Shown: positions 1 through 64,000 of the stretch, piece by piece
How the letters are laid out: each line of letters opens with the position of its first letter
Numbering within the stretch: position 1 is the stretch's first letter
NCBI RefSeq assembly: GCF_002007205.1
Contig: NZ_LAZS01000006.1
Span: 496,001-560,000, forward strand
Origin: Ensifer adhaerens
Lineage (GTDB): Bacteria; Pseudomonadota; Alphaproteobacteria; Rhizobiales; Rhizobiaceae
DNA length: 64,000 bases
Direction of reading: 5' to 3'
The notes under the pieces: model-generated
Seen by the model: the letters and a program-made list of their open reading frames with translations, nothing else
Database searches by the model: none
What the model was told of the DNA's origin: nothing
Made by a program: the position numbers and the translations under genes

Positions 1-1
1 C

Positions 2-124
2 GCCGGCTTCCTGTTCCCGGCGATCGGTATCAGCCTTGGAACCGGCATTCTCTCGGCGATCCTGCACGCTACGATCGGCGCCGTCATTCTGCTGGTGCTC
101 ATCCGCATCGTCAAACAGGCCTGA
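2..124 (+). CDS. C-terminal end of a GlsB/YeaQ/YmgE-family small membrane protein (partial)
   Basis: The window opens inside a gene whose last 40 codons are visible, ending in TGA at 122-124. The peptide is almost entirely hydrophobic and Gly/Ala/Ile rich (GFLFPAIGISLGTGIL followed by a second hydrophobic run and a short basic tail RIVKQA). This matches the last one to two membrane helices of the transglycosylase-associated (GlsB/YeaQ/YmgE) family of about 85-residue inner-membrane stress proteins. The start lies outside the window. The family assignment rests on the glycine-zipper pattern only; another small membrane protein is possible. Confidence 0.6.
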   Translation, partial: AGFLFPAIGISLGTGILSAILHATIGAVILLVLIRIVKQA

Positions 125-266
125 CCCATACCGTCAGCGGCAGCATCCTTCGCGCTTGGGACATCCCCGGGCCGTTCCATCTGGACGCGCGAAGGGGGCT
201 GTAGCACTGTGATCTGCTGGACGGGTCACCGGGACCGGAAACGCACATTGCCAGACGGAGGCGAGC

Positions 267-455
267 ATGGACGCGCTTTACACCGACAAGATCGAAACGG
301 CGCTCAAGTCTTTCATCGCGGATCATCCGGGTATGCAGACACGGGACCAGGCGATCGTCGCAATCCTCGAGAACTGGTTCACCAGCCACGGCTACCTGCC
401 GCCGCAGCAAGAGGGCCTGCGTCCGGAAGACCTTGACGCCTCCAATGACGACTGA
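267..455 (+). CDS. Small hypothetical protein (62 aa)
   Basis: I do not recognise a named family. The 62-residue product is acidic and probably helical (MDALYTDKIETALKSFIADH at the start), with an ENWF-x-SHGYLP segment in the middle and an Asp-rich tail. There is no signal peptide or membrane segment. A GGAGG sequence about 7 nt upstream of the ATG supports the start and argues that it is a real gene rather than a chance frame. It stands alone between the membrane-protein gene and the YbaK-like gene, on the same strand but with gaps of roughly 90-140 bp, so an operon is uncertain. It looks like one of the short conserved proteins common in Rhizobiaceae, with unknown role. Confidence 0.6.
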   Translation: MDALYTDKIETALKSFIADHPGMQTRDQAIVAILENWFTSHGYLPPQQEGLRPEDLDASNDD

Positions 456-543
456 GAGATTTGCGCGCCGGCGCCGCGTGCCATCCCGGTCTGCGCGCCG
501 GGGTTGATCACCATCGCCTTTCAAATAACGTGAACTGTTCGCC

Positions 544-1005
544 ATGAGCCTGACCTCCGTCAAAGACTTTTTCTCCCAGAACGCCCCCGACATCGACGTC
601 ATCGAGCTTCAGCAGAGCACCGCCACGGTTGCGCTTGCGGCCGAGGGCCATGGCGTCGAGCCGGCGCAGATCGCCAAGACGCTGGCACTTCGGGTCGGAG
701 ACGACGTGATCCTGATCGTCACGCGCGGCGACGCTCGCCTCGACAACAAGAAGTACAAGGCCCGCTTCGGCACCAAGGCCCGTATGCTCGGTTTCGACGA
801 GGTGGAAGCGGAGACCGGGCATCCGGTTGGCGGCGTCTGCCCCTTTGGGCTTGCCAAGCCGCACAGCATCTATTGCGACCTGTCGCTGAAGGCCTACGAC
901 ATCGTCGTGCCGGCCGCCGGCGCTACCAATGCGGCCGTGCACATCAGCCCCGCCCGCATCGCCGAGCTGACCGGCGCCGAGTGGATCGACGTATCGGAAG
1001 CGTAG
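544..1005 (+). CDS. YbaK/EbsC-family aminoacyl-tRNA deacylase
   Basis: The 153-residue product has the compact YbaK/ProX layout: an N-terminal segment predicting fold pairing (TVALAAEGHGVEPAQIAKTL), the central VILIVTRGDARLDNKKYK strand-loop with the conserved lysines, and the GHPVGGVCPFG substrate-pocket loop, followed by the PAAGATNAAVHISPARIAEL end. Family members hydrolyse mischarged aminoacyl-tRNA in trans, typically Cys-tRNA(Pro) or Ala-tRNA(Pro), in the cytoplasm. Length is normal for a free-standing editing domain. The substrate cannot be told from sequence. No strong Shine-Dalgarno sequence is visible before the ATG at 544. It appears monocistronic. Confidence 0.85.
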   Translation: MSLTSVKDFFSQNAPDIDVIELQQSTATVALAAEGHGVEPAQIAKTLALRVGDDVILIVTRGDARLDNKKYKARFGTKARMLGFDEVEAETGHPVGGVCPFGLAKPHSIYCDLSLKAYDIVVPAAGATNAAVHISPARIAELTGAEWIDVSEA

Positions 1006-1125
1006 TTTGCCGTTGCGGATACGGGGCATGCCTTGGAATGGCCACAAAGCTTAACTGAAACCGCAAGCGCGCGCCGGCAGTGATTTGCCGGGTTGGTCCT
1101 TTCCGTTCCCAGGAGTCCGTCAAGC

Positions 1126-1512
1126 ATGAAGCTACTCGCGTACCCGCTCGTCTTCGCCGCCACATTTTCCCCGGCGCTGGCGATGGATCAGTCCCTGGTG
1201 CGCCAGTTCGAGAAGCTTGATCCCCAGACCCGCCTGGAGCAGCGCTGCGACACCGAAGCGATGGAGCGCATCAACGCCGACAAGTCGTCCTTCAAGCCGG
1301 ACAAGGTGATCGCCTATACCTTCGCCGAACCGGTCGTGAAGGAAGACAAGATGAAGGCGCCGGGCGCGGTGTTCCGCAGCAAGGGGGAATGGTACAAGCT
1401 GAAGTTCAAGTGCCGCACCGATGCGGAACACCTGGATGTCCTGTCTTTCGAGTACAAGATCGGCGAGCTCGTGCCGCACGAGAGCTGGGACGAGTTCTAC
1501 CTCTACCCCTGA
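1126..1512 (+). CDS. Secreted DUF930-family protein
   Basis: The protein starts at the ATG at 1126, which has AGGAG ten bases upstream; an in-frame TTG further upstream lacks such a site. Residues 1-19 form a signal peptide (MKLLAYPLVFAATFSPALA) with an Ala-x-Ala cleavage site, so the mature product of about 109 residues is exported. The mature part carries the DUF930 signature: LDPQTRLEQRCDTEAMERIN near its start and a second conserved cysteine in KLKFKCRTD, probably forming a disulphide. The function of DUF930 is unknown; it is common in Rhizobiales. It is followed by about 40 bp and then a convergent small gene. Confidence 0.8.
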   Translation: MKLLAYPLVFAATFSPALAMDQSLVRQFEKLDPQTRLEQRCDTEAMERINADKSSFKPDKVIAYTFAEPVVKEDKMKAPGAVFRSKGEWYKLKFKCRTDAEHLDVLSFEYKIGELVPHESWDEFYLYP

Positions 1513-1552
1513 CGAGCGTCGAAGGACGCGGTGGCCTTGAGGGCGAAGAGCC

Positions 1553-1639
1553 CTAGAGGATGGCGACGAGAAAGAGCAGCGAGCAGAACGACAGCGCGGC
1601 CATGATGCTCATCAGCATCTTCATCATGTGCTCTGCCAT
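1553..1639 (-). CDS. Small single-helix membrane protein (28 aa)
   Basis: A short frame encodes MAEHMMKMLMSIMAALSFCS followed by LLFLVAIL and a TAG stop. It is a met-rich amphipathic start followed by a hydrophobic helix, typical of bacterial micro-membrane proteins. An AAGGG sequence lies about 9 nt before the ATG. The gene runs opposite to the DUF930 and glycosyltransferase genes and its upstream region is shared with the latter, including a CtrA-type box at 1761-1775. No family is recognised. It could also be non-coding; conservation in related genomes would decide. Confidence 0.4.
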   Translation of the reverse strand: MAEHMMKMLMSIMAALSFCSLLFLVAIL

Positions 1640-1975
1640 ATCGTACACCCTTACATCAGCTCTATCGGAATGGACGAACGCGACGGCGTATCCCGTCCGG
1701 CAGCTCCAATCCGTCGGACAAGGAGCGGCGTGAGCCTGATCCGAGATTGCGCCCGCATGGTTAACAAAGCGTTAACCGCGTTCGACCGGCGCCGAGAGGG
1801 GCCGACATCACCTATCCAAGACAAGGCTCACACAAGATCGACGCGGAATAACGAATGTGCAGGGATAGGTTCCCTGCATGCGCGGTATCCCTGCGCCTTG
1901 CATGCAGCGCCAGGGCCTGGTGGTGCGGGCAACGGCAACGTCCGAAGAGACGGGAAACCGCACGAGAAAAGCACC
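1640..1975. promoter_or_regulatory. Intergenic control region with a CtrA-type box (1761-1775)
   Basis: This 336-bp gap separates the divergent 28-aa gene and the glycosyltransferase gene. At 1759-1777 there is a perfect palindrome, GGTTAAC-AAAGC-GTTAACC. It reads TTAA-N7-TTAAC on both strands, the consensus bound by the alphaproteobacterial cell-cycle regulator CtrA. About 200 bp separate it from the glycosyltransferase start and about 120 bp from the small gene. A further imperfect repeat, GCATGC...GCATGC, lies around 1878-1905. I see no convincing gene in this stretch. Confidence 0.5.
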
Positions 1976-3235
1976 ATGGAGAGGCGCGTGAGCCAGGTTA
2001 AGCTGAGCATTTGCATTCCAACCTACAATCGCGCAGCCTTTCTCGAGAAGGCGCTCGCCTACTTCGTCGACCTTTACCAATTCTCCTATAAGTACGAGAT
2101 CATCATCTCCGACAACGCGTCTACGGACGACACGCGCGACGTGGCCGAGCGCTTCATCGCCAAGGGCCTGCCGATCCGCTACCTCAGGCAGGCGGAGAAC
2201 TACGGTTCGGGCGCCAACGTCGTCAGCGCCTTCAGCCGCGCGACCGGCGAATATGTGCTCTATCTCGCCGACGACGACATCCTGATCAACGAAGGCATGC
2301 GCGAGGCGATCCGCTACCTGGATCTCAATCCGGAAGTCACCGCCTGCTACGCGCCCTGGTACACACATGACGAAGTCGAGGAGCGCGATGATCCGCCGTT
2401 CTACATCGTCGACAAGGACACGAAGTTCAAGAAGCGCGCCTCCGAGGAAGTGTTCGACTTTCTCTGCGAGCGACACGTGTTTCCGGAAATCGGCATCTAC
2501 CGGGCGTCGGCGCTACGGTCGGCCTGGGTGCCCAGGAACTTCGCCTACTGGGCCTTCGCCTATCTCGCCCATTTTCTGGAGCAGGGCGCCGTCGCCTTCC
2601 TGAGAAAGCCGTTCTACCGACAGGTCACCCGTTCGAAGATTGCCCGCGACCGGCCGCAAGCTGGCCATGCCGACGTGCTCACCGCCTGGGACAGCTACCG
2701 CGGCGGCCTTGAATATTTCCTCTATTCCGGTGCCAAGCGCGGCGCCGTGCGGCTAACACCGGAGCGCCGGGCCTATCTCGATGCGCAGGTGAGGGATTTC
2801 ACCATGCTGCGAATGACGGTCGCCCTGCGCATGTGGCTCGCGAAGAAGGACTACATCCGCGCCTATGAGCTTTATACCCGCCTGATGCTCGGCGGCTTCG
2901 AACATCATCCCGAACTGCAGCGGTCAAAGGGCGTTTTGCCGCTCATGGTCGCCCTGCAGACGGTGATGTGGCACACGAACGCGGTCGCCGAGATCGATCG
3001 TCTGGTGCTGCACGGGGTCGAAGACCATGGTGCGATCGAAGAGCTGTTGCGCGACCTTGGCCTGCGCTCCCATATCGCCGTCGTTCCCGGTACAACGCAA
3101 CTCACGCCGGACGAAATTGCCCGCACCGCCGTCTTCGTCACGGTCGACAGCGATCGCAAGCACTATCTTCGTAAAGGGCACCTGCCGAACCTGGTGGTCA
3201 GCGAAAGCGACATCCTCAACCACGTTCTGCTTTAA
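1976..3235 (+). CDS. Family 2 glycosyltransferase
   Basis: The catalytic GT-A domain occupies roughly residues 5-230: LSICIPTYNRAAFLEKAL opens the Rossmann-like core, IIISDNASTDDT is the nucleotide-sugar loop, and YLADDD is the DxD-type metal motif. The last 190 residues are helical with no clear membrane helix, so it is cytosolic or peripheral. It would transfer a sugar from an activated donor; acceptor unknown. Start choice: ATG at 1976, or GTG at 1988 which has the better-placed GGAGAGG before it; the frame is open further upstream but the extra residues look non-coding. Its nearness to a flagellin and an acyltransferase, and the CtrA-type box upstream, suggest a cell-surface or flagellin-modifying role, which is inference. 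Confidence 0.8.
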   Translation: MERRVSQVKLSICIPTYNRAAFLEKALAYFVDLYQFSYKYEIIISDNASTDDTRDVAERFIAKGLPIRYLRQAENYGSGANVVSAFSRATGEYVLYLADDDILINEGMREAIRYLDLNPEVTACYAPWYTHDEVEERDDPPFYIVDKDTKFKKRASEEVFDFLCERHVFPEIGIYRASALRSAWVPRNFAYWAFAYLAHFLEQGAVAFLRKPFYRQVTRSKIARDRPQAGHADVLTAWDSYRGGLEYFLYSGAKRGAVRLTPERRAYLDAQVRDFTMLRMTVALRMWLAKKDYIRAYELYTRLMLGGFEHHPELQRSKGVLPLMVALQTVMWHTNAVAEIDRLVLHGVEDHGAIEELLRDLGLRSHIAVVPGTTQLTPDEIARTAVFVTVDSDRKHYLRKGHLPNLVVSESDILNHVLL

Positions 3236-3243
3236 AATGTAAA

Positions 3244-3270
3244 AGGGCGCCGCTGGCGCCCTCGTTTGTT
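3244..3270 (+). terminator. Rho-independent terminator after the glycosyltransferase gene
   Basis: AGGGCGCC and GGCGCCCT (3244-3251 and 3255-3262) form a perfect 8-bp stem with a GCT loop, followed by CGTTTGTTTC. It begins 9 bp after the stop codon. Confidence 0.7.
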
Positions 3271-3340
3271 TCGCAGGTTATGCCGGGTAGCGCGACGGGC
3301 AAAAAGGCCGCTTGGCCACGCACGCCCCACGGATACCGCA

Positions 3341-3562
3341 CTACTTGCGCATGATGCCCTTGTAATAGGCGCCGTTGCGCGGCGGCGGGCGGTTCACGAC
3401 CTTGGCCTCAGGGTTGTACTTCTCGCTCTTGTGGCCTTCGTTGATGGGCGTTGTCGATACGCCCTTATAGTAGCTTCCGCCGGCAAATGCCGGAGCAACG
3501 CCGCCCACGGCGACCGTCGCAGTCACCAAAGCTGCCAGAGAGAGTGTCGCAAGTTTACGCAT
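3341..3562 (-). CDS. Small secreted protein with paired YYKG motifs (73 aa)
   Basis: Residues 1-27 are a clear signal peptide (MRKLATLSLAALVTATVAVG then GVAPAFA). The mature part, about 46 residues, starts GGSYYKGVS and ends GAYYKGIMRK, so the same aromatic-basic YYKG unit sits at both ends of a polar, proline-rich linker. It is basic (pI probably high). AGGA lies 6-7 nt before the ATG. I know no function; such short exported proteins are frequent in Rhizobiaceae. It lies between the convergent glycosyltransferase and the flagellin, and shares the flagellin's strand, with about 240 bp between flagellin stop and this start. Confidence 0.65.
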   Translation of the reverse strand: MRKLATLSLAALVTATVAVGGVAPAFAGGSYYKGVSTTPINEGHKSEKYNPEAKVVNRPPPRNGAYYKGIMRK

Positions 3563-3803
3563 GTCTAATCCTCGTTGACCCGGCCACGCCCCCGTTTTTT
3601 CCGGATGTCGCGGCCTAAATTGTGCGGCGACGAACTGCGCCGCTCAGGTCCTCCCGGGCGCCAGAATAGGCAGAAGCTGCGACACGCCTGTAACGCAGGT
3701 GACAGCCGAAGGGTCTCGCCTGCGCTAAGCTCCGGGGTCAGTCAAAGCCAGGGTCCGGAAAAAGGACGGCCAATCCCCTCCAAATCGACCGTTGTGACTT
3801 TTC

Positions 3804-5567
3804 TCAGCGGAAAAGCTGCAGGATGTTCTGAGCGTCGGAGTTGGCGATCTGCAATGCCTGAATGCCGAGCTGCTCCTGCGACTGCAAGGCCTTCAGCCGC
3901 GTCGATGTCTCGTTCATGTCGGCATCCACCAGGCGCCCGACCCCCTTGTCGATCGTTGCAATCAGCGTTTGCGCGAAACTCGACTGCATGTCGATGCGGG
4001 ACAACAGCGAACCGAGTGCTGCGGCACCGTCGATGGTCCGCTGCATGACGATTTCTATGTACTGCAGATAGGAATCGATCGATTGCGGGTTTGCGGCGAT
4101 ATCGACGTCAAGGAAGTTTCTGCGGGCGATCGGCTCGATGTTCACCTCGATATTGGTGAAGCCGATACCGGTCCCGGCGCCGGATTTCCGATCGAAGGCC
4201 GGATCGGATTTTATCAGGATGCCACCTGAGCCGTTGTTCTGGATGATGGTGTTGGGCCGGTTGATGAGCGACTGAAGCACCGTCACCATCTCGTCGACCG
4301 TTTCGATCTTGCCGGTATCCTTGCCAAGCAGCGCGTTCACCTGATTGCGGTCGAAGGAATGGGTGCTGGGAGCTTCGCCGTTCACCGAAAAATTGAAGGA
4401 CACGACGACGTCCTTGTAGACCTCGAACTGCTCGAACGTCAGTGTTATCTCCGATCCGCGCTCGCCGAAATCCGAGTTTTCAACGAGACCCGCTCCGCCA
4501 CCGCTCGACGTGTTCACGACCAGATTGGCGACCTCGACATAGGAGCCGTCGAGGGCGGAATTCTGCTGTGTCATAAAGCCGATCTGATTGATGATGGGGG
4601 CGTAAGGTTCGTAGGGGTGTCTGTAGGTCTTGACCGTGGCGCCGGTCCCGGCCTGCTTGACCGCATGGTCGAGCACCGCTGCATACTGCGTGTAGTCCGA
4701 AATCACGCCGTTGGCGGCGGCTCCGAGCACCGTATCGACGGTCGTGCGGTCGACGGTGACCGGCGTCGTCTTTCCGGGGTGTAGCGGCAGCGACAGGCCT
4801 TGAAAGCTGCTGTCCTTGTCGACGATGACGTCAAACGTGATCTTGTCGCTCGCGTTCGAAAAGCTGAGCGGCCCTGTGAAGTGGAACACGAATTCACCGG
4901 CCTGGCCGATCCGATTGTTGTAGTTGCTGTTGGTCGTATACCCGTCGACGTCGACCGACGTCACGAAACGGATCCCGCCGAGGGTCTTCAGATCGCGCAT
5001 GTCGGCCTGCAGAATACCGCCGCCGGTGCTGTTGAAGAGCGAGGAGTCCCGCAAGAAGAAGTCGGCCGTGTTCAGCGATACGGCGCCTTTGGGGTTCCTC
5101 GAAAAGGAGGACACGACGGAGGTTCGGTTCAGGTCGCTGTCGTAGATGTCGGATACATTGGTTCTCAGCCAGTTCTGTCCGCTGAAGCTCGCCGAATTGA
5201 CGATGCTCAAGATCTGCTGCTTGAGCTGGTCGAGTTCCTTCTGGAGCTTGCCCTTGTCGACACCGGGCTCCCTCGCCGTCACCAGCTTGGCCTTGAACTC
5301 GCTGAGAATGCCGGCGACCGCATCCATCCCCGCATAGGCGGTTTCCACCTTCGCCGCCCCAAGCCCGAGGGCATCATGGACGGCGGACACCGCCTTGCTG
5401 TCAGAGCGCATCGTCGTCGAGATCGACCAGTAGGCGGCGTTGTCGGCAGCCGTCTGGATTCTCAGCCCGGAGTTCAGTTGCCCGCGGACCTGAGCCGTGT
5501 CGGAATTGATCGTTCGCAGAGTCTGGAGCGCAGAAATCGCCCCGGCGTTCGTGAGAATGCTGGCCAT
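3804..5567 (-). CDS. Large flagellin
   Basis: The ends are those of flagellin: the N-terminal D0/D1 region (ILTNAGAISALQTLRTINSD, LNSGLRIQTAADNAAYWSIS, TTMRSDSKAVSAV) and the C-terminal helix (SRLKALQSQEQLGIQALQIANSDAQNILQLFR in slightly different wording: STRLKALQSQEQLGIQALQ then IANSDAQNILQLFR). Together they polymerise into the filament core. At 587 residues it is far longer than the roughly 320-400 residues usual for rhizobial flagellins; the extra length is in the surface-exposed middle (about residues 170-470), rich in Thr, Asn and Gly. No chaperone, hook or basal-body genes are near. A CtrA-type box lies 75 bp upstream at 5642-5656. It may be an accessory filament protein. Confidence 0.9.
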   Translation of the reverse strand: MASILTNAGAISALQTLRTINSDTAQVRGQLNSGLRIQTAADNAAYWSISTTMRSDSKAVSAVHDALGLGAAKVETAYAGMDAVAGILSEFKAKLVTAREPGVDKGKLQKELDQLKQQILSIVNSASFSGQNWLRTNVSDIYDSDLNRTSVVSSFSRNPKGAVSLNTADFFLRDSSLFNSTGGGILQADMRDLKTLGGIRFVTSVDVDGYTTNSNYNNRIGQAGEFVFHFTGPLSFSNASDKITFDVIVDKDSSFQGLSLPLHPGKTTPVTVDRTTVDTVLGAAANGVISDYTQYAAVLDHAVKQAGTGATVKTYRHPYEPYAPIINQIGFMTQQNSALDGSYVEVANLVVNTSSGGGAGLVENSDFGERGSEITLTFEQFEVYKDVVVSFNFSVNGEAPSTHSFDRNQVNALLGKDTGKIETVDEMVTVLQSLINRPNTIIQNNGSGGILIKSDPAFDRKSGAGTGIGFTNIEVNIEPIARRNFLDVDIAANPQSIDSYLQYIEIVMQRTIDGAAALGSLLSRIDMQSSFAQTLIATIDKGVGRLVDADMNETSTRLKALQSQEQLGIQALQIANSDAQNILQLFR

Positions 5568-5641
5568 TTTAGTGACATCTTAAAATTGAAAAATGCCCGT
5601 CATGGGCCGCTGTGATTGTGGCGATACAACCAAATAGATGG

Positions 5642-5656
5642 TTAACACGGGCTTAA
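5642..5656 (-). promoter_or_regulatory. CtrA-type box upstream of the flagellin gene
   Basis: Read on the minus strand the site is TTAA-GCCCGTG-TTAAC, an exact match to TTAA-N7-TTAAC, oriented toward the flagellin gene and 75 bp before its ATG. CtrA is the essential response regulator that times flagellar and division genes in Alphaproteobacteria. Binding is inferred, not shown. Confidence 0.5.
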
Positions 5657-5748
5657 GAAAGTGAGCTCAACCGGCCTCATGTAACAAATATTGCGTAAGT
5701 CAGACCTGACATTGGCAGAAGTTGCGCTGATAGAGGCGCTGCCGCAGG

Positions 5749-6795
5749 TCAGGCGCGCTCGGCCGCAAGCGGCGCCGGCTGGGTTACCGGGAACGATGCT
5801 TTCAACGCGTCGAAGTGTTTTTCCATCAGATGCCAGGATATGGTCGCGACGATGACGGTGATCGTGCTCATGACGACGAACGTCATCGGCCCTGCCCTGT
5901 AGAGCGCCGGCCACTGCTCCGCGACCAGCCACCAGAGCGCCATATGGTACACATAGGTCGCGTAGCTGACCCGGCTGAGGAAGCGCGTGACGGGATTTGC
6001 CAGCAGATAGGCCGACACGCCCCTATAGCCGATATAGGAGCTCAGGACGATCGACGACAGCGCATAGATGCTGAGCAACTTGTAGGTCTCCGAGTGGCCG
6101 AACTCGGAACCGACGAGAAGGGGCGAGGCGATGATCGCGATCGACGCGAGGTTGTTGAGCTTGCTCGTCAGGACCGCCCGCACGTCGACATTGTCTTTCA
6201 CCAGCGCCAGAAGCGTTCCTGCCGCCACCGGGTCGAACGCAAGAACGATGTTCGACCAGGCGAGAAGGCCGAGCTCGTCGCTATAGGTCCGGGCAATCAC
6301 CGACATCGCGAAGATGATGCAATAGGCCACGAAAATATGCCGCCTGCTCAGGAAGATGATGATGAGCGGCGCGGTCAGGTAGAACTGTTCGACGATGTTA
6401 AGGCTCCAGAGATGCGCGGCAACCCAGGGCTCCCAGTCCTGGGTAATGGCGAAATACAGGCTCGACATCTGGAACGTGTGCCACGCAAGGCTGTTGCGTA
6501 TGCCGTCCATATTGAACAATGCGGCCACGAACAGCATCAGGAAGAGCGCCGGAAGCAGGCGAAGCGAGCGGCGAATGTAGAAGTTGGTGACGTTGATCGT
6601 TGCCTGGGTGTCTTTTGCCGAAAGCAGGATCACCCCGATCAGGAAGCCGCTGATGATGAAGAAGAGTGAAACTCGAACAGATTCAAGTGTGGGATGCTCG
6701 TTCCAGTAATGAACGTACAATACCCCCGTCATGGCGATCACGCGAAGCCCGTCAATTTGCTCCCGCCTGTCGCCGCGCGCTCCCGTCGCAGCCAT
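5749..6795 (-). CDS. OafA/YrhL-type membrane O-acyltransferase
   Basis: This is an acyltransferase-3 family integral membrane protein of 348 residues, within the usual 340-400. The first helix holds IDGLRVIAMTGVLYVHYWN, containing the conserved R and H of the family (usually R-x10-H), then FFIISGFLIGVILL, and later FYIRRSLRLLPALFL, the conserved RR-x-x-R-x-x-P patch, and LWSLNIVEQFY. About ten hydrophobic helices follow. The family moves acetyl or other acyl groups to periplasmic or surface glycans. The start at 6795 is chosen because the family domain begins ten residues later and upstream residues run through the tctA terminator. Substrate unknown; the flagellin and glycosyltransferase nearby make surface glycan modification plausible. 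Confidence 0.8.
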   Translation of the reverse strand: MAATGARGDRREQIDGLRVIAMTGVLYVHYWNEHPTLESVRVSLFFIISGFLIGVILLSAKDTQATINVTNFYIRRSLRLLPALFLMLFVAALFNMDGIRNSLAWHTFQMSSLYFAITQDWEPWVAAHLWSLNIVEQFYLTAPLIIIFLSRRHIFVAYCIIFAMSVIARTYSDELGLLAWSNIVLAFDPVAAGTLLALVKDNVDVRAVLTSKLNNLASIAIIASPLLVGSEFGHSETYKLLSIYALSSIVLSSYIGYRGVSAYLLANPVTRFLSRVSYATYVYHMALWWLVAEQWPALYRAGPMTFVVMSTITVIVATISWHLMEKHFDALKASFPVTQPAPLAAERA

Positions 6796-6942
6796 TCCTT
6801 TATCCCCGTAGGATATATTACTTAAATTATTTCTACTTAAGAATATCCTTGGAGAGTACGCCGCTTCCGCGCACTTGTGAAGAGGAGCGATGTTCTTGAC
6901 CGATCGGAGACGATACCTCTCCCGCCGACCCGGAAACGGAAA

Positions 6943-6971
6943 GGCCACGGGGTGCGGAAACGCCCGTGGCC
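6943..6971 (-). terminator. Terminator after tctA
   Basis: GGCCACGGG (6943-6951) and CCCGTGGCC (6963-6971) form a perfect 9-bp stem with an 11-nt loop. On the minus strand it starts 25 bp after the tctA stop and is followed by TTTCCGTTTCC. Confidence 0.6.
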
Positions 6972-6995
6972 CTTGCTAACGTTTCGAAGCCAACT

Positions 6996-8501
6996 TCAGG
7001 CTTCCTTGAAGACCTCGTCGCGGTTTCGCCGCATCGACGGCGAGATGGCGATCACGAGCGCCATGACAGCAACCGCCAACAGGATTGCCGACAGCGGCGA
7101 TTGCAGGAAGGTCAGCGGGCTGCCGCCCGAGATGATCAGCGACTGGCGCAGCTTCTCCTCGAGCAAGCGGCCGAGCACGAAACCGAGCGCCAGCGGCGCC
7201 GGCTCGAATTCGAGCTTGTAGAGAGCGTAGCCGATGATCCCGAACAGGGCGGCCATCATCACCTGGGCCGCATCGTTGGCGATCGAATAGAGGCCGATGC
7301 AGCAGAAACAGACGATGGCCGGAAAGAGCAGGCGATAGGGCACGCGCAGCAGCTTCACCCAAAGTCCGATCAGCGGCAGGTTGATGATGACCAGCATGAG
7401 GTTGCCGATCCACATCGACGCGATGAGCCCCCAGAACAGTTCCGGATTGCGCTCGATCACCTGCGGCCCCGGCACGATGCCCTGGATCATCATCGCCCCC
7501 ACCATCAGCGCCATGACCGCATTCGGCGGCAGGCCGAGGGTGAGAAGCGGGATGAAGGAGGTCTGCGCGCCGGCATTGTTGGCGCTTTCCGGACCGGCGA
7601 CGGCCGCCGGAGCGCCGTGGCCAAAGTCCTCAGGTCGCTTCGCCAGGCGCTTCTCCACCGCATAGCTGGCAAAGGGGCCAAGGATCGCGCCGTTGCCCGG
7701 CAGGACGCCGAGCACCGAGCCTAGGAAGGTGCCGCGGAGGATCGCCGGGAAATTATCCTTGAGTTCCTTCAGCGTCGGCCACAGGCGGCCGATGCGGCTG
7801 CGCACGACATCGCGGGCTTCCGGGTCGGCGAGGTTCTTGAAGATCTCGCCGAAGCCGAAGATGCCCATGGCCAGCACGACGAATTCGATGCCGTCCTGGA
7901 GCATTTCGAGGCCGAAGGTCATACGCTCGCGGCCCGTCTCCATATCCGCACCGACGCAGGAAAGCAGCACGCCGACCAGGATCATCGACACCGCCTTCAG
8001 AAGCGAGCCGTGCGCCAGCACCACCGCAAAAACGAGGCCCATGATCATCAGCGAGAAATACTCGGTCGGGCCGAAGAGAAGTCCCAAACGCGTCATCGGC
8101 ACGCCGAGTGCTGCAATCACGATGGTGGCGACGGTGCCGGCAAAGAAGGAACCGATCGCCGCAAGCCCGAGCGCCAGGCCCGCCTGGCCCTTCTGGGCCA
8201 TCTTGTGGCCGTCGATGGCGGTGACGACCGCGGTTGCTTCACCCGGGATGTTGACGAGGATCGCCGTGGTCGAGCCGCCGTACTGGGCACCGTAATAGAT
8301 GCCGGCGAGCATGATCAGCGAGCCCGTCGGATCGAGCGAGAGCGTGACCGGCAAGAGGATCGCGATGGTGGCGACCGGGCCGACGCCCGGCAAGACGCCA
8401 ACCAGCGTGCCGATGAGACAGCCGAGAAAACAGAGCGCGATGTTTTGCAGGGTGAAGGCCACGGTCATGCCGAGGCCGAGATTGATGAAGACGTCCAGCA
8501 T
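6996..8501 (-). CDS. tctA: Tripartite tricarboxylate transporter, large permease subunit TctA
   Basis: The 501-residue protein is the 12-helix permease of a TTT-type secondary transporter. Family hallmarks visible are the N-terminal LGMTVAFTLQNIALCFLGCL and GTLVGVLPGVGPVATIAILL, the AGIYYGAQYGGSTTAILVNIPG loop, and the repeated half GSVLGVLPGNGAILGPFASY, a G-x-x-x-G-x-x-P-G-x-G motif present once in each inverted repeat. It couples ion gradient to uptake of a carboxylate delivered by TctC. The start overlaps the tctB stop by a TGAGATG junction, so the two are translationally coupled. Substrate cannot be read from sequence; the linked PrpF-like isomerase suggests a tricarboxylate. Confidence 0.93.
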   Translation of the reverse strand: MLDVFINLGLGMTVAFTLQNIALCFLGCLIGTLVGVLPGVGPVATIAILLPVTLSLDPTGSLIMLAGIYYGAQYGGSTTAILVNIPGEATAVVTAIDGHKMAQKGQAGLALGLAAIGSFFAGTVATIVIAALGVPMTRLGLLFGPTEYFSLMIMGLVFAVVLAHGSLLKAVSMILVGVLLSCVGADMETGRERMTFGLEMLQDGIEFVVLAMGIFGFGEIFKNLADPEARDVVRSRIGRLWPTLKELKDNFPAILRGTFLGSVLGVLPGNGAILGPFASYAVEKRLAKRPEDFGHGAPAAVAGPESANNAGAQTSFIPLLTLGLPPNAVMALMVGAMMIQGIVPGPQVIERNPELFWGLIASMWIGNLMLVIINLPLIGLWVKLLRVPYRLLFPAIVCFCCIGLYSIANDAAQVMMAALFGIIGYALYKLEFEPAPLALGFVLGRLLEEKLRQSLIISGGSPLTFLQSPLSAILLAVAVMALVIAISPSMRRNRDEVFKEA

Positions 8502-8502
8502 C

Positions 8503-9024
8503 TCAGTATCCTAGAAGCCAGGGCGCGACGGGAACCGAAAGCCCGAGCGCATAGCGAAAGAGGCCGATGCAGAAAGCTGTAAGCACGGCGGCAAAGATGA
8601 GAAGTTCGCCAAGGCGCGCGTCGCGCGCGGCAAGGCCGGAAGCGACAACCGCCAGCGGACAGGCGATCGACAGGCCGAGACCGGGAATGGTGACCGGACC
8701 GAGATGATAGCCGCGCACCGTGACGGCGAAGAGAACGACGCCGAGGATGACGGGGATCGTCTCACGGATCGCCCAGCGTCCGGTCGATTGCCCCGGATCC
8801 TTTCGGCTCAGCACCAGCTGCAGGATCCCGAGCCCCAGGATGACGACGGAGAGCAGACGCGGCATCAGCCCGGAGCCGACGCCGTCCGAGGTCATGAAGG
8901 GCAGATCGGAGCCGGCCCACAGGCCGAGCCCGCCGAGGCCGACCAGCACGATGCCGGCCAGCCTCTCCCGGCCGAGCCCTCCCGCAGAGGGCTCGGTTTC
9001 AGTGTTCGTCGACGTGGCCTGCAT
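8503..9024 (-). CDS. tctB: Tripartite tricarboxylate transporter, small permease subunit TctB
   Basis: A 173-residue protein with four predicted membrane helices (LAGIVLVGLGGLGLWAGSDL; SVVILGLGILQLVL; IPVILGVVLFAVTV; LLIFAAVLTAFCIGLF), the standard architecture of TctB. It is the small membrane partner of TctA. It sits between tctC and tctA with one-base spacing to tctC and a stop/start junction with tctA. The N-terminal 17 residues are polar and cytoplasmic. Sequence conservation in this subunit is low family-wide, so the call depends largely on its place in the operon. Confidence 0.9.
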   Translation of the reverse strand: MQATSTNTETEPSAGGLGRERLAGIVLVGLGGLGLWAGSDLPFMTSDGVGSGLMPRLLSVVILGLGILQLVLSRKDPGQSTGRWAIRETIPVILGVVLFAVTVRGYHLGPVTIPGLGLSIACPLAVVASGLAARDARLGELLIFAAVLTAFCIGLFRYALGLSVPVAPWLLGY

Positions 9025-9025
9025 C

Positions 9026-10006
9026 TTACTCGACCTTGATGTCGGCCGCTTTCACCACGTCGCCCCAGCGCGTGCGCTCCTTGGCCATGAAATCGGCAAA
9101 GGCCTGGGGGCCCATGGAGGACGGCACGGCGCCGTCGTTCTTCAGCTTGTCGAGCACGTCGGCATCGCTCAGCGTCTCGGTGGTCGCCGCTTCGAGCTTC
9201 GACTTCACCTCCGCCGGCATGCCCTTCGGCCCGACGAGGCCATACCAGGCAGACGCGGTGTAGCCCGGAACGCCGGCTTCGATTGCGGTCGGGACATCCG
9301 GCAGGCTGGCGAAGCGCTTTTCGCCAGTCACGGCGAGCGCTTTCAGCGTGCCGCTCTCGATCAGTCCGATCGCCGAGGGAATGGTGGTGACCATGAAGTC
9401 GATATGGCCGCCGACGAGATCGTTCACCGCCGGGCCTGCGCCCTTGTAGGGGACGTGCCGGACCTTGATGCCGGCCGTCTGGCCGAGCAGCAGCGCGCCG
9501 AGATGGCTGGCCGAGGCATTGCCGGCCGAACCATAGACCAGTTCCCCGGACTTTGCCGCCTCGACGAGCTCGCCGAGCGTGTTAACCTTGAGGGACGGTC
9601 CGACCACGACGACGAGGGATGCGTCCGCAATCATCGCGATCGGATCGAGGTCCGTACCCGGATCGGCCTTCAGCTTGAAGATATGCGGGTTGACCACCAT
9701 CGGGCCCTGATTGCCGATCAGCAGGGTGTAACCATCGGGATCTGCCGCAGCGGCGACTTCAGTCCCGAGGTTGGCCGCGGCACCCGGCCGGTTTTCGACG
9801 ATAACGCGACCGCCGAGCGCCTTTTCAAGCCGCGCGGCAAAGACGCGGGCAATGGCGTCCGTACCGCCGCCGGCGGCATAGGAAACCACCAGCGTGATCG
9901 GCTTGGACGGATAGGCGTCCTGAGCTACCACAGGTGCTGCGACCGACATGGTCATGGCGACCCCGCACAGGGCGAGGGCGACGCGACGGGTAAATTTCAT
10001 GGGCAT
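9026..10006 (-). CDS. tctC: Tripartite tricarboxylate transporter, periplasmic binding protein TctC
   Basis: The 326-residue product begins with a signal peptide (MPMKFTRRVALALCGVAMTM, cleaved after about residue 29) and then shows the Bug/TctC fold: YPSKPITLVVSYAAGGGTDA is the near-invariant first strand-loop, followed by VENRPGAAANLGTEVAA and later PYKGAGPAVNDLVGGHIDF. It captures the carboxylate in the periplasm and delivers it to TctAB. GGAGGAG lies 6 nt before the ATG. It is second in the operon, 54 bp after the PrpF-like gene, and begins the transporter part. Confidence 0.93.
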   Translation of the reverse strand: MPMKFTRRVALALCGVAMTMSVAAPVVAQDAYPSKPITLVVSYAAGGGTDAIARVFAARLEKALGGRVIVENRPGAAANLGTEVAAAADPDGYTLLIGNQGPMVVNPHIFKLKADPGTDLDPIAMIADASLVVVVGPSLKVNTLGELVEAAKSGELVYGSAGNASASHLGALLLGQTAGIKVRHVPYKGAGPAVNDLVGGHIDFMVTTIPSAIGLIESGTLKALAVTGEKRFASLPDVPTAIEAGVPGYTASAWYGLVGPKGMPAEVKSKLEAATTETLSDADVLDKLKNDGAVPSSMGPQAFADFMAKERTRWGDVVKAADIKVE

Positions 10007-10060
10007 TTTGTTCTCCTCCCAGTTCGTTAATGCATTCGCGACACGTTGCTCGGCAAGACC

Positions 10061-11131
10061 CTAAGCGTCTTTGCGAACAAGAGCCGCACCTTCAAACAGC
10101 CGACGTGTGGTGCGCATCACAGACACTGTCGGGCTATTGTCTCCTATGGCCTTCTCAACCCTGACCCGCAGTTCGCCGGTCGGGTGCTCGAAGGCGAGCG
10201 TCGCCGGCAGCGAAAGCTCCGGAAAGCGACGGCCGACGAGGCCGGTCGGGATCGTTGCCGCCAGACCGAGGCTCACGGCACCGGTCGTTGCAAGCGCGGT
10301 ATGGCAATTGGCAGGCGTGAAATAGCGCACGGCCAGATCGCCGCCGTTCACGGGCGCCCCGATCAGCACCGGCTTCGGCAGAACAGACTGGCTGACATCC
10401 CCCATTCCCATCAGCCTTCCGGCCTCCCGCCGGATTTCTTCGAGCCGCGCCATGAATCCCGTATCGGCGTCGAACGCCGCGGCCGGCTCCGAACCGCTAT
10501 AGCCCATGTCCTCGGCACTGATGATCGCGACCGGCGTGGCGCCATCGAGCAGCGTCACTTCGAGACCGAGAATGGTATCGGTCGCCTTGCCGCTCGGTAG
10601 CAGCCGGCCGGTCTTGGCGCCGATCGCATCGCGAAACGCCAGATAGACGGGGGCGGCCTTGCCCGGCACGCCGTCGATCGCGGCCTCCCCCTGATAGGCG
10701 ATGGCGCCGCCGGGGGTCTTAATGCGGGCGTCGATGATCTTGCCGGTGTTGACGTTGTGAACCTTGATGACCGTTTCGTCGCCGGTCGGCAGAACCAGAC
10801 CCGCCTCGATGGCGAAGGGGCCGACAGCCGAGAGCATGTTGCCGCAGTTCGGCGCCGTATCGACGCTGCGCTCCAGCACCTTCACCTGGGCGAAGAGATA
10901 ATCGACGTCGGCTTCCGGGCGGCTCGACGGACCGACGATCGCGACCTTGCTCGTCAGCGAATTGCCGCCGCCGAGGCCGTCGATCTGCAGCGGATGGCCC
11001 GACCCCATGATCTCGATCAGCAGGCGGTCACGCTCGGCGGGATCAGCCGGAAGATCGCGAGACAGAAAAAACGGCCCCTTCGACGTTCCGCCGCGCATCA
11101 TCACGCAGGGTATCCTGATCAAGTCATCCAT
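10061..11131 (-). CDS. PrpF-family isomerase (4-oxalomesaconate tautomerase or methylaconitate isomerase-like)
   Basis: The protein (356 residues) has the two-domain diaminopimelate-epimerase fold of PrpF: IPCVMMRGGTSKGPFF at the N-terminus, DGLGGGNSLTSKVAIVG, the NCGNMLSAVGPFA catalytic-pocket motif in the first half and NCHTALATTGAVSLG in the second. Members shift double bonds in unsaturated tricarboxylates: 2-methylaconitate in propionate catabolism or 4-oxalomesaconate in gallate/protocatechuate catabolism. Neither pathway's other enzymes are here, so the exact substrate is open. AAGGAG 8 nt before the ATG at 11131 fixes the start. It leads the tctCBA operon and is divergent from a LysR regulator, implying co-induction of uptake and isomerisation. 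Confidence 0.85.
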   Translation of the reverse strand: MDDLIRIPCVMMRGGTSKGPFFLSRDLPADPAERDRLLIEIMGSGHPLQIDGLGGGNSLTSKVAIVGPSSRPEADVDYLFAQVKVLERSVDTAPNCGNMLSAVGPFAIEAGLVLPTGDETVIKVHNVNTGKIIDARIKTPGGAIAYQGEAAIDGVPGKAAPVYLAFRDAIGAKTGRLLPSGKATDTILGLEVTLLDGATPVAIISAEDMGYSGSEPAAAFDADTGFMARLEEIRREAGRLMGMGDVSQSVLPKPVLIGAPVNGGDLAVRYFTPANCHTALATTGAVSLGLAATIPTGLVGRRFPELSLPATLAFEHPTGELRVRVEKAIGDNSPTVSVMRTTRRLFEGAALVRKDA

Positions 11132-11217
11132 TCCGCATGCTCCTTCGAACCGGCCGCAACCGGCTGATCGGAGGGATCTCACGGATCAAATCTGTTGTGA
11201 AATGCAAAGAATGGCGT

Positions 11218-11242
11218 AATTATTCCGCTATGCGCAATAATT
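11218..11242. promoter_or_regulatory. LysR-type operator overlapping the lysR start codon
   Basis: AATTATT (11218-11224) and AATAATT (11236-11242) are a perfect inverted repeat separated by exactly 11 bp, the classic T-N11-A layout of LysR-type binding sites. The lysR ATG (11230-11232) is inside the spacer, so binding would repress the regulator's own translation start region while sitting about 90 bp upstream of the divergent PrpF-like gene. AT-rich sequence here contrasts with its surroundings. Confidence 0.6.
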
Positions 11243-12129
11243 TTGAATTCCTCGACCTCAAGGCTTTCCTCGCCGTTCTTGACCTCGGATCGTTCAACGA
11301 AGCCGCCCGCCAGCTCAATCTTTCACAACCTGCGCTTTCACGGCGGATCAAGGGCTTCGAGCAATCTGTCGGGGCGCAATTGATCGAGCGCACGACCCGG
11401 CATGTGGCACCGACACAGGTCGGGCGCGAGCTTCTGCCGCTGGTCCGGCGTCTGGTCGACGAATTCGAGGAATCGATCCTCTCGATCAGCGATCTCGGCG
11501 GGCGACACCGCGCCCAGGTGACCATCGCCTCGGTCCCGACCGCGGCCTTCTATTTTCTTCCTAGAGTTGTACAGTCCTTCAACGACAAATTCCCGGGCAT
11601 CCGCTTCCGCATCCTCGACCTGTCGGCCAATGAGGGGCTCGACGCTGTTGCCAATGGCGAGGTGGAATTCGGCATCAACATAACAGGGGCAGCGCGCGCC
11701 GATCTCAGCTTCACGCCGCTCGTCGACGACCCCTTCGTGCTTGCCTGTCGCCGCGACCATCCGCTGGCGACCTCGAAGCAGCTGACCTGGGCGGATCTGA
11801 CCGGCCACCCGCTGATCGGTGTCAGCAAGACCAGCGGCAACCGCGCCGTGCTCGACCGGGCGCTGGCAACGGCACAGGTGCAGCTCAACTGGTTCTACGA
11901 GGTCAACCACCTCTCCACCTCGCTCGGCCTCGTCGAGGCAGGTCTCGGCATCTCGGTGATGCCGCGCCTGGCGACCCCCCAGGTCGAACACCCTGTTATC
12001 GCCACCGTGCCGCTGACCGCCCCCACCGTCAGCCGCACCATCGGCCTCGTCGAACGCCGCGGCGGACGACTATCGCCGGCCGCGATCAGGTTTCGCGAGA
12101 TGCTGGTGCAGGAGTGGACGACGTATTGA
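11230..12129 (+). CDS. LysR-family transcriptional regulator of the tricarboxylate operon
   Basis: The N-terminal 60 residues form the winged HTH (FLDLKAFLAVLDLGSFNEAA, RQLNLSQPALSRRIKGFEQS, then LIERTTRHVAPT), followed by a two-lobed inducer-binding domain of about 210 residues (VTIASVPTAAFYFLPRVVQS onward). Total 299 residues, normal for the family. ATG at 11230 is the first codon of the conserved HTH; upstream in-frame codons lie in the divergent promoter. It is transcribed away from the prpF-like/tctCBA operon, and an operator with T-N11-A symmetry lies between, so it most likely controls that operon in response to its substrate. Confidence 0.9.
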   Translation: MRNNFEFLDLKAFLAVLDLGSFNEAARQLNLSQPALSRRIKGFEQSVGAQLIERTTRHVAPTQVGRELLPLVRRLVDEFEESILSISDLGGRHRAQVTIASVPTAAFYFLPRVVQSFNDKFPGIRFRILDLSANEGLDAVANGEVEFGINITGAARADLSFTPLVDDPFVLACRRDHPLATSKQLTWADLTGHPLIGVSKTSGNRAVLDRALATAQVQLNWFYEVNHLSTSLGLVEAGLGISVMPRLATPQVEHPVIATVPLTAPTVSRTIGLVERRGGRLSPAAIRFREMLVQEWTTY

Positions 12130-12215
12130 GGGGTGGAGGCGACTGCGTCACAAAGCTGCGCACATGCGGGACGTTGCGCTTATCTTACTTTGGATACCAA
12201 ACATTCCAGGGAAAG

Positions 12216-12268
12216 AATGGTGCCCGGAGGCGGATTTGAACCACCGACACGCGGATTTTCAATCCGCT
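12216..12268. repeat. attL: left copy of the 53-bp attachment repeat (3' tRNA-Phe fragment)
   Basis: Identical for 53 bp to 29335-29387. It contains the anticodon arm through the CCA end of tRNA-Phe on the minus strand but lacks the D arm and 5' acceptor strand, so it cannot make a tRNA. Identity stops at 12269. Confidence 0.93.
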
Positions 12269-12303
12269 TTGCAGCGTTGAAAACAAATAGAAAAATGTCG
12301 ATT

Positions 12304-12321
12304 GTGTTGCATTATGTTGCA
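12304..12321. promoter_or_regulatory. Left arm-type integrase sites
   Basis: GTGTTGCA at 12304-12311 and ATGTTGCA at 12314-12321 lie 36 bp inside the left attachment core. Six copies of the same octamer occur beside the right core (29199-29285). In the excised circle they would flank the core on both sides, as arm sites of lambda-type integrases do. Confidence 0.5.
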
Positions 12322-13511
12322 CTTCCGAGAAGCACAGCCTGAGCGGCTGCCAGTTCATCCGCGAACGTGTCCACTGGGAACAAGTGACCATAGGTGTCTG
12401 CCGTGATGCTCACCGTTGCGTGTCCCATCCGGTCCTGAACGACCTTCAACGGGAGACCGAGACCACCATCCTCCTTTCGGTTGATGAGCCAAGAAGCGAA
12501 GAAGTGGCGCGCGCTGTGCAATCCGGAATACTTCGCATCCATTATGGGGTTTCCGTCGTCATCTTCTTCGCCAGTGTCGGTCGACACTCCAGCCTTGATC
12601 TGAACTGGCATCCAGCCGCGGCGGCGCATGTTTGCCAAGCCCTCGATCGATCCGGCGCCAGTCGGGAAACACAAATTCAGATCGCCTTTTGGGCAGACTT
12701 TCTTCCAGCCGGTCAGCGCCTCGGTAACCACCGGAGGAATCGGCACAGATCTCTCGCCAGCCTCCGACTTGGGCTGGCCGATCTCATTGAAGCGGTCGGC
12801 TCGTTGCCTGACGTGAATTATGCCCTTCTTGAGATCGACATCGCGCCATGTCAGGCCGCGCAGTTCGGACGCACGCAGCCCAGCGAAGATCGCGGTTAGG
12901 AAGAGTGGTCGCCAGCGCCCCTCGAGCGCGCCGACAATAGCGCGGATCTCTGCAGGGGTTGGTATGTCAACCCCGACGCGTAGTTTGCCCTTCTGGCGCT
13001 TCTCGACTCGTCTATCCACTCCCCGCTGACGTGTCTTCGATTTCTCCCTGACGACGTTGCGGGCCACGTGGCCGCGTTCCTGAGCGTCGGCGAGTAGCGA
13101 GCCAAGGCTGACCAGAACCTTTCGCACCATCGCAGGCGACCTGCCTTCCGACCGCAGCTTGTCTTCAAAAGACCGAACTGCCGCAACGTTCAACTTGCTG
13201 AGCTTGGTTGCACCCAGAAACGGCTTGATGTGAATTTCGACATGCTGTCGATACTGATCTGCAGTCGATCGCTCCAGCCCACGAGCATCGGCCGTGGCCA
13301 GCCAGAGTTCGCCGGCCTTGCCCACAGTCACGCTCTCCGACTCGGCTACGTGAACCCCGGCACGCACTTCGCCACGCGCCGTTAACAGAAAGTCGTCTGC
13401 CAGCTTGCGAGTTTTGAACTGTTTGAAACGACGCTTCCCCTCGCCGTCTCGGTATTCTGCGAGCCAGGCGTGAGCGCCAGAGGGAAGGGTTCGTTTTCTG
13501 ATTGTTGCCAT
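12312..13511 (-). CDS. Tyrosine-type site-specific integrase
   Basis: The 399-residue protein has an N-terminal arm-binding domain of the DUF3596/AP2-like type (about residues 1-55), a SAM-like core-binding domain (60-160), and a C-terminal catalytic domain. Catalytic residues are visible: Arg213 in AGLRASELRGL, His332 and Arg335 in LHSARHFFASW, His364 in DRMGHATVS, and the nucleophile Tyr374 in ADTYGHLFP. It would catalyse recombination between the tRNA-Phe core and the phage site. The gene ends only 44 bp from the left attachment core and reads toward it. No excisionase is named nearby, but the HTH protein at 13843 is a candidate. Confidence 0.95.
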   Translation of the reverse strand: MATIRKRTLPSGAHAWLAEYRDGEGKRRFKQFKTRKLADDFLLTARGEVRAGVHVAESESVTVGKAGELWLATADARGLERSTADQYRQHVEIHIKPFLGATKLSKLNVAAVRSFEDKLRSEGRSPAMVRKVLVSLGSLLADAQERGHVARNVVREKSKTRQRGVDRRVEKRQKGKLRVGVDIPTPAEIRAIVGALEGRWRPLFLTAIFAGLRASELRGLTWRDVDLKKGIIHVRQRADRFNEIGQPKSEAGERSVPIPPVVTEALTGWKKVCPKGDLNLCFPTGAGSIEGLANMRRRGWMPVQIKAGVSTDTGEEDDDGNPIMDAKYSGLHSARHFFASWLINRKEDGGLGLPLKVVQDRMGHATVSITADTYGHLFPVDTFADELAAAQAVLLGSAT

Positions 13512-13570
13512 TACGCACCACTACCCGACACGCGGACATGCTGCAACATATTTCCAACCACTTCCACCCA

Positions 13571-13599
13571 TTGACAAAAATGTAAATCGGACCTTTATT
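13571..13599 (+). promoter_or_regulatory. Strong sigma-70 type promoter for the rightward replication genes
   Basis: TTGACA (13571-13576), a 17-bp spacer, and TTTATT (13594-13599). Transcription would start near 13606, giving a leader of about 235 nt before the gene at 13843. The -35 overlaps ATTGACAAA, the same half-site seen in the palindromic operator at 17091-17114. Confidence 0.55.
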
Positions 13600-13649
13600 C
13601 ATGGTGTCGACGTTGTGGTGGCGTCGAAGCGCGGGGTGGTGCCCGCATC

Positions 13650-13770
13650 GAGGTAAGGCTGCTCGGACGTAAGCCCTTATCCATCAGGACGCAGCTAAAG
13701 CTGCCTAGCCTGCCGAGCAGGTGGCGCCTCAGGCGTCGAGAAACTTTCAACCCGGTCATGGCGACCGGCA
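13650..13770 (+). ncRNA. Structured leader RNA or small RNA between integrase and HTH gene
   Basis: Downstream of the promoter at 13571 the sequence holds a series of hairpins: an 8-bp closing stem CTGCTCGG (13659-13666) with CCGAGCAG (13713-13720) enclosing GCAGC-TAAA-GCTGC; then GGCGCC-TCA-GGCGTC (about 13723-13737); then CCGGTC (13752-13757) with GACCGG (13763-13768). No reading frame here has a start with a ribosome site. This fits a regulatory leader or a processed phage RNA. It has no clear terminator, so it may simply be the 5' UTR of the next gene. Confidence 0.4.
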
Positions 13771-13842
13771 CACCGAACCCTCTCGATTTCAACATGATTA
13801 GAACGACGCCAGGACTCTATCCCGCGCCGTAGAGGAGACACC

Positions 13843-14055
13843 ATGATTCCAGCCAATGACAATGTATCCGCTGATATCCTGAAGGGCGCCGAGGAGATCG
13901 CCGCATTTCTTGGAGAGGATAGCCGCGCAATTTACTACGCCCTTTCAAAGGGCCGCCTGCCGCACTTCCGGGTCGGCCAGAACATCCGCGCCCGCAAGTC
14001 GACGCTGCTGGCGTGGATCGCCGAGCAGGAGCAATCGGCGAGGGCAAGCGCATGA
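13843..14055 (+). CDS. Excisionase/MerR-like helix-turn-helix protein (70 aa)
   Basis: The 70-residue protein contains one HTH_17-type winged helix: KGAEEIAAFLGEDSRAIYYA, then LSKGRLPHFRVGQNIRARKS and TLLAWIAEQEQ, the pattern of DNA-binding excisionases and AlpA-like activators. GAGGAG lies just before the ATG. It overlaps the next gene by the four bases ATGA, so the two are translated together. It is the first gene after the structured leader. A role as excisionase or replication-region activator is inferred from position beside the integrase; either is possible. The N-terminus carries PANDN, a short motif seen repeatedly in this element's proteins. Confidence 0.75.
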   Translation: MIPANDNVSADILKGAEEIAAFLGEDSRAIYYALSKGRLPHFRVGQNIRARKSTLLAWIAEQEQSARASA

Positions 14056-14561
14056 GCGGCCCCATCCTTTCAAACTCCCTTGCCGTTGCGGCAGAGACGA
14101 TCAGGGCTACCGTTGCAGAGGCCGAGGCTGCCGCACGAACGTCCGTGGATAAGTCGATAGAGGCGGGCCACGCACTCGTTTCCGCGAAAGCGCTGTGCAA
14201 GCACGGTCAATGGCTGCCATTCCTTGAGCGTGCCGGTATCCACGAACGGCAAGCCCGTCGTCTAATGCAGCTTGCGGAGGCGGGACTGAAATCGGACACG
14301 GTGTCCGATTTGGGCGGCATCAAAGCCGCGCTCGAGTTCATCTCGAAACGTAAGCGAAGCACATTCCTGTTTGATGCAGTCGAGTTTAAGGGCTGGGCAG
14401 GCATTCTGAACCCAGATGGCACCCATAACCCAGCAGTTGCTGACACGGTAGACCGTGATGTCCTCCATCGGGATATGGCACGTCTAACAGAAACAATGCG
14501 CTTGATGCAGGAAATGCACGACATGTTCGACGACCCAGAGACATTCGAGCGAGCCGTCTAG
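14052..14561 (+). CDS. DUF3102-like phage protein
   Basis: The 169-residue protein carries the DUF3102 core at about residues 18-75: a long helix rich in Ala/Glu (ATVAEAEAAARTSVDKSIEA), then ALVSAKALCKHGQWLPFLER and IHERQARRLMQLAEAG, a HTH-like segment. DUF3102 proteins are frequent in prophages and plasmids of Rhizobiales next to replication genes; their biochemical role is unknown, though DNA binding is likely. The C-terminal third is acidic with LTETMRLMQEMHDMFDD. It starts within the stop of the preceding gene (ATGA). A GC-rich hairpin follows its stop at about 14593-14614. Confidence 0.7.
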   Translation: MSGPILSNSLAVAAETIRATVAEAEAAARTSVDKSIEAGHALVSAKALCKHGQWLPFLERAGIHERQARRLMQLAEAGLKSDTVSDLGGIKAALEFISKRKRSTFLFDAVEFKGWAGILNPDGTHNPAVADTVDRDVLHRDMARLTETMRLMQEMHDMFDDPETFERAV

Positions 14562-14649
14562 GCCACATCACCAATCATAAACTGCCATCACCCTACCGGC
14601 CATTGCCGGTTGGGTCGCGCCTTTGTGCGCCTTGACCCAGGAGACACTA

Positions 14650-14895
14650 ATGAAAGTCTTGTATGCTCACCCCACCGGAGAGACCGGCCAGAGGGGTTGC
14701 GTGGCGTTCATCGATATCCAGATGAACGCCGATATTCGCATGTACGGCTTGAGGTTGGTTCGCCAGCCTGATGGGCGCTTTACTATCTATGCTCCCCAAT
14801 TCGGCAGGCGCCAGGCAGCTACCTTTAGCAAGCCCCTCGCCGAGCGCCTCACCGAGCTTGCCGTCGAAGCGCTGGAGGCCGCCAATGAGCGGTAA
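14650..14895 (+). CDS. Conserved small phage protein of unknown function (81 aa)
   Basis: The start is the ATG at 14650 preceded by CAGGAGACACTA, a good ribosome site. The 81 residues have a beta-rich start (MKVLYAHPTGETGQRGCVAF) and the segment MYGLRLVRQPDGRFTIYAPQ followed by RRQAATFSKPLAERLTELAV. This layout recalls small phage proteins that sit directly before replication initiators in alphaproteobacterial phages. It overlaps the initiator gene by 11 bp. No enzymatic motif or membrane segment is visible. Function unknown. Confidence 0.65.
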   Translation: MKVLYAHPTGETGQRGCVAFIDIQMNADIRMYGLRLVRQPDGRFTIYAPQFGRRQAATFSKPLAERLTELAVEALEAANER

Positions 14896-16057
14896 AGCCA
14901 AGCAGGGAAGTCTGGAAAGTAAGTTCAAGCTGATGCAGCTTGTGCCCTTCGACAAGCGGATGAAGCGGAAGCACATCCTTGTCTATGGCTTCATTCTCGA
15001 TTGGTTCCATTCAAAGTATGGCGACGCCCTCGCCAGTTCACGGCACGTGCTTGCCGAACTCAAGGAGCGCGACCCGTTCGGCCAGGGCCTCTATATGGGC
15101 GACGTCCACAGCGCACTCACCGAGCTTGTTGCGTGGGGCTATCTCTCCCAAGAAAAAGGTGCTGGCAGAAGAGCCAGCCGCTACGTCCCGGTGTGGTCAA
15201 TTTTCGATAGCGTTCAGAAATCTCCGAACGCTACGGAAGACGAAATTAGCGTTCGGGAGCCTCCGAACAGTAGCGTTCGGGAAACCCAGAACGCTACAGG
15301 CGATAGCGTTCAGAAATCTCCGAACAAAGACCCATCTACCCCGATCCGGTCACAAGACCCGGAGACGGGGAAAGATGGACATGATTGCGCCGCGCCTGTG
15401 GCGCCGCCTGTGGCCCCGCTGGAGCGGGCCAAGGCGGAGACGGCGCAAGGAGGGTTTGAAGAGCTATGGAAAACGTACTTCCCCAAGCGCGGCCAGGGCG
15501 ACAAGAAAAAGGCACGCGCAGCATATGAAAAGCTGGCTCCTGATGCAGGCCTGCATGCCGAGCTCGTTGAATCTGCTTCAGCTTGGTTTGAGGCGTGGGC
15601 TGCACAGGGCAAGCCAGACGCACCCCGCAAGCATCTCGATACGTGGCTGACCGATGAGCACTATGAATGTGATCCGCCGACGTCCTTCAAGCCGAAAGAG
15701 CGGAAAGCCAAGACCCCCACGCCAGAGACGGTCGACAAGCCACGTTGGCCGCGGGTGGTCGATATCATCATGGCCGATGTTGAAGACGACAGCGTCAGGT
15801 CAAAGCTTAAGTTGTTGTTCTGCGAGCGGGGCGAGCCGAAGACGTGGGAGCACGAGATTATCCTTCAGCACCCTAACATGGATATCCAACAAGGCGGCCA
15901 GGCTGAGTTCGGCAAGTTGTGCAGGGCTCTTGGACTGATCAACGTCACCGAATCCAGCGAACTTGAGAACCACGCCATAGAGATCATGCCGGGGAAGAAA
16001 GGCGCGCTGGAATATTATCCCGCGCCGGCAAACGACAACATGGAGATAGCAGCATGA
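14885..16057 (+). CDS. Phage replication initiator-like protein with an origin inside its gene
   Basis: This 390-residue protein begins with a winged-helix region (about 10-100: FDKRMKRKHILVYGFILDWF, then SRHVLAELKERDPFG and ALTELVAWGYLSQEKGAGRR). The middle (105-190) is a low-complexity linker encoded by repeats, and the C-terminal part (190-340) has FEELWKTYFPKRGQGDKKKA and DTWLTDEHYE. The arrangement resembles lambda O, in which the N-terminal domain binds iterons located within its own gene. Four such iterons exist at 15208-15329. The start at 14885 (ATG AGC) overlaps the previous gene. The C-terminus ends APANDNMEIAA. No helicase or primase motif is present, so it would recruit host machinery. 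Confidence 0.65.
   Translation: MSGKAKQGSLESKFKLMQLVPFDKRMKRKHILVYGFILDWFHSKYGDALASSRHVLAELKERDPFGQGLYMGDVHSALTELVAWGYLSQEKGAGRRASRYVPVWSIFDSVQKSPNATEDEISVREPPNSSVRETQNATGDSVQKSPNKDPSTPIRSQDPETGKDGHDCAAPVAPPVAPLERAKAETAQGGFEELWKTYFPKRGQGDKKKARAAYEKLAPDAGLHAELVESASAWFEAWAAQGKPDAPRKHLDTWLTDEHYECDPPTSFKPKERKAKTPTPETVDKPRWPRVVDIIMADVEDDSVRSKLKLLFCERGEPKTWEHEIILQHPNMDIQQGGQAEFGKLCRALGLINVTESSELENHAIEIMPGKKGALEYYPAPANDNMEIAA
15208..15329. repeat. Four iterons inside the replication initiator gene (candidate origin)
   Basis: TAGCGTTC occurs at 15208, 15247, 15271 and 15304, each followed after exactly 10 bp by GAAC. In copies 1 and 3 the right half is GAACGCTA, a perfect 8-bp inverted match; in copies 2 and 4 it is decayed. 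Spacings (39, 24, 33 bp) are multiples of three, so the protein shows a degenerate SV-x-x-x-PN repeat. This is the geometry of an initiator-bound origin. Confidence 0.65.
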
Positions 16058-16335
16058 TGGACGCGACCGAAATCTACCACGCCACCAAAGATGCTTTCAT
16101 CGACGCTCACCGCGAGATCAGCCACCCGCTTGTAATACCTCTGTCGCCGTTTCGTGCCGAGCGCATGCTGGCTGATGGTGATACCGATCCTGCCCACGTG
16201 ACCGGGATCAGGTTCGATTCTGTGAAAGGGGAATGGCTCTTCGTCTGTCTCGTCTCGGATGGCACTGGCAGCATCTACGTTACCGAGGAAGATTCCTTGG
16301 AGGGAGAGCTTCCACCGATCGCCTCCAGTAATTGA
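16054..16335 (+). CDS. Hypothetical phage protein (93 aa)
   Basis: The 93-residue acidic product (start MMDATEIYHATKDAFIDAHR) overlaps the stop of the replication gene by ATGA, so it is co-translated. A central segment, RFDSVKGEWLFVCLVSDGTG, is probably a beta-hairpin; there is no membrane helix or known motif. It could be an accessory to replication given its coupling, but nothing in the sequence shows that. Confidence 0.55.
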   Translation: MMDATEIYHATKDAFIDAHREISHPLVIPLSPFRAERMLADGDTDPAHVTGIRFDSVKGEWLFVCLVSDGTGSIYVTEEDSLEGELPPIASSN

Positions 16336-16365
16336 CGCTCGCACCAACGATTTCAGGAGAGCCGA

Positions 16366-16527
16366 TTGACCAACGCCGAACAATTCCCTGAGCGGCCGTT
16401 GCGCGGCCGTCGCCTGACTTGGGCAGAGTTCTATCGAGAGCGCCCAGATCTAATGCCGGTCGCTAACGATAATCATAATCAGCCAGCCCGCCGAGAAAGC
16501 TCTTCGGCTGTTCTTTCTGGCGAATAA
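16366..16527 (+). CDS. Small basic/acidic phage peptide with ANDN motif (53 aa)
   Basis: A frame starting with TTG at 16366, preceded by AGGAG at a 6-nt distance, encodes a 53-residue peptide with RPLRGRRLTWAEFYRERPD followed by LMPVANDNHN. The R-x-LTW-x-EFY-x-x-RPDL...ANDN arrangement is one I associate with small proteins in rhizobial prophages. Its last 65 bp overlap the antiparallel GIY-YIG gene. Function unknown. The start codon is non-standard and the overlap lowers confidence. Confidence 0.45.
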   Translation: MTNAEQFPERPLRGRRLTWAEFYRERPDLMPVANDNHNQPARRESSSAVLSGE

Positions 16528-16945
16528 GCGCACCAAGGCCGAACAATCCCCCAATCGCCGCGGCAGAAGGCTGCTCGTTGAGCGGGGTGTAGTGTCCGTT
16601 GCGCAGGTCGGTCTCGACATGGAAGCGGTCATAACTTGTTTTCGCGAGGAAATGCGCGTGCAACTCCCTCGCGCCAAGGCCGTAGGCAGTGACGAGCTTG
16701 TCCTGGGCGTGTTCCATCATGCGACGGCGCAGGTCGTCAGTCTGCCCGATATAGATCGGCGAACAGCTACCGTCCGCCAGCCTCTTCACCATCACGTAGA
16801 CGGACGGGATGGGCGGGAAGTCTGCAAACATCGAATAAACGTTCGTGACCCACCACGCGCCAGACCGTCCTTGCCAGTCATGGTGTTGCGGCGGCTGGCG
16901 CTGCGGGAGGGAACCCGAAAGAAGTCCGAAAATGCCAGTGCTCAT
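16463..16945 (-). CDS. GIY-YIG nuclease domain protein
   Basis: The 160-residue protein contains a GIY-YIG fold from about residue 45: PSVYVMVKR and PIYIGQTDDLRRRMMEHAQ are the two conserved strands and the Arg helix, and later HVETDLRN and TPLNEQ supply the conserved Glu and Asn. A possible hydrophobic stretch GLFGLGALI lies near the C-terminus. GGAG 8 nt before the ATG at 16945 fixes the start. It is encoded on the minus strand inside a rightward cluster, with its own promoter implied. Possible roles include homing-like cutting, anti-competitor activity or DNA processing; sequence does not discriminate. Confidence 0.75.
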   Translation of the reverse strand: MSTGIFGLLSGSLPQRQPPQHHDWQGRSGAWWVTNVYSMFADFPPIPSVYVMVKRLADGSCSPIYIGQTDDLRRRMMEHAQDKLVTAYGLGARELHAHFLAKTSYDRFHVETDLRNGHYTPLNEQPSAAAIGGLFGLGALIRQKEQPKSFLGGLADYDYR

Positions 16946-17090
16946 TTCAAACGCTCCGTCGTGAGAATCGCCTCCACAATCCGAGCTTACCAGAACATTA
17001 GCGGAACTCAATAGTGGGCCATTTCGCGAAAATCATACCAGATATTGATTACCTCGCGAATTTTGCGCGCTGGATCACATAATGAACTAT

Positions 17091-17135
17091 TTGTCAATAG
17101 GCATATTGACAAATTTGTAAAGCCGTCATAATTTC
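17091..17135 (+). promoter_or_regulatory. Promoter overlapped by a 10-bp palindromic operator
   Basis: TTTGTCAATA (17091-17100), GGCA, TATTGACAAA (17105-17114) is a perfect 10-bp inverted repeat. Its right half contains the -35 TTGACA (17107-17112), followed by a 17-bp spacer and TAATTT (17130-17135). A bound repressor would block polymerase. Related half-sites occur at 13571 and 28578-28620. It precedes the gene at 17192. Confidence 0.6.
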
Positions 17136-17191
17136 AACCTGCAATCCCCCCCACACAGGCCGCCGACACGAGTCGGCAACGACTTCCTCTT

Positions 17192-18184
17192 TTGAAAGGC
17201 TGCTCCCTTTTGAAGAAAATCACCCTGTCGAAAAATCCGCTTAAGCACATCCCCGCGAACGACAACCACGTTGACCCGAAGGACGTACCAGCCGCCGATA
17301 GACGACATTGGCTCGGCGACATTGAGCGTGGTGCCGGATTCCCGGCGATGGAGCGGCACCCATACCGTCGGGACACAAAGTTCCTTCGCGGTGCCAGCGG
17401 CCAACTAGTGCGCGATGAAGACGGATATCCTGTTCCGTTGGCATTTCAGTCCATCGTCATTAAACCGCGCGCGATCGCCTGGGCAGACGCGCATCTGTTC
17501 GACACTGGCGAAAGCGACGGGCCGGAGAGCGCACGCATCACACTGGCTCGCAAGGCCGCTGACGAGCGCCTCAAGGAAATGCCTCACCGATACCGCCTCT
17601 CAGTGATGGCCAACATTGCGGCGAAGGACGAAAGCCCGAAGCTGCTTGAAGACGCTCGCCCACTGCTGGCTACACCGGAGGAGCGCAAGTGGGCCGGCGA
17701 AGGCATGCCGGTGGAGGCTGAGTTTCGAACTGGTCGCATCAAAGAAACACTCCGCACCACTGCCGCTGATTTCGTTGACGTCTATGAGACCGCAAACATT
17801 GACCGCACGGAGATAAGCGACCGTCGCCTTGATGCCAGGTCCGCAGCAGCCTTCCTTCGTTACCGCCTCATGCATCTCTGGCGCCCCGCTGTCGACGCGC
17901 TGGTGTTCGGGAAGACCATGGCGGCCATCGGCCGAGACTATGGGGGCAACAAGGAAGACAGCGCCAAGCTTGGTCGACAGAAAGTCATCGACGCGTTGCT
18001 GCTGGCTAAGGAGTGCTTCGACGATATGCGCGACATGAAGGCTCGCGAGCGGGTCGCCGACAACGACAACGCGCCAATGGTCAACCCGCACGTCTCCACG
18101 CTGGGTCGAAAATCTGCTGGCCTTCCGATCCACTTCCACGTGGCCGCCAACGACAACCGAAGGGCCATCAAGAATGTTGCATAA
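17192..18184 (+). CDS. Hypothetical phage protein with three ANDN-type motifs (330 aa)
   Basis: I recognise no family. The protein starts at TTG 17192 (or TTG 17210). It is charged, with a helical middle (LMHLWRPAVDALVFGKTMAA and a following IGRDYGGNKEDS segment that could be a resolvase-like HTH: AIGRDYGG-x-x-x-DSAKLGRQ). It contains HIPANDNH near the N-terminus, RVADNDNAPM and VAANDNRR near the C-terminus. It is the only gene before a pair of strong terminators and has its own operator-controlled promoter, so it may act as a late-gene regulator like those at the same place in other phages. That is inference. Confidence 0.6.
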   Translation: MKGCSLLKKITLSKNPLKHIPANDNHVDPKDVPAADRRHWLGDIERGAGFPAMERHPYRRDTKFLRGASGQLVRDEDGYPVPLAFQSIVIKPRAIAWADAHLFDTGESDGPESARITLARKAADERLKEMPHRYRLSVMANIAAKDESPKLLEDARPLLATPEERKWAGEGMPVEAEFRTGRIKETLRTTAADFVDVYETANIDRTEISDRRLDARSAAAFLRYRLMHLWRPAVDALVFGKTMAAIGRDYGGNKEDSAKLGRQKVIDALLLAKECFDDMRDMKARERVADNDNAPMVNPHVSTLGRKSAGLPIHFHVAANDNRRAIKNVA

Positions 18185-18241
18185 GGGGGGGTGGGGGTCG
18201 CCCAGCCCAAATGTGATATAATGGTTGTATGATTTTGAATT

Positions 18242-18270
18242 GGCGTCCTTCGGGGCGCCTTTTTCTTTTC
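18242..18270 (+). terminator. Intrinsic terminator with UUCG tetraloop
   Basis: GGCGTCC-TTCG-GGGCGCC (7-bp stem, one G-U pair, stable tetraloop) followed by TTTTTCTTTTC. It ends the transcript of the 330-aa protein gene. Confidence 0.8.
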
Positions 18271-18397
18271 GACGGCAGGACCAAGGGTCGCGCTATCGAA
18301 AGCCGGGTCGAGCAGGATCCGGCACCCCATTTTGCTGAGTTCGGATGTAAAACCAGCAAAGACAGATCCGGTCCCGCTCCATGTGACCGGACCTTGA

Positions 18398-18441
18398 GGG
18401 CCAGAGCGCGCATCAACTCGCGCTCTGGCCCTTTCTTTTTT
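18398..18441 (+). terminator. Very strong intrinsic terminator
   Basis: A perfect 13-bp stem, GGGCCAGAGCGCG (18398-18410) with CGCGCTCTGGCCC (18419-18431), 8-nt loop, then TTTCTTTTTT. It insulates the structural genes that start at 18477 from upstream transcription. Confidence 0.85.
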
Positions 18442-18476
18442 GGCCATCACAATCGTCAAATTCCAAAGGATAAAGA

Positions 18477-19016
18477 ATGAGCACCACGAAAAAGGTGGTC
18501 GACGCCCTGGTGACGCATGCCGGATTCGATCCGCCGCGTTGCCGTGCTGTCGCTCGAAAACTGACCGATGCGGGCATCCTGCCCATGGGCGCCCCCGGCA
18601 AGGCTCCTGAACTTGAAGTCTGGCACTTCGTCGACCTTCTGATCGGTGTTTCCCTGGACGTGCCGCTTAGGGCCGTGCCGGAAACGGTGTCGGCGTATCG
18701 AAAGCTGGCGCCAGGTGGCGCCGACCTTTCCGGGGCTCCAGAACACTTAAATCGGTCGGCCGGGGACTTCCTGGACATCACGGCGGAAATGGCAGCCAAC
18801 GGCACGCCCGATGCGCAGCGCGACGTTTCTGCATCGATGATCGAGGTGGTGAGCACTTGGCCAGAAATCGTCATCCGCGAGGCTTGTGCAACGCTTCGCT
18901 TCCAGCCCGTCGGAACCTTACCCGATCATTGGCAGGAAACAAAACAACGGCGCGCGGTCACCATCAACGGCGGCGCATTTGTTCGCGCGATCCGCGCAGC
19001 TTTCAAAGGAGAATGA
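18477..19016 (+). CDS. Hypothetical phage protein (179 aa)
   Basis: The ATG at 18477 follows AAAGGA. The N-terminal 50 residues (KKVVDALVTHAGFDPPRCRA and VARKLTDAGILPMG) resemble a small DNA-binding helix bundle, and the middle has the segment FVDLLIGVSLDVPLRAVPET. There is no transmembrane helix. It opens the morphogenesis-side gene cluster directly after a strong terminator, 3 bp ahead of the next gene. Proteins of this shape often sit before terminase genes in rhizobial prophages, so a DNA-recognition role in packaging or gene control is possible, but no motif proves it. Confidence 0.6.
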   Translation: MSTTKKVVDALVTHAGFDPPRCRAVARKLTDAGILPMGAPGKAPELEVWHFVDLLIGVSLDVPLRAVPETVSAYRKLAPGGADLSGAPEHLNRSAGDFLDITAEMAANGTPDAQRDVSASMIEVVSTWPEIVIREACATLRFQPVGTLPDHWQETKQRRAVTINGGAFVRAIRAAFKGE

Positions 19017-19019
19017 CAA

Positions 19020-19598
19020 ATGGTTTTCAAGAAACCCTCTCCGGCAACTGAGCCCTTCCGCGTCCCCTCTCTCGGCGAAGTCGATCAAGATTACCGCGAG
19101 ATCGAGCAGAAGATCGCTGGCCTGCGCAACGACCAGTCGACAACGGCTCTCGAAATTGTCGAGCTGGAGCAAGACTTGCGAGCGCGGCAAGCACCATCGA
19201 TGCGTTCTGGAGTCGCGGCTCTCCTCGGAGAAGTCGTAGATACCACCTTGGAGCAGCGTCCTGCTCGACTGGCGGAACTACGCAAGCACGCCGGTGATAT
19301 CGAGGCGGCAATTGAGATTCTTCAGCGTCGACTCGCAGAGCGTCGCGACCGAGCAAGCGCCAACGTCCGTGCTGCTGCCAAGCAAGAGTACGGCCGCCGC
19401 GTGAAGGCAGTTGCCGAGGCGCTGCAGCAAGCAAATGCAGCCCACTTGGAACTGATCGACATCGTCGACCAATTCGAACGCGAGGGCGTCTCTTGGACTG
19501 CACTCGGCCCGATGCAGCCGAACTTTCTGGGGAGCGCGTACGATGGTCACGTGCAGCGGTATGCTCGTGAGGCAAGGGAGCTTGGGTATGTCGATTGA
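19020..19598 (+). CDS. Coiled-coil phage protein (192 aa)
   Basis: The protein is dominated by heptad-like helices from residue 20 to 150 (EIEQKIAGLRNDQSTTALEI, EIVELEQDLRARQAP, AEAIEILQRRLAERRDRA-like segments), suggesting a coiled-coil dimer or scaffold-like role. The C-terminal 40 residues are less regular and end ARELGYVD. It starts 3 bp after the preceding stop and overlaps the next small gene by 11 bp. A scaffolding or head-completion function would fit position and composition; no homology is recognised. Confidence 0.55.
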   Translation: MVFKKPSPATEPFRVPSLGEVDQDYREIEQKIAGLRNDQSTTALEIVELEQDLRARQAPSMRSGVAALLGEVVDTTLEQRPARLAELRKHAGDIEAAIEILQRRLAERRDRASANVRAAAKQEYGRRVKAVAEALQQANAAHLELIDIVDQFEREGVSWTALGPMQPNFLGSAYDGHVQRYAREARELGYVD

Positions 19599-19770
19599 GC
19601 GCGCAACCAAGAAAAGCGCAAAGGCGATGCGCAGTGTGACGCTTCCTGGCAAGCGGGCAGCGCACATGGCTACCGACCCTGTCGACATCGCGCGTGAGCT
19701 TCGGGCTAAGTCGCGCCTGGGGCAGCGAGAGGCCAAGTTGGCTGCCGCGGAGGCGAAGCTCCGTGGCTGA
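19588..19770 (+). CDS. Small basic phage protein (60 aa)
   Basis: The ATG at 19588 has GGGAG 7 nt upstream. The 60 residues are strongly basic and helical (MSIERATKKSAKAMRSVTLP and ARELRAKSRLGQREAKLAAA). It overlaps both neighbours, so the three genes are translationally coupled. Function unknown; a nucleic-acid or scaffold partner is possible from charge alone. Confidence 0.5.
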   Translation: MSIERATKKSAKAMRSVTLPGKRAAHMATDPVDIARELRAKSRLGQREAKLAAAEAKLRG

Positions 19771-20284
19771 GAAAATCAGCGGCTATGCGGCCACCTTCAA
19801 CTCACCGACTACCATAGCCGGTGAGTTTCGCGAGCAGTTGGCGCCAGGTTGTTTCACCCGCACCCTCAGGGAAAACCCCGACGTACTTGCCGTCCTGGAT
19901 CATGATTTCGGCCGGATCCTTGGTCGTACAACGGCCGGCACGCTTGAGCTCAAAGAGGATCGCACTGGCTTGTGGTTCAACCTGCTACCCGACTCCACCA
20001 CACCCAGCGGCCAGGAAGCCATTGGTACGGTACGGCGGGGAGACGTCAAAGGTTGTAGTTTCTCGTTCAGAGTTCGGGCCGAGCGATGGGAAGATGGCGG
20101 CGATCGGCTGCCCCTCCGCATCCTCGAAGATGTCGACTTGTACGAGATCACACTGACCGGCGTGCCGGCGTATCCGACGACCACGGCAAGCCTACGCGTC
20201 GACGGCAGCGCGAATACAGGATCGTCGGCCATTAGGGCCAAGGCCGAGGCTGCGATGCTGGCCCGGGGCATTCCCCTCGCCTGA
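19763..20284 (+). CDS. HK97-family prohead protease
   Basis: The product (173 residues, GTG start at 19763 with GGAGG upstream) is a peptidase S78 (U35) protein: ISGYAATFNSPTTIAGEFRE and LAPGCFTRTL at the N-terminus, the catalytic His in AVLDHDFGRILGR, and the catalytic Ser in KGCSFSFRV, ending DVDLYEITLTGVPAYPTTTA. The family cleaves scaffold and capsid N-termini during head maturation. Length is typical. Strikingly, no major capsid or portal gene accompanies it in the element, so its substrate would have to be another phage's capsid or is lost. It overlaps the preceding small gene by 8 bp. Confidence 0.9.
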   Translation: MAEKISGYAATFNSPTTIAGEFREQLAPGCFTRTLRENPDVLAVLDHDFGRILGRTTAGTLELKEDRTGLWFNLLPDSTTPSGQEAIGTVRRGDVKGCSFSFRVRAERWEDGGDRLPLRILEDVDLYEITLTGVPAYPTTTASLRVDGSANTGSSAIRAKAEAAMLARGIPLA

Positions 20285-20384
20285 CTGGGAGGGGGCGGAG
20301 TCATCCTTCCGACCGCCTGAGCCGCGGATCGGTGCTGCCCCGCAGCGCACATTTGTGATGCCCCGGTTGCCTAAAAAATTCGAC

Positions 20385-20412
20385 CCGCCGCGGGGGCCCC
20401 TTTTAAAGGATT
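20385..20412. other. GC-rich symmetric patch before terS (possible cos-like site)
   Basis: Between the protease and the small-terminase gene is a 144-bp gap with no gene. It contains CCCGCCGCGGGGGCCCC flanked by AAAAAATTC and TTTTAAAG, an abrupt GC island within AT-rich edges and partial dyad symmetry. Cohesive-end sites of HK97-like phages commonly lie just before terS. Evidence is positional and compositional only. Confidence 0.25.
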
Positions 20413-20428
20413 CTGACAGGAGAAGACG

Positions 20429-20770
20429 GTGGCAAAATCACCGAAAACGCCGCCACATCTGCGGCCAGAGACGCAGAAATGGTTCAAATCTGTGCTCGCC
20501 GACTTCGATCTTGATGGCCATCACGTGCGCCTTCTGACGCTTGCGGCCGAGGCTCTGGATCAAGCAAAGACGGCCCGCGAGGTACTAGACCGCGACGGGC
20601 AGACCTACACCGACCGCTTCGGCCAGCCAAAAGCTCGACCTGAGGTCGATATTCTACAGAACGCGCGCATATCGTTTGCCAGGCTCATTCGAGAGCTCGC
20701 ACTGGATGGCGTCGACGCGCCAGAAGCGCCGCGCGGGCCGAGAACGGCCGACTACGGGAGTCGTCGCTGA
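20429..20770 (+). CDS. P27-family phage terminase small subunit
   Basis: The 113-residue protein matches the P27 small-terminase pattern: PPHLRPETQKWFKSVLADFD at the start, HHVRLLTLAAEALDQAKTAR, then a loop with GQTYTDRFGQPKARPEVDIL and the helix NARISFARLIRELALDG. It recognises the packaging site and loads the large terminase. The start is GTG at 20429 after GGAG. A large subunit normally follows within a few hundred bases but is absent here; the next gene begins at the last base of the stop (TGATG). In phage satellites a lone TerS redirects a helper's packaging, which makes this gene central to any satellite interpretation. Confidence 0.9.
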   Translation: MAKSPKTPPHLRPETQKWFKSVLADFDLDGHHVRLLTLAAEALDQAKTAREVLDRDGQTYTDRFGQPKARPEVDILQNARISFARLIRELALDGVDAPEAPRGPRTADYGSRR

Positions 20771-21045
20771 TGCCGGTTCGCCGTAGGACAAACCGTCGCC
20801 ACGCTGGCGAGGCTGAAGCGTGGGCGGGATACATGATGTCTGGCTTCGATTTCTTCGATGAACTTAGCGCTATCGGCCTCACCGAGGAAACCGCCTGGCC
20901 GATAGCTGAAGCCACATGGCGACGCATCGGCCAGGATGTTATCGCGCACATCGATCGCCTCCATGAGGGGTACTACCCACCTCCCCGCCCGTTCTGGGCC
21001 GAAGAGGAATTCGGGCCGCCTAGCGCGCGAAAGCGCTTGCGCTAA
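20770..21045 (+). CDS. Conserved small phage protein after terS (91 aa)
   Basis: The 91-residue protein has MPVRRRTNRRHAGEAEAW at the start, then MMSGFDFFDELSAIGL and PPPRPFWAEEEFG near the end. I associate this RRTNRR...FDFF...W-x-x-E-x-G layout with the gene that sits directly after small terminase in rhizobial prophages. Stop and start share bases with terS (TGATG), so it is coupled to it. The basic N-terminus could bind DNA. Function unknown. Confidence 0.6.
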   Translation: MPVRRRTNRRHAGEAEAWAGYMMSGFDFFDELSAIGLTEETAWPIAEATWRRIGQDVIAHIDRLHEGYYPPPRPFWAEEEFGPPSARKRLR

Positions 21046-21076
21046 AAGGTCGCCGACAAACTCACAAGGAAACCCA

Positions 21077-21310
21077 ATGACCAACCAAGCGAACGCCACC
21101 CCGTTGGCGGCTGCGCAGACCTGCGCGCGCGAACTCCTGCAATCGGGGCATGACTATCTCGATATCGCCAATGGCTTTTTCAGTGCGGCAGCCGGCATTC
21201 TATCGGTGCTGACTGGCCGTGAACCGGAAGTAGCCAAGCTCGCTACGGCCTGGGCACTCCTCGGATGCGCCATTGATGCTAAGGGGGCTCGCGCGGATGG
21301 CTGCAAATGA
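21077..21310 (+). CDS. Hypothetical phage protein before the tape measure (77 aa)
   Basis: The ATG at 21077 lies downstream of AAGGAAA. The 77 residues are mostly alpha-helical with an Ala-rich hydrophobic segment (IANGFFSAAAGILSVLTG and VAKLATAWALLGCAI) that could be a membrane hairpin or helical bundle. It overlaps the tape-measure start by 14 bp. Its position recalls tail-assembly chaperones, but no frameshift heptamer or homology is seen. Confidence 0.5.
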   Translation: MTNQANATPLAAAQTCARELLQSGHDYLDIANGFFSAAAGILSVLTGREPEVAKLATAWALLGCAIDAKGARADGCK

Positions 21311-23579
21311 CGATACCGCGCGCCTGTTAGTCTCGATTGAGGCGACGCACGCCAAATTCGAAAAGCAGTTGGCCTCCGTAGCCAAGGCCGCCGAGCGCGC
21401 GGCACGTAACACGGAAAGCGCCTTCCAAAGCGCGAACGACAATATCGGCAAGGGTTTTGACGGCGCCGCTCGCAAAGTCGAGCGATCGACAGGTGCGCAG
21501 CGCGCCGCGGTTTCCAATCTATCCGCGCAGCTGAACGATATCGGCGTGCAGTTGGCTTCTGGCACGTCGCCTTTTACCGTGATGGTCCAGCAGGGCTCAC
21601 AGGTCTCGGCTGCCCTACAAGGTAGCGGCGGACTGGTTGGCGCGGTGAAGACGCTTGGCGGCGCCTTTACTCAGCTAGTCAATCCCGTATCCCTGGCGTC
21701 GTTCGCGCTGATAGGCCTCGCTGGATATGCGGTCCAGTACTTCACCAGCGTCGAGGACGGCGCCGCAGACTCTGACAAGGCACTGAAAGCCCACGCTGAC
21801 CTGATTGCCGCCGTAGCGAAGGAGTGGGGCGACGCGGTCCCGTCACTCAAGGCATACGCTGAAGCGGCGAAGGAAGCGCAGAACGTTGCGCAACTCCGCG
21901 AAGCGACAGACCTACACATCGAGAAAATCCTGGCCGAAGCGCGCGCGCAGGTCAAAGGCCTGAGCGTCGATATCGCATCCCTCGTAGCTGACTTACGGGC
22001 CGCCGGCGCAAGTGATGAAAACATTCTCCGCATTCAGGATGCGTTTAAGGCTGTACAGAAGGCTGCCGCTGACGGTGGCGACGCAACGAAGCAAGTTGCC
22101 GAGCTCCAGACTGCGCTAAATTCGGCGTGGCTCGACGACGGTGTTCCCGCCGCGCAAGCGCTCAAGGCGCAGTTGGATCGCATCGCCGATGCTTATGCGG
22201 AAGTTGCAAAACGCGCCGCAGAGGCAAAGCGGCAATCGGAATCGGCGATTGGCAACAGGGCGCTTAACGATCCGAGGACTTGGCGTTCTTTCGGCCGCGG
22301 GGATTTCCAGAACGCGGATGGAACTATCCAAGGCTCAGGTACGATCTTGCCTGACAACGGCCCAACGCCTGCTAGCCGCCCACTGATCGAACTCGACGGG
22401 CTCGGCGATGCCGCAGGCAAAGCAGCAGATTCGTTTGAAGGTTTGGATGGGGCGGTCAGGCGCTACGTCGACAACGTCGTCAAGGCAGAGAGCGGTGGCA
22501 ACGCCAGCGCCAAAAACCCGAACTCGAGCGCTACTGGCGTCGGCCAGTTCATCGAAACCACCTGGCTAAATCTGTTCAAGAAGCACTTTCCTGATCGCGC
22601 TCAGAACATGGCAGATGCCACGATCCTGGCGCTACGTGAAGATGCAGATATCTCGAAGGCGCTCATTGAGGCATATGCTCGCGAGAACGCCGGCATTCTT
22701 CGGCAGGCAGGTGTTTCGGTCAACGAGGCGGCGCTGCAGTTGGCACATTTCCTTGGGCCGCAGGGTGCTGTCAGTGTTCTGACTGCAAAGAGCGGCACGC
22801 CTGTGTCTCAGGTGCTCGGCCAAGGCGCGATCGCTGCTAACCCCTCCATTCTTGGCGGCGGCGCTACCGTCGACGACGTCATTGCTTACGCCCAGCGGCG
22901 CACGCAGGCCGTCCAGGGGGAAACCGCAGCCGTCCACCAGTTGAACGACGCTTGGGCAGGCTTGCGCGGCCCGACTGACGCGCACACGCAGGCAGTTAAC
23001 CAGCAGTCGCAAGCTTATGACCAGTTCGGCCAGATCGCCCAGTCAGCCTTTCAGGGGCTGGCAAACGCACTGGCAGACGGGAAGCTTGAGGGCAGGGAGC
23101 TGCTGCAGATCGTCATGCAGCTCGTCCAGCAACTGTTCAGTATGCCTGGCGGTGGTTTTGGCGGTGGAGGCGGAGGCTTTTTCGGATCGCTGCTCGGTGG
23201 CATCTTCGGGTTTGCAAACGGAGGCGTGGCTTCTAACGGTCGTCCGCAGCCATTGAAGACATTCGCTCGAGGCGGCGTTTCTCGAACGGCGGCAATCTTC
23301 GGCGAAGCAGGGCCGGAGGCAGCAGTACCGCTTCCCGACGGACGCAACATCCCGGTTAAACTGATGGAGCCAAGGGTTCCGCGAGCGGCAACCAAGTCGA
23401 ACGACACAGTAACAATCGTTCTTCAGGACGACTCTGGCCGCATGGCAGACATTGCGGACCAGCGGATCCAGACTGCGTCAGGAACCATCGTCAAAGTCGC
23501 CGTATCCGAATCCGGCAAGCGGGTGGTGCCGACCATGGCGAAATACCAATCGGAAAAATCCGGCGGCGAGTGGCGCTAG
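21297..23579 (+). CDS. Phage tail tape-measure protein with lytic transglycosylase domain
   Basis: The 760-residue protein starts ARLLVSIEATHAKFEKQLAS and contains the conserved tape-measure segment (about 75-150: LSAQLNDIGVQLASGTSPFT, VMVQQGSQVSAALQG, then a hydrophobic helix near AGYAVQYFTS). Residues 390-530 form a soluble-lytic-transglycosylase-like domain: VDNVVKAESGGNASAKNPNS with the catalytic Glu in KAESGGN, and ATGVGQFIETTW. The C-terminus is glycine rich and ends with the lambda H-like ANGGVASNGRP...FGEAGPEAAVPLPDG. It sets tail length and helps DNA cross the cell wall. No tail tube or baseplate genes are found in the element. Confidence 0.9.
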   Translation: MAANDDTARLLVSIEATHAKFEKQLASVAKAAERAARNTESAFQSANDNIGKGFDGAARKVERSTGAQRAAVSNLSAQLNDIGVQLASGTSPFTVMVQQGSQVSAALQGSGGLVGAVKTLGGAFTQLVNPVSLASFALIGLAGYAVQYFTSVEDGAADSDKALKAHADLIAAVAKEWGDAVPSLKAYAEAAKEAQNVAQLREATDLHIEKILAEARAQVKGLSVDIASLVADLRAAGASDENILRIQDAFKAVQKAAADGGDATKQVAELQTALNSAWLDDGVPAAQALKAQLDRIADAYAEVAKRAAEAKRQSESAIGNRALNDPRTWRSFGRGDFQNADGTIQGSGTILPDNGPTPASRPLIELDGLGDAAGKAADSFEGLDGAVRRYVDNVVKAESGGNASAKNPNSSATGVGQFIETTWLNLFKKHFPDRAQNMADATILALREDADISKALIEAYARENAGILRQAGVSVNEAALQLAHFLGPQGAVSVLTAKSGTPVSQVLGQGAIAANPSILGGGATVDDVIAYAQRRTQAVQGETAAVHQLNDAWAGLRGPTDAHTQAVNQQSQAYDQFGQIAQSAFQGLANALADGKLEGRELLQIVMQLVQQLFSMPGGGFGGGGGGFFGSLLGGIFGFANGGVASNGRPQPLKTFARGGVSRTAAIFGEAGPEAAVPLPDGRNIPVKLMEPRVPRAATKSNDTVTIVLQDDSGRMADIADQRIQTASGTIVKVAVSESGKRVVPTMAKYQSEKSGGEWR

Positions 23580-23605
23580 CCCTCTAGCCCTCCCCACCCA
23601 ATTCC

Positions 23606-23626
23606 AGCCCGCCTCGCGGGCTTTTC
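23606..23626 (+). terminator. Intrinsic terminator after the tape-measure gene
   Basis: AGCCCGC-CTC-GCGGGCT (7-bp perfect stem) followed by TTTTCTTA, 27 bp after the stop. Downstream genes probably need read-through or their own promoter. Confidence 0.7.
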
Positions 23627-23640
23627 TTATGTGAGAAACC

Positions 23641-23961
23641 ATGACCAAAACTGTCTCAATCTTCAACATGCGCCGCATCAGCCACCAAGGGGAGAAATCC
23701 GATGTAGTGGCGTCCTTCAACGCCCACGTGGGTGACTTCCTCATCAGCCGCGCGCAGGTTCGCCGCCGCCATTCGGATGGCGGGCTGTTTGTAGCGACAC
23801 CTGGCCGGGGTGACGACCGCGCGCACATATCGCTCACCAAATTCAGCCCTACGATGATCGCTTTATCGGACGCTGCGCTGACGATGTACGCGGCGTTCCG
23901 CGCCCCGGTCACTTTCGACGACGGCTCGACCTTCGACGACGGCACTGGCTTGGACCAGTAA
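23641..23961 (+). CDS. Hypothetical phage tail-region protein (106 aa)
   Basis: The 106-residue product is beta-rich (VASFNAHVGDFLISRAQVRR) and ends with a short internal duplication, TFDDGSTFDDGTGLDQ. It is isolated between two intrinsic terminators and lies between tape measure and tailspike. No family is recognised. A minor structural or adaptor role is conceivable by position only. Confidence 0.5.
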   Translation: MTKTVSIFNMRRISHQGEKSDVVASFNAHVGDFLISRAQVRRRHSDGGLFVATPGRGDDRAHISLTKFSPTMIALSDAALTMYAAFRAPVTFDDGSTFDDGTGLDQ

Positions 23962-23990
23962 GCCGCCAAAACCCAAAATCTAGTTTCTTC

Positions 23991-24019
23991 AGCCCTGGCT
24001 AGCGCCGGGGCTTTCTTTT
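23991..24019 (+). terminator. Intrinsic terminator before the tailspike gene
   Basis: AGCCCTGGC-TAGC-GCCGGGGCT (9-bp stem with one G-U pair) followed by TTCTTTT. It ends 12 bp before the tailspike start. Confidence 0.7.
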
Positions 24020-24031
24020 ATGGGAGATCCT

Positions 24032-26173
24032 ATGGCTACGGCCGCAACAGTCTATCGAGACTATACGACCGACGGAATTCCCTCGTCGGGAAACCACAAG
24101 GTAAGAAAATCGGAGATTCGCCAGCTTCTCGGCGGCTACGAAGCGATTATTAGTGCCTTCACCTCGAATGGCGGCTTGGTTTACGACACCCTCGCGCTTC
24201 TGAACGCGGACCTCACGCGCGCTGACAAATCTCAAGCTTGGGTCGTCAACGATCCGGTAATGGCGAATAACGGCGTCTATGGCAAGAACGGTGCCCCAGG
24301 TACTGGTTCATGGTCGCGAAAAACAGACCTGCCATTCTCGTTCATCATCGCGAGCGACGTCGGCGCGGGCACGCCGAACGCCATCCAGGCGACGACAAGC
24401 ATCCCAGTCAGCGGCAACGCGCTTGTCTGGACGAACATATTCGAGGCGAACACGGGCAGCCCGGTAACGATCAGCTTCAACGGCGCCGCGGCTCTCACGA
24501 TCAAGACGAACTCTGGCAACAACATTGCGACTGGCGGCCTAGTCGCCGGCATGATCGTGCTTGGTATTGTTTCCGGAACGACCTTCCGACTGGTCAGCGA
24601 TCAGGCGAGTGCGGCAATCGTTGCTGCGGCTGAGGCTGTACTCGCCGAGTTCAAGACGACCTATTACGGCCCGCTCGCGGCAGACCCGACGCTGAACCCG
24701 GAAGGCGGCGCGGTGAAGCAGGGCGACCTCTACCTCAACACCACGTCTCAGGTGATGAAGTACTATTCCGGTTCGGCTTGGGTCTCGATCCAGGCGCCGG
24801 ATCCATACGCGAGTGATGCCGAGGCGACGGCAGGCACAGCAACCAACCGGAATATGAACCCGGCGAAGGTTAAGAAGGAGATCGAGACCGTCAGCCTGAC
24901 GCTCGATCAGATGGCCAATGCGGAAACGCTCACTGCGATCATCAATAGGACCGGACTGGCGCCGCAGATGCTGGGTGCGCAGGCTAGCGACACAAACCAC
25001 TCGCCAATGATCAATGCAGCGATCGACCGGCTCATCACTGCTGGCGGCGGCACGCTCTGGCTGCCGCCCATGGCTGGCGATTGGAAGATCGGCACGGCCA
25101 TCAGTTGCCACAAAACCGGATACACTGGTTCCTACCTGAAGGTGCGGGGCTTGGGGGACAAGGCCAGGCTGAAATGGTTGAACACGACAGGAGACATGAT
25201 CCTGATCGGCAATGGCACGAACCCGGTCTATTACGTCACACTCGAAAACCTTTACCTCTATGCGGGTGGCGGTGCGCGTACGTCGGGCATCGATATCAAG
25301 GCGATCAAGGCAAATGTCGTCAACATCAACGACGTTGTGACAGATGGCAGCTATGCCGGCTTTTATGGGGAAGACTTGAATTCGGTCTACCATAAGCTTG
25401 TGCACTACAACATGCCGAACCAAACGACGGGCGCCGGCGTCACCGTCCGAAGCAACCCGGCCGGATCGGGGCGTACTGACATTGTCAAGTTCGACGAGGT
25501 CACGGTGCAGGCATACAACGCCGGCTCCTATGGCCTGATCGTCGACGGTCGCGTTGCAGGCGTTCACACGGATGGCTTCTATGCGCTCGGTTGCAACCGA
25601 GGGCTACAGCTCACGTCTTCGGCAACCGCACTCGCAGACGTGCCCAATTTCTGCGACTTCCGGAAGTTCGAAGTCGACCGCGCCCTCAACATTGGGGTTG
25701 TGATCGAGAAGGCCTACAGAACGGAATTCAGCAGGTGCGACATCTCGAACACCTCTGGTGCGATGGATAGCCCATATCCTCAGGGTAGCAATGACGACTG
25801 CGCTATGTTCCTTAGCACCGGGGCCTGGGACACGAAGGTCATCGGCGGTCGCATCGGCAACTGCCGCACCCAGGCAGTCAACCTGCAGGGGCGGAACACG
25901 AAGTTTATCGGCACTACATTCAATGACATGTCAAAGATCGGCAGCGCCGGCGCGGCTGCCGTCTACATCGCAGCGACTGCAAACGGCTTCAATTTCCGCG
26001 ATTGCACGGTCGAAGGCTTCAGCCGGGCGTCGTACGCGTTTCAAGTTGAGGCTGCAGCGAAGAATGGGTCCATCCGCGACACCCTCTACAAGGACGTCGT
26101 CACGGCGTATGCGACTTCGTTCCCCGCTACCGTTTCGAACGCCGGACAGATCCTGTGCGACTACACGTACTAG
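24032..26173 (+). CDS. Phage tailspike/tail fibre protein with beta-helix domain
   Basis: The 713-residue protein has an N-terminal particle-attachment region (1-110), a collagen-like GAPGTGS loop, a neck with GDLYLNTTSQVMKYYSG, and from about residue 315 a right-handed parallel beta-helix (NHSPMINAAIDRLITAGGGT, LWLPPMAGDWKIG, then repeated short strands with G and N turns such as GADV-like TGAGVTVRSNPAG and NAGSYGLIVDGRV). This is the pectate-lyase-like fold of tailspikes that bind and often depolymerise surface polysaccharide. Catalytic residues cannot be assigned. The start at 24032 follows GGGAG. It is the last rightward gene and would determine the host receptor. Confidence 0.8.
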   Translation: MATAATVYRDYTTDGIPSSGNHKVRKSEIRQLLGGYEAIISAFTSNGGLVYDTLALLNADLTRADKSQAWVVNDPVMANNGVYGKNGAPGTGSWSRKTDLPFSFIIASDVGAGTPNAIQATTSIPVSGNALVWTNIFEANTGSPVTISFNGAAALTIKTNSGNNIATGGLVAGMIVLGIVSGTTFRLVSDQASAAIVAAAEAVLAEFKTTYYGPLAADPTLNPEGGAVKQGDLYLNTTSQVMKYYSGSAWVSIQAPDPYASDAEATAGTATNRNMNPAKVKKEIETVSLTLDQMANAETLTAIINRTGLAPQMLGAQASDTNHSPMINAAIDRLITAGGGTLWLPPMAGDWKIGTAISCHKTGYTGSYLKVRGLGDKARLKWLNTTGDMILIGNGTNPVYYVTLENLYLYAGGGARTSGIDIKAIKANVVNINDVVTDGSYAGFYGEDLNSVYHKLVHYNMPNQTTGAGVTVRSNPAGSGRTDIVKFDEVTVQAYNAGSYGLIVDGRVAGVHTDGFYALGCNRGLQLTSSATALADVPNFCDFRKFEVDRALNIGVVIEKAYRTEFSRCDISNTSGAMDSPYPQGSNDDCAMFLSTGAWDTKVIGGRIGNCRTQAVNLQGRNTKFIGTTFNDMSKIGSAGAAAVYIAATANGFNFRDCTVEGFSRASYAFQVEAAAKNGSIRDTLYKDVVTAYATSFPATVSNAGQILCDYTY

Positions 26174-26210
26174 AGAAGGTGGGCGCCTACCCCTCATCGC
26201 GTTGCGGTAG

Positions 26211-26600
26211 CTACGCCTTCGACGCCACCGTCGAGCATTCGAACCAGAATTCATAAAGCGGCTTGCTCAGCAGATAACCCCGCGTGATCTTGCAGCCCCC
26301 GCGGCCAGTATTCGCAAGATGCTGCTGGGCGGCCGCCTCGAGCTTCTGTTCCGGCGTCATTGTATCGGCCAGTCCAAGGGTGGCGCCTTGGGCTGCGCCA
26401 ATCGCCATGGTCTTGCCGAGGCTCGGCGCGACCATCAGAGAATTGTCAGTCTTGTGGTCGTAGACCCGGTATGTGTCATCGGCCATCTTCACGTGATGGA
26501 CCGGGAATTTGTAGGTATTCATGCGCGACATACTCTCGCCTGTTGCGCATGACGAAACGCCCACGGCGACTGCTGCCGTGGCCAGTATCCTAAAATACAT
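26211..26600 (-). CDS. Lipoprotein of the element's control block (129 aa)
   Basis: GGAGGGG 7 nt before the ATG at 26600 fixes the start. The N-terminus MYFRILATAAVAVGVSSCAT has a lipobox (GVSS-C, Cys18), so the mature protein is probably lipidated and exported. The body includes YKFPVHHVKMADDTYRVYDH and a glycine/alanine-rich segment (GKTMAIGAAQGATLGLADTM) that may be a short amphipathic helix. It is expressed leftward with the repressor block, so it could be made in the lysogen and alter the cell surface, for example to exclude other phages. That role is inferred. Confidence 0.6.
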   Translation of the reverse strand: MYFRILATAAVAVGVSSCATGESMSRMNTYKFPVHHVKMADDTYRVYDHKTDNSLMVAPSLGKTMAIGAAQGATLGLADTMTPEQKLEAAAQQHLANTGRGGCKITRGYLLSKPLYEFWFECSTVASKA

Positions 26601-26650
26601 CGAGTCGCCCCTCCGTTGCCGGCGGATGTTTGCTCGACTCTGGGTGGTGG

Positions 26651-27142
26651 TCAAGGGGAAAGCCATTGCTCAAGCCTGGCCGCTTCTTCCTTGCCCAATT
26701 TGGTCAGCGCGTAGTGGCGTTGGCCAGCTTCATCCATACCGATCGACTTCACTGCGCCCTCGGTCATGAGCTTGTCTATTGTCCGCTGCCCTGCCCCACG
26801 GATCTGATCAATCGTGTCGCATTCCGGGTGCTCGGCCATAAACACAAGAACACGTCGTGGCCCTTCCCTAAGTTTGAGATGAGGTCGGAATGCCTTGCGC
26901 GCTTCCTGTTTCCCGCCGTACTCCCTCATCCACTTGCCGTAAGCGTCTTCCGGCTCCGCGGAGGATCCGAGACCACTGAGCTCGTCGAGCTTCGCATCGA
27001 TCGCCCTACGGTCCCACTTGCGGGTTCCAGGCACAGCCGGCGGCATCTTGTGGCTTGCTACCCACATGGAGAAGCATGACGGTGATATGCCGCAGTAATC
27101 GGCGGCTTCCTTGCGGCCTATAAGGCGGGGAGCGTCATTCAT
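26651..27142 (-). CDS. HTH protein with C-terminal winged-helix region (163 aa)
   Basis: The N-terminal 60 residues form an AlpA/MerR-like HTH (MNDAPRLIGRKEAADYCGIS, then CFSMWVASHKMPPAVPG and RKWDRRAIDAKLDEL). The C-terminal 80 residues resemble a second winged helix (RRVLVFMAEHPECDTIDQI followed by AGQRTIDKLMTEGAVKSIGM). Two DNA-binding modules suggest a regulator or excision factor. The start overlaps the upstream gene's stop (ATGA at 27139-27142), so the two are co-translated in the leftward control operon. Confidence 0.6.
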   Translation of the reverse strand: MNDAPRLIGRKEAADYCGISPSCFSMWVASHKMPPAVPGTRKWDRRAIDAKLDELSGLGSSAEPEDAYGKWMREYGGKQEARKAFRPHLKLREGPRRVLVFMAEHPECDTIDQIRGAGQRTIDKLMTEGAVKSIGMDEAGQRHYALTKLGKEEAARLEQWLSP

Positions 27143-27453
27143 GGCGCAGCATCTCCCCATTTGCTTTTGGGCTTCCTAACGCGATCCCTCTTCCACAGGC
27201 CCAGCCTTTCCTCGCCGTCTGGAGCGGCCGCCGCGAAGCCGGCAGTGATGCCAAAGTACCCATCGTAGAACTTCCGCACGAGCGGCACAGGTCTCCCATC
27301 GTGGAGCGGATCGATGCGCGGAAAACCTTTGCGCTCCAGTTGCGGAACAACCGCTTTGATCCACATCGAAGCGCGATCTTTGCCGACGATTGCGACGGCA
27401 AGCTGTTTGTCGGTAGCGAACATGGGAAGTTGTGAGAGCGGATCATTCATCAT
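27139..27453 (-). CDS. Hypothetical phage protein of the control operon (104 aa)
   Basis: The 104-residue protein (start MMNDPLSQLPMFATDKQLAV) contains a segment RKGFPRIDPLHDGRPVPLVR and FYDGYFGI that I associate with a family of short proteins lying beside phage repressors in Rhizobiales. The first half may be a DNA-binding helix pair. It abuts the preceding gene at 27453 and overlaps the following one by four bases. Function unknown. Confidence 0.55.
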   Translation of the reverse strand: MMNDPLSQLPMFATDKQLAVAIVGKDRASMWIKAVVPQLERKGFPRIDPLHDGRPVPLVRKFYDGYFGITAGFAAAAPDGEERLGLWKRDRVRKPKSKWGDAAP

Positions 27454-27740
27454 TAGGCGCGCGCCCGTTTCTTTCGAGCCTGGCGGAGCATGGTAAGTGC
27501 GTCGGGCCTATTGGATTTCTTTATCAGGCGCTCGCGTTTTTCTGCTTTGGTTTCTTCCTTGAGGAGCAGCGGAATATCCTCGACAGCTACCAACGTAGCC
27601 CTGCCGATCTTCTTGCCGACGCCGATGCGTCTGGCTTTCTCCCAAACCGTGCGAGCCGTCACGTGCACACCGCTGGACGTCGTGATACGACGCGCGATTT
27701 CTTCGGGCGTGAGCAGGCCGTCGAGGATGGTCGGCACCAT
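27453..27740 (-). CDS. Hypothetical HTH-like protein of the control operon (95 aa)
   Basis: The ATG at 27740 follows GGAGG at a 5-nt distance. The 95-residue basic protein has a likely HTH in ILDGLLTPEEIARRITTSSG and HVTARTVWEKARRIGVGKKI, then KIGRATLVAVEDIPLLLKEE and a very basic tail (RQARKKRARA). It resembles small site-recognition proteins. The whole gene is overlapped in another frame by the tail of the ParB-like gene, which is discussed there; codon composition suggests this frame is the genuine one. Confidence 0.55.
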   Translation of the reverse strand: MVPTILDGLLTPEEIARRITTSSGVHVTARTVWEKARRIGVGKKIGRATLVAVEDIPLLLKEETKAEKRERLIKKSNRPDALTMLRQARKKRARA

Positions 27741-28335
27741 GGCCACCTCCATGAAAGAGCAAAGACGTTGCCGCCGGCACTGATGCCGGATGCTTTTGCT
27801 CGCCGGATGCGGCGCGATCGATGAGTTCTTTGCGCTCATCTTGCGGCAGCTTGATAAGGGCATCCATTTCAACGCCGCTGTCCAAACTCGTGTTGACGAT
27901 CGCGGAAACATCATCGCCCAGTTCGCGGGCGCGCCGTAGTTTTCGATTGATGTCAACCTTGCTTGCGCCGGTAACCTCGGCGACTTCGGCAGCGAACTGT
28001 TTGTTGCCTCGTCCTGTTTTCGGTAAAGTGGAACAAGTTGTTTCACTTTTCCCGTTGATTTCCATCCAGATTGCCTGCCGCCGCAAAATGTATGCGCTCT
28101 CTTCTGCCGGTGTCAGCTCAGACCGAGCAAGGTTCTCGTCGATCTCCATTAACTCAGCATGCAGATCGTCGACATCATAGACGATGCACTCAACTGCGAC
28201 TTCGCCTCGCTTCTGCAGTGCGGGTAGCCTGTGGTGACCGTAAATAAGAACTGGCACGGCGTCGCAAATCTCGCCATCGTGCAGCACGAAATCGGCCGCG
28301 ATGTGGAAGCTATGGGCTTCAATTGGCGCGGTCAA
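27508..28335 (-). CDS. ParB-like domain protein, tail probably read out of frame
   Basis: The first 185 residues match the core of a ParB/Srx domain followed by its HTH: VPVLIYGHHRLPALQKRGEV, DDLHAELMEIDENLARSELT, PAEESAYILRRQAIW and VAEVTGASKVDINRKLRRAR. The usual first strand of ParB is missing because the gene begins (TTG, 28335) at the stop of the repressor. Residues after about 195 are rich in H, R, G and Q and coincide with the coding frame of the 27453-27740 gene read in another phase, so a frameshift may have removed the native stop near 27.75 kb. Role: DNA binding or CTP-switch nuclease-like accessory. Confidence 0.65.
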   Translation of the reverse strand: MTAPIEAHSFHIAADFVLHDGEICDAVPVLIYGHHRLPALQKRGEVAVECIVYDVDDLHAELMEIDENLARSELTPAEESAYILRRQAIWMEINGKSETTCSTLPKTGRGNKQFAAEVAEVTGASKVDINRKLRRARELGDDVSAIVNTSLDSGVEMDALIKLPQDERKELIDRAASGEQKHPASVPAATSLLFHGGGHGADHPRRPAHARRNRASYHDVQRCARDGSHGLGESQTHRRRQEDRQGYVGSCRGYSAAPQGRNQSRKTRAPDKEIQ

Positions 28336-28565
28336 GCCTGGCGGTCACGCAGGCGAACGCCTGGGCCGTTGCCGTTCTGGGCGATAAAGATGATGCCGGC
28401 TTGCTCTAGAGCGGCCTTAAGCTTGGCGCTGGTGGCCTGGTTGAGGCCGCCACGTTCATTTTCGAAGCGCGTGATTGTGGCCGTCGTTACGCCTGCCAGT
28501 GAAGCGAGTTCACGAACCCCGATTTTAAGGGCCGCGCGAGCCATCCTCAGTTGAGCCGAATCCAT
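28332..28565 (-). CDS. Cro/CI-type XRE repressor (77 aa)
   Basis: A compact helix-turn-helix protein: AQLRMARAALKIGVRELASL, AGVTTATITRFENERGGLNQ and ATSAKLKAALEQAGIIFIAQ form the five-helix XRE fold, followed by a short tail NGPGVRLRDRQA. It has no cleavable C-terminal domain, so it would not respond to RecA as lambda CI does. It is divergent from the gene at 28670 across a 100-bp region packed with operator-like repeats, and it heads the leftward control operon. It is the probable lysogeny switch protein. Confidence 0.8.
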   Translation of the reverse strand: MDSAQLRMARAALKIGVRELASLAGVTTATITRFENERGGLNQATSAKLKAALEQAGIIFIAQNGNGPGVRLRDRQA

Positions 28566-28568
28566 AGT

Positions 28569-28650
28569 TATTACCCTGTGACAAATTATTGATACGGGGT
28601 GTTGACTTTGGATTTGTCACCCTGTATCAAATACCTATTACAGGGTAACA
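28569..28650. promoter_or_regulatory. Divergent repressor control region with multiple operators
   Basis: GTGACAAAT (28578-28586) and ATTTGTCAC (28612-28620) are inverted, and the submotif CCCTGT/ACAGGG recurs at 28573, 28620 and 28640 (TTACCCTGT, CACCCTGTATCA, TTACAGGGTAAC), with a near copy TGATACGGGGTG at 28590. A rightward promoter TTGACT-N17-TATCAA (28602-28607, 28625-28630) lies inside. This layout is typical of a phage immunity region. Confidence 0.65.
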
Positions 28651-28669
28651 AGTCAACGAGGAGACCAAC

Positions 28670-28999
28670 ATGACCACCAAAGCAAGATTAAGAGTAGTAC
28701 CTCCCATCGCTCACGAACCGGAAGAAGGACTAAGATTAAGACGCGCAACCGGGGAAGCCGGTTTAGAAAAAGCGCAGGGCGCCGAGAAAGGCCGCCCGCG
28801 CCAACCTTGGTCGGAAGACATCTATAACGTTCAAATGATGGCCAAGATCGCGGTGACGCTCCTCAACGAAGTCTTCAGTAACGTTCGCGCGATGGAGGAT
28901 CTCCACGAGATTGCTCTGCACGAGCAGATTGGATTTGACGAGCTATGCTTCCAAGTCCATGCGCTGCGACACGCCGCCGAGGCGTTGCAGCCACAGTAG
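28670..28999 (+). CDS. Hypothetical phage protein opposite the repressor (109 aa)
   Basis: The ATG at 28670 follows CGAGGAGACC. The 109-residue protein has a basic, disordered N-terminal 45 residues (LRVVPPIAHEPEEGLRLRRA) and a helical C-terminal part (IYNVQMMAKIAVTLLNEVFS and QIGFDELCFQVHALRHAAEA). It is driven by the rightward immunity promoter, the place where cro-like or antirepressor genes lie, but it lacks an obvious HTH. It is the only gene between repressor and right attachment site and is followed by an intrinsic terminator. Confidence 0.55.
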   Translation: MTTKARLRVVPPIAHEPEEGLRLRRATGEAGLEKAQGAEKGRPRQPWSEDIYNVQMMAKIAVTLLNEVFSNVRAMEDLHEIALHEQIGFDELCFQVHALRHAAEALQPQ

Positions 29000-29025
29000 T
29001 TTCCCTGCGGCACCTCCGCAGCCTT

Positions 29026-29060
29026 GCCGCGCTCCGTTCTTCGTCGAGCGCGGCCTTTTA
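29026..29060 (+). terminator. Intrinsic terminator near the right end of the element
   Basis: GCCGCGCT (29026-29033) and AGCGCGGC (29047-29054) form an 8-bp stem with a 13-nt loop followed by CTTTTA. The rest of 29061-29334 contains no gene; it holds a second weaker hairpin and the integrase arm sites. Confidence 0.6.
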
Positions 29061-29198
29061 TCAGAGACCCCCGCGCGGGGCGGCTCGGTGCTTGGACCAT
29101 CGAGTCGGGCGGGTGGCGGTATCTCACAGGTGCCGTCGCCCGTCACCCATCCAAAGCCCACCACAGCGCCGTCGGCCTCACCAGCCGGCGGCCTTTTC

Positions 29199-29285
29199 GT
29201 GTTGCACACGTGTTGCATGGAGTGATTTGCAACACGTGGTAACGCATTGATTTCATTGGATGCGTGTTGCATCGTGTTGCAACAC
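29199..29285. promoter_or_regulatory. Right arm-type integrase sites (six GTGTTGCA copies)
   Basis: GTGTTGCA occurs at 29199, 29210, 29264 and 29274, and in inverse as TGCAACAC at 29228 and 29278, the last pair forming a 12-bp palindrome. All lie 50-136 bp from the right core. Such density is far above chance for an octamer. Confidence 0.6.
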
Positions 29286-29334
29286 GTTCGCTGCACGGTC
29301 AATTTGGGTAAGCATTTGATTTTGCTTGTAAATT

Positions 29335-29387
29335 AATGGTGCCCGGAGGCGGATTTGAACCACCGACACGCGGATTTTCAATCCGCT
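29335..29387. repeat. attR: right copy of the 53-bp attachment repeat
   Basis: Identical to 12216-12268. It forms the 3' two-thirds of the intact tRNA-Phe gene, so insertion regenerated a functional tRNA. Confidence 0.93.
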
Positions 29388-29412
29388 GCTCTACCAACTG
29401 AGCTATCCGGGC
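29337..29412 (-). tRNA. tRNA-Phe (GAA)
   Basis: A complete 76-nt cloverleaf on the minus strand: acceptor GCCCGGA paired with TCCGGGC, anticodon stem CGGAT with ATCCG and loop TGAAAA giving anticodon GAA, T arm GGTTCAAAT, and an encoded CCA end. It is the integration target of the 17-kb element, which supplied its 3' part. It lies downstream of yacG on the same strand. Confidence 0.97.
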
Positions 29413-29484
29413 ATCCTGCCGTTTCGGGCAGCGGTTCCTCTCGGAACCCTCGGGGCGCTTGTTTGTGCCCCGGAAGCGAGCGGG

Positions 29485-29513
29485 GTTATAACATCTTGTT
29501 CGGCGGTGTCCAG
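29485..29513 (-). promoter_or_regulatory. Likely tRNA-Phe promoter
   Basis: On the minus strand CTGGAC (29508-29513), a 17-bp spacer, and TATAAC (29485-29490). Transcription would start about 65 nt before the tRNA. The gap between tRNA-Phe and yacG (29413-29748) contains no credible gene. Confidence 0.5.
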
Positions 29514-29748
29514 CGGCAAATGAAAGTTTTTTGACCGGAATCCTGTGGACAGTGGAAAAAACCGAAAAATCAAACGGATTCAGAGAGATCGCACTCGCGC
29601 CCTTGCGCGGTGCGCACGGGAAACACCGCCCGAAAACCTAAGCAATCGCCGCATACGAGGCCGGGACGCCGGGCGACGGCGAACACTTAGACGACAAGAG
29701 GTGGTCGGAAATGCCGAGCCCCTGCTCGGCGCAACTGGCGGACGGGCG

Positions 29749-29958
29749 TCAACGCTCGTCGTCGTCGGCCTTCGCTTCGTCGTCGGCAACCGGAATGGCG
29801 TAGGAGCCGGAGAGCCAGCGGTTGAGATCGACGTTGCGGCAGCGATCGGAGCAGAAGGGATAGTGTTCCCGATGCGACGGCCGTCCGCATTCCGGACAGG
29901 GCCGCGGCGCCCGCAGGGGTGCGACGTTCGAACCGCTTTTCTTCGTATCGTCGGTCAC
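29749..29958 (-). CDS. yacG: DNA gyrase inhibitor YacG (zinc-ribbon protein)
   Basis: A 69-residue protein with the YacG zinc ribbon: RPCPECGRPSHREHYPFCSD and RCRNVDLNRWLSG, giving four cysteines as C-x2-C and C-x3-C. The tail is acidic (DDEAKADDDER). E. coli YacG binds GyrB and blocks its ATPase; in Alphaproteobacteria the role is presumed similar. The GTG at 29958, just after the maf stop, is chosen because upstream codons overlap maf; an ATG at 29979 is the alternative. It follows maf directly, the usual arrangement. Confidence 0.9.
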   Translation of the reverse strand: MTDDTKKSGSNVAPLRAPRPCPECGRPSHREHYPFCSDRCRNVDLNRWLSGSYAIPVADDEAKADDDER

Positions 29959-29963
29959 TGGCT

Positions 29964-30584
29964 TCAGCCTTCCAGCCAACGATTGTGCACGTCGTAGCCT
30001 TCACCGACAAGTAGGCTGACGGTTTCATAGAGCGGCAGGCCGACGACGTTGCTGTAGGAGCCGACGAGCTTGACCACGAAGCTGCCGGCGATGCCCTGGA
30101 TGCCGTAGCCGCCCGCTTTGCCGCGCCATTGGCCCGAGGCGAGGTAGCTCTCAATATCGAAGCCTGAGAGGCGCTTGAAGCGCACCTTGGTATCGACCAC
30201 CTTCTGGCGCACGGTCTTGTCAGGGGTGATCAAGCAGACGCCGGTATAGACGCGGTGGCTGCGGCCGGACAAGAGATGCAGCGCGCTCGACGCTTCGCTG
30301 ACGAGTTCCGGCTTCGGCAGGATACGCCGGCCAACGCAGACGACCGTATCGGCCGCCAGGATGTAGCTTCCGTCCCAGCCGGCTTCACCCTTGACCGCAG
30401 CCAGGGCTGCCCGCGCCTTTTCGGCCGACAGGCGCCTTGCGAGCGAACGCGGATGTTCGGCACGCTTCGGCGTCTCATCGAGATCCATCGGCATCAGGCG
30501 CGCGGGCTCGATGCCCGCCTGCGCCAGAAGCTCGACGCGACGCGGCGAACCGGACGCCAGTATCAGTTTCTTGGCCACTGTCAT
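29964..30584 (-). CDS. maf: Maf-family nucleoside triphosphate pyrophosphatase
   Basis: The 206-residue product has the Maf signatures: [20 protein letters not shown] at the N-terminus (the SxSPRR nucleotide-binding motif), the [10 protein letters not shown] helix, [18 protein letters not shown] and [14 protein letters not shown]. Maf hydrolyses non-canonical or methylated NTPs in the cytoplasm, limiting misincorporation; some members influence septum formation. It lies between infA and yacG on the same strand, as in other Rhizobiaceae. Length is standard. Confidence 0.95.
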
Positions 30585-30600
30585 CGGAACGAGCCGTCAC

Positions 30601-30715
30601 TCCAGAGCAATTCCAGCAAAATGCGGGTAGGCGGTTTACGTCTGAAATTGCAATCCAACCAAAGGTTAGAGCGTTTTCGCGATTCGAAGAAGAAGCGGAA
30701 ATGCTCCAGGAATTG
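30601..30715. repeat. Dispersed palindromic intergenic repeat (RIME-like), copy 1
   Basis: The sequence begins AGAGCAATTCCAGCAAAATG, passes GGCGGTTTACGTCTGAAATT and ends with TAGAGCGTTTTCGCGATTCG...GCGGAAATGCTCC. It is the familiar bipartite palindromic element found hundreds of times between genes in Rhizobiaceae. A second copy, opposite orientation, is at 50170-50280. Confidence 0.65.
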
Positions 30716-30732
30716 CTAAGAGCCGGAGCGGC

Positions 30733-30951
30733 TTACTTGAAGCGGTAGGTGATACGGCCCTTGGTGAGGTCGTACGGGGTCATTTCAACGAGAACCTTGT
30801 CGCCGGCAAGCACGCGAATGCGGTTCTTGCGCATGCGGCCAGCCGTGTGCGCGATGATCTCATGCTCGTTTTCGAGCTTCACGCGGAAGGTCGCATTCGG
30901 AAGCAATTCGGTGACCACGCCCGGAAATTCAAGGACTTCTTCTTTCGCCAT
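30733..30951 (-). CDS. infA: Translation initiation factor IF-1
   Basis: The 72-residue protein is a textbook S1/OB-fold IF-1: [60 protein letters not shown] and [12 protein letters not shown]. It binds the 30S A site during initiation. It lies between the phosphatase gene and maf, all leftward, a conserved rhizobial arrangement. A 145-bp gap containing a dispersed repeat separates it from maf. Confidence 0.98.
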
Positions 30952-31222
30952 GTAGGACTGTTCTTTCTATCTTTGTTTAGGGAACCGTCAGGTATCCCGA
31001 AAAATTCGCCGGAAACTACACAATCGACGAGGATTTGTGAACCATCTAAGACCGGCTTTTGCGCTTTTGTGACGGGCTACTGCGCCGCGCGTCGGATCAG
31101 AAGCGCGAAGCCGCTATAGCACTTCGTACCGCTCCATGTCTCTAGTCTTAAATCGATCGGGATTTCAGCCGCCATGGAAGCAACGGAGACTGGGGACCGC
31201 GCGCGGATTTTCCGCAGCACTC

Positions 31223-31690
31223 TCAGGGGTTTTCCGGCTTCCTGGAGCCAACCAACCGATGATTGATCAGCGTCGACAGATGATCGCGCACGGCGCGATA
31301 GGCATCGACGATCTGCTCGCGCGTGCCGGCAGCAACCGTCGGATCCGGCGTCGGCCAGTAGACCACGTCGACGGCCATGGAGCGCGTCAATTCGAGCGCC
31401 TTGTGATGCGCCTCCGGCGCCAGCGTGACGATGAGGTCGAAATAGTCGTCTTCCAACTCGTCGAGCGTGTGCGGCTGGTGGCGGCCGAGGCTCAAGCCCA
31501 CTTCGGCCATCACCACGTCGACGAAGGGGTCGCGTTCGCCATGTCGCACGCCCGCGGAAGCGACATAGGTTCCCTGTGGCAGCGCCGCCTTGGCAAGGGC
31601 CTCGGCCATCGGCGAGCGGATGGCGTTCATGCCGCACATGAAGAGGACCGAGCGGGGCGCTTTCAAGTGCGGTGCCTCGGTTCCCGTCAT
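31223..31690 (-). CDS. Low-molecular-weight protein tyrosine phosphatase-like protein
   Basis: The 155-residue protein carries the phosphatase loop CGMNAIRS (C-x5-R, Cys19, Arg25) at the usual N-terminal position after SVLFM, and a later DPTVAAGT segment corresponding to the acid loop. It would dephosphorylate tyrosine or act in arsenate reduction; the A-N-I variation of the loop is common in the alphaproteobacterial branch. It is 13 bp downstream of UPF0262, within the hisD-infA block. Substrate unknown. Confidence 0.85.
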   Translation of the reverse strand: MTGTEAPHLKAPRSVLFMCGMNAIRSPMAEALAKAALPQGTYVASAGVRHGERDPFVDVVMAEVGLSLGRHQPHTLDELEDDYFDLIVTLAPEAHHKALELTRSMAVDVVYWPTPDPTVAAGTREQIVDAYRAVRDHLSTLINHRLVGSRKPENP

Positions 31691-31703
31691 GCCGGTCCCC
31701 GCC

Positions 31704-32180
31704 CTACCCGCGCCAATAGAGCACGCAGACGAGCGTGAACAGGCGTCGGGCGGTGTCGAAGTCCAGCCGGATCTTGCCGGAGAGGCGATCCATCAGGGTC
31801 TGCGAACCCTCGTTGTGAATGCCGCGACGCCCCATGTCGATCGCCTCGATCTGGCTCGGCGTCGCCGAGCGGATCGCCTCGTAATAGCTTTCGCAGATCA
31901 TGAAATAGTCTTTCACGATCCGTCGAAACGGCGTCAGCGAGAGGATATGGGTCGCGACATCGTCGCCCTTTTCGGTCGAGATCGCGAAGACCAGCTTGGC
32001 GTCGACGAGCGAGAGATTAAGCCTGTAGGGGCCGCCGGGGTGGCCGGCCGGCTCGAACAGGTTCTCTTCCAGCAGGTCGAAAATCGCAACCGCGCGCTCA
32101 TGCTCCACGTCAGGGGTCGAGCGGCCGATGGTCTCGTCCAGAACGACATCGCAGAGACGCTGATTGCGGTCCGCCTTCAT
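31704..32180 (-). CDS. UPF0262 family protein (158 aa)
   Basis: The 158-residue protein ([20 protein letters not shown], later [20 protein letters not shown] and [13 protein letters not shown]-like text [20 protein letters not shown]) matches the UPF0262 family found in Rhizobiales directly after hisD. The start overlaps the hisD stop by ATGA, so both are translated together. Function is unknown; no catalytic motif or membrane helix is seen. Confidence 0.85.
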
Positions 32181-33481
32181 CCAGCATCCCCGAGATTGAG
32201 GCGAATGGCGACGGAGCGCGCATGGGCCTCAAGGCCCTCGGACTTGGCAAGCACGATCGCCGCCGGCCCGAGGATCCGCAACTGCTCGGCATCAAGGCGC
32301 AGGATCGAGGTACGCTTCATATAGTCGAGCACGCCGAGGCCGGAGGAGAAGCGGGCCGAACGGGCGGTCGGCAACACGTGATTGGAGCCGCCGACATAGT
32401 CGCCGATAACCTCGGGCGTATGGCGTCCGACGAAAATCGCGCCGGCATTGCGGATCCTGGCGACCATCGGCTCAGGGTCGGCCAGTGCCAGCTCGAGATG
32501 CTCCGCGGCAATGCGGTTTGCCAGAGGCACGGCCTTTTCGAGGTCGGGCACCAGAATGACGGCGCCGAAATCGCGCCAGCTCGCCGAAGCGGTTTCAGCC
32601 CGCGGCAGGGTCTTCAACTGCCGTTCGACCGCATCCTCGACTGCCTGGCCGAATTCCGCATCGTCGGTGATCAGGATCGACTGGGCGCCGACGTCGTGCT
32701 CGGCCTGGGCAAGCAGATCGGCGGCGATCCAGTCCGGATCGTTGTGCCTGTCGGCGATGACGAGCACCTCGGAGGGTCCGGCGATCATGTCGATGCCGAC
32801 CGTGCCGAAAACCTGGCGCTTGGCGGCGGCCACATAGGCATTGCCCGGGCCGACAATCTTGACGACCGGTTCGATCGTCTCCGTGCCGTAGGCAAGGGCG
32901 GCCACAGCCTGCGCGCCGCCGATGCGGTAAATTTCCTCGACGCCGGCAAGCCTTGCCGCGGCGAGCACCGCCGGGTTGATCTTGCCGCCCGTTGCCGGCA
33001 CCACCATGACGATGCGGGGAACGCCGGCGACCTTTGCCGGCAGCGCGTTCATCAGCACCGAGCTCGGATAGCTCGCGGTGCCGCCCGGCACGTAGAGGCC
33101 GACGGCATCGACGGCCGTCCAGCGCGAGCCGAGGCCAACGCCCATGGCGTCTTCATAGATATCGTCCTTCGGGCGCTGGCGGGCATGGTGCGCCTCGATG
33201 CGGGTGGCTGCGACCTTGAGCGCGCCCAGCACTTCCGGCTCAACCGCCTGGATTGCCGCATCGATCTCCGCGGCGCTGACGGCCATTGGAGTGGTCGAAA
33301 AATCGATACCGTCGAAGCGCTTGGAATAGTCGGCGAGCGCTGCGTCACCACGCACCCGCACGTCATCGATGATCGCCTTGACCACCGCATTGACGTCCTC
33401 GGACACCTCGCGCTTGGTCGTCAGGAATGACGCGAACTCTTGTTCGAAGTCACCGTCGAGAAAATTGAGCCTGATTGCCAA
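32177..33481 (-). CDS. hisD: Histidinol dehydrogenase
   Basis: A 434-residue enzyme with HisD motifs: [73 protein letters not shown] and the zinc/base segment [13 protein letters not shown], then EHLELA and [13 protein letters not shown]. It converts L-histidinol to histidine in two NAD-dependent steps. The start codon is TTG at 33481, giving [16 protein letters not shown], the N-terminus usual in this group. It heads the leftward block hisD-UPF0262-phosphatase. Confidence 0.97.
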
Positions 33482-33531
33482 AACGAAAGTCCTTGTATGC
33501 CAGTGTCATATGCCTCGTTCGGAGCGCGGGC

Positions 33532-33972
33532 TCACGCACCTTCCGGATGCTTGGGCTTGAAAGCGGTTTCCCACGCGCCGCCGGTATCCGCAAGCTGCGT
33601 TTCGATGCATTCGACGTCAAGCGCAATCGAGGCGTCACCGGCCAGAACCAGTTCCAGCGTGCCTTCCGGGCCTTCGCCCTCTACCGTGAACTTCAGCGCC
33701 AACAGGTCAAGAACCGCCTCGCCATCGCGTCGGTCGAAGCCGACGGAGCGAACTGCATTTACCCGCTTGAACAGGAGGAGCGCACGCCGACGCTCGAAGG
33801 AACGACGCTTGCCCTCAGCCGTCTCCCAGACGAAGCGATTGACGACGAGCGAAAACTGCTTACGGCGGGCATCGTATTCCAGGCCCGATACCTTGAACAC
33901 GGCATCCTGGACATGGGCGGAGACGACAGCGAGATCCTCCTCGTCGAGCGCCAGCAGCTTCAATCCGGTCAT
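33532..33972 (-). CDS. DUF2948 family protein (146 aa)
   Basis: The start at 33972 has AAGGA nine bases upstream. The protein (MTGLKLLALDEEDLAVVSAH, VQDAVFKVSGLEYD, RRALLLFKRVNAVRS and LELVLAGDASIALDVECIET) is a mixed alpha/beta fold matching DUF2948, a family restricted mainly to Alphaproteobacteria and usually found next to hisD or murA, as here. Function unknown. It is 50 bp upstream of hisD on the same strand and likely in the same transcript with murA. Confidence 0.8.
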   Translation of the reverse strand: MTGLKLLALDEEDLAVVSAHVQDAVFKVSGLEYDARRKQFSLVVNRFVWETAEGKRRSFERRRALLLFKRVNAVRSVGFDRRDGEAVLDLLALKFTVEGEGPEGTLELVLAGDASIALDVECIETQLADTGGAWETAFKPKHPEGA

Positions 33973-34078
33973 GCCATCCATTCCTTTCGTTTCGCCGCAC
34001 ATCTTGCCGTGCCACAATTGAAATGGACATAGGATGTTGCGCCTGAAACCGCAACGGTATCAGGCGCAACCGATCAAA

Positions 34079-35371
34079 TCAGTCGCTGACGCGCTCGACG
34101 TGCGCGCCGCAACGGGTAAGCTTCTCTTCGAGCCGCTCGAAGCCGCGATCGAGGTGATAGACGCGCGAGACCATCGTCTCGCCTTCGGCGGCAAGACCGG
34201 CGATGACGAGCGAGACTGAGGCGCGAAGGTCGGTCGCCATCACAGGCGCGCCCTTCAGCCGGCTGACACCCTCGATCTTGGCCGTCTGGCCGGAGAGCGA
34301 GATCTTTGCGCCGAGACGGGCCAGCTCCTGCACGTGCATGAAGCGGTTCTCGAAGATCGTCTCGGTGATGTGCGAGGTGCCCTTCGCCATGGTCATCAGA
34401 CCCATGAACTGCGCCTGCAGGTCGGTCGGGAAGCCCGGGAAGGGGTCGGTGACGATATCGACCGGCTTGATGCCGGCGCCGTTGCGCACGACACGGATGC
34501 CGCTGTTGGTCTCGGTGATCTCGGCGCCGGCGCGGCGGATCGCTTCCAGCGCCGTGTCGAGCAGCGCCATGTCGGTGTCTTCGAGAATGACGTCGCCACC
34601 GGTCATCGCGACAGCCATGGCATAGGTGCCGGTCTCGATGCGGTCAGGAAGAACGCGGTGACGGGCGCCGGAGAGCGAGCGAACGCCCTCGATCGTGATC
34701 GTCGACGTGCCCTGGCCGGTAATCTTGGCGCCCATGGCGTTGAGGCAGTTGGCAAGGTCGGCGACCTCAGGCTCGCGCGCGGCGTTGCCAAGCACCGTGG
34801 TGCCGTTGGCAAGGGTCGCTGCCATCATCAGCACGTGGGTCGCGCCGACCGATACTTTCGGAAACGTGTAGCGCGCACCGATCAGGCCGCCCGCGGGCGC
34901 CGTCGCATTGACGTAACCACCGTCGATCTCGATGTTGGCGGAAAGCGCCTGCAGGCCCTCGATGAAGAGATCGACCGGACGCGTGCCGATGGCGCAGCCG
35001 CCGGGCAGCGATACGCGTGCCTTACCTTCGCGGGCGAGAAGCGGGCCGATCACCCAGAAGCTCGCGCGCATCTTCGAGACCAACTCATAAGGGGCGGTCG
35101 TGTCGACGATGTTGCGGCAGGTGAAATGGATGGTGCGGGCGTAGCTCTCGCCCTGGCGCTCGCGGCGGCCGTTGACGGAGATGTCGACGCCATGGTTGCC
35201 GAGAATACGGATCAGCTGCTCGACGTCGGCCAGATGCGGCACGTTTTCGAGCGTCAGCGTGTCGTCGGTCAGAAGCGACGCAATCATCAGCGGCAGGGCC
35301 GCGTTCTTGGCGCCCGAAATCGGGATGACGCCGTTAAGCTTGTTGCCGCCTACAATCCTGATGCGATCCAT
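34079..35371 (-). CDS. murA: UDP-N-acetylglucosamine 1-carboxyvinyltransferase
   Basis: The 430-residue protein starts [20 protein letters not shown] and shows [14 protein letters not shown], the catalytic cysteine Cys126 in [15 protein letters not shown], and [15 protein letters not shown]. MurA performs the first committed step of peptidoglycan synthesis, adding enolpyruvate from PEP to UDP-GlcNAc; it is the fosfomycin target and the Cys-containing form is the sensitive type. The start at 35371 matches the family; codons upstream are not conserved in style. It is followed by DUF2948 after about 100 bp. Confidence 0.97.
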
Positions 35372-35633
35372 GAGGCCTCTTGAACGGGCTTGGCCCGCCT
35401 TTCCAAAATAATCCGATATTGTCTGAAGGCGCCTCTTTAGTGGAGACGCCGCGAAATTAGAAGTGCCTTGAACGCCGCGCATCCCTTTAGACGCCTGGCG
35501 CTGTAACATTTAAGTCGCTGCACAGCCTCCCTTCTCGATCGGGCCCGATTTACGGAATAGTGCAGTCGAACACCCGATGGTCACGCCAGCGGCAAAATAG
35601 GAACGAAGCGACGAATGCCGCCTCCCGTCGGTA

Positions 35634-35879
35634 CTAATCTTGGGATTCGTCCGTTTTTGCGGCAGGAAGACCGCTGACGTCATCGGCGGCGCCGGATCGG
35701 CGCGCCCGCATCTGCTGCTTGCGGCGCATGAGGTTGTCGCGCAAGTTCCTGGCAAGACGCGCCTTTTTCAGGTCCGCCTCGGTCGTATCCTTCTTCTTTT
35801 CCCGGCGCACCTTGCCCTCGGCCTGCCGTTCGTCAGGCGCAGGCGCGGCTTTGCCGTCTTCTTTGTCGTCTGTTTGCAT
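35634..35879 (-). CDS. Small charged hypothetical protein (81 aa)
   Basis: The product is highly charged and predicted disordered or helical: acidic/basic N-terminal half (DERQAEGKVRREKKKDTTEA), then a strongly basic helix (LKKARLARNLRDNLMRRKQQ) and a short acidic end. AAGG 7 nt before the ATG at 35879 favours it over the ATG six bases upstream. I know no function; such proteins near murA are conserved in Rhizobiaceae. A 262-bp gap to murA holds nothing else recognisable. Confidence 0.6.
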   Translation of the reverse strand: MQTDDKEDGKAAPAPDERQAEGKVRREKKKDTTEADLKKARLARNLRDNLMRRKQQMRARRSGAADDVSGLPAAKTDESQD

Positions 35880-36036
35880 GTCCATGCCTTAGCGCAAAAC
35901 CAGGGGCTTCGGAAGCGGCGAGGACTTTTCTCACAGCTCTTCACGAAAAACTTCGAATTCCGGCTTGCACTCCCCGCTCACCTATGGCAATAGCCCCCTC
36001 GCTTGATGCGGCTGACACACAAACCGGCCGCCAGAT

Positions 36037-36111
36037 GCTGCTATAGCTCAGGGGTAGAGCACTCCCTTGGTAAGGGAGAGGCCGAGAGTTCAAATCTCTC
36101 TAGCAGCACCA
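36037..36111 (+). tRNA. tRNA-Thr (GGU)
   Basis: A 75-nt cloverleaf: acceptor GCTGCTA with TAGCAGC, D arm AGCTC...GAGC, anticodon stem CTCCC with GGGAG around the loop TTGGTAA (anticodon GGT), T arm GAGAGTTCAAATCTCTC, discriminator A and encoded CCA. It stands alone on the plus strand. Confidence 0.96.
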
Positions 36112-36436
36112 GTTTTCTTCCAAGACAATCAGACCCTTGATCCTGACGAACTGGTCGTGATGCCTCGCCGGGTTTCGTCGGCGCTGCTCCCCCGCTAAGC
36201 TGCCGCTTCGCCGGTGTCGACCGACGCCCTCAGCCCTTGCCTCGATTTCGGGCACCACAGGGGTCAATTCACCTCGGCCAGCATCTGCGCTATCCTCCGA
36301 TTCGGGCGCGCCCACGCCTCCCCCCCTCCAATCGGGAAAGTAGATTTCATACGGGGCATTTTCATCATCGAACCGACTGTTCGGGCATTGAGCATAAGGA
36401 GGGAGTGCGAAGATCGCTCGCATCAGGAGGTTACCG
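36112..36436. other. Intergenic stretch with no recognisable gene
   Basis: Between tRNA-Thr and the DnaB-like gene I see no credible frame, repeat or attachment duplicate of the tRNA end. A strong ribosome site, AGGAGG, lies at 36425-36430 for the next gene. Promoter elements are not clear. Confidence 0.4.
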
Positions 36437-37150
36437 ATGACGTTGTCTGCGCCCATCTATCATTTGAAGCGCGAAGCAAAGCGCCTGTCCCGCGATCTGG
36501 GAGTTCCGCTGCATGAAGCTCTCGATCGCATTGCCGTGCGCGAGGGCTGCGCGAGCTGGAGCCTGCTTGCCGCTAGGCATGCCGCCGCAAGACCCGATGG
36601 CGCACTGCTTGCGCGGCTGAAGCCCGGGGATCTCGTTCTTCTCGGCGCCCGGCCCGGTCAGGGCAAGACGCTGAAAAGTCTCGAGCTTGCCGTCGATGCG
36701 ATGAGGTCGGGGCATCAAGCCTTCTTCTTCACGTTGGAATATACGGTCAGGGACGTGATCGATCGTTTTCCGGCCATTGGAGCGGACTATGCCCGATTTG
36801 CGACGCTCTTCGAGATCGATTGCTCCGACACGATCAGCGCCGACCATATCGTCGGCAAGTTGGCGTCGGCAGCGCGCGGTACGCTGGTTGTCGTGGACTA
36901 TCTCCAGCTTCTCGACCAGAGGCGCGAGAACCCCGCGCTTGGCGACCAGATCCGCACCCTAAGGTCTTTTGCGCGGGAACGCGGCTTGATCTTCGTCTTC
37001 ATTTCGCAGATCGACCGGGCCTACGAGGCGACAGAAAAGCCGTTTCCCGACATTCACGATATCCGTCTGCCAAACCCGGTGGATCTCCGGCTTTTTGACA
37101 AGACCTGCTTCCTGAACAAGGGAGAGCTCCAGTTTCGAGCGATGAATTGA
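36437..37150 (+). CDS. Orphan DnaB-like RecA-fold ATPase (237 aa)
   Basis: The C-terminal two thirds is the RecA-like core of replicative DnaB helicase: Walker A GARPGQGKT (residues 70-78), the H1a-like FFFTLEYT, Walker B LVVVDYLQLL with Asp154 and the DnaB-typical Q, and the H4-like FVFISQIDR. The N-terminal 50 residues are a short helical domain (LSRDLGVPLHEALDRIAVRE) instead of the DnaB primase-binding domain. It is half the length of DnaB. Replication genes are not nearby. A strong AGGAGG precedes the ATG. Possible roles: accessory ATPase in recombination or phage remnant. Confidence 0.75.
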   Translation: MTLSAPIYHLKREAKRLSRDLGVPLHEALDRIAVREGCASWSLLAARHAAARPDGALLARLKPGDLVLLGARPGQGKTLKSLELAVDAMRSGHQAFFFTLEYTVRDVIDRFPAIGADYARFATLFEIDCSDTISADHIVGKLASAARGTLVVVDYLQLLDQRRENPALGDQIRTLRSFARERGLIFVFISQIDRAYEATEKPFPDIHDIRLPNPVDLRLFDKTCFLNKGELQFRAMN

Positions 37151-37232
37151 CACCCGGTGCCGGGCCGACATCGGGAACGTATTTCGCGGTGTCGCGTTAC
37201 CGCTTCAAAGGCAGCAACGCGGAGGCTCTTCA

Positions 37233-37307
37233 ATGAAAGGCATCGTACTCTGGCTCATGGGCGTGCCGCTCATCGTCATCATCCTTCTCTACATGTTCGT
37301 ATTCTAG
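37233..37307 (+). CDS. Single-helix membrane microprotein (24 aa)
   Basis: MKGIVLWLMGVPLIVIILLY followed by MFVF and TAG. The ATG has a perfect GGAGG at 37221-37225, 7 nt upstream. The peptide is a continuous hydrophobic helix with a Trp near its start and a single Pro. Its composition matches the class of very short conserved membrane proteins in Alphaproteobacteria. It lies 82 bp after the DnaB-like gene and before a strong terminator at 37415-37446. Confidence 0.6.
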   Translation: MKGIVLWLMGVPLIVIILLYMFVF

Positions 37308-37337
37308 AGAAGCAAAATGCAACGGCAGGTTGGCATC

Positions 37338-37352
37338 TTAACACAACCTTAA
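37338..37352. promoter_or_regulatory. CtrA-type box in a gene-free stretch
   Basis: TTAA-CACAACC-TTAAG, a TTAA-N7-TTAA site that is palindromic in its half-sites. It lies upstream of a TTGACA at 37369 and of a strong terminator at 37415, so a short CtrA-controlled RNA is possible. Confidence 0.4.
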
Positions 37353-37414
37353 GAATCCACTGCCAGATTTGACATCGCGATGATGGACAATCGCAACATC
37401 TTTGATCCCCTTTT

Positions 37415-37446
37415 GAAACCGGCTTTTGCCGGTTTCTTTTTTTTTC
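37415..37446 (+). terminator. Strong intrinsic terminator
   Basis: GAAACCGGC (37415-37423), TTTT loop, GCCGGTTTC (37428-37436), followed by at least nine T residues. It ends rightward transcripts from the microprotein region and any short RNA made from the preceding gap. Confidence 0.9.
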
Positions 37447-37494
37447 AGGAATGCTCAACACTCGGCGTCGTTTGACTTCGGCGTTACTTGGCGG

Positions 37495-38799
37495 TCAGAC
37501 CTTGACGGCCTGCTCGACGAAATCCTGGGAGCCGAAGAACTTGAGGTAGCGCTCGACCTCGGCCGGATCGCCGGTCGCCTTGCGCGGGTTGTCGGAGAGC
37601 TTCACCGCCGGCCGGCCGTCGGCTTCGCTGACCTTGCAGACGATGGAGATCGGGTTGAGGCCGCTGATTTCCGTCGGGGCACAACCGGCAAAATCATTGG
37701 TGAGGTTGGTGCCCCAGCCGAAGCTCATGCGCACGCGCCCCTCGAAATGCCGGTAGGTCTCGATGATCGTGTCGACGTCGAGACCGTCGGAGAAGATCAG
37801 GAGCTTTTCGCGCGGGTTGCGGCCCATCTTCTTCCACCAGGCGAGGATTTTTTCACCGCCTTCGATCGGCGGCGCGCTGTCCGGCCGAAAGCCCGTCCAG
37901 TCCGCCACCCATTTGGGTGCATCGCGCAGGAATGCCGCCGTGCCGAAGGCATCCGGCAGCACGATCAGGAGATTGCCGCCATAGAGCTGGTTCCAGTCCT
38001 GCAGCACCTTGTAGGGTGCTTGAGCCAGCTCCTTGTCGTTGCGGGCAAGGGCTGCGGCCACCATCGGAAGCTCATGCGCGTTGGTGCCGAGCGCTTCCAG
38101 ATCCGTATCCATGGCAAGCAGCACGTTGCTGGAACCCGAAAACGAGCTTCCGATCCCTTCTTTCAGCGCCTCGACGCACCAGCGCTGCCACAGGAAGCTG
38201 TGCCGGCGGCGCGTGCCGAAGTCGGAAATCCTGAGGTTCGGATACTGCCGCAGGCGCTCGACCTTGGACCACATCTTTGCCTTGGCGCGGGCATAGAGCA
38301 CGTCGAGGGTAAAGGGACCGAGGCCCTTCATCGCCGAGCGCGATCGCAGCTCGTTGATGATCGCCAGCGCCGGGATCTCCCACATGGTGGTCTCCGCCCA
38401 GCGGCCGCGGAAGGTCAGCTCGAACTGGCCGTCGCTGCGCTTCAGCTCATAGTCCGGCAGGCGGAACTTGGCGAGCCAGCCAAGAAACTCCGGCGAGAAG
38501 ATCTGCTTGCGGCCGTAGAACGTATTACCGGCAAGCCAGATCATTTCCTTCTTGGAAAAGCGCAGCTCGCGCGCATGATCGAGCTGGTCGCGCAGTTCCT
38601 GCTCGTCGATCTCGTCGGCAAGCCGCACCGTCTTCGTCCGGTTGATCAGCGAGAAAGTCGCGTCGACATCCGGATAGAGCTGCCAGATCATCTGCAGCAT
38701 CAAGAGCTTGTAGAAATCCGTGTCCAGCAGGCTGCGCACGATCGGATCGAGCTTCCAGGCATGATTGTAGACGCGCCTGGCGATATCGGTCTTCGTCAT
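37495..38799 (-). CDS. pncB: Nicotinate phosphoribosyltransferase
   Basis: The 434-residue enzyme matches Pnc[21 protein letters not shown] near the N-terminus, [35 protein letters not shown] (the phosphoribosyl-binding region), [20 protein letters not shown], and [20 protein letters not shown] with [13 protein letters not shown]. It makes nicotinate mononucleotide from nicotinate and PRPP in the NAD salvage (Preiss-Handler) route. Length is normal. It follows pncA on the same strand 45 bp downstream, so the two form a salvage operon. Confidence 0.97.
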
Positions 38800-38844
38800 C
38801 GGTGAAATTGCTCCTTCCCCTTGGGCGAGGCTAGATCATCTCGT

Positions 38845-39444
38845 CTAGTTCAGCTCGACGCCGGCATCACGCATGCGCGTGATCATGGCCTGAAGCGAAC
38901 CGTTGAGATCGATGCCTCGACAGGCGTCGAGAATGACGGTCGTCGAAAACCCCTGCGCAACCGCGTCGATGGCGGAGAAGGCGACGCAGAAATCCGTCGC
39001 AAGGCCGCAGAGCGTCACCTTCCTGATGCCGCGATCCTTGAGATAGCCCGAAAGGCCTGTCGGCGTGCGGCGATCGTTTTCGAAGAAGGCGGAATAGCTG
39101 TCGATCTCAGGCCGGAAACCCTTGCGGATCAAAAGCTCGGCGCGGGTCCATTCGAGCGCCGGATGGAAATTAGCGCCGGCGCTGCCCTGGACGCAATGAT
39201 CCGGCCAAAGCGTCTGCGCGCCGTAGGGCATGGCGATCATCTCGAACGGGCTCTTGCCGGGATGGCTGGAGGCAAAGCTGGAGTGGCCGGCCGGGTGCCA
39301 ATCCTGGGTCAGCACCACATGCTCGAAGCGGCCAATCAGGCCGTTGATCATCGGCACGATCTCGTCGCCGCCGGCAACACCGAGCGCTCCGCCCGGGCAG
39401 AAATCGTTCTGCACATCCACGACGATCAACGCTTTATCCGCCAT
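38845..39444 (-). CDS. pncA: Nicotinamidase
   Basis: The protein (199 residues) has isochorismatase-family features of PncA: ALIVVDVQNDFCPGGALGV with the catalytic Asp, the metal triad region QDWHPAGHSSFASSHPG, WPDHCVQGSAGANFHP, and the nucleophile Cys in LCGLATDFCVAFSA. It hydrolyses nicotinamide to nicotinate, the substrate of PncB next to it. Two ATGs are adjacent at 39447 and 39444; the second is used. It is upstream of pncB in the same leftward transcript. Confidence 0.95.
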   Translation of the reverse strand: MADKALIVVDVQNDFCPGGALGVAGGDEIVPMINGLIGRFEHVVLTQDWHPAGHSSFASSHPGKSPFEMIAMPYGAQTLWPDHCVQGSAGANFHPALEWTRAELLIRKGFRPEIDSYSAFFENDRRTPTGLSGYLKDRGIRKVTLCGLATDFCVAFSAIDAVAQGFSTTVILDACRGIDLNGSLQAMITRMRDAGVELN

Positions 39445-39570
39445 CATTCACCTCTTGGCCGATCAATCCTCATCGATCACCAAAATCGATTTAAGTCCAA
39501 GATCAATCACAGAATTTGAGCGGCGACAAGCCAGTTCCGCATCCATCCGAAATCGGGAAGACAGATAAGC

Positions 39571-39600
39571 AAAAAGGGCGCCGGTCCAAGCCCGACGCCC
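39571..39600 (-). terminator. Terminator after rkpU
   Basis: On the minus strand GGGCGTCGGGC and CCGGCGCCC pair with one mismatch and are followed by TTTTT. It is 25-50 bp beyond the rkpU stop. Confidence 0.7.
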
Positions 39601-39624
39601 TTAATCGAATGCGATCGAAATCGA

Positions 39625-40812
39625 TCAGTTTCCGAGACTGTTGATGTTGTCGGCGATCGAGAAGCCGGAATTGGCGATGCCCACCGGCTGAGCGACGAAG
39701 TTCAGGAACTTCGAGAAATCGACCGACGGGTGACGCGAGGCGTAGATGACGTCGCGGTTCTTGATCGGGAAGGTCTGACCGACGATCAGGCTGTCCGGCT
39801 TGCTCATGTCGAAGCGGTAGACGATCGGGTAGCGGCCGACGTTGTCGGTCTTCATGCCCTTGCGCAGCATTTCGTTGAAACGCTGTTGGCCGAGCAGGCT
39901 CATCACGACATCGGGCTCTTCGTAGCGGAAGATGAAGTAGCCCTTCATGTCGAGCGTGTAGTCCGCACCGCCGCCGGCAAGCCCCATGGCCTCGAGCAAA
40001 TTGAGATCGTTGGCGCCGAACTCGACGCGCTGGTTGGCCTTGACCGCACCGAGGATCGTGAAACGTCGCGGATCGCGCGTCACGAAAATCTGGTCGCCCG
40101 GCTTGACGTGGATGTTTTCCGACGGGTTGTCGATGATCGACTTCAGGAGAACCGTTCCGGTCTTCTTGCCGCGCACCAGCGTGACGAAGGTTTCGTAGGG
40201 CTGCGCGACCGGACCGCCGGCCTTGGCGATGACCTCGTTGATCGTCTCGTCGACGAGGCTGAGCGGCACCACCGACGACCTACCGACGGCGCCCGAAACC
40301 GTGACGTTGCGCGACGCGGTGCTCATGCTGGTGACGATCACGTCCGGCTCGACGGCCTTCTGCTTCAGCGCTTCCAGGATTTCCTGGCGCGCCTGTTCCA
40401 GCGTCAGGCCGGCAAAGCGAACCGGACCAACATAGGGGATCGCCGCCTTGCCGTCCGGCTGAACGACGAGATCGATGCTGGTCTGCTTGGAATCCTGCGT
40501 CGAAAACAGGCCGTCGCTGCCGGCTTCGAAGATCGAAACTTTCAGTGCGTCACCGACGCCGATCACGACCCGGCCTACACCGCCGCCAACGCCGAACCGG
40601 CGGTTCAACGTCGAGGAGACATAGTCGGAGACGAGGCGCGCCGAGCGGCCGTCCACATCGACGATGTCGAAGACGGTCGCGTTCTGGCGGCCGATTTCGG
40701 CACCGGACTGGCCGGCGTCCTTGACGATCGCTCCGGCCAGCGGCCCTTCACCAGGCACAGCCTGGCATCCGACGAGGGCGGAACAAAGCAGAAGGGCACT
40801 GACTCGTTTCAA
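39625..40812 (-). CDS. rkpU: Outer-membrane capsule export lipoprotein RkpU (Wza/KpsD-type)
   Basis: The 395-residue protein begins with a lipoprotein signal (VSALLLCSALVGCQAVPGEG, lipobox Cys16) and contains the polysaccharide export (OPX) domain: IGVGDALKVSIFEAGSDGLF, VVQPDGKAAIPYVGPVRFAG, LTLEQARQEILEALKQKAVE, then SLBB-like repeats (VTVSGAVGRSSVVPLS and FTILGAVKANQRVEFG). It would form the outer-membrane exit channel for the K antigen. The start is TTG at 40812 with GGAG 8 nt upstream. It is divergent from rkpA, as in the rkp-1 region of S. meliloti. Confidence 0.9.
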   Translation of the reverse strand: MKRVSALLLCSALVGCQAVPGEGPLAGAIVKDAGQSGAEIGRQNATVFDIVDVDGRSARLVSDYVSSTLNRRFGVGGGVGRVVIGVGDALKVSIFEAGSDGLFSTQDSKQTSIDLVVQPDGKAAIPYVGPVRFAGLTLEQARQEILEALKQKAVEPDVIVTSMSTASRNVTVSGAVGRSSVVPLSLVDETINEVIAKAGGPVAQPYETFVTLVRGKKTGTVLLKSIIDNPSENIHVKPGDQIFVTRDPRRFTILGAVKANQRVEFGANDLNLLEAMGLAGGGADYTLDMKGYFIFRYEEPDVVMSLLGQQRFNEMLRKGMKTDNVGRYPIVYRFDMSKPDSLIVGQTFPIKNRDVIYASRHPSVDFSKFLNFVAQPVGIANSGFSIADNINSLGN

Positions 40813-41219
40813 CTACGACACTCCACATTCGGCACAGCCATGATTTTGCTCATAGTTCTGCACCGCATCATCTCCCGGCAGGGAATTCGCCGGTCTCTGA
40901 AAAGCACAATCGCCGTCCCACAACAAGTCACCCCAAGACCAAGACGGGCAATTTATTTGAGCCCGCGTCTTTCTGGTCATACCTTCGATACCTTGAGCGT
41001 GGTTTGTCGCCCCATCCGACTTGGACTGGCGTTGACAGCGTGTATATCTTCAGTCTTTGGGGTTGAAAGCTAGGGACTTTAAGTTAAAAGCTGACTAATG
41101 AGGCGGAACGAATATAGCTGGGGATAGCCCGGAAGCATGACGATTGGCGATTGCATTTCGACCTCCGCTGCGCAATCGCAGGTGCAACTTTAACGGCATT
41201 TTAGAGCGTTCGATCATAC
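40813..41219. promoter_or_regulatory. Divergent rkpU/rkpA control region
   Basis: This 407-bp gap separates the two divergent capsule genes and holds no credible gene. AT-rich patches lie around 41075-41115. At 41190-41204 there is TTAA-CGGCATT-TTAG, one base short of a CtrA-type box, 16 bp before the rkpA ATG. Individual promoters cannot be placed with confidence. Confidence 0.4.
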
Positions 41220-44200
41220 ATGGCTGTTGAGATTATTGGGCGTGCATGCCTCGCCCCTGGAGCAGAATCGCCCTCGGCGTTGTTCAAACTTCTACGTCAG
41301 GGCAAGTGCACCGTCACCAGCATTCCATCGGATCGCTGGGACGTCGCGCGATTCTGGCATCCCGTCATGGGCACCCAGGGGAAAACCTATTCCTTCGCGG
41401 CCGGCGTTCTGGATCAGCTCTACGATTTCGATCCGGCCGTCTTCGGCATGTCGCAGCGCGAGGCCATGTATATGGACCCGCAGCAGCGCGTGCTGCTCCA
41501 GCTCGCCTGGCGCGCGCTTGAAGACGCCAACATCTCGGCAACGTCGTTGCATGGCGAAAACGTCGGTGTCTATATCGGCGCATCGAGCCTCGATCACGCC
41601 AACCTGACCGTCGAGGATCCGGCGGCGGCCGGGCCCTATTTCATGACCGGCAACACGCTGTCGATCGTCTCGAACCGCATCTCGCACATCTTCGGTCTCA
41701 GCGGCCCGAGCATGACGGTCGACACCGCCTGTTCCTCCTCGCTGGTCGCGCTCGACCAGGCGATGCGGGCACTGACATCGGGCGAGATCGACACGGCCAT
41801 CGTCGGCGGCGTCAACATTCTTGCCCACCCCCTGCCTTTCGTCGGCTTCGCCCAGGCGCGCATGCTGTCGCCGGAAGGCCTCTGCCGCGCCTATGACAAT
41901 GACGGCGCCGGCTACGTGCGCGCCGAAGGCGGCGTGGTCTTCGTGCTGCGCCGTTCCGACCGGGCGCGGCGGGAGAAAGACCGCAGCTATGCGCGCATCG
42001 TCGCGACCGGCGTAAATTCGGCCGGGCGCACCAACGGCATTTCGCTGCCGTCGCGCGAAGCCCAGGCCAATCTGCTGAGGGCAATCTACGAAGGAAACGG
42101 CATCGACGCCAATCAGGTGGCCTTCGTCGAAGGTCACGGCACCGGCACCAAGGTCGGCGACCCGGCCGAGGTCTGGTCGATCGGAACGGTCATCGGCGCC
42201 AAGCGCCGCGCTCCGGTGCCGATCGGCTCGATCAAGTCGAACATCGGCCATACCGAACCGGCCTCCGGCCTCTTCGGCATGCTGAAAGCCGTGATGGCGC
42301 TCGAAAACAACTACCTGCCGGCTTCGCTGCATTTCGACACGCCGAACGAGCATATCGACTTCGACGGCCTGAACGTGCGCGTCACGGCAAACCCGATCGA
42401 GCTTCTGCGCGGCAAGCGCGCGCGCCTCGCCGGTATCAACTCCTTCGGCTTCGGCGGTGCCAACGCGCATGTCGTCATCAGCGACCCCGAACCGGCAGCC
42501 GATGAAAAGGCCGTAAACCCGTCGTCTTCCGGACATGTTTTCCTGGCGAGCGCCCATACGGCGTCGAGCCTGGAGGCGCTTCTCAGCGACTACAAGACGG
42601 CTTTCGCCCATGCTTCCAAGGGCGAAGCGCGCGCGATGATCGCCGCATCGGGTGCCAACCGCACCCATATGCGCCATCGTTTTGCGGCGCGCAGCGATCA
42701 GCCCGAGGATATTGTGCGCGCGATCGCGAGCCACCTGGAAAAGCCGGGCTCCGGTATCGGCGAGATCGGCGAGGCCGTCGCGCGCGACGCCAAGGTCGCC
42801 TTCGTCTTTTCGGGCAACGGCTCGCAGTGGGCCGGCATGGGCGTGGAAGCCTTCCGCGAAAACCTGCATTTCCGCCAGTGTTTCACCTCGGTCAGCGCAC
42901 TGTTCAAGTTCCATTCCGACATCACGCTCACCAATCTCCTTTCCGATCCCGACCTCGACAAGAAACTGGCCGACACCAAGATCGCCCAGCCGCTGCTGTT
43001 TGCCGTGCAGGCCGCCCTGTCGGACTCGCTGGTTGCCATGGGCATCAAGCCGGTCGCCGTCTTCGGCCATTCCGTCGGCGAAATTGCCGCCGCCTACGCG
43101 GCCGGCGCGCTCTCGCTCGTCGATGCCGTTTCGATCGTCGCCAAGCGCTCGCTGCACCAGGACCTGCTTGCCGGCCACGGCACCATGGCCGCCGTCATGC
43201 TCGGCGAGGAAGCCGCCCGTGCCTTTGCCGAAGCGCGTGGTCTGGACGAACTCTGTGTCGCTGCAGTCAATGCCCACAATTCCGTGACGATCTCGGGTCC
43301 GGCCGAGCAGATCTCGGCCTTCCGCGATGCCGCCCGCAAGGCGAAGATCCCGGTCCAGATCCTCGACATCAATTACCCGTTCCACCACCCGATCATCGAC
43401 CGGGCGAAGGACGCCTTCCTCTCGGACATCCCGGACATCGCGCCACGTCGTACGGAACTCACCTATCTCTCGACGGTCACAGGCGCCGCGCTCGAGGGCA
43501 CGCAGCTCGATCCGGACTACTGGTGGAAAAACGTCCGCGAGCCGGTCCGCTTCCAGGCGGCTGCAGAAGCCGCGATCGAAATGGGCTGCCGCCTGTTCAT
43601 CGAAATCTCGCCGCGCCCGATCCTCTCCTCCTACGTCAAGGAGACGATCAAACAGGCCGCGGCTCCCGGCATGGTGGTGCCCACGCTGCTCAGAGACGTC
43701 GCCGAAAGCGGCCAGGATCCGATTTCGGCCGCCATGGCGCGTGCCGTCGCGCATGGCGCCGTGGTCGACACGACCCGGGTCTTCGGCAAGCGTAATGCCT
43801 CGATCGCCCTGCCAAGCCTGCCCTTCGAGCCTGTCGAACTGCGCCCGGCAGCAACGACCGATGCCACCGACCTTTTCGGCCGGACCGCTCGGCCCTACCG
43901 CCTGACCGGCTGGCGCAGCGATCCGAACAGCGGCAGCTGGAAGAACCATATCGACGCCCACCTCTTCCCGGACCTTGCCGAACACGTTGTCGACGGCAAG
44001 GCGATCCTGCCGGGCAGCGGCTTCATCGAAATCGCCGTTGCCGCGGCGCAGCAGTTCTATGGCAGTGACGAAGTCGAGGTCACCAATCTCGAAATCGTCC
44101 GGCCGCTGGAGCTCAGCGACACGAAGATCATGGAGCTGTCGACGGTTATGTCACCGGAGACCGGCGACATCGAGATTCGCTCGCGCGAACGGCTTTCGGA

Positions 44201-47200
44201 AGACGACTGGGCCGTGCATGCGGTTGCCCGCTGCCGCAAGCCGTTGCCGGCGGAAGAGCGCGCCTATCCGTCGCTTGCGGGCCTCGCGAAGACGGCAACG
44301 GTGGGCCCTGCCCGCGCCTACGAAACGGCGCGGCAATTCGGTCTCGACTATGGCCCGCGCTTCCAGCTGCTGGCGAAGGCGGTTGCCTACGGCGACCGGC
44401 TGGTCGACGTCGAACTGAAGACAGCCGACGCCACGGGACATCCGCTCGTCAGCTATGCGCTGAACCCGATTTCGGTCGATGCGACCTTCCACGGGCTGGT
44501 GGCACTCTTCGACCGGTTCACCGGCGACAAGAGCGGCGCGCCTTACATTCCGGTCCGTTTCGGCTCGGTGCGGGTCGTCAACGGCGGCCTGCCGATCGCC
44601 CGCGCCATGATCGAGATCGAGCGCGTCAGCGCCAATTCGATCAAGGCGAAGTTCCATTTCTTCGGCCAGTCCGGCGAACCGATCGCCCATTTCGAGGATT
44701 GCCGCTTCCGCCGCACCTATCTGCGCAAGCACAAGACGCTCGATGCGCTGTCCTTCCACTACGAGGCGGTGCAATCGGAAGCCGCCCTGCCAGGTCTTCA
44801 GCGCAACAGCCTGGTGCCGGTGTCGATCGCCATGCCGGCTGCCGGCGAGGCCGGCGTCGACAATGCAACGCTCTTGTTCAATGCAGCCATCTACCGCGCC
44901 TGCCAGGAGATCGCTCTCAAGCTCGCCAAGGGACGCTCGACGATTAAGGGCGGCAACCTGCCTGGCGATTTCGCCTTCCAGTGTTTCCTGACGAGCTGCC
45001 TCTATGTGCTGGAGGATGCCGGGATCAGCCAGCACAAGGATGGCGTCTGGACCGTCGCGCAGGAATACACCCTGCCGAGCGTGCCCGAAATTCTGAGCGA
45101 GCTTTACGGCGAGCGGCCCGACCGTGCCGTCGAGGCCGTGCTGATCAACAACGCCTACGCGGAAGCGCTCGCCCGTATCGAAGCGCTGCAGGCCGGCGAC
45201 GAAGCGAACTCCGGCTCGAGCTTCATCAGCGACGCCACGCTTGACCATCAGGCCGTTCATTCGGAGGCAAGCCGCCAACGGATGACCCACGTGCTCGCGG
45301 CCCTTGAAAAGGTCTTGGCAACGCAGCCGGCCGGAGCGCGTCTGCGCATCGTCGAAATCGGCAGCGTATCCGCTGGCTTCACCCGGCGGCTGGCAACGCT
45401 TACCGAGAAGCATGGCGCAAGCCTTACCGTCTTCGAAGCACGCGACAACGCCCAGCGGGGCCTCGAGCTCGCCTTCGAAAACGACGCCCATGTGCGCATC
45501 CTCAAGAAGGGTGAGCTCGCAACGCTTGCGTCCTTCGACCTTGCCGTCAGCGCCTCCGACGCGCTCTATGGCCTGATCGAGGACGATGTCGCCGTTCGCA
45601 CGGCGCTGCGGACCGCGCTGCGCGATACGGGCGGACTGATTGCCGCCGTCAGTGCGCCTTCGCTGTTCAACGATTTCGCGCTTGGCCTGTCGGAAGGCTG
45701 GTTCGCGCACAGCCAGACGGCGGAATTCCCGATCGGCAACCTGGCAGCGGTCCCGCACTGGCAGAAATGTCTTGGCGATCTCGACCTGCGCGACATCGAT
45801 ATTGCCGACCGTGAATGTGCAAGCGGCAACGTCATCCTGGTCGAAGCGCGCGGCGCGGCAACGGCCGCCGTCGGCGCTGCGGTGCCGGCTTCCGGCCCCT
45901 ACCTGCTGCTGGAGACCGCTGGGCATGAACAGCACGAGCCCTCTGATTCAGCTGTTCGCGTCAGCCTGACCGGCGACGCGTCCGCGGACAAGGTCGTGCT
46001 TCTGCAGGCCTTCGAGGCCCTGGGAGACCAACCGCTTCGTGCAGTCTTCCTTGCCGCGACGACGGCTGCGTCGCGCACCGACGATTCCGCCTCTCTGCAA
46101 ACGCAGATCCTCGTGCTCGGCACATTTGCCGAAGCGTTGCGCCAGCACATCGGCGGCACCGAGCCCGCCGATGACAAGCGGCCCCGTCTCGTACTCGTTG
46201 CCCCCGGCGGCGCGCCGATCGCCAGCCGGACGGTGGGAGCGGCGGTTGCAAGCGACGGCGTCAATGCCGGCCTCTGGGCGTTCGCCCGCGTGCTTCAGAA
46301 CGAGTACGAATTCCTCGACATCCACGCGCTCGATATCGACGGTTCTCCGACGACGGCTGCTCAGATGGCTGCGGCATTGCCTCTGTTGACGGTTGCCGGA
46401 GCGAACCGCGAGTGGCTGCTCGAAGGCGAAGAGGGCGCCGCGCTCTCCGAGATCCGGGCCGTGCCGGGTCCGGTCGACAATGCGCACGCAGCAACAGCGG
46501 CCTTCAAGGCCGCCACGATCCGCCAGCGCGTCAGCTCTCAGGTCGGCAGCATCGTCTGGGAAGAAAGCGACATTCCGGCCGCAGGTCCGGGTGACGTCGT
46601 CGTCGCGGTTGCGGCGACCGGCCTCAACTTCCGCGACGTGATGTGGGCAATGGGCCTGCTGCCGGAAGAAGCGCTCGAGGACGGTTTCGCAGGCGCGACG
46701 ATCGGCATGGAGCTTTCCGGCCACGTGGTTGCCGTCGGCGACGGTGTCGATGACCTCGCCGTCGGCGACGCCGTCATGGCGATCGCGTCCTCCGCCTTCT
46801 CGACCCATGCGGTCGTCTCGCGCGCCGGCGTCGCCAGGCTGCCGCAGTCGGTCAGCCCCGTCGCCGCGGCGACGGTCCCCGTCGCGTTCCTGACGGCCTA
46901 CTACGCGATGGTCGAGCTCGGGCGGATCCAGCCGGACGAGACGATCCTGATCCATGGCGCCGCCGGCGGTGTCGGTCTCGCAGCGCTCCAGGTCGCAAAG
47001 CTGAAGGGCGCCAAGGTGATCGCCACGGCGGGATCGCGTGAGAAGCGTCGCTTCCTGTCGATGCTCGGCGCCGACCACGTCTTCGATTCCCGTTCGCTGG
47101 ATTTCGTCAACGACGTTCGCGCCGTGACGGACGGTGAAGGCGTCGACCTCGTGCTGAATTCCCTCTTCGCCGAAGCGATGGAGCAGAGCCTGGCGCTGGT

Positions 47201-48731
47201 CAAACCGTTCGGCCGCTTCCTTGAACTCGGCAAGCGCGACTACTACGCCGACAGCAAGATCGGCCTTCGGCCGTTCCGCCGCAACGTCAGCTATTTCGGC
47301 ATCGACGCCGACCAGCTGCTGGTCAATCAGCCGAAGCTGACCAAGCGGATCTTCACCGAGATCGGCGCGCTGTTCGAAGACGGCAAGCTGACGCCGCTTC
47401 CCTATCGCGCCTTCGACTTCGACGAGATCGGCAATGCCTTCCGGCTGATGCAGAATGCCGGGCATATCGGCAAGATCGTCGTGCTGCCGCCGGTCGCCGG
47501 CAAGCACCGTGTCGCCAAGCGTCCGCATGGCGGCATGAAGGTCGACCCGACCGGCATACATCTCGTCGTCGGCGGCATCGGCGGCTTCGGCCTGGCTGCC
47601 GCCAACTGGCTCGTCGAAAAGGGCGCGACGAAGATCGCGCTCTGCTCGCGCCGCGGCCAGGCGGATGCCGAGACCATGGCCATGATGGAGATCTGGGCAA
47701 AGGCCGGCGTCTCCGCCACGGTTCACGCCTGCGACGTCACCGATCCGGTGGCGACGGAGCGCCTGCTCAAGCAGTTGCGTGCAGCGGCACCGCTCCGTTC
47801 GGTGGTGCATGCCGCGATGGTGCTCGACGACGCGCTGATCAGCAACCTCAACCGCGAGCGCAACCGGCCGGTCATCGACACTAAGGCAAAGGGTGCTGCG
47901 GTTCTCGACGCTCTGACCAGCGATGACACGCTCGACAACTTCATCCTGTTCTCGTCGGCGACGACGCTTGTCGGCAACCCCGGACAGGCGAACTACGTCG
48001 CGGCCAACGGCTATCTCGAAGGTCTCGCCCGCGCCCGCCGCGCCCGCGGCCTTGCGGGCCTTGCCGTCGGCTTCGGCGCGATTGCCGACAAGGGCTATCT
48101 CGTCCAGAACACGGATGTGAACGACATTCTCGCCAAGCGCATCGGCAAGACCGCGCTCAAGGCACAGACGGCGCTCGACATGGTCGAAAGCCATCTGGCC
48201 TTCGATCCGGGCACCGTCGATGCGGCAACCGTGATGATCTCGGAAATCGACTGGTCGGCCGCGCGCAACTTGCCGGTCGCCAAGAACGCGCTCTTCGAAG
48301 TCATCTTGCGCAGCGCCGACCAGCATGCGACGGGCGGCGAAGGCACGAAAATGGACTTGGTCGCCATGATCGAGGGCAAGTCGCCGCAGGAGGCCGAGGA
48401 TATCCTCTTCGACCTCGTCGCCGGCGAGATCGCCGCGATCCTGCGCGTGTCGAAGGATACGGTCACGCGCGCCAAGGTGTTGAAGGAAATCGGCCTCGAC
48501 AGCCTGATGGCCGTCGAACTCGGCATGAGCTTCCAGCAGAATACCGGCTTCGACATGCCGCTGAGCGGCGTCGCCGACAACACGACGGTTGGCGATGTCG
48601 CCCGCAAGCTCTATGAAAAGGTCAGCAAGCGCGACCAGAGCGACGATGCCGAGCCCGCCGACGACAAGATCGTCAGCGAACTTGCGCAAAGGCACGTTGG
48701 GACGGCAAAGGAAAAAGCACAAGGCCAATGA
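41220..48731 (+). CDS. rkpA: RkpA, single-module reducing polyketide/fatty acid synthase
   Basis: A 2503-residue megasynthase. Domains in order: ketosynthase (about 1-420; Cys171 in DTACSSSLVALD, His in VEGHGTGTKVGD and NIGHTEPASG), acyltransferase (520-830; Ser618 in FGHSVGEIAAAYAAG), dehydratase (900-1170; His922 in EHVVDGKAILPG), a long region with a degenerate methyltransferase fold (1230-1560; LRIVEIGSVSAGFTRRL lacks the Gly-rich SAM loop), enoylreductase (1765-2090; HGAAGGVGLAALQVAK), ketoreductase (2110-2330; VVGGIGGFGLAA and QANYVAANGYLEG), and an ACP (Ser2428 in GLDSLMAVELG). No thioesterase. In S. meliloti RkpA is needed for K-antigen; it probably builds the lipid part. Stop overlaps rkpG by ATGA. 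Confidence 0.95.
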   Translation: MAVEIIGRACLAPGAESPSALFKLLRQGKCTVTSIPSDRWDVARFWHPVMGTQGKTYSFAAGVLDQLYDFDPAVFGMSQREAMYMDPQQRVLLQLAWRALEDANISATSLHGENVGVYIGASSLDHANLTVEDPAAAGPYFMTGNTLSIVSNRISHIFGLSGPSMTVDTACSSSLVALDQAMRALTSGEIDTAIVGGVNILAHPLPFVGFAQARMLSPEGLCRAYDNDGAGYVRAEGGVVFVLRRSDRARREKDRSYARIVATGVNSAGRTNGISLPSREAQANLLRAIYEGNGIDANQVAFVEGHGTGTKVGDPAEVWSIGTVIGAKRRAPVPIGSIKSNIGHTEPASGLFGMLKAVMALENNYLPASLHFDTPNEHIDFDGLNVRVTANPIELLRGKRARLAGINSFGFGGANAHVVISDPEPAADEKAVNPSSSGHVFLASAHTASSLEALLSDYKTAFAHASKGEARAMIAASGANRTHMRHRFAARSDQPEDIVRAIASHLEKPGSGIGEIGEAVARDAKVAFVFSGNGSQWAGMGVEAFRENLHFRQCFTSVSALFKFHSDITLTNLLSDPDLDKKLADTKIAQPLLFAVQAALSDSLVAMGIKPVAVFGHSVGEIAAAYAAGALSLVDAVSIVAKRSLHQDLLAGHGTMAAVMLGEEAARAFAEARGLDELCVAAVNAHNSVTISGPAEQISAFRDAARKAKIPVQILDINYPFHHPIIDRAKDAFLSDIPDIAPRRTELTYLSTVTGAALEGTQLDPDYWWKNVREPVRFQAAAEAAIEMGCRLFIEISPRPILSSYVKETIKQAAAPGMVVPTLLRDVAESGQDPISAAMARAVAHGAVVDTTRVFGKRNASIALPSLPFEPVELRPAATTDATDLFGRTARPYRLTGWRSDPNSGSWKNHIDAHLFPDLAEHVVDGKAILPGSGFIEIAVAAAQQFYGSDEVEVTNLEIVRPLELSDTKIMELSTVMSPETGDIEIRSRERLSEDDWAVHAVARCRKPLPAEERAYPSLAGLAKTATVGPARAYETARQFGLDYGPRFQLLAKAVAYGDRLVDVELKTADATGHPLVSYALNPISVDATFHGLVALFDRFTGDKSGAPYIPVRFGSVRVVNGGLPIARAMIEIERVSANSIKAKFHFFGQSGEPIAHFEDCRFRRTYLRKHKTLDALSFHYEAVQSEAALPGLQRNSLVPVSIAMPAAGEAGVDNATLLFNAAIYRACQEIALKLAKGRSTIKGGNLPGDFAFQCFLTSCLYVLEDAGISQHKDGVWTVAQEYTLPSVPEILSELYGERPDRAVEAVLINNAYAEALARIEALQAGDEANSGSSFISDATLDHQAVHSEASRQRMTHVLAALEKVLATQPAGARLRIVEIGSVSAGFTRRLATLTEKHGASLTVFEARDNAQRGLELAFENDAHVRILKKGELATLASFDLAVSASDALYGLIEDDVAVRTALRTALRDTGGLIAAVSAPSLFNDFALGLSEGWFAHSQTAEFPIGNLAAVPHWQKCLGDLDLRDIDIADRECASGNVILVEARGAATAAVGAAVPASGPYLLLETAGHEQHEPSDSAVRVSLTGDASADKVVLLQAFEALGDQPLRAVFLAATTAASRTDDSASLQTQILVLGTFAEALRQHIGGTEPADDKRPRLVLVAPGGAPIASRTVGAAVASDGVNAGLWAFARVLQNEYEFLDIHALDIDGSPTTAAQMAAALPLLTVAGANREWLLEGEEGAALSEIRAVPGPVDNAHAATAAFKAATIRQRVSSQVGSIVWEESDIPAAGPGDVVVAVAATGLNFRDVMWAMGLLPEEALEDGFAGATIGMELSGHVVAVGDGVDDLAVGDAVMAIASSAFSTHAVVSRAGVARLPQSVSPVAAATVPVAFLTAYYAMVELGRIQPDETILIHGAAGGVGLAALQVAKLKGAKVIATAGSREKRRFLSMLGADHVFDSRSLDFVNDVRAVTDGEGVDLVLNSLFAEAMEQSLALVKPFGRFLELGKRDYYADSKIGLRPFRRNVSYFGIDADQLLVNQPKLTKRIFTEIGALFEDGKLTPLPYRAFDFDEIGNAFRLMQNAGHIGKIVVLPPVAGKHRVAKRPHGGMKVDPTGIHLVVGGIGGFGLAAANWLVEKGATKIALCSRRGQADAETMAMMEIWAKAGVSATVHACDVTDPVATERLLKQLRAAAPLRSVVHAAMVLDDALISNLNRERNRPVIDTKAKGAAVLDALTSDDTLDNFILFSSATTLVGNPGQANYVAANGYLEGLARARRARGLAGLAVGFGAIADKGYLVQNTDVNDILAKRIGKTALKAQTALDMVESHLAFDPGTVDAATVMISEIDWSAARNLPVAKNALFEVILRSADQHATGGEGTKMDLVAMIEGKSPQEAEDILFDLVAGEIAAILRVSKDTVTRAKVLKEIGLDSLMAVELGMSFQQNTGFDMPLSGVADNTTVGDVARKLYEKVSKRDQSDDAEPADDKIVSELAQRHVGTAKEKAQGQ

Positions 48732-50143
48732 GCACGAACGGAAACGGCCCAGGCGCATCCAAGATGACCAGCAGCCTCAAGGAGAACCTGCTGGACCGGA
48801 TGAGAAACACGCATCAATCCTCCGAGCGCAACCGCATGGCGCGCTCGGAGCGGGAGATGCCGCCGCCGGCGCGCAGGCAGCAGGCCCGTTTCGAGGACCT
48901 GCCGGAATACAAGCAGGTGATGACGCAGAAGTTCGCGAGCGAGCAGCTCGGCATTGCAAATCCGTTCTATCGCGCGCACCAGACGGCGGCGGGGGCCACC
49001 ACCGTCATCGATGGCCGCAAGCTGATCAACTTCGCCTCCTATGACTATCTCGGCCTCAACCACCATGCGGAAGTGCTGGCGCGAGCGCGGGATACCATCG
49101 GCACCTTCGGCATCTCCGCCTCGGCGAGCCGTCTCGTCGCCGGCGAACGCCCGGTGCATATGGCGCTCGAAGAGAAGATCGCAAGCTTCTATGGCGTCGA
49201 TGCCGCCGTCTGCTTCGTCAGCGGTTACCTGACCAATGTCGCCGCCATCAGCTGCCTGATGGGACCGAAGGACCTCGTCGTCCACGACGAGTTCATCCAC
49301 AACAGCGCCCTTGCCGGCATCAAGCTCTCGGGCGCGACCCGCCGGCTGTTCAAGCACAACGACGTCGCCGACCTCGAACACGTGCTGCGCACCGTTGCCG
49401 GCGACTATCGCCGCATCATGGTGATCGTCGAGGGCATCTACTCGATGGACGGCGATGTCGCCGACCTGCCGGCACTTTTGAAGCTTCGGGCCGAGTATGG
49501 CTTCTGGCTGATGGTCGACGAGGCGCATTCGCTTGGCGTTCTCGGCAAGACCGGCCGCGGCCTTGCGGAACATTTCGGCGTCGATCCGCACGAGATCGAC
49601 ATCTGGATGGGCACGCTGTCGAAGACCACCTCGAGCTGTGGCGGCTACATTGCCGGCAGCGATGCGCTGGTCGAAGTGCTGAAGGCATCCGCGGGCGGCT
49701 TCGTCTATAGTGTCGGCCTCGCGCCGGTGCTGGCGGCCGCGGCGACCGCGAGCCTGGAGGTGCTGGAACGCGAGCCGGGGCGGACAACGGCACTGCGCCG
49801 CAACGGTGCCCTCTTCCTCAAGCTTGCCAAGGAAGCGGGCCTGGACACGGGCCTCTCGAGCGGCTTTTCCGTCGTGCCGGTTCTCGTCGGCGATTCCCTG
49901 CGTGCGGTTCAGCTTTCAAACGACCTGCTTGCCGAAGGGGTCAACGCGCTGCCGATCATCCACCCGGCGGTGCCCGAGGGACTTGCGCGCCTGCGCTTCT
50001 TCATCACCAGCGATCATACCGAAGAGCAGATCCGCCGGACGGTAACGCTGACGGCCGAGCGTCTGGCCGACCTTACCGAACGCAACTTCGGTCTCGGCGG
50101 CATCGACATCGACCAGATGATGAAAGCGCTCTCGGCGCGATAA
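48728..50143 (+). CDS. rkpG: RkpG, PLP-dependent alpha-oxoamine synthase-like acyltransferase
   Basis: The 471-residue protein has the fold of 8-amino-7-oxononanoate synthase and serine palmitoyltransferase: LINFASYDYLGLNHHAEVLA, GTFGISASASRLVAGERPVH, VHDEFIHNSALAGIKLSGA, the MVDEAHSLGVLGKTGRG PLP-phosphate region and Lys299 in GTLSKTTSSCGGYIAG as Schiff-base lysine. About 75 residues at the N-terminus are extra, charged and probably disordered. Such enzymes condense an acyl thioester with an amino acid with loss of CO2. It is translationally coupled to rkpA, which has no thioesterase, so RkpG probably releases the RkpA chain. Substrate amino acid unknown. Confidence 0.9.
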   Translation: MSTNGNGPGASKMTSSLKENLLDRMRNTHQSSERNRMARSEREMPPPARRQQARFEDLPEYKQVMTQKFASEQLGIANPFYRAHQTAAGATTVIDGRKLINFASYDYLGLNHHAEVLARARDTIGTFGISASASRLVAGERPVHMALEEKIASFYGVDAAVCFVSGYLTNVAAISCLMGPKDLVVHDEFIHNSALAGIKLSGATRRLFKHNDVADLEHVLRTVAGDYRRIMVIVEGIYSMDGDVADLPALLKLRAEYGFWLMVDEAHSLGVLGKTGRGLAEHFGVDPHEIDIWMGTLSKTTSSCGGYIAGSDALVEVLKASAGGFVYSVGLAPVLAAAATASLEVLEREPGRTTALRRNGALFLKLAKEAGLDTGLSSGFSVVPVLVGDSLRAVQLSNDLLAEGVNALPIIHPAVPEGLARLRFFITSDHTEEQIRRTVTLTAERLADLTERNFGLGGIDIDQMMKALSAR

Positions 50144-50169
50144 GCGAAGGCCCCGCATTGCCGCCGGGA

Positions 50170-50280
50170 ATGCTGGAGCGGTTCCGGTAAACAGTTCGCC
50201 ACGGAAACGCTCTATCTCTTTGTTTCACGCAATTCCGGACACAGGGCCACCTCGCGCCTTTCCGGAATTGCTCCACAACG
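50170..50280. repeat. Dispersed palindromic intergenic repeat (RIME-like), copy 2
   Basis: Read on the minus strand it runs GGAGCAATTCCGGAAAGGCG, then GTCCGGAATTGCGTGAAAC and AAAGAGATAGAGCGTTTCCG, matching the same family as 30601-30715. Inverted GCAATTCCGGA and TCCGGAATTGC form a long hairpin. It fills most of the rkpG-rkpH gap. Confidence 0.7.
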
Positions 50281-50290
50281 GACGACCTGC

Positions 50291-51130
50291 ATGACGCATG
50301 TGATCATCACCGGTGGCTCGAGCGGGATCGGCCTGGCGGTCGCGTCGATCTATGCGGCGCGCGGCGCACGCGTCTCGCTGATCGCACGCTCTCGCGACCT
50401 TCTCGAACAGGCGCAGGCGAAGCTGGCCGCCTCCAACGGGGCGAGCGCCGGCAACGTCAGGATCGAGACCACCGATGTCGCGGAGGAACGCGACGTCGCA
50501 GCGGCGATCCGGCGCTGCGAACAGGCTTTCGGTCCCTGCGATATCCTGGTGACGTCGGCGGGTATCGTCGAGCCGGGCCGTTTCGAGGAACTCGACAGTG
50601 CCTCGTTCCAACGGCAGATGGAGGTCAATTTTTCCGGCACGGTGCATGCGGTGCGGGCCGTCTATGACGGCATGAAGCGGCGCGGACAGGGCCGGATCAT
50701 GATGATCTCCTCGGGCTCCGGCCTCATCGGCATCTATGGCTATTCGGCCTATTGCGCCTCGAAGTTCGCGCTTCACGGCTTTGCCCAGGCCCTCCGCTTC
50801 GAAGCACGCCCGCACGGCGTGAGCGTCTCCGTGTGTTTCCCGCCGGACACTGAGACGCCGCAGCTTCAACGCGAACTTGCGACCCGCCCCTCCGAAGCCG
50901 AGAAGATCATGGGCGTGGTCCGGCCCTGGCCGGCGGACCTGGTGGCGAAGCGGATTGCCGGGGGCATCGACCGGGGCCGGTTCGAGATCTTTTTCGGGCT
51001 GACACTCTACCTGCTCGGTCGTTTCGGACCGGCCGTTCGCCCCGTTATCCACTGGTGGTTCGACAGGGCGATCGCACAGGACAGCGCCCCCGCCGCGCAT
51101 AATCGTGGAGTGTCGGAGCACCAGACCTGA
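50291..51130 (+). CDS. rkpH: RkpH, short-chain dehydrogenase/reductase
   Basis: The 279-residue SDR shows VIITGGSSGIGLAVASIYAA (NADPH-binding TGxxxGIG), LVTSAGIVEPG (NAG-like motif), MISSGSGLIGIYG with the catalytic Ser, and YSAYCASKFALHGFA (YxxxK). The C-terminal 35 residues include a hydrophobic stretch (FEIFFGLTLYLLGRFG) that could anchor it to a membrane. The overall layout, SDR core plus C-terminal anchor, is that of 3-ketodihydrosphingosine reductases. Coming right after an alpha-oxoamine synthase, it would reduce the 3-keto product to an amino alcohol. This is inferred from pairing, not shown. Confidence 0.9.
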   Translation: MTHVIITGGSSGIGLAVASIYAARGARVSLIARSRDLLEQAQAKLAASNGASAGNVRIETTDVAEERDVAAAIRRCEQAFGPCDILVTSAGIVEPGRFEELDSASFQRQMEVNFSGTVHAVRAVYDGMKRRGQGRIMMISSGSGLIGIYGYSAYCASKFALHGFAQALRFEARPHGVSVSVCFPPDTETPQLQRELATRPSEAEKIMGVVRPWPADLVAKRIAGGIDRGRFEIFFGLTLYLLGRFGPAVRPVIHWWFDRAIAQDSAPAAHNRGVSEHQT

Positions 51131-51227
51131 CGGCGCTTGTACCTAGCATCGATAAGATCTAAGTGTCGGGCGGACGCTGTGCCGCATAAAGCGGCGTCGG
51201 CCGGCATGAAGACATGAAGGTTTCCGC

Positions 51228-52820
51228 TTGGCGTTGCTTCCCTTTCAGTTGCACGATTACCCGATAACACTGACGCTGAGCTGTTATCTGCTGTCCTGTG
51301 CGGTGATCTTCTTCACCGACCGCTTCGCTCTGCCGAAGCGGGAGCGGCGCGCCAATCCCTCACCCTTCGGAAGCACGCAGGACGTGGTCGATGTGCTTGC
51401 CCGCCTGCCGGTCATCGCGCTGGTCTTTGCCGGCTTCTTCGCCGGCTCCTGGCGTCCGCTCTATGCGGCAGCCGGCACGATGAGCTTCTTCATCATCTTC
51501 ACCGGCATTTCCCGCGCCAAGTTCAAGTTCATCCGCGAGCCGCTGATCTTTTCCGACATCGCGCTCGTCGTCGACGTTTTCAAGTACAAGACGATCTTCT
51601 ATGCGAGCTCGCTGAACGTCGTCTTCTGGACCGTGGCGTTCCTCTACGTCTTCGGTGTTTCCGGCCTCTACTTGTACTTCGAGCCGTCCATCCTGCCGGA
51701 TCGGGGCAAGGCCTTCTGGATCCTGTTGATGCTCGGCGTCGCCTACGGTCCCTGGCTCTTGCTCTTCTATGGCCCGGTTAACCGGCCGACGGCGGCATTG
51801 GTGCAGCGGCTGCTCAAGGTGCTCGACGTCAAGATGAACACGGTGCGCTTCGGCACCTTCGGTTCGGTCGTCTTCCGCTTCATTATCTGGCTCGGTGTCC
51901 GTCGCGAAAAGATCGTCGCGGAACTCTCGGAGATCGTCCGGGCCGCCGTGCAGGATCTGATCGGCGACGATGGCTCGCCGCTGATCGTCGTCTGGCAATC
52001 GGAATCCTTCATCGACATGCGGCACTTCGGTGTCGATACGCTGAAACTGCCGACGCTGGACCGGTTGCGGCGCGAGGCGGTGCAATGGGGCCGGCTCAGC
52101 AGCGTGTTCGAAGGCGGCTATACGCTGCGCACCGAATTCGCCGTCATCAGCGGGCTGGAGCCCGACGACATCCATGTCGATGCGAGCTATCCGTATCTGC
52201 GCGCGTCGCACTATGCCGACGTCGTCTGGCCGGGAAAGATGAAGCGGGCGGGCTGGAACACCCACTTCATCCACCCCTATGACCGGACCTTCTTTCTCAG
52301 GCACAAGGCGATGCCGCAGCTCGGCTTCTCCAAGCTGACGATGCTCGACGGTTTCGACCATCACCCCGAGCGAGACGGACCCTACGTCACCGACGAGAAG
52401 CTCGCGGCGAAGGTGATCGATGCGTGCGAGAAACTGCCCGAAGATGACAACGGCTTCATCTTCGTCGCATCCATGGCCAATCACGGCCCATGGGAGCCGG
52501 GCCGTGTCGGAGACCTCACCAATCCCGTCGATATCTACCTCGCCATCCTCGAACAGTCCGACGCAGCGCTCAACACATTGAGCGAGCGGCTCGACAAGCT
52601 CGACCGTCCGGTCTGGCTCGTCTTCTACGGCGACCACGCGCCGCTGCTCAAATCCTTTGCCGACCCCTTTCCGGATCCGCGTACGGACTACATGATCGTG
52701 CCGCTCGCTAAGGCAAAGCGGTCGTCCCACAAGCCGGTCGAGCCGAGCAGCGTCGAGGCGTGGAACCTGATCGAGGCGCTTCTCAACCGCGCGAACCTGA
52801 GAAAGGATAAGCTGCGGTAG
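51228..52820 (+). CDS. rkpI: RkpI, LtaS-like membrane transferase/sulfatase-fold protein
   Basis: The 530-residue protein has five to six N-terminal membrane helices (about 10-215) and a C-terminal alkaline-phosphatase-superfamily domain: IVVWQSESFIDM (metal-ligand Glu259), GGYTLRTEFAVISGL (catalytic Thr299), FIHPYDRTFF, ANHGPWEPG and VFYGDHAPLL (metal ligands). This is the architecture of lipoteichoic acid synthase and phosphoethanolamine or phosphoglycerol transferases, which act on the outer side of the inner membrane. It begins with TTG at 51228, about 97 bp after rkpH. In a capsule locus it might transfer a phospho-group to the capsule lipid or polymer. Confidence 0.85.
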   Translation: MALLPFQLHDYPITLTLSCYLLSCAVIFFTDRFALPKRERRANPSPFGSTQDVVDVLARLPVIALVFAGFFAGSWRPLYAAAGTMSFFIIFTGISRAKFKFIREPLIFSDIALVVDVFKYKTIFYASSLNVVFWTVAFLYVFGVSGLYLYFEPSILPDRGKAFWILLMLGVAYGPWLLLFYGPVNRPTAALVQRLLKVLDVKMNTVRFGTFGSVVFRFIIWLGVRREKIVAELSEIVRAAVQDLIGDDGSPLIVVWQSESFIDMRHFGVDTLKLPTLDRLRREAVQWGRLSSVFEGGYTLRTEFAVISGLEPDDIHVDASYPYLRASHYADVVWPGKMKRAGWNTHFIHPYDRTFFLRHKAMPQLGFSKLTMLDGFDHHPERDGPYVTDEKLAAKVIDACEKLPEDDNGFIFVASMANHGPWEPGRVGDLTNPVDIYLAILEQSDAALNTLSERLDKLDRPVWLVFYGDHAPLLKSFADPFPDPRTDYMIVPLAKAKRSSHKPVEPSSVEAWNLIEALLNRANLRKDKLR

Positions 52821-52848
52821 CGGCGGTCGACGGATGGAGGACGCTTCG

Positions 52849-54162
52849 ATGATATCGGCCGGTGCGGCCGGCCGCCCGGGACAGCGGGTTTTCCTGTTCC
52901 TGCAGGGCCCCTCCTCGCCGATCTTCGGCAAGATCGCCGACCGGCTCGAAGCCCTTGGCCACCGCTGCCTGAGGATCAATCTGAACGCCGGCGACCAGAT
53001 CTTCTGGCGACGCAAGGGCGGCTTCAACTATCGCGGCACGGCGGCGGGCTGGCCCGGCTATCTTGAGACTTTCATCGCGACTCACGGCGTCACCGATATG
53101 CTGCTTCTCGGCGAGGAGCGGCCCTATCACCGGGCAGCCACCGCCGTCGCCAGGCAGGCGGGCGTCAGCGTTGCCATCATCGAAATGGGCTATCTGCGGC
53201 CGGACTGGCTGACGCTCGAGCGCAACGGCATGTCGTCGAACTCCCATTTTCCGAACGACGCCGGACAGATCCTTTCGGCTGCTTCAAGCCTGCCGGAGCC
53301 GGACTGGCGCAAGCGCTACAGCCAGACGTTCCTCGCCGATGCGAGCTACGACCTGCTCTACAATCTGCCGAACGTCTTCTTCTGGTTCCTGTTTCCTCAC
53401 TATCGCCGCCACGCGATTTTTCATCCGCTCGCCGAATATGCCGGCTGGGTGCGCCGGCTGCTGTCCGAGAAGCGGCGCAACGCGGAAGCCGAGGCGACCG
53501 TCGCGAAACTTCTTTCGGACGATGCCCCCTACTTCGTCTATCCACTGCAGCTCGAAACCGACTTTCAGCTCCGGGCGCATTCGCCCTTCCACAGCCAGAG
53601 GGATGCGATCTCAGAGGTTCTGGCTTCCTTCGCGGCAAGCGCTCCGCAAGATGCCCGCCTCGTCTTCAAGGTTCATCCGCTCGACAATGACCTCATCCCC
53701 TGGCGCAGCTTCATCGAACAGCGCGCAGCCGGATTGGGCCTGGGCGGGCGCGTCTTCTACCTCGATGGCGGCAACCTCGACACGCTTGGCGAGGCGAGTG
53801 CCGGCATGGTCACGGTGAATTCGACGGCCGGCCTGCATGCCCTGAAACAGGGGCGATCGGTCAAGGTGCTCGGGACTGCCGTCTTCGATATTGCCGGGCT
53901 GACCGACCAGCAGCCGCTCGACACCTTCTGGCAGGGGCCGCAAGCGCCGCAGCCTGAACTCAGTGATGCGATGTTCCGCCTGCTCGCCGCGTCGATCCAG
54001 GTGCGCGGCAACTTCTATTCCCGCGCCGGAACCGACGCCGGTGCAGAAGCGATCGCCCGGCGGCTGGACGAAAGCAGCCTCAATGAGCCCGGCGCCTTCA
54101 TTGACCCGCCGCCGCGGCAGAAGCCGGCGAAGCGGGTGCGTTCCCCTTCGCGCCAAGGGTAA
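52849..54162 (+). CDS. rkpJ: RkpJ, KpsS-like capsule lipid-linker protein
   Basis: The start at 52849 follows GGAGG at 8 nt, better than the ATG at 52834. The 437-residue protein resembles KpsS/KpsC (beta-Kdo transferase class): RVFLFLQGPSSPIFGKIADR, LLLGEERPYHRAATAVARQ, VAIIEMGYLRPDWLTLERNG, YFVYPLQLETDFQLRAHSPF and FKVHPLDNDLIPWRSF, VNSTAGLHALKQGRSVKVLG. In group 2 capsules these proteins add Kdo to the lipid terminus. It follows rkpI after 28 bp. The nearby KpsF isomerase fits a Kdo-dependent step. Exact acceptor in rhizobia is unknown. Confidence 0.88.
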   Translation: MISAGAAGRPGQRVFLFLQGPSSPIFGKIADRLEALGHRCLRINLNAGDQIFWRRKGGFNYRGTAAGWPGYLETFIATHGVTDMLLLGEERPYHRAATAVARQAGVSVAIIEMGYLRPDWLTLERNGMSSNSHFPNDAGQILSAASSLPEPDWRKRYSQTFLADASYDLLYNLPNVFFWFLFPHYRRHAIFHPLAEYAGWVRRLLSEKRRNAEAEATVAKLLSDDAPYFVYPLQLETDFQLRAHSPFHSQRDAISEVLASFAASAPQDARLVFKVHPLDNDLIPWRSFIEQRAAGLGLGGRVFYLDGGNLDTLGEASAGMVTVNSTAGLHALKQGRSVKVLGTAVFDIAGLTDQQPLDTFWQGPQAPQPELSDAMFRLLAASIQVRGNFYSRAGTDAGAEAIARRLDESSLNEPGAFIDPPPRQKPAKRVRSPSRQG

Positions 54163-54204
54163 CGCACCTTTCGTTATCTGCCAGTCGGCCTCACGCGCCG
54201 CGAT

Positions 54205-55377
54205 CTAACGCGGTGCAAGCATCGCGGCGACCGCCGCCGCCAGCATCAGTCCGGACGCGACCAAGGGCAGCGCCGAAAAACCGGCCCCAGCGTAGACCAC
54301 GCCGAAACCAAGCGTTCCCGCAAAGAGCGACAGATAGGTAACGCCGCTGTTCAGCCCCATGATCGCGCCACGCCTGGCCGGATCGAGCCCCGTCAGCCGC
54401 ATGATCAGCACGTTGAGACCGAAATGGTTGGCAAGGCCCCAGCAGAAGACGACGACGAGCATGGCCGTGTAGGAGCCGCTCGCGGCCGCCATCGCGCCAT
54501 AAACGCCCGCGACGACAAGGAAGATCAGGGGCAGCAATTTGCCCGCGCCGAAGCGATCGATCAGGCGGTCGAGAAGGGCCGCCGCACCGAAGCCGAACCC
54601 GTAGGATACGGCCACAAGACCATTGGCGCTGAGGGGCAGTCCGAGTGCCGCATGCAGGTGTTCGCCGATATAGGCATAGACCCCGTAGAAGGCGGCCATG
54701 AACGCGGCGCAGGCGACCAGGAGCGGCCCGGCGCCACGCACGCCAAGCGCCGCCAGCGGCGACGTCGTCGTGCCGGTCGCGCGTTCCCGCACCGGCGCGA
54801 GCCTGACGGCGGCGCAGGCGACCACCGTGGCTGCGGCAACGACGAAGTAGACGGCGCGCCATCCCCCGAAGTCGGCGATCGCTGCCGATAGCGGCACACC
54901 GGCCACCATGCTGAGCGTCCAGCCGGTCAGCACCAAGCCGATGGTCTCGCTCTCCCGTCCGGCCGGCGCGATCATCGAGGCCAGCGTATAGATCGAGGGA
55001 AGCGCGATGCCCGTGGCGACGCCGACAACGAGCTGGGCGGCGACCAGGAGCACCAGCATCGGCGCCAGCGCGCTGGCGGCAAGCCCGGCGGCCAGAAGCA
55101 AGAGGGCTGCCGCCAGAACGCAATGGGGACCGTAGCGGTCGATGAAGCGGCCGAGGAAGATGGCGCTGACGGCCGTGCCAAGTCCGAAGGCTGCCGAAGC
55201 GACCATCACGGAGGGAACATCCGCACCGAGGCTGCGCGCCACTTCGGGCGCGATCGGCCCGAGCGCCAGCGAGTTGGAGCCGATGACTCCGATGCACACG
55301 GTCAGGACATAGGCGAAGCGCGGGATACGTACTGTGTCGATGGAGACCGGCGAAATGGGTTGATTGATGTTCGTCAT
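54205..55377 (-). CDS. MFS transporter, drug/metabolite efflux type
   Basis: The 390-residue protein has 12 predicted helices and DHA1-type features: FAYVLTVCIGVIGSNSLALG, VASAAFGLGTAVSAIFLGRF followed by IDRYGP (loop 2-3 motif A variant), and GWTLSMVAGVPLSAAIADFG (helix 5 antiporter-like motif). It would export a small molecule by proton antiport. It converges on rkpJ (43-bp gap) and is divergent from an Lrp-type regulator, a common regulated-exporter pair. No functional link to the capsule is evident. Confidence 0.85.
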   Translation of the reverse strand: MTNINQPISPVSIDTVRIPRFAYVLTVCIGVIGSNSLALGPIAPEVARSLGADVPSVMVASAAFGLGTAVSAIFLGRFIDRYGPHCVLAAALLLLAAGLAASALAPMLVLLVAAQLVVGVATGIALPSIYTLASMIAPAGRESETIGLVLTGWTLSMVAGVPLSAAIADFGGWRAVYFVVAAATVVACAAVRLAPVRERATGTTTSPLAALGVRGAGPLLVACAAFMAAFYGVYAYIGEHLHAALGLPLSANGLVAVSYGFGFGAAALLDRLIDRFGAGKLLPLIFLVVAGVYGAMAAASGSYTAMLVVVFCWGLANHFGLNVLIMRLTGLDPARRGAIMGLNSGVTYLSLFAGTLGFGVVYAGAGFSALPLVASGLMLAAAVAAMLAPR

Positions 55378-55379
55378 TC

Positions 55380-55400
55380 CTTCATTTTTGCAGAATGAAG
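55380..55400. promoter_or_regulatory. Operator between the Lrp regulator and the MFS gene
   Basis: CTTCATT-TTTGCAG-AATGAAG is a perfect 7-bp inverted repeat with a 7-bp spacer, filling the 48-bp gap between divergent starts. Lrp/AsnC sites are palindromic with AT-rich centres of this size. Confidence 0.5.
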
Positions 55401-55425
55401 TTCAGCAACAAGAGGAATTTTCGGT

Positions 55426-55950
55426 ATGGACCAAAATACAGATGACGTTCGGCGGAAACGTCCGCCGGAACGCGACCTCGACGCGATGGACCGAAAACTA
55501 TTAGGCGTGCTCGTCGAGGACGCGACCACAAGCTATGCCGAGCTTGGCGAACGGGTCGGGCTTTCGCCACCGGCGGCGCATGAACGGGTAAAGCGGCTGC
55601 GACGGTCGGGCGCGATCCGCCGCGTGTCGGCGCTCATCGATCCCGAGGCGGTCGGCAAGACGCTGCTCGCCTTCGTCCATGTCGATACGACCGGCTGGGG
55701 CAAGACACAGGCGCTGCTTGCGATCGAGGAATGCCCGGAAGTGGAGGAGATCCATTCCGTCGCCGGCGATACCTGCATGCTGCTCAAGGTCCGTACCGAG
55801 AGCACGCATGCGCTCGAAGGGCTTCTGGCGCGCCTCTACGACACGCCCGGCGTCAAGGCGACGCGCAGCTATGTGGTGCTTTCGACCTATCTGGAACGGC
55901 CGGTGCAGCCGGGCACGACGGGCGACTGGCCCGCCGTGGTGAAGGGTTAG
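55426..55950 (+). CDS. Lrp/AsnC-family transcriptional regulator
   Basis: The 174-residue protein has an N-terminal asnC HTH (DAMDRKLLGVLVEDATTSYA, ELGERVGLSPPAAHERVKRL, RRSGAIRRVSALIDPEAV) and a C-terminal RAM ligand-binding domain (ALLAIEECPEVEEIHSVAGD, YDTPGVKATRSYVVLSTYLE). The family senses amino acids and binds DNA as oligomers. GAGGAA 8 nt before the ATG. It is divergent from the MFS gene with a palindrome between, so it most likely controls that exporter, perhaps for an amino acid. Confidence 0.92.
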   Translation: MDQNTDDVRRKRPPERDLDAMDRKLLGVLVEDATTSYAELGERVGLSPPAAHERVKRLRRSGAIRRVSALIDPEAVGKTLLAFVHVDTTGWGKTQALLAIEECPEVEEIHSVAGDTCMLLKVRTESTHALEGLLARLYDTPGVKATRSYVVLSTYLERPVQPGTTGDWPAVVKG

Positions 55951-55983
55951 GCTGGTTTCGCCAGGCGGACCCGCCTGCCTGCC

Positions 55984-56994
55984 TCAGACGACGCCGGCGC
56001 GCAGCAGGTCGTGGATATGCAGGATGCTGACCGGGGCTCCGCCATCGTCGACGACGAACAGCACGGTCACCTTGTGCTGCTGCATGAACTCCATGGCGCC
56101 GCTTGCAAGCACGTCGCCGCGGATGACGCGCGGATTGCGCGACATCACTGCCTCGACCGGCTGCAAGAGCAAGTCGCCGGACATGTGTCGACGCAGGTCG
56201 CCGTCGGTGATGACGCCGACGAGCTTGCCGCCATCGTCGACGATACCGACGACGCCGAAGCCCTTGGATGACATCTCGATCAGCGCCTCGCTCATCGGGC
56301 GCCCCATGCTTAGCAGGGGCATCTGGGCGCCCTCATGCGCCAGTTCGCGCACCAGCCGCAGTTGCGCGCCGAGTTTGCCGCCCGGATGGAAGGTCTTGAA
56401 GTCCTCGGCCGAAAAGCCGCGCCGCTCCAAGAGCGCGATGGCGAGCGCGTCGCCAATGGCGAGTTGCAGCATCGCCGAGGTCGTCGGCGCGAGGCCGTGC
56501 GGGCAGGCTTCCTGAACCTTCGGCAACACGATCGGCACTTCGGAGTTGCGGGCAAGCACGCTGTCGCGGTTGGCGCAGATCGAGACGATCGGCACGTTGA
56601 AGCGCTTGGCATAGGTGAGCATGTTGGCAAGCTCGGCGGTCTCGCCCGACCAGGAGAGCAGGATCAGCACGTCCTGCGAGGTGACCATGCCGAGGTCGCC
56701 GTGGCTTGCCTCGGTGGGGTGCACGAAATAGGCGGACGTTCCGGTCGAGGCCAGGGTGGCTGCGATCTTGCGGCCGATATGGCCGCTCTTGCCGACGCCG
56801 GAGACGACGACGCGCCCCTTACTTTCGCCGACCAGTTCGACAGCTTCGACGACACTGCGGGCAAAGACCTCGTCGGCGCCGAATTGATCCGCCAGCGCCC
56901 TGATGCCGGCCATCGCGGTCGTCAGCGTCCGGCCAATCGACTCCAAGGCCGCAAGTGCGGTGCGATCATCCGCCGATACATGTCTCAAACCCAT
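55984..56994 (-). CDS. kpsF: KpsF/GutQ-family D-arabinose 5-phosphate isomerase
   Basis: The 336-residue enzyme has an N-terminal SIS domain (VVVSGVGKSGHIGRKIAATL, ASTGTSAYFVHPTEASHGDL, ILLSWSGETAELANMLTYAK) and two CBS repeats at the C-terminus (GVVGIVDDGGKLVGVITDGD with LRRHMSGD, and HKVTVLFVVDDGGAPVSILH). It interconverts ribulose 5-phosphate and arabinose 5-phosphate, the entry to Kdo. A copy beside the rkp genes fits capsule Kdo supply, as in S. meliloti where a kpsF gene borders the rkp-1 region. The start at 56994 matches the family N-terminus. Confidence 0.93.
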   Translation of the reverse strand: MGLRHVSADDRTALAALESIGRTLTTAMAGIRALADQFGADEVFARSVVEAVELVGESKGRVVVSGVGKSGHIGRKIAATLASTGTSAYFVHPTEASHGDLGMVTSQDVLILLSWSGETAELANMLTYAKRFNVPIVSICANRDSVLARNSEVPIVLPKVQEACPHGLAPTTSAMLQLAIGDALAIALLERRGFSAEDFKTFHPGGKLGAQLRLVRELAHEGAQMPLLSMGRPMSEALIEMSSKGFGVVGIVDDGGKLVGVITDGDLRRHMSGDLLLQPVEAVMSRNPRVIRGDVLASGAMEFMQQHKVTVLFVVDDGGAPVSILHIHDLLRAGVV

Positions 56995-57141
56995 GATGAC
57001 CCCAATTCTGCGAAGACTTAAGCAACAGGCAGATATTCTGCCCGCCAGACCCATTGACGGCAGATAAGCGCTTTTTCTTGGCAAACCAAGTCTTGGAAGC
57101 AGAGTTTGGGGGAAAACTGGCCGCGATCAGCGTCGTTTTCG

Positions 57142-57594
57142 TCAGCCGGCGCGCTTTTCTTCCATTTCGAGCGGCATCGACTTGTCGGCCGCGAATTCTT
57201 CGAGCGTCATCGAATCAAGAATAGCAGCGACGGCATCGCGGACCGTCGTCATCGAAACCCGCACCTGACAGGTCTCGGGATCGTTGCAGTCCTCGCAGAC
57301 CTCATAGGCCGTACGGCTCGCACAGCGGATTGGCGCGAGCGGCCCATCCAGCGTGCGGATGACATGACCAATGCGGATTTCCGAAGCGGGCCGCGAGAGC
57401 GAGTAGCCACCGCCGGGCCCCTTCTTCGAGCGCAGCATGCCGGCGTTGCGCAGTTCGAGCAGGATTGTGTCCAGGAATTTCTTCGGGATGTTGTTGCGCT
57501 GCGCGATCTCGGTAATGAAGGCGGTCTCCCCCGGCTCCAGCCGTGCAAGATCGACCAAGGCCTTCAGTCCGTACTTTCCCTTCTTCGTCAGCAT
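57142..57594 (-). CDS. Rrf2-family transcriptional regulator
   Basis: The 150-residue protein has an Rrf2 winged HTH (MLTKKGKYGLKALVDLARLE, EIAQRNNIPKKFLDTILLEL, RNAGMLRSKKGPGGGYSLSR) and a cysteine-rich segment (RCASRTAYEVCEDCNDPETC) containing four cysteines. In related regulators (IscR, NsrR, RirA) three cysteines hold an Fe-S cluster, so a sensor of iron, redox or NO is plausible, though the spacing differs. ATG at 57594 is the family start. It stands alone on the minus strand, downstream of a 220-bp gap and upstream of kpsF, with a separate transcript likely. Confidence 0.88.
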   Translation of the reverse strand: MLTKKGKYGLKALVDLARLEPGETAFITEIAQRNNIPKKFLDTILLELRNAGMLRSKKGPGGGYSLSRPASEIRIGHVIRTLDGPLAPIRCASRTAYEVCEDCNDPETCQVRVSMTTVRDAVAAILDSMTLEEFAADKSMPLEMEEKRAG

Positions 57595-57782
57595 TCCGGC
57601 ACGCTTTCCCTGCGGCGGCACCCCATAAAACGGGAATCATCCGCGCAAATGCAAATATAGCTTGGCATAGCACAAGAAACGTACTGCCAACATATAATTA
57701 TAGTGGGGAATTGGCCAGTGTCGCGGACATTGCGTGCGGCCGACGCGGCGGAGATCTCGGGGTGCCTTCCGGGCGAATGCGG

Positions 57783-57807
57783 GAGAAAAGCCGAACCGGC
57801 TTTTCTC
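57783..57807 (-). terminator. Hairpin terminator after the 70-aa gene
   Basis: GAGAAAAGCCG (57783-57793) and CGGCTTTTCTC (57797-57807) form a perfect 11-bp stem with a 3-nt loop, 8 bp beyond the stop of the 57815-58027 gene. Confidence 0.55.
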
Positions 57808-57814
57808 GTCCGCT

Positions 57815-58027
57815 TCAGGCGGCGGCGCTGTGGCTCTGCCGCTTTGCCTGGACGGCCTGGTGGGCCAACAACTGCCGGATCGCGGCGCGCGCCTCATCGG
57901 CCGAACCGAAGCGCTTCGCGTCCAGATCCCAGACATGATACTTCACCGCCAGGAACTTGAAGCGATCTTCATCCGGGACAACAACGCCGACGGCCTCGCC
58001 GCCAAATTCGATAACCTGCTTGCTCAT
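57815..58027 (-). CDS. Small hypothetical protein (70 aa)
   Basis: The 70-residue protein (MSKQVIEFGGEAVGVVVPDE then DRFKFLAVKYHVWDLDAKRF and SADEARAAIRQLLAHQAVQA) looks like a small alpha/beta domain with a beta-hairpin and two helices. GGAG lies 10 nt upstream. It has no membrane segment. I associate such sequences with conserved rhizobial proteins of unknown function. It may share a transcript with the 32-codon frame just upstream. Confidence 0.6.
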   Translation of the reverse strand: MSKQVIEFGGEAVGVVVPDEDRFKFLAVKYHVWDLDAKRFGSADEARAAIRQLLAHQAVQAKRQSHSAAA

Positions 58028-58105
58028 ACAAATAACGCTCCATCCACGCCGTCGGCGCGGAAACTTTCAATTTCGGCAAAAGATAAAGTTCGAGGGGTTC
58101 GAAGG

Positions 58106-58204
58106 TCACATTCGGCAAAGATTGCGAATGAGCCATTTTTTCTCTGTTGCGCGACAAAGAAGACGCGTGCCGAAGAAGGCGGCGGTCGAGACGGTTTCGG
58201 ACAT
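58106..58204 (-). CDS. Possible small protein or leader peptide (32 aa)
   Basis: A frame with AAGGAG at a good distance from ATG encodes MSETVSTAAFFGTRLLCRAT and a basic remainder ending in RNLCRM. It lies 78 bp upstream of the 70-aa gene on the same strand and so could be a leader or a separate small protein. No homology is known; only ribosome-site quality supports it. Confidence 0.3.
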   Translation of the reverse strand: MSETVSTAAFFGTRLLCRATEKKWLIRNLCRM

Positions 58205-58488
58205 GTCACTCTCCTTTGGCTGGCCCGGCATCAGCAATGCCGGAGCGTTCGATGAACAACCGTGAGGCGGACTCCCCGCGTTCACGTAGTGGCAAACTAG
58301 AATAATCTACCAATTCCGTCAATTAAAAAGATGAAGACGCAGAAAAAATTTCTTCACCCTTTAAATTTCAGGGGCGATGGACGCAAAATCCATCCACCCG
58401 TTCCGGAGCCGGAGACCCACGCTATTTAGGAAGCGAAGAATCAGTCTGCAGGCACGGGTGGATAAAGACAGCACATTCGGACAAAAAA

Positions 58489-58511
58489 GGGGCGGCCCGT
58501 CAGGCCGCCCC
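58489..58511 (-). terminator. Strong intrinsic terminator after secDF
   Basis: GGGGCGGCC (58489-58497) with GGCCGCCCC (58503-58511), 5-nt loop; on the minus strand followed by TTTTTT. It lies 29 bp after the secDF stop. Confidence 0.9.
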
Positions 58512-58539
58512 TTCACGTTTTGTGTTCCAATGCCCGATG

Positions 58540-61080
<2,541 letters not shown>

Positions 61081-61191
61081 GGTGTGGTTCCAGAAGAGCC
61101 TGCACGGGCACGGGGCGCGTCGTCAGGGCTTTGTTTTCATTGAAGGCAATGCTGCAGCCGAAGCCGCAAGCCAGCCGGAGTATCTGGTGGA

Positions 61192-61599
61192 TCAAGCGCG
61201 CGGAGGCGCGCGGATATGGGGGCCATGGCTCGGCGTATTGCCGATGGAAAGGGCAATGCGGCCCAGGACCTGGCCGCCCGAAAGTTCAGGAAACTTCAGC
61301 TCGTCGGATGCCGGCAGCAGCGCCGGCAAGCCATCGTCGGCCGCGGACTTGGCGTCCTTGCGCTCGACGGTGAAGCGGAGATCGGAAAGCGGCGTCGCCC
61401 GCGAAACCTGCCTTGCGGCGGGACGGTCGCCGGAACCCGTGTCGGCAGCGTTGCCGGCCTGGGCGCCCGACGACGACCGGGAGGGGATGCTTTGTCCGAC
61501 CGAGATGACCTGCATCGCGAAGGAGGCACAAAAGAGCCACAGCACGGCGAGAAGCCGGCCGGCCTGCATGTTCTTGCTGCCACCACCCGTGCGGTCCAT
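61192..61599 (-). CDS. Hypothetical secreted or membrane-anchored protein (135 aa)
   Basis: The protein has one hydrophobic segment near the N-terminus (LLAVLWLFCASFAMQVISVG), which may be an uncleaved anchor, then a Ser/Gly-rich linker and a short C-terminal region (FPELSGGQVLGRIALSIGNT). I recognise no family. The start is uncertain: ATG at 61599, or ATG at 61566. It lies 112 bp upstream of secDF on the same strand; whether it is cotranscribed is unclear. Confidence 0.5.
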   Translation of the reverse strand: MDRTGGGSKNMQAGRLLAVLWLFCASFAMQVISVGQSIPSRSSSGAQAGNAADTGSGDRPAARQVSRATPLSDLRFTVERKDAKSAADDGLPALLPASDELKFPELSGGQVLGRIALSIGNTPSHGPHIRAPPRA

Positions 61600-61719
61600 C
61601 AAGGACGCGGTCCCTTTCCTTGGCGACTAGGCGCCAGCGAGACGAAATTCAGCCTGAATGCCGACCTTAACGAAAAAACGTGGCCGGAATCGAGCATGAG
61701 CGCCCTTAACATCATTCCA

Positions 61720-61742
61720 GGCCGGAAAAGTCAAATCCGGCC
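61720..61742 (-). terminator. Hairpin after the decarboxylase gene
   Basis: GGCCGGA (61720-61726) and TCCGGCC (61736-61742) form a perfect 7-bp stem with a 9-nt loop, 20 bp after the stop. It lacks a good T run, so it may be a weak or factor-assisted terminator. Confidence 0.4.
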
Positions 61743-61762
61743 GGTTTCGCGGTTGTCGTTGT

Positions 61763-63370
61763 TCAGGCCGTGAGGCCGCTCGTTCTCCGTTCGTGGATCT
61801 CGATGAGCGACGGCCCCTTGCGCTTCGCCGCCTCGGCAAGCGCCTGGGAGAGATCACCGACGGAAGCAAGCCGTTGCCCTTCGACGCCATAGGCCTTGGC
61901 CGCCATCAGGAAGTCCGGCGCCGAAGGCTTGACGCCCTCGGGTGTGACGCCGGCGTCGACCATGTAGCTTTCGATTTCCTGGTAGCCGTCATTGTTCCAG
62001 ACCAGGAAGATCACCTGCGCCTGCGCATCGACGGTCGAACCGATCTCGGCCAGCGAGAACTGGAAGCCGCCGTCGCCGACGAGGCAGACAACCGGTCGCG
62101 ATGGATCGGCGACCGCCGCGCCGACGGCGGCCGGTGGTGCGTAGCCGAGCGAACCGTAGCCGGTCGCCGAATTGAACCAGCTGCGCTGCCGCGGTGCATC
62201 ACAGTAGAGGTTGCCGGCATAGACGGCCTGGGTCGAGTCGCCGACGACCGTGCAGTCGGGAAGCGTGCGGTAGATCGTTTCGATGATGCCGATTTCGGCC
62301 CGCATCTTGGCGGTCAGTTCCTTCAGCGCCGCCCGCCGCGCGGTTTCGGCACGCGCTGCGCCATCCTTTTTGCCGTGCCCCGGCAGGAAGGCGAGGATGC
62401 CCGATGTCGCAGCCTTCGCGCCCGAAAGGATCGAAAGCGCCGCGTGCGGGCCACGCGCGAGCTGTGCCGCATCGATGTCGGTGCGGATGAGATTGCGCAA
62501 GGCCGGGAAGCCGCCGTCGGCATACATGTCGTAATCCGTCTGGCCCATTTCGGTGCCGAGCGCCAGAACGAGGTCCGCCTCCCTCAGCAGCGACCGCACG
62601 GCCTTGAGGCTCGGGCTTGCGGGCACGCGCAAGGGGTTGCCCGCAAGCATGCCGCGAGCATTGACGGTGGTGACAACAGGCGCGCCGATCTGGTCGGCGA
62701 GCGCCGTCACCTCGGCTTCCGCCGTCAGCGCGCCGCCGCCGCAGATGATGACCGGGCGCGAGGCGTCGGCGCAGAGGATCGCGGCGCGCTGCAGCGTCTC
62801 ACTGTCGGAGCGCGGGCGCGTGGCAGTCGCCGGTCGCACCGCCTGCGGCGCGATCTTCGCCGACATCACGTCGGTCGGGATCTCGATATGAACCGGTCCC
62901 GGCCGGCCGGAGACGAGCACCGAGAAGGCCCGGTCGACGACGAAAGGCAGGTCTTCCGGATTGAGGAGGGTGTGCGAATAGAGCGCCAGCGTCTTCATCA
63001 TCCCGTGCTGATCGGGCAGTTCGTGCAAAAGCCCGCGGCCATGGCCGAGTGAATCGCGGCGGTTCACGCCTGAAATCACCAGCATCGGGATCGAATCCTG
63101 GCGGGCCTGCGCCATCGCCGTGATCGTGTTCGTCAGCCCCGGCCCGGTTATGACGAGGGCAACACCCGGCTTGCCGCTGACGCGGGCGTAGCCGTCGGCC
63201 ATGAAGCCGGCCCCCTGTTCGTGCCGCGGCGTCACGTGGCGGATCTTCGATGCCGCAAGGCCCCGGTAAAGCTCGACCGTGTGCACGCCGGGAATGCCGA
63301 ACACCACCTCGACGCCATTGGCCTCGAGCAGATCGACGAGGACTTCACCAACCGTCTTTTCCATCGTCAT
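61763..63370 (-). CDS. aruI: TPP-dependent 5-guanidino-2-oxopentanoate decarboxylase (AruI-like)
   Basis: The 535-residue enzyme has three thiamine-diphosphate enzyme domains: PYR (VEVVFGIPGVHTVELYRGLA, Glu51 in RHEQGAGFMADGYAR), central (VIICGGGALTAEAEVTALAD), and PP (VCLVGDGGFQFSLAEIGSTV with the DG...NND cofactor motif VWNNDGYQEIE). Its closest functional class by motif wording and gene partner is the decarboxylase of the arginine transaminase pathway, producing 4-guanidinobutanal. The start overlaps the upstream aminotransferase stop by ATGA (63367-63370). An acetolactate synthase-like enzyme is the alternative, but no small subunit is present. Confidence 0.8.
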   Translation of the reverse strand: MTMEKTVGEVLVDLLEANGVEVVFGIPGVHTVELYRGLAASKIRHVTPRHEQGAGFMADGYARVSGKPGVALVITGPGLTNTITAMAQARQDSIPMLVISGVNRRDSLGHGRGLLHELPDQHGMMKTLALYSHTLLNPEDLPFVVDRAFSVLVSGRPGPVHIEIPTDVMSAKIAPQAVRPATATRPRSDSETLQRAAILCADASRPVIICGGGALTAEAEVTALADQIGAPVVTTVNARGMLAGNPLRVPASPSLKAVRSLLREADLVLALGTEMGQTDYDMYADGGFPALRNLIRTDIDAAQLARGPHAALSILSGAKAATSGILAFLPGHGKKDGAARAETARRAALKELTAKMRAEIGIIETIYRTLPDCTVVGDSTQAVYAGNLYCDAPRQRSWFNSATGYGSLGYAPPAAVGAAVADPSRPVVCLVGDGGFQFSLAEIGSTVDAQAQVIFLVWNNDGYQEIESYMVDAGVTPEGVKPSAPDFLMAAKAYGVEGQRLASVGDLSQALAEAAKRKGPSLIEIHERRTSGLTA

Positions 63371-64000
63371 GCGCGGCGCTCCTTGCGCAGGCTGGCCCGT
63401 TCGGCAAGTGCGGTGATGCGACGGCAGGCTTCATCGATGGCGTCATCGGGCACGGTCAGGCTGACGCGCAGATAGTTCTGTGCTTCGTCGCCAAAGGACG
63501 ATCCGGGCATGACGGCAACCCCCTCTTCTTCGAGCAGTGCCCAGGCAAACGCATCGCCATCGAGGCCGGTTCCGGAAACGTCGATCAAGGTGAACATGCC
63601 CGCCTCGGGCGCGAACACCTCGATGCCCGGCGCCGAGGCCAGGCCGGCGACGATCCGTGCGGCCCGCGACTTGTAGGATTCGCGCATCCGGCGTGCCGTA
63701 TCGATGTCGTGGGTCAGGGCGTAGGCGGTCATGTCGGCGATGAAGGGCTGGGTGCCGAAAAGCATCGTTTCGGAGACCGGCAGCAGCCGCTCGGTGAACT
63801 CGACCGGGCCGACCGCCCAGCCGCTGCGGAAGCCGGGGGCGGCGTGCGATTTGGAGATCGACGAGACGACGATCGTGCGTTCGGCGAGATCGGGATTGTC
63901 GAAGGGCGAGGCAAAGACGGCGTCGAACACCAGCTCCTCATAGACCTCGTCGCAGACGATCCAGAGATCGTGACGACGCGCGACCTCGCCGATCGCGGCA
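63367..64000 (-). CDS. aruH: PLP-dependent aminotransferase, AruH-like (partial, 5' end outside window)
   Basis: About 210 C-terminal residues are visible. HDLWIVCDEVYEELVFD holds the PLP-ring Asp/Tyr motif, SSISKSHAAPGFRSGW the Schiff-base Lys and phosphate-binding Arg, and NYLRVSLTV the substrate carboxylate Arg, as in class I aminotransferases. The frame is open to the window edge. Coupled by ATGA to the decarboxylase, it is likely arginine:pyruvate transaminase. Confidence 0.82.
   Translation of the reverse strand, partial: AAIGEVARRHDLWIVCDEVYEELVFDAVFASPFDNPDLAERTIVVSSISKSHAAPGFRSGWAVGPVEFTERLLPVSETMLFGTQPFIADMTAYALTHDIDTARRMRESYKSRAARIVAGLASAPGIEVFAPEAGMFTLIDVSGTGLDGDAFAWALLEEEGVAVMPGSSFGDEAQNYLRVSLTVPDDAIDEACRRITALAERASLRKERRA

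What the first reader, a model, noticed from the sequence alone, without database searches (positions are those of the whole stretch)
41220..51130. RkpA-RkpG-RkpH look like an assembly line for a sphingoid-type amino-lipid, the same logic as fumonisin synthesis
Seen in sequence: a single-module highly reducing synthase (KS-AT-DH-psiMT-ER-KR-ACP) with no thioesterase, coupled by ATGA to an alpha-oxoamine synthase with an intact PLP lysine (Lys299), then an SDR with TGxxxGIG and YxxxK and a possible C-terminal membrane anchor. Known: serine palmitoyltransferase and ketodihydrosphingosine reductase use this pair of steps, and fungal sphinganine-analogue toxins are made by a reducing PKS, an alpha-oxoamine synthase and a ketoreductase. 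Inference: RkpG off-loads the RkpA chain by decarboxylative condensation with an amino acid, and RkpH reduces the ketone, giving a long-chain base that could anchor the K-antigen. The rkp-1 genes are known for capsule; the lipid chemistry is the unsettled point.
Basis: partly seen in the sequence, partly recalled or inferred. Interest (0 to 1): 0.8.

Follow-up and report, generated by a model that had tools for sequence, protein, structure and literature searches.

The report
Probable sphingolipid anchor pathway for capsule
Five neighbouring genes in this rhizobial genome look like an assembly line that builds a sphingolipid with a phosphoglycerol head and hands it to a capsule enzyme, which would make it the capsule's membrane anchor; this rests on gene comparison and on a published relative, and has not been shown in this organism.

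Summary
Observation confirmed: rkpA (single-module reducing PKS, no thioesterase), rkpG (alpha-oxoamine synthase, Lys299) and rkpH (SDR) lie as stated. The inferred chemistry is supported and already demonstrated for a relative: Pseudomonas fluorescens SgaAB makes C24-C28 sphinganines, SgaB uses L-serine, and phosphoglycerol sphingolipids occur (PMC12134224). That text never mentions capsules, rkp or wcb.

New here are the next two genes. RkpI profiles as a phosphoglycerol transferase (GacH 5.9e-38, LtaP 7.2e-21; catalytic residues invariant in 20 of 20 rows). RkpJ is KpsS-like; E. coli KpsS uses (lyso-)PG. So rkpA-G-H-I-J reads as a route to phosphoglycero-sphinganine, a lyso-PG look-alike for RkpJ to start the capsule on. 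In 50 genomes with an RkpG relative, 22 of 25 with RkpI have PF05159 against 6 of 25 without.

Not shown: any product here, chain length, amino acid, Kdo attachment, or which membrane face RkpI works on. Six of 13 alphaproteobacterial PKS-AOS genomes lack PF05159, so the lipid must have other uses.

The parts
39625..40812 (-). rkpU-like polysaccharide export protein (Poly_export PF02563, SLBB_2), divergent from rkpA
   Evidence: Pfam; the name rkpU for the gene upstream of rkpA in sinorhizobia is from PMC7902896 passages
41220..48731 (+). rkpA: iterative highly reducing type I PKS, KS-AT-DH-(psiMT)-ER-KR-ACP, no TE
   Evidence: Pfam, motifs intact
48501..48503 (+). codon of the ACP phosphopantetheine serine (GLDSL, Ser2428)
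   Evidence: motif scan, PP-binding domain
48728..50143 (+). rkpG: ACP-linked alpha-oxoamine synthase, SPT-like
   Evidence: ATGA overlap with rkpA
49040..49042 (+). RkpG Tyr105 (SYDYLG), equivalent to Tyr73 of SPT 2JG2; Asn in the BioF, KBL and ALAS controls, but also in 6 of 9 bacterial SPT rows
   Evidence: Y in 82 of 87 rows
49622..49624 (+). RkpG Lys299, PLP lysine
   Evidence: invariant in 87 of 87 rows
50291..51130 (+). rkpH: SDR, proposed 3-ketosphinganine reductase
   Evidence: Pfam adh_short; an RkpH-like SDR within about 4 kb of RkpI in 20 of 22 regions read
51228..52820 (+). rkpI: membrane protein with sulfatase-fold domain, proposed phosphoglycerol transferase
   Evidence: PF00884; GacH/LtaP/LtaS profile hits; invariant E259, T299, R301, E303, H349, R358, H419, D469, H470 in 20 of 20 rows of A2, window included
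52122..52124 (+). RkpI Thr299, aligned with a Thr of GacH read as the nucleophile
   Evidence: alignment with GacH; invariant in A2; role of the residue recalled from LtaS/GacH work
52834..54162 (+). rkpJ: KpsS-like beta-Kdo transferase (Capsule_synth PF05159)
   Evidence: Pfam 354 bits; NCBIfam KpsS 202.6 bits, below its cut-off of 600
55984..57084 (-). kpsF-like arabinose-5-phosphate isomerase (Kdo precursor supply)
   Evidence: TIGR00393 291.5 bits, over its cut-off 203.7

Best explanation
rkpA-G-H-I-J is a five-step route to a sphingolipid capsule anchor, with genes in the order of the steps. (1) RkpA iteratively builds a saturated acyl chain on its ACP [inferred from intact domains]. (2) RkpG off-loads it by PLP-dependent decarboxylative condensation with an amino acid, most likely L-serine, giving a 3-ketosphinganine [shown for the relative SgaB with acyl-CoA, inferred here]. 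(3) RkpH reduces the ketone to sphinganine [inferred]. (4) RkpI transfers glycerol phosphate, presumably from phosphatidylglycerol, to the primary hydroxyl, giving phosphoglycero-sphinganine, whose head group is that of lyso-phosphatidylglycerol [lipids assigned so by mass were seen in MYb115; the enzyme assignment is inferred]. (5) RkpJ, a KpsS homologue, adds the first Kdo to the glycerol, and the capsule grows from there [inferred from E. coli KpsS]. My estimate: steps 1-3 about 0.85, step 4 about 0.7, step 5 with this lipid as acceptor about 0.55.
For: Experiment on a relative: PfSgaAB makes C24-C28 sphinganines plus lipids 154 Da heavier read as phosphoglycerol sphingolipids; SgaB strongly prefers L-serine (PMC12134224). 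RkpG (87 rows, window included): Lys299, His191, Asp264, His267 in 87/87; Ala266 (87/87) and Ser134 (82/87) match SPT and BioF, not KBL (Ser, Val) or ALAS (Val, Thr); Tyr105 matches S. paucimobilis SPT and Arabidopsis SPT2; ML tree puts 26 RkpG-family rows beside three eukaryotic SPT2 (SH-aLRT 95.8, UFBoot 98). Fusions: KS-AT-DH-ER-KR-ACP-AOS in one ORF with a 40%-identical RkpH-like SDR next (L108), AMP-ligase-ACP-AOS (L091, L121), ACP-AOS (L085). RkpI: GacH 5.9e-38, LtaP 7.2e-21, LtaS 3.7e-11, and nothing named phosphoethanolamine transferase among the 10 sequences at E 0.01. Linkage: J-H-I-A order in Burkholderia, Ralstonia, Cupriavidus, Pandoraea and two gammaproteobacteria; RkpI within 3.5 kb of PF05159 in 18 of 25 genomes; within 21 PF05159-positive alphaproteobacteria RkpI is in 5 of 7 with RkpA+G and 1 of 14 without (p 0.006). 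A Pseudomonas plasmid carries PKS, AOS, PhyH, KpsC-like, GNAT, LTA-synthase-family protein, SDR, KpsS-like, KpsC-like, KpsF, kdsB, kdsA together. S. meliloti rkpA is listed among genes that affect KPS (PMC5539429 passage); an exoA rkpH mutant of S. fredii HH103 is described as making no EPS nor KPS (PMC8227245 passage).
Against: No product, amino acid or anchor has been measured in this organism. RkpG's highest NCBIfam score is bioF (367.7 of 426.45), and no SPT cut-off is met (296/640, 278/500, 213/670). Six of 13 alphaproteobacterial RkpA+G genomes have no PF05159 at E 1e-20; G256 and G007 have an RkpI-like protein without an RkpG match at E 1e-90; two of 7 RkpA+G+PF05159 genomes lack RkpI (which scored at most 3 candidates a genome). 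Of 80 loci, 11 show no PKS upstream. The window's genome has one PF05159 protein, RkpJ, and so no KpsC of that family: what extends the Kdo chain is unexplained. Known GroP transferases of this fold act outside the cytoplasm (recalled) whereas KpsS acts inside: for the window's own RkpI six hydrophobic segments pass the threshold, which with N-out would also put its catalytic domain outside and would require the lipid to flip back. Other tree positions were not firmly rejected. RkpH is only 27-33% identical to the SDRs beside RkpI outside the rhizobia.
Confidence: 0.6

Rival explanations
1. RkpAGH make free sphingolipids for the envelope; capsule defects of rkp-1 mutants are indirect, and KpsS/RkpJ uses ordinary lyso-PG as in E. 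coli.
For: MYb115 holds free sphinganines and phosphoglycerol sphingolipids; 6 of 13 alphaproteobacterial RkpA+G genomes lack PF05159.
Against: Repeated linkage with KpsS-like genes and RkpI in several phylogenetic groups and on plasmids; RkpA+G genomes carry PF05159 in 7 of 13 against 14 of 372 others (p 7e-7, not corrected for ancestry).
Confidence: 0.2
2. RkpI decorates the polysaccharide with glycerol phosphate, as GacH does on the streptococcal group A carbohydrate (recalled), and plays no part in the lipid.
For: GacH is the best PDB match; relatives of this fold act outside the cytoplasm (recalled), and the window's RkpI shows six hydrophobic segments, which with N-out fits an outside catalytic domain.
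Against: Among 21 PF05159-positive alphaproteobacteria RkpI tracks RkpA+G (5 of 7) rather than capsule as such (1 of 14); an RkpH-like SDR lies within about 4 kb of RkpI in 20 of 22 regions read. In 9 of 16 full-length rows only five segments pass, which with N-out would mean a cytosolic domain.
Confidence: 0.22
3. RkpG condenses another amino acid (alanine as in fumonisin, or glycine), giving a base without the 1-hydroxyl needed for a 1-O-phosphoglycerol.
For: BioF controls (alanine users, recalled) share Ala266 and Ser134 with RkpG; these pocket residues do not by themselves separate Ser from Ala.
Against: SgaB, a relative, strongly prefers L-serine; Tyr105 is Asn in both BioF controls; the adjacent GroP transferase needs a hydroxyl acceptor.
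Confidence: 0.1
4. The older view: RkpA makes a special fatty acid, and RkpGHIJ modify and transport it as a carrier or anchor lipid, without sphingoid chemistry.
For: A 2012 genome paper still describes rkpGHIJ as modification and transport of a lipophilic carrier or anchor (PMC3557214 passage).
Against: RkpG has the complete PLP active site, PKS-AOS fusions exist, and SgaB catalyses an SPT reaction.
Confidence: 0.05

Closest known systems
PfSgaA/PfSgaB/PfSgaC of Pseudomonas fluorescens MYb115 (PMC12134224)
   Same: Iterative PKS + adjacent AOS + KDSR-like SDR; products sphinganines and lipids assigned as phosphoglycerol sphingolipids
   Different: Published as secondary metabolites acting on C. 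elegans, with no capsule, rkp or wcb in the main text. Locus-tag spacing SgaB-SgaC (RS19800-RS19775) equals AOS-SDR spacing in L207 (RS26440-RS26415), where the genes between include a KpsC-like gene and the LTA-synthase-family gene; that MYb115 has them too is inference.
rkp-1 region of Sinorhizobium meliloti / S. fredii
   Same: rkpA-G-H-I-J; the S. meliloti Ak57 copy is 81% (RkpA) and 87% (RkpG) identical
   Different: The passages read describe no chemistry beyond a lipophilic carrier or anchor
E. coli/Neisseria ABC-dependent capsule glycolipid: (lyso-)PG + KpsS/KpsC Kdo linker (PMC7694667 passages)
   Same: KpsS-type enzyme; phosphoglycerol head group as Kdo acceptor
   Different: Proposed acceptor is a sphingoid base made by PKS/AOS, not lyso-PG; no second PF05159 protein (KpsC) in the window's genome
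GacH / LtaP / LtaS phosphoglycerol transferases
   Same: Sulfatase fold and matching conserved residues in RkpI
   Different: Positive-inside loops suggest N-out, with five or six membrane segments, so the side of the catalytic domain is open; acceptor proposed to be sphinganine
Fumonisin/sphingofungin synthesis (HR-PKS + AOS + KDSR)
   Same: Reducing PKS, AOS, then a ketoreductase; FUM13 and SphF are named as KDSR homologues in PMC12134224
   Different: Fungal toxins; alanine in fumonisin (recalled); no phosphoglycerol or Kdo steps

Membership tests
Serine palmitoyltransferase (alpha-oxoamine synthase family) | PLP lysine and the conserved His/Asp/His/Thr set | tested here: met
   K299, H191, D264, H267 in 87/87 rows; T296 in 86/87
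Serine palmitoyltransferase (alpha-oxoamine synthase family) | Score over an NCBIfam SPT equivalog cut-off | tested here: not met
   295.9/640, 278/500, 213.3/670; so RkpG is not filed as one of those equivalogs
Serine palmitoyltransferase (alpha-oxoamine synthase family) | Groups with SPT rather than BioF/KBL/ALAS | tested here: inconclusive
   ML tree RkpG+SPT2 95.8/98, but bacterial SPT fall elsewhere in it; constrained-tree tests flawed (fast searches; BioF constraint split by eight unlabelled sequences) and do not reject KBL (p-AU 0.061) or bacterial SPT (0.105) placements
Serine palmitoyltransferase (alpha-oxoamine synthase family) | Condenses L-serine with an acyl thioester | not testable with these tools
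   Shown for SgaB in print
SgaAB-type PKS/SPT cluster | Mono-modular reducing PKS directly beside the AOS | tested here: met
   Window ATGA overlap; among relatives, separate PKS just upstream in 43 of 80 genome-contig loci, fused in 14, none upstream in 11, other in 12 by the script's rule; 13 of 16 alphaproteobacterial loci
SgaAB-type PKS/SPT cluster | Direct sequence relation to PfSgaB | tested here: inconclusive
   PfSgaB not obtained; Pseudomonas proxies 53% identical
3-ketodihydrosphingosine reductase | SDR with TGxxxGIG and YxxxK | tested here: met
   TGGSSGIG, YCASK
3-ketodihydrosphingosine reductase | Specific relation to eukaryotic KDSR/Tsc10 | not tested
   None named so among the 60 shown of 629 PDB matches; no KDSR sequence was compared
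Phosphoglycerol transferase (GacH/LtaP/LtaS) | Catalytic Thr, Glu, Asp, His and substrate His/Arg/His | tested here: met
   T299, E259, D469, H470, H349, R358, H419 invariant in 20 of 20 rows, window included; equivalence to LtaS residues recalled
Phosphoglycerol transferase (GacH/LtaP/LtaS) | Profile similarity to solved GroP transferases above other sulfatase-fold enzymes | tested here: met
   GacH 5.9e-38, LtaP 7.2e-21; best arylsulfatase 0.0046
Phosphoglycerol transferase (GacH/LtaP/LtaS) | Catalytic domain outside the cytoplasm | tested here: inconclusive
   Loops 1+3 richer in K/R than loops 2+4 in 16 of 16 full-length rows; a further segment besides five passes in 7 of 16, the window's among them (hand count)
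KpsS Kdo transferase | Capsule_synth domain (PF05159) | tested here: met
   354.2 bits
KpsS Kdo transferase | NCBIfam KpsS equivalog cut-off | tested here: not met
   202.6 of 600 bits; filed as KpsS-like

The most novel reading that the evidence does not exclude
A whole branch of ABC-exported, Kdo-linked capsules (rhizobia, Burkholderiales, Pseudomonas, Marinobacterium, Accumulibacter and others) is anchored not on lyso-phosphatidylglycerol but on a PKS-made phosphoglycero-sphinganine, with RkpI-type enzymes as the missing phosphoglycerol transferase, possibly inverted so that it works on the cytosolic face; in the Pseudomonas form a GNAT acyltransferase and a PhyH-type hydroxylase beside it could turn the anchor into a (phyto)ceramide.
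Probability: 0.45. Interest if true: 0.85.

Novelty: new variant of a known kind. Interest (0 to 1): 0.72.

Why it matters
It would give a chemical identity to the long unassigned rkp-1 (and wcbR/T-type) genes, propose the enzyme behind the phosphoglycerol sphingolipids reported in 2025, and suggest why SgaAB homologues are concentrated in Burkholderia (distribution from PMC12134224). It would also mean that bacteria not known as sphingolipid makers put a sphingolipid under their capsule. Each step can be tested in laboratory rhizobia.

Tried and rejected
Considered and set aside: RkpG as a second BioF or KBL (own genome has two Kbl L002/L003 and ALAS L004 over cut-off, and a BioF-like L005 at 323 of 426.45 bits; Tyr105 differs). 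A canonical SPT elsewhere in this genome: none over a cut-off. RkpI as a phosphoethanolamine transferase: none named so at E 0.01. Pairwise PDB similarity did not separate BioF/KBL from SPT (1.4e-66 against 2.8e-65). SPT Arg378 was not informative: 3 of 9 SPT rows have Arg. The constrained-tree tests were weak: run in fast mode (the SPT2 constraint, which the ML tree already meets, came out 31 log units worse), and the BioF constraint was unfair because eight unlabelled sequences nest in BioF. No promoter or terminator signal above shuffled expectation. No chance control was run for an SDR beside RkpI; SDRs are common genes.

Rows dropped: the alignment used 72 of the 80 genome-contig loci and 14 of the 16 relatives in A1 (near-identical or repeated ones left out); searches used 50 of the 80 (my choice, cap 50; close rhizobial kin, short contigs and others left out). 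RkpI counts keep matches of 276 bits or more: six further genomes with 85-103 bits and one (G731, 98 bits) were treated as other members of the fold. Three RkpG relatives without a neighbouring PKS (L035-L037) were left out of the 13 RkpA+G genomes.

Papers: no paper was returned; some searches returned 1, 1 and 3 (passages of PMC5539429 read, the others seen as listings); ('sphing' + 'KpsS') gave 17, 15 listed, by their titles mostly physiology and one mass-spectrometry review, none read. Kiss 1997 and Fraysse 2005 were looked up and are not held; Mueller 2009 was seen only as a citation.
Full report
Observation. RkpA (41220-48731) has KS, AT, DH, ER, KR and ACP by Pfam, intact catalytic motifs, an AT motif YPFH that I read as malonyl-type (rule recalled), no thioesterase, and a stretch of about 600 residues between DH and ER without a methyltransferase hit. 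RkpG (48728-50143) overlaps it by ATGA and has the PLP lysine Lys299. RkpH (50291-51130) is an SDR with TGGSSGIG and YCASK. RkpI (51228-52820) and RkpJ (52834-54162) follow on the same strand with gaps of 97 and 13 bases and must be included.

RkpG. In PDB searches it matches BioF/KBL and SPT about equally. No NCBIfam cut-off is met; the best score is bioF. In an alignment of 87 RkpG-family rows (window included) and 16 reference sequences, K299, H191, D264 and H267 never vary in the family; Ala266 (87/87) and Ser134 (82/87) agree with SPT and BioF but not with the glycine users KBL and ALAS; Tyr105 (82/87; Phe 4, Cys 1) agrees with S. paucimobilis SPT and Arabidopsis SPT2, where the BioF, KBL and ALAS controls have Asn, but 6 of 9 bacterial SPT rows also have Asn. 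The tree of 72 sequences and 349 columns, with 26 RkpG-family rows, makes the family one clade (100/100) beside three eukaryotic SPT2 (95.8/98); bacterial SPT fall elsewhere, and the constraint tests were weak.

Coupling to a PKS. Of 80 genome-contig loci holding an RkpG relative (the best 80 of 584 confirmed matches), the rule finds a separate PKS just upstream in 43, an RkpA-like match and the AOS in one ORF in 14, an AOS ORF of 700 aa or more in 10, a contig edge in 2 and no PKS upstream in 11. In five of the 10 (L053, L054, L056, L058, L084) an RkpA match overlaps the AOS frame and the rule misses it. Pfam on ten selected proteins shows KS-AT-DH-ER-KR-ACP-AOS (L108, cyanobacterium), KR-ACP-AOS (L112), AMP-ligase-ACP-AOS (L091, L121), ACP-AOS (L085), and five with KS and/or AT before the AOS but no PP-binding hit at E 1e-6 (L080, L096, L106, L109, L123). 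Next to the L108 fusion lies an SDR 40% identical to RkpH. The family thus looks like an ACP-linked off-loading AOS.

Published relative. A literature search found Peters et al. 2025 (PMC12134224; abstract, sections 8, 9, 15 and passages read). P. fluorescens MYb115 SgaA (iterative PKS) and SgaB (AOS) make C24-C28 sphinganines; SgaB binds L-serine (Kd 1.3 mM), condenses it with acyl-CoAs and hardly uses alanine or glycine; lipids 154 Da heavier are assigned as phosphoglycerol sphingolipids; SgaC is a KDSR-like SDR. The authors report 6101 homologous clusters, mostly Burkholderia. The words rkp, wcb and capsul do not occur in the main text, and the parts I read name no enzyme for the phosphoglycerol head.

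RkpI. Its first PDB hit is GacH (8.6e-8). A profile of 20 rows (window included) gives GacH 5.9e-38, LtaP 7.2e-21, LtaS 3.7e-11 and nothing named phosphoethanolamine transferase. Invariant residues E259, T299, R301, E303, H349, R358, H419, D469, H470 fit the phosphoglycerol transferase active site as I recall it from LtaS. Topology is open: loops 1+3 carry more Lys/Arg than loops 2+4 in 16 of 16 full-length rows (hand count), which suggests N-out. Nine of the 16 show five segments, which would put the catalytic domain in the cytosol with KpsS; seven, the window's RkpI among them, show a further segment, which in the window's case would put it outside, where this fold is known to act (recalled). 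In the second case the lipid would have to return to the inner leaflet.

Linkage. Among 385 alphaproteobacteria, 16 have an RkpG relative at E 1e-90 and 13 of these, the window's included, have RkpA beside it; 21 have PF05159, 7 have both (p 7e-7). RkpI-like proteins of 276 bits or more occur in 7, 5 of them with RkpA+G (p 4e-7). Within the 21 PF05159 genomes RkpI is in 5 of 7 with and 1 of 14 without RkpA+G (p 0.006; tests). These tests ignore shared ancestry, and one search scored at most 3 candidates a genome. Among 50 of the 80 genome contigs genomes, RkpI (385 bits or more) is in 25, PF05159 in 28, both 22 (p 5e-6); 18 of 25 RkpI lie within 3.5 kb of PF05159. In the 22 RkpI regions I read (three of 25 were not fetched), an RkpH-like SDR lies within about 4 kb of RkpI in 20, not in L200 and L206 (hand count; no chance control). 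The order J-H-I-A occurs in Burkholderia, Ralstonia, Cupriavidus, Pandoraea and two gammaproteobacteria (L189-L192, L195, L196).

Named clusters. Shinella plasmid pgSHIWSC3: RkpI, RkpJ, PKS, AOS, SDR, then ABC exporter genes. Caballeronia insecticola p2: SDR, LTA-synthase-family protein, PKS, LpxC-like, AOS, export genes; no KpsS in the stretch read. Pseudomonas plasmid pL21564-1: PKS, AOS, PhyH, KpsC-like, GNAT, LTA-synthase-family protein, SDR, KpsS-like, KpsC-like, KpsF, kdsB, kdsA. Pseudomonas sp. S37 has the AOS, PhyH, GNAT, LTA-synthase-family, SDR, KpsS-like and two KpsC-like genes on three contigs. The AOS-to-SDR locus-tag distance in pL21564-1 (25) equals that of SgaB to SgaC in MYb115, so MYb115 probably has the same genes between them (inference).

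Mechanism. E. coli KpsS adds Kdo to (lyso-)PG (PMC7694667 passages). Phosphoglycero-sphinganine presents the same phosphoglycerol head. The simplest reading is that RkpA-G-H-I make this lipid and RkpJ starts the capsule on it. A phospholipid anchor on S. meliloti 1021 poly-Kdo is reported in the title of Fraysse et al. 2005 (seen only as a citation); a phosphoglycero-sphinganine would also be a phospholipid, but I could not read the structure given there.

Limits. 

Noticed in passing
L207 21252-25013: In the Pseudomonas plasmid cluster a PhyH-type dioxygenase and a GNAT acyltransferase sit between the AOS and the LTA-synthase-family gene, with a KpsC-like gene between them; they could hydroxylate and N-acylate the long-chain base. 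Both are also in Pseudomonas sp. S37 (L185).
   Followed up: partly
L210 14907-15833; L059, L071, L081, L083, L086, L098: An LpxC-like deacetylase (PF03331) lies between PKS and AOS in Burkholderiales clusters (6 of 80 loci by tblastn); role unknown.
   Followed up: partly
L209 12365-13953: rkpI of S. meliloti Ak57 pSymB matches in two frames in the deposited record and is not in the gene table shown.
   Followed up: no
window genome: Only one PF05159 protein (RkpJ) in a 99.99% complete genome; many relatives have a second, KpsC-like one.
   Followed up: partly
L035-L037: RkpG relatives near RkpH-like SDRs but without a PKS (44% identical RkpH-like SDR in L037); possibly SPT/KDSR pairs fed by another acyl-ACP.
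   Followed up: no
L183 (G256): RkpI- and KpsS-like genes close together with no RkpG, PKS or RkpH-like match in the about 40 kb read (L183, L187, L188): an exception to the proposed linkage.
   Followed up: partly
window 21273-23579: Prophage tail tape-measure protein (TMP_2): a prophage or remnant upstream of the region.
   Followed up: no
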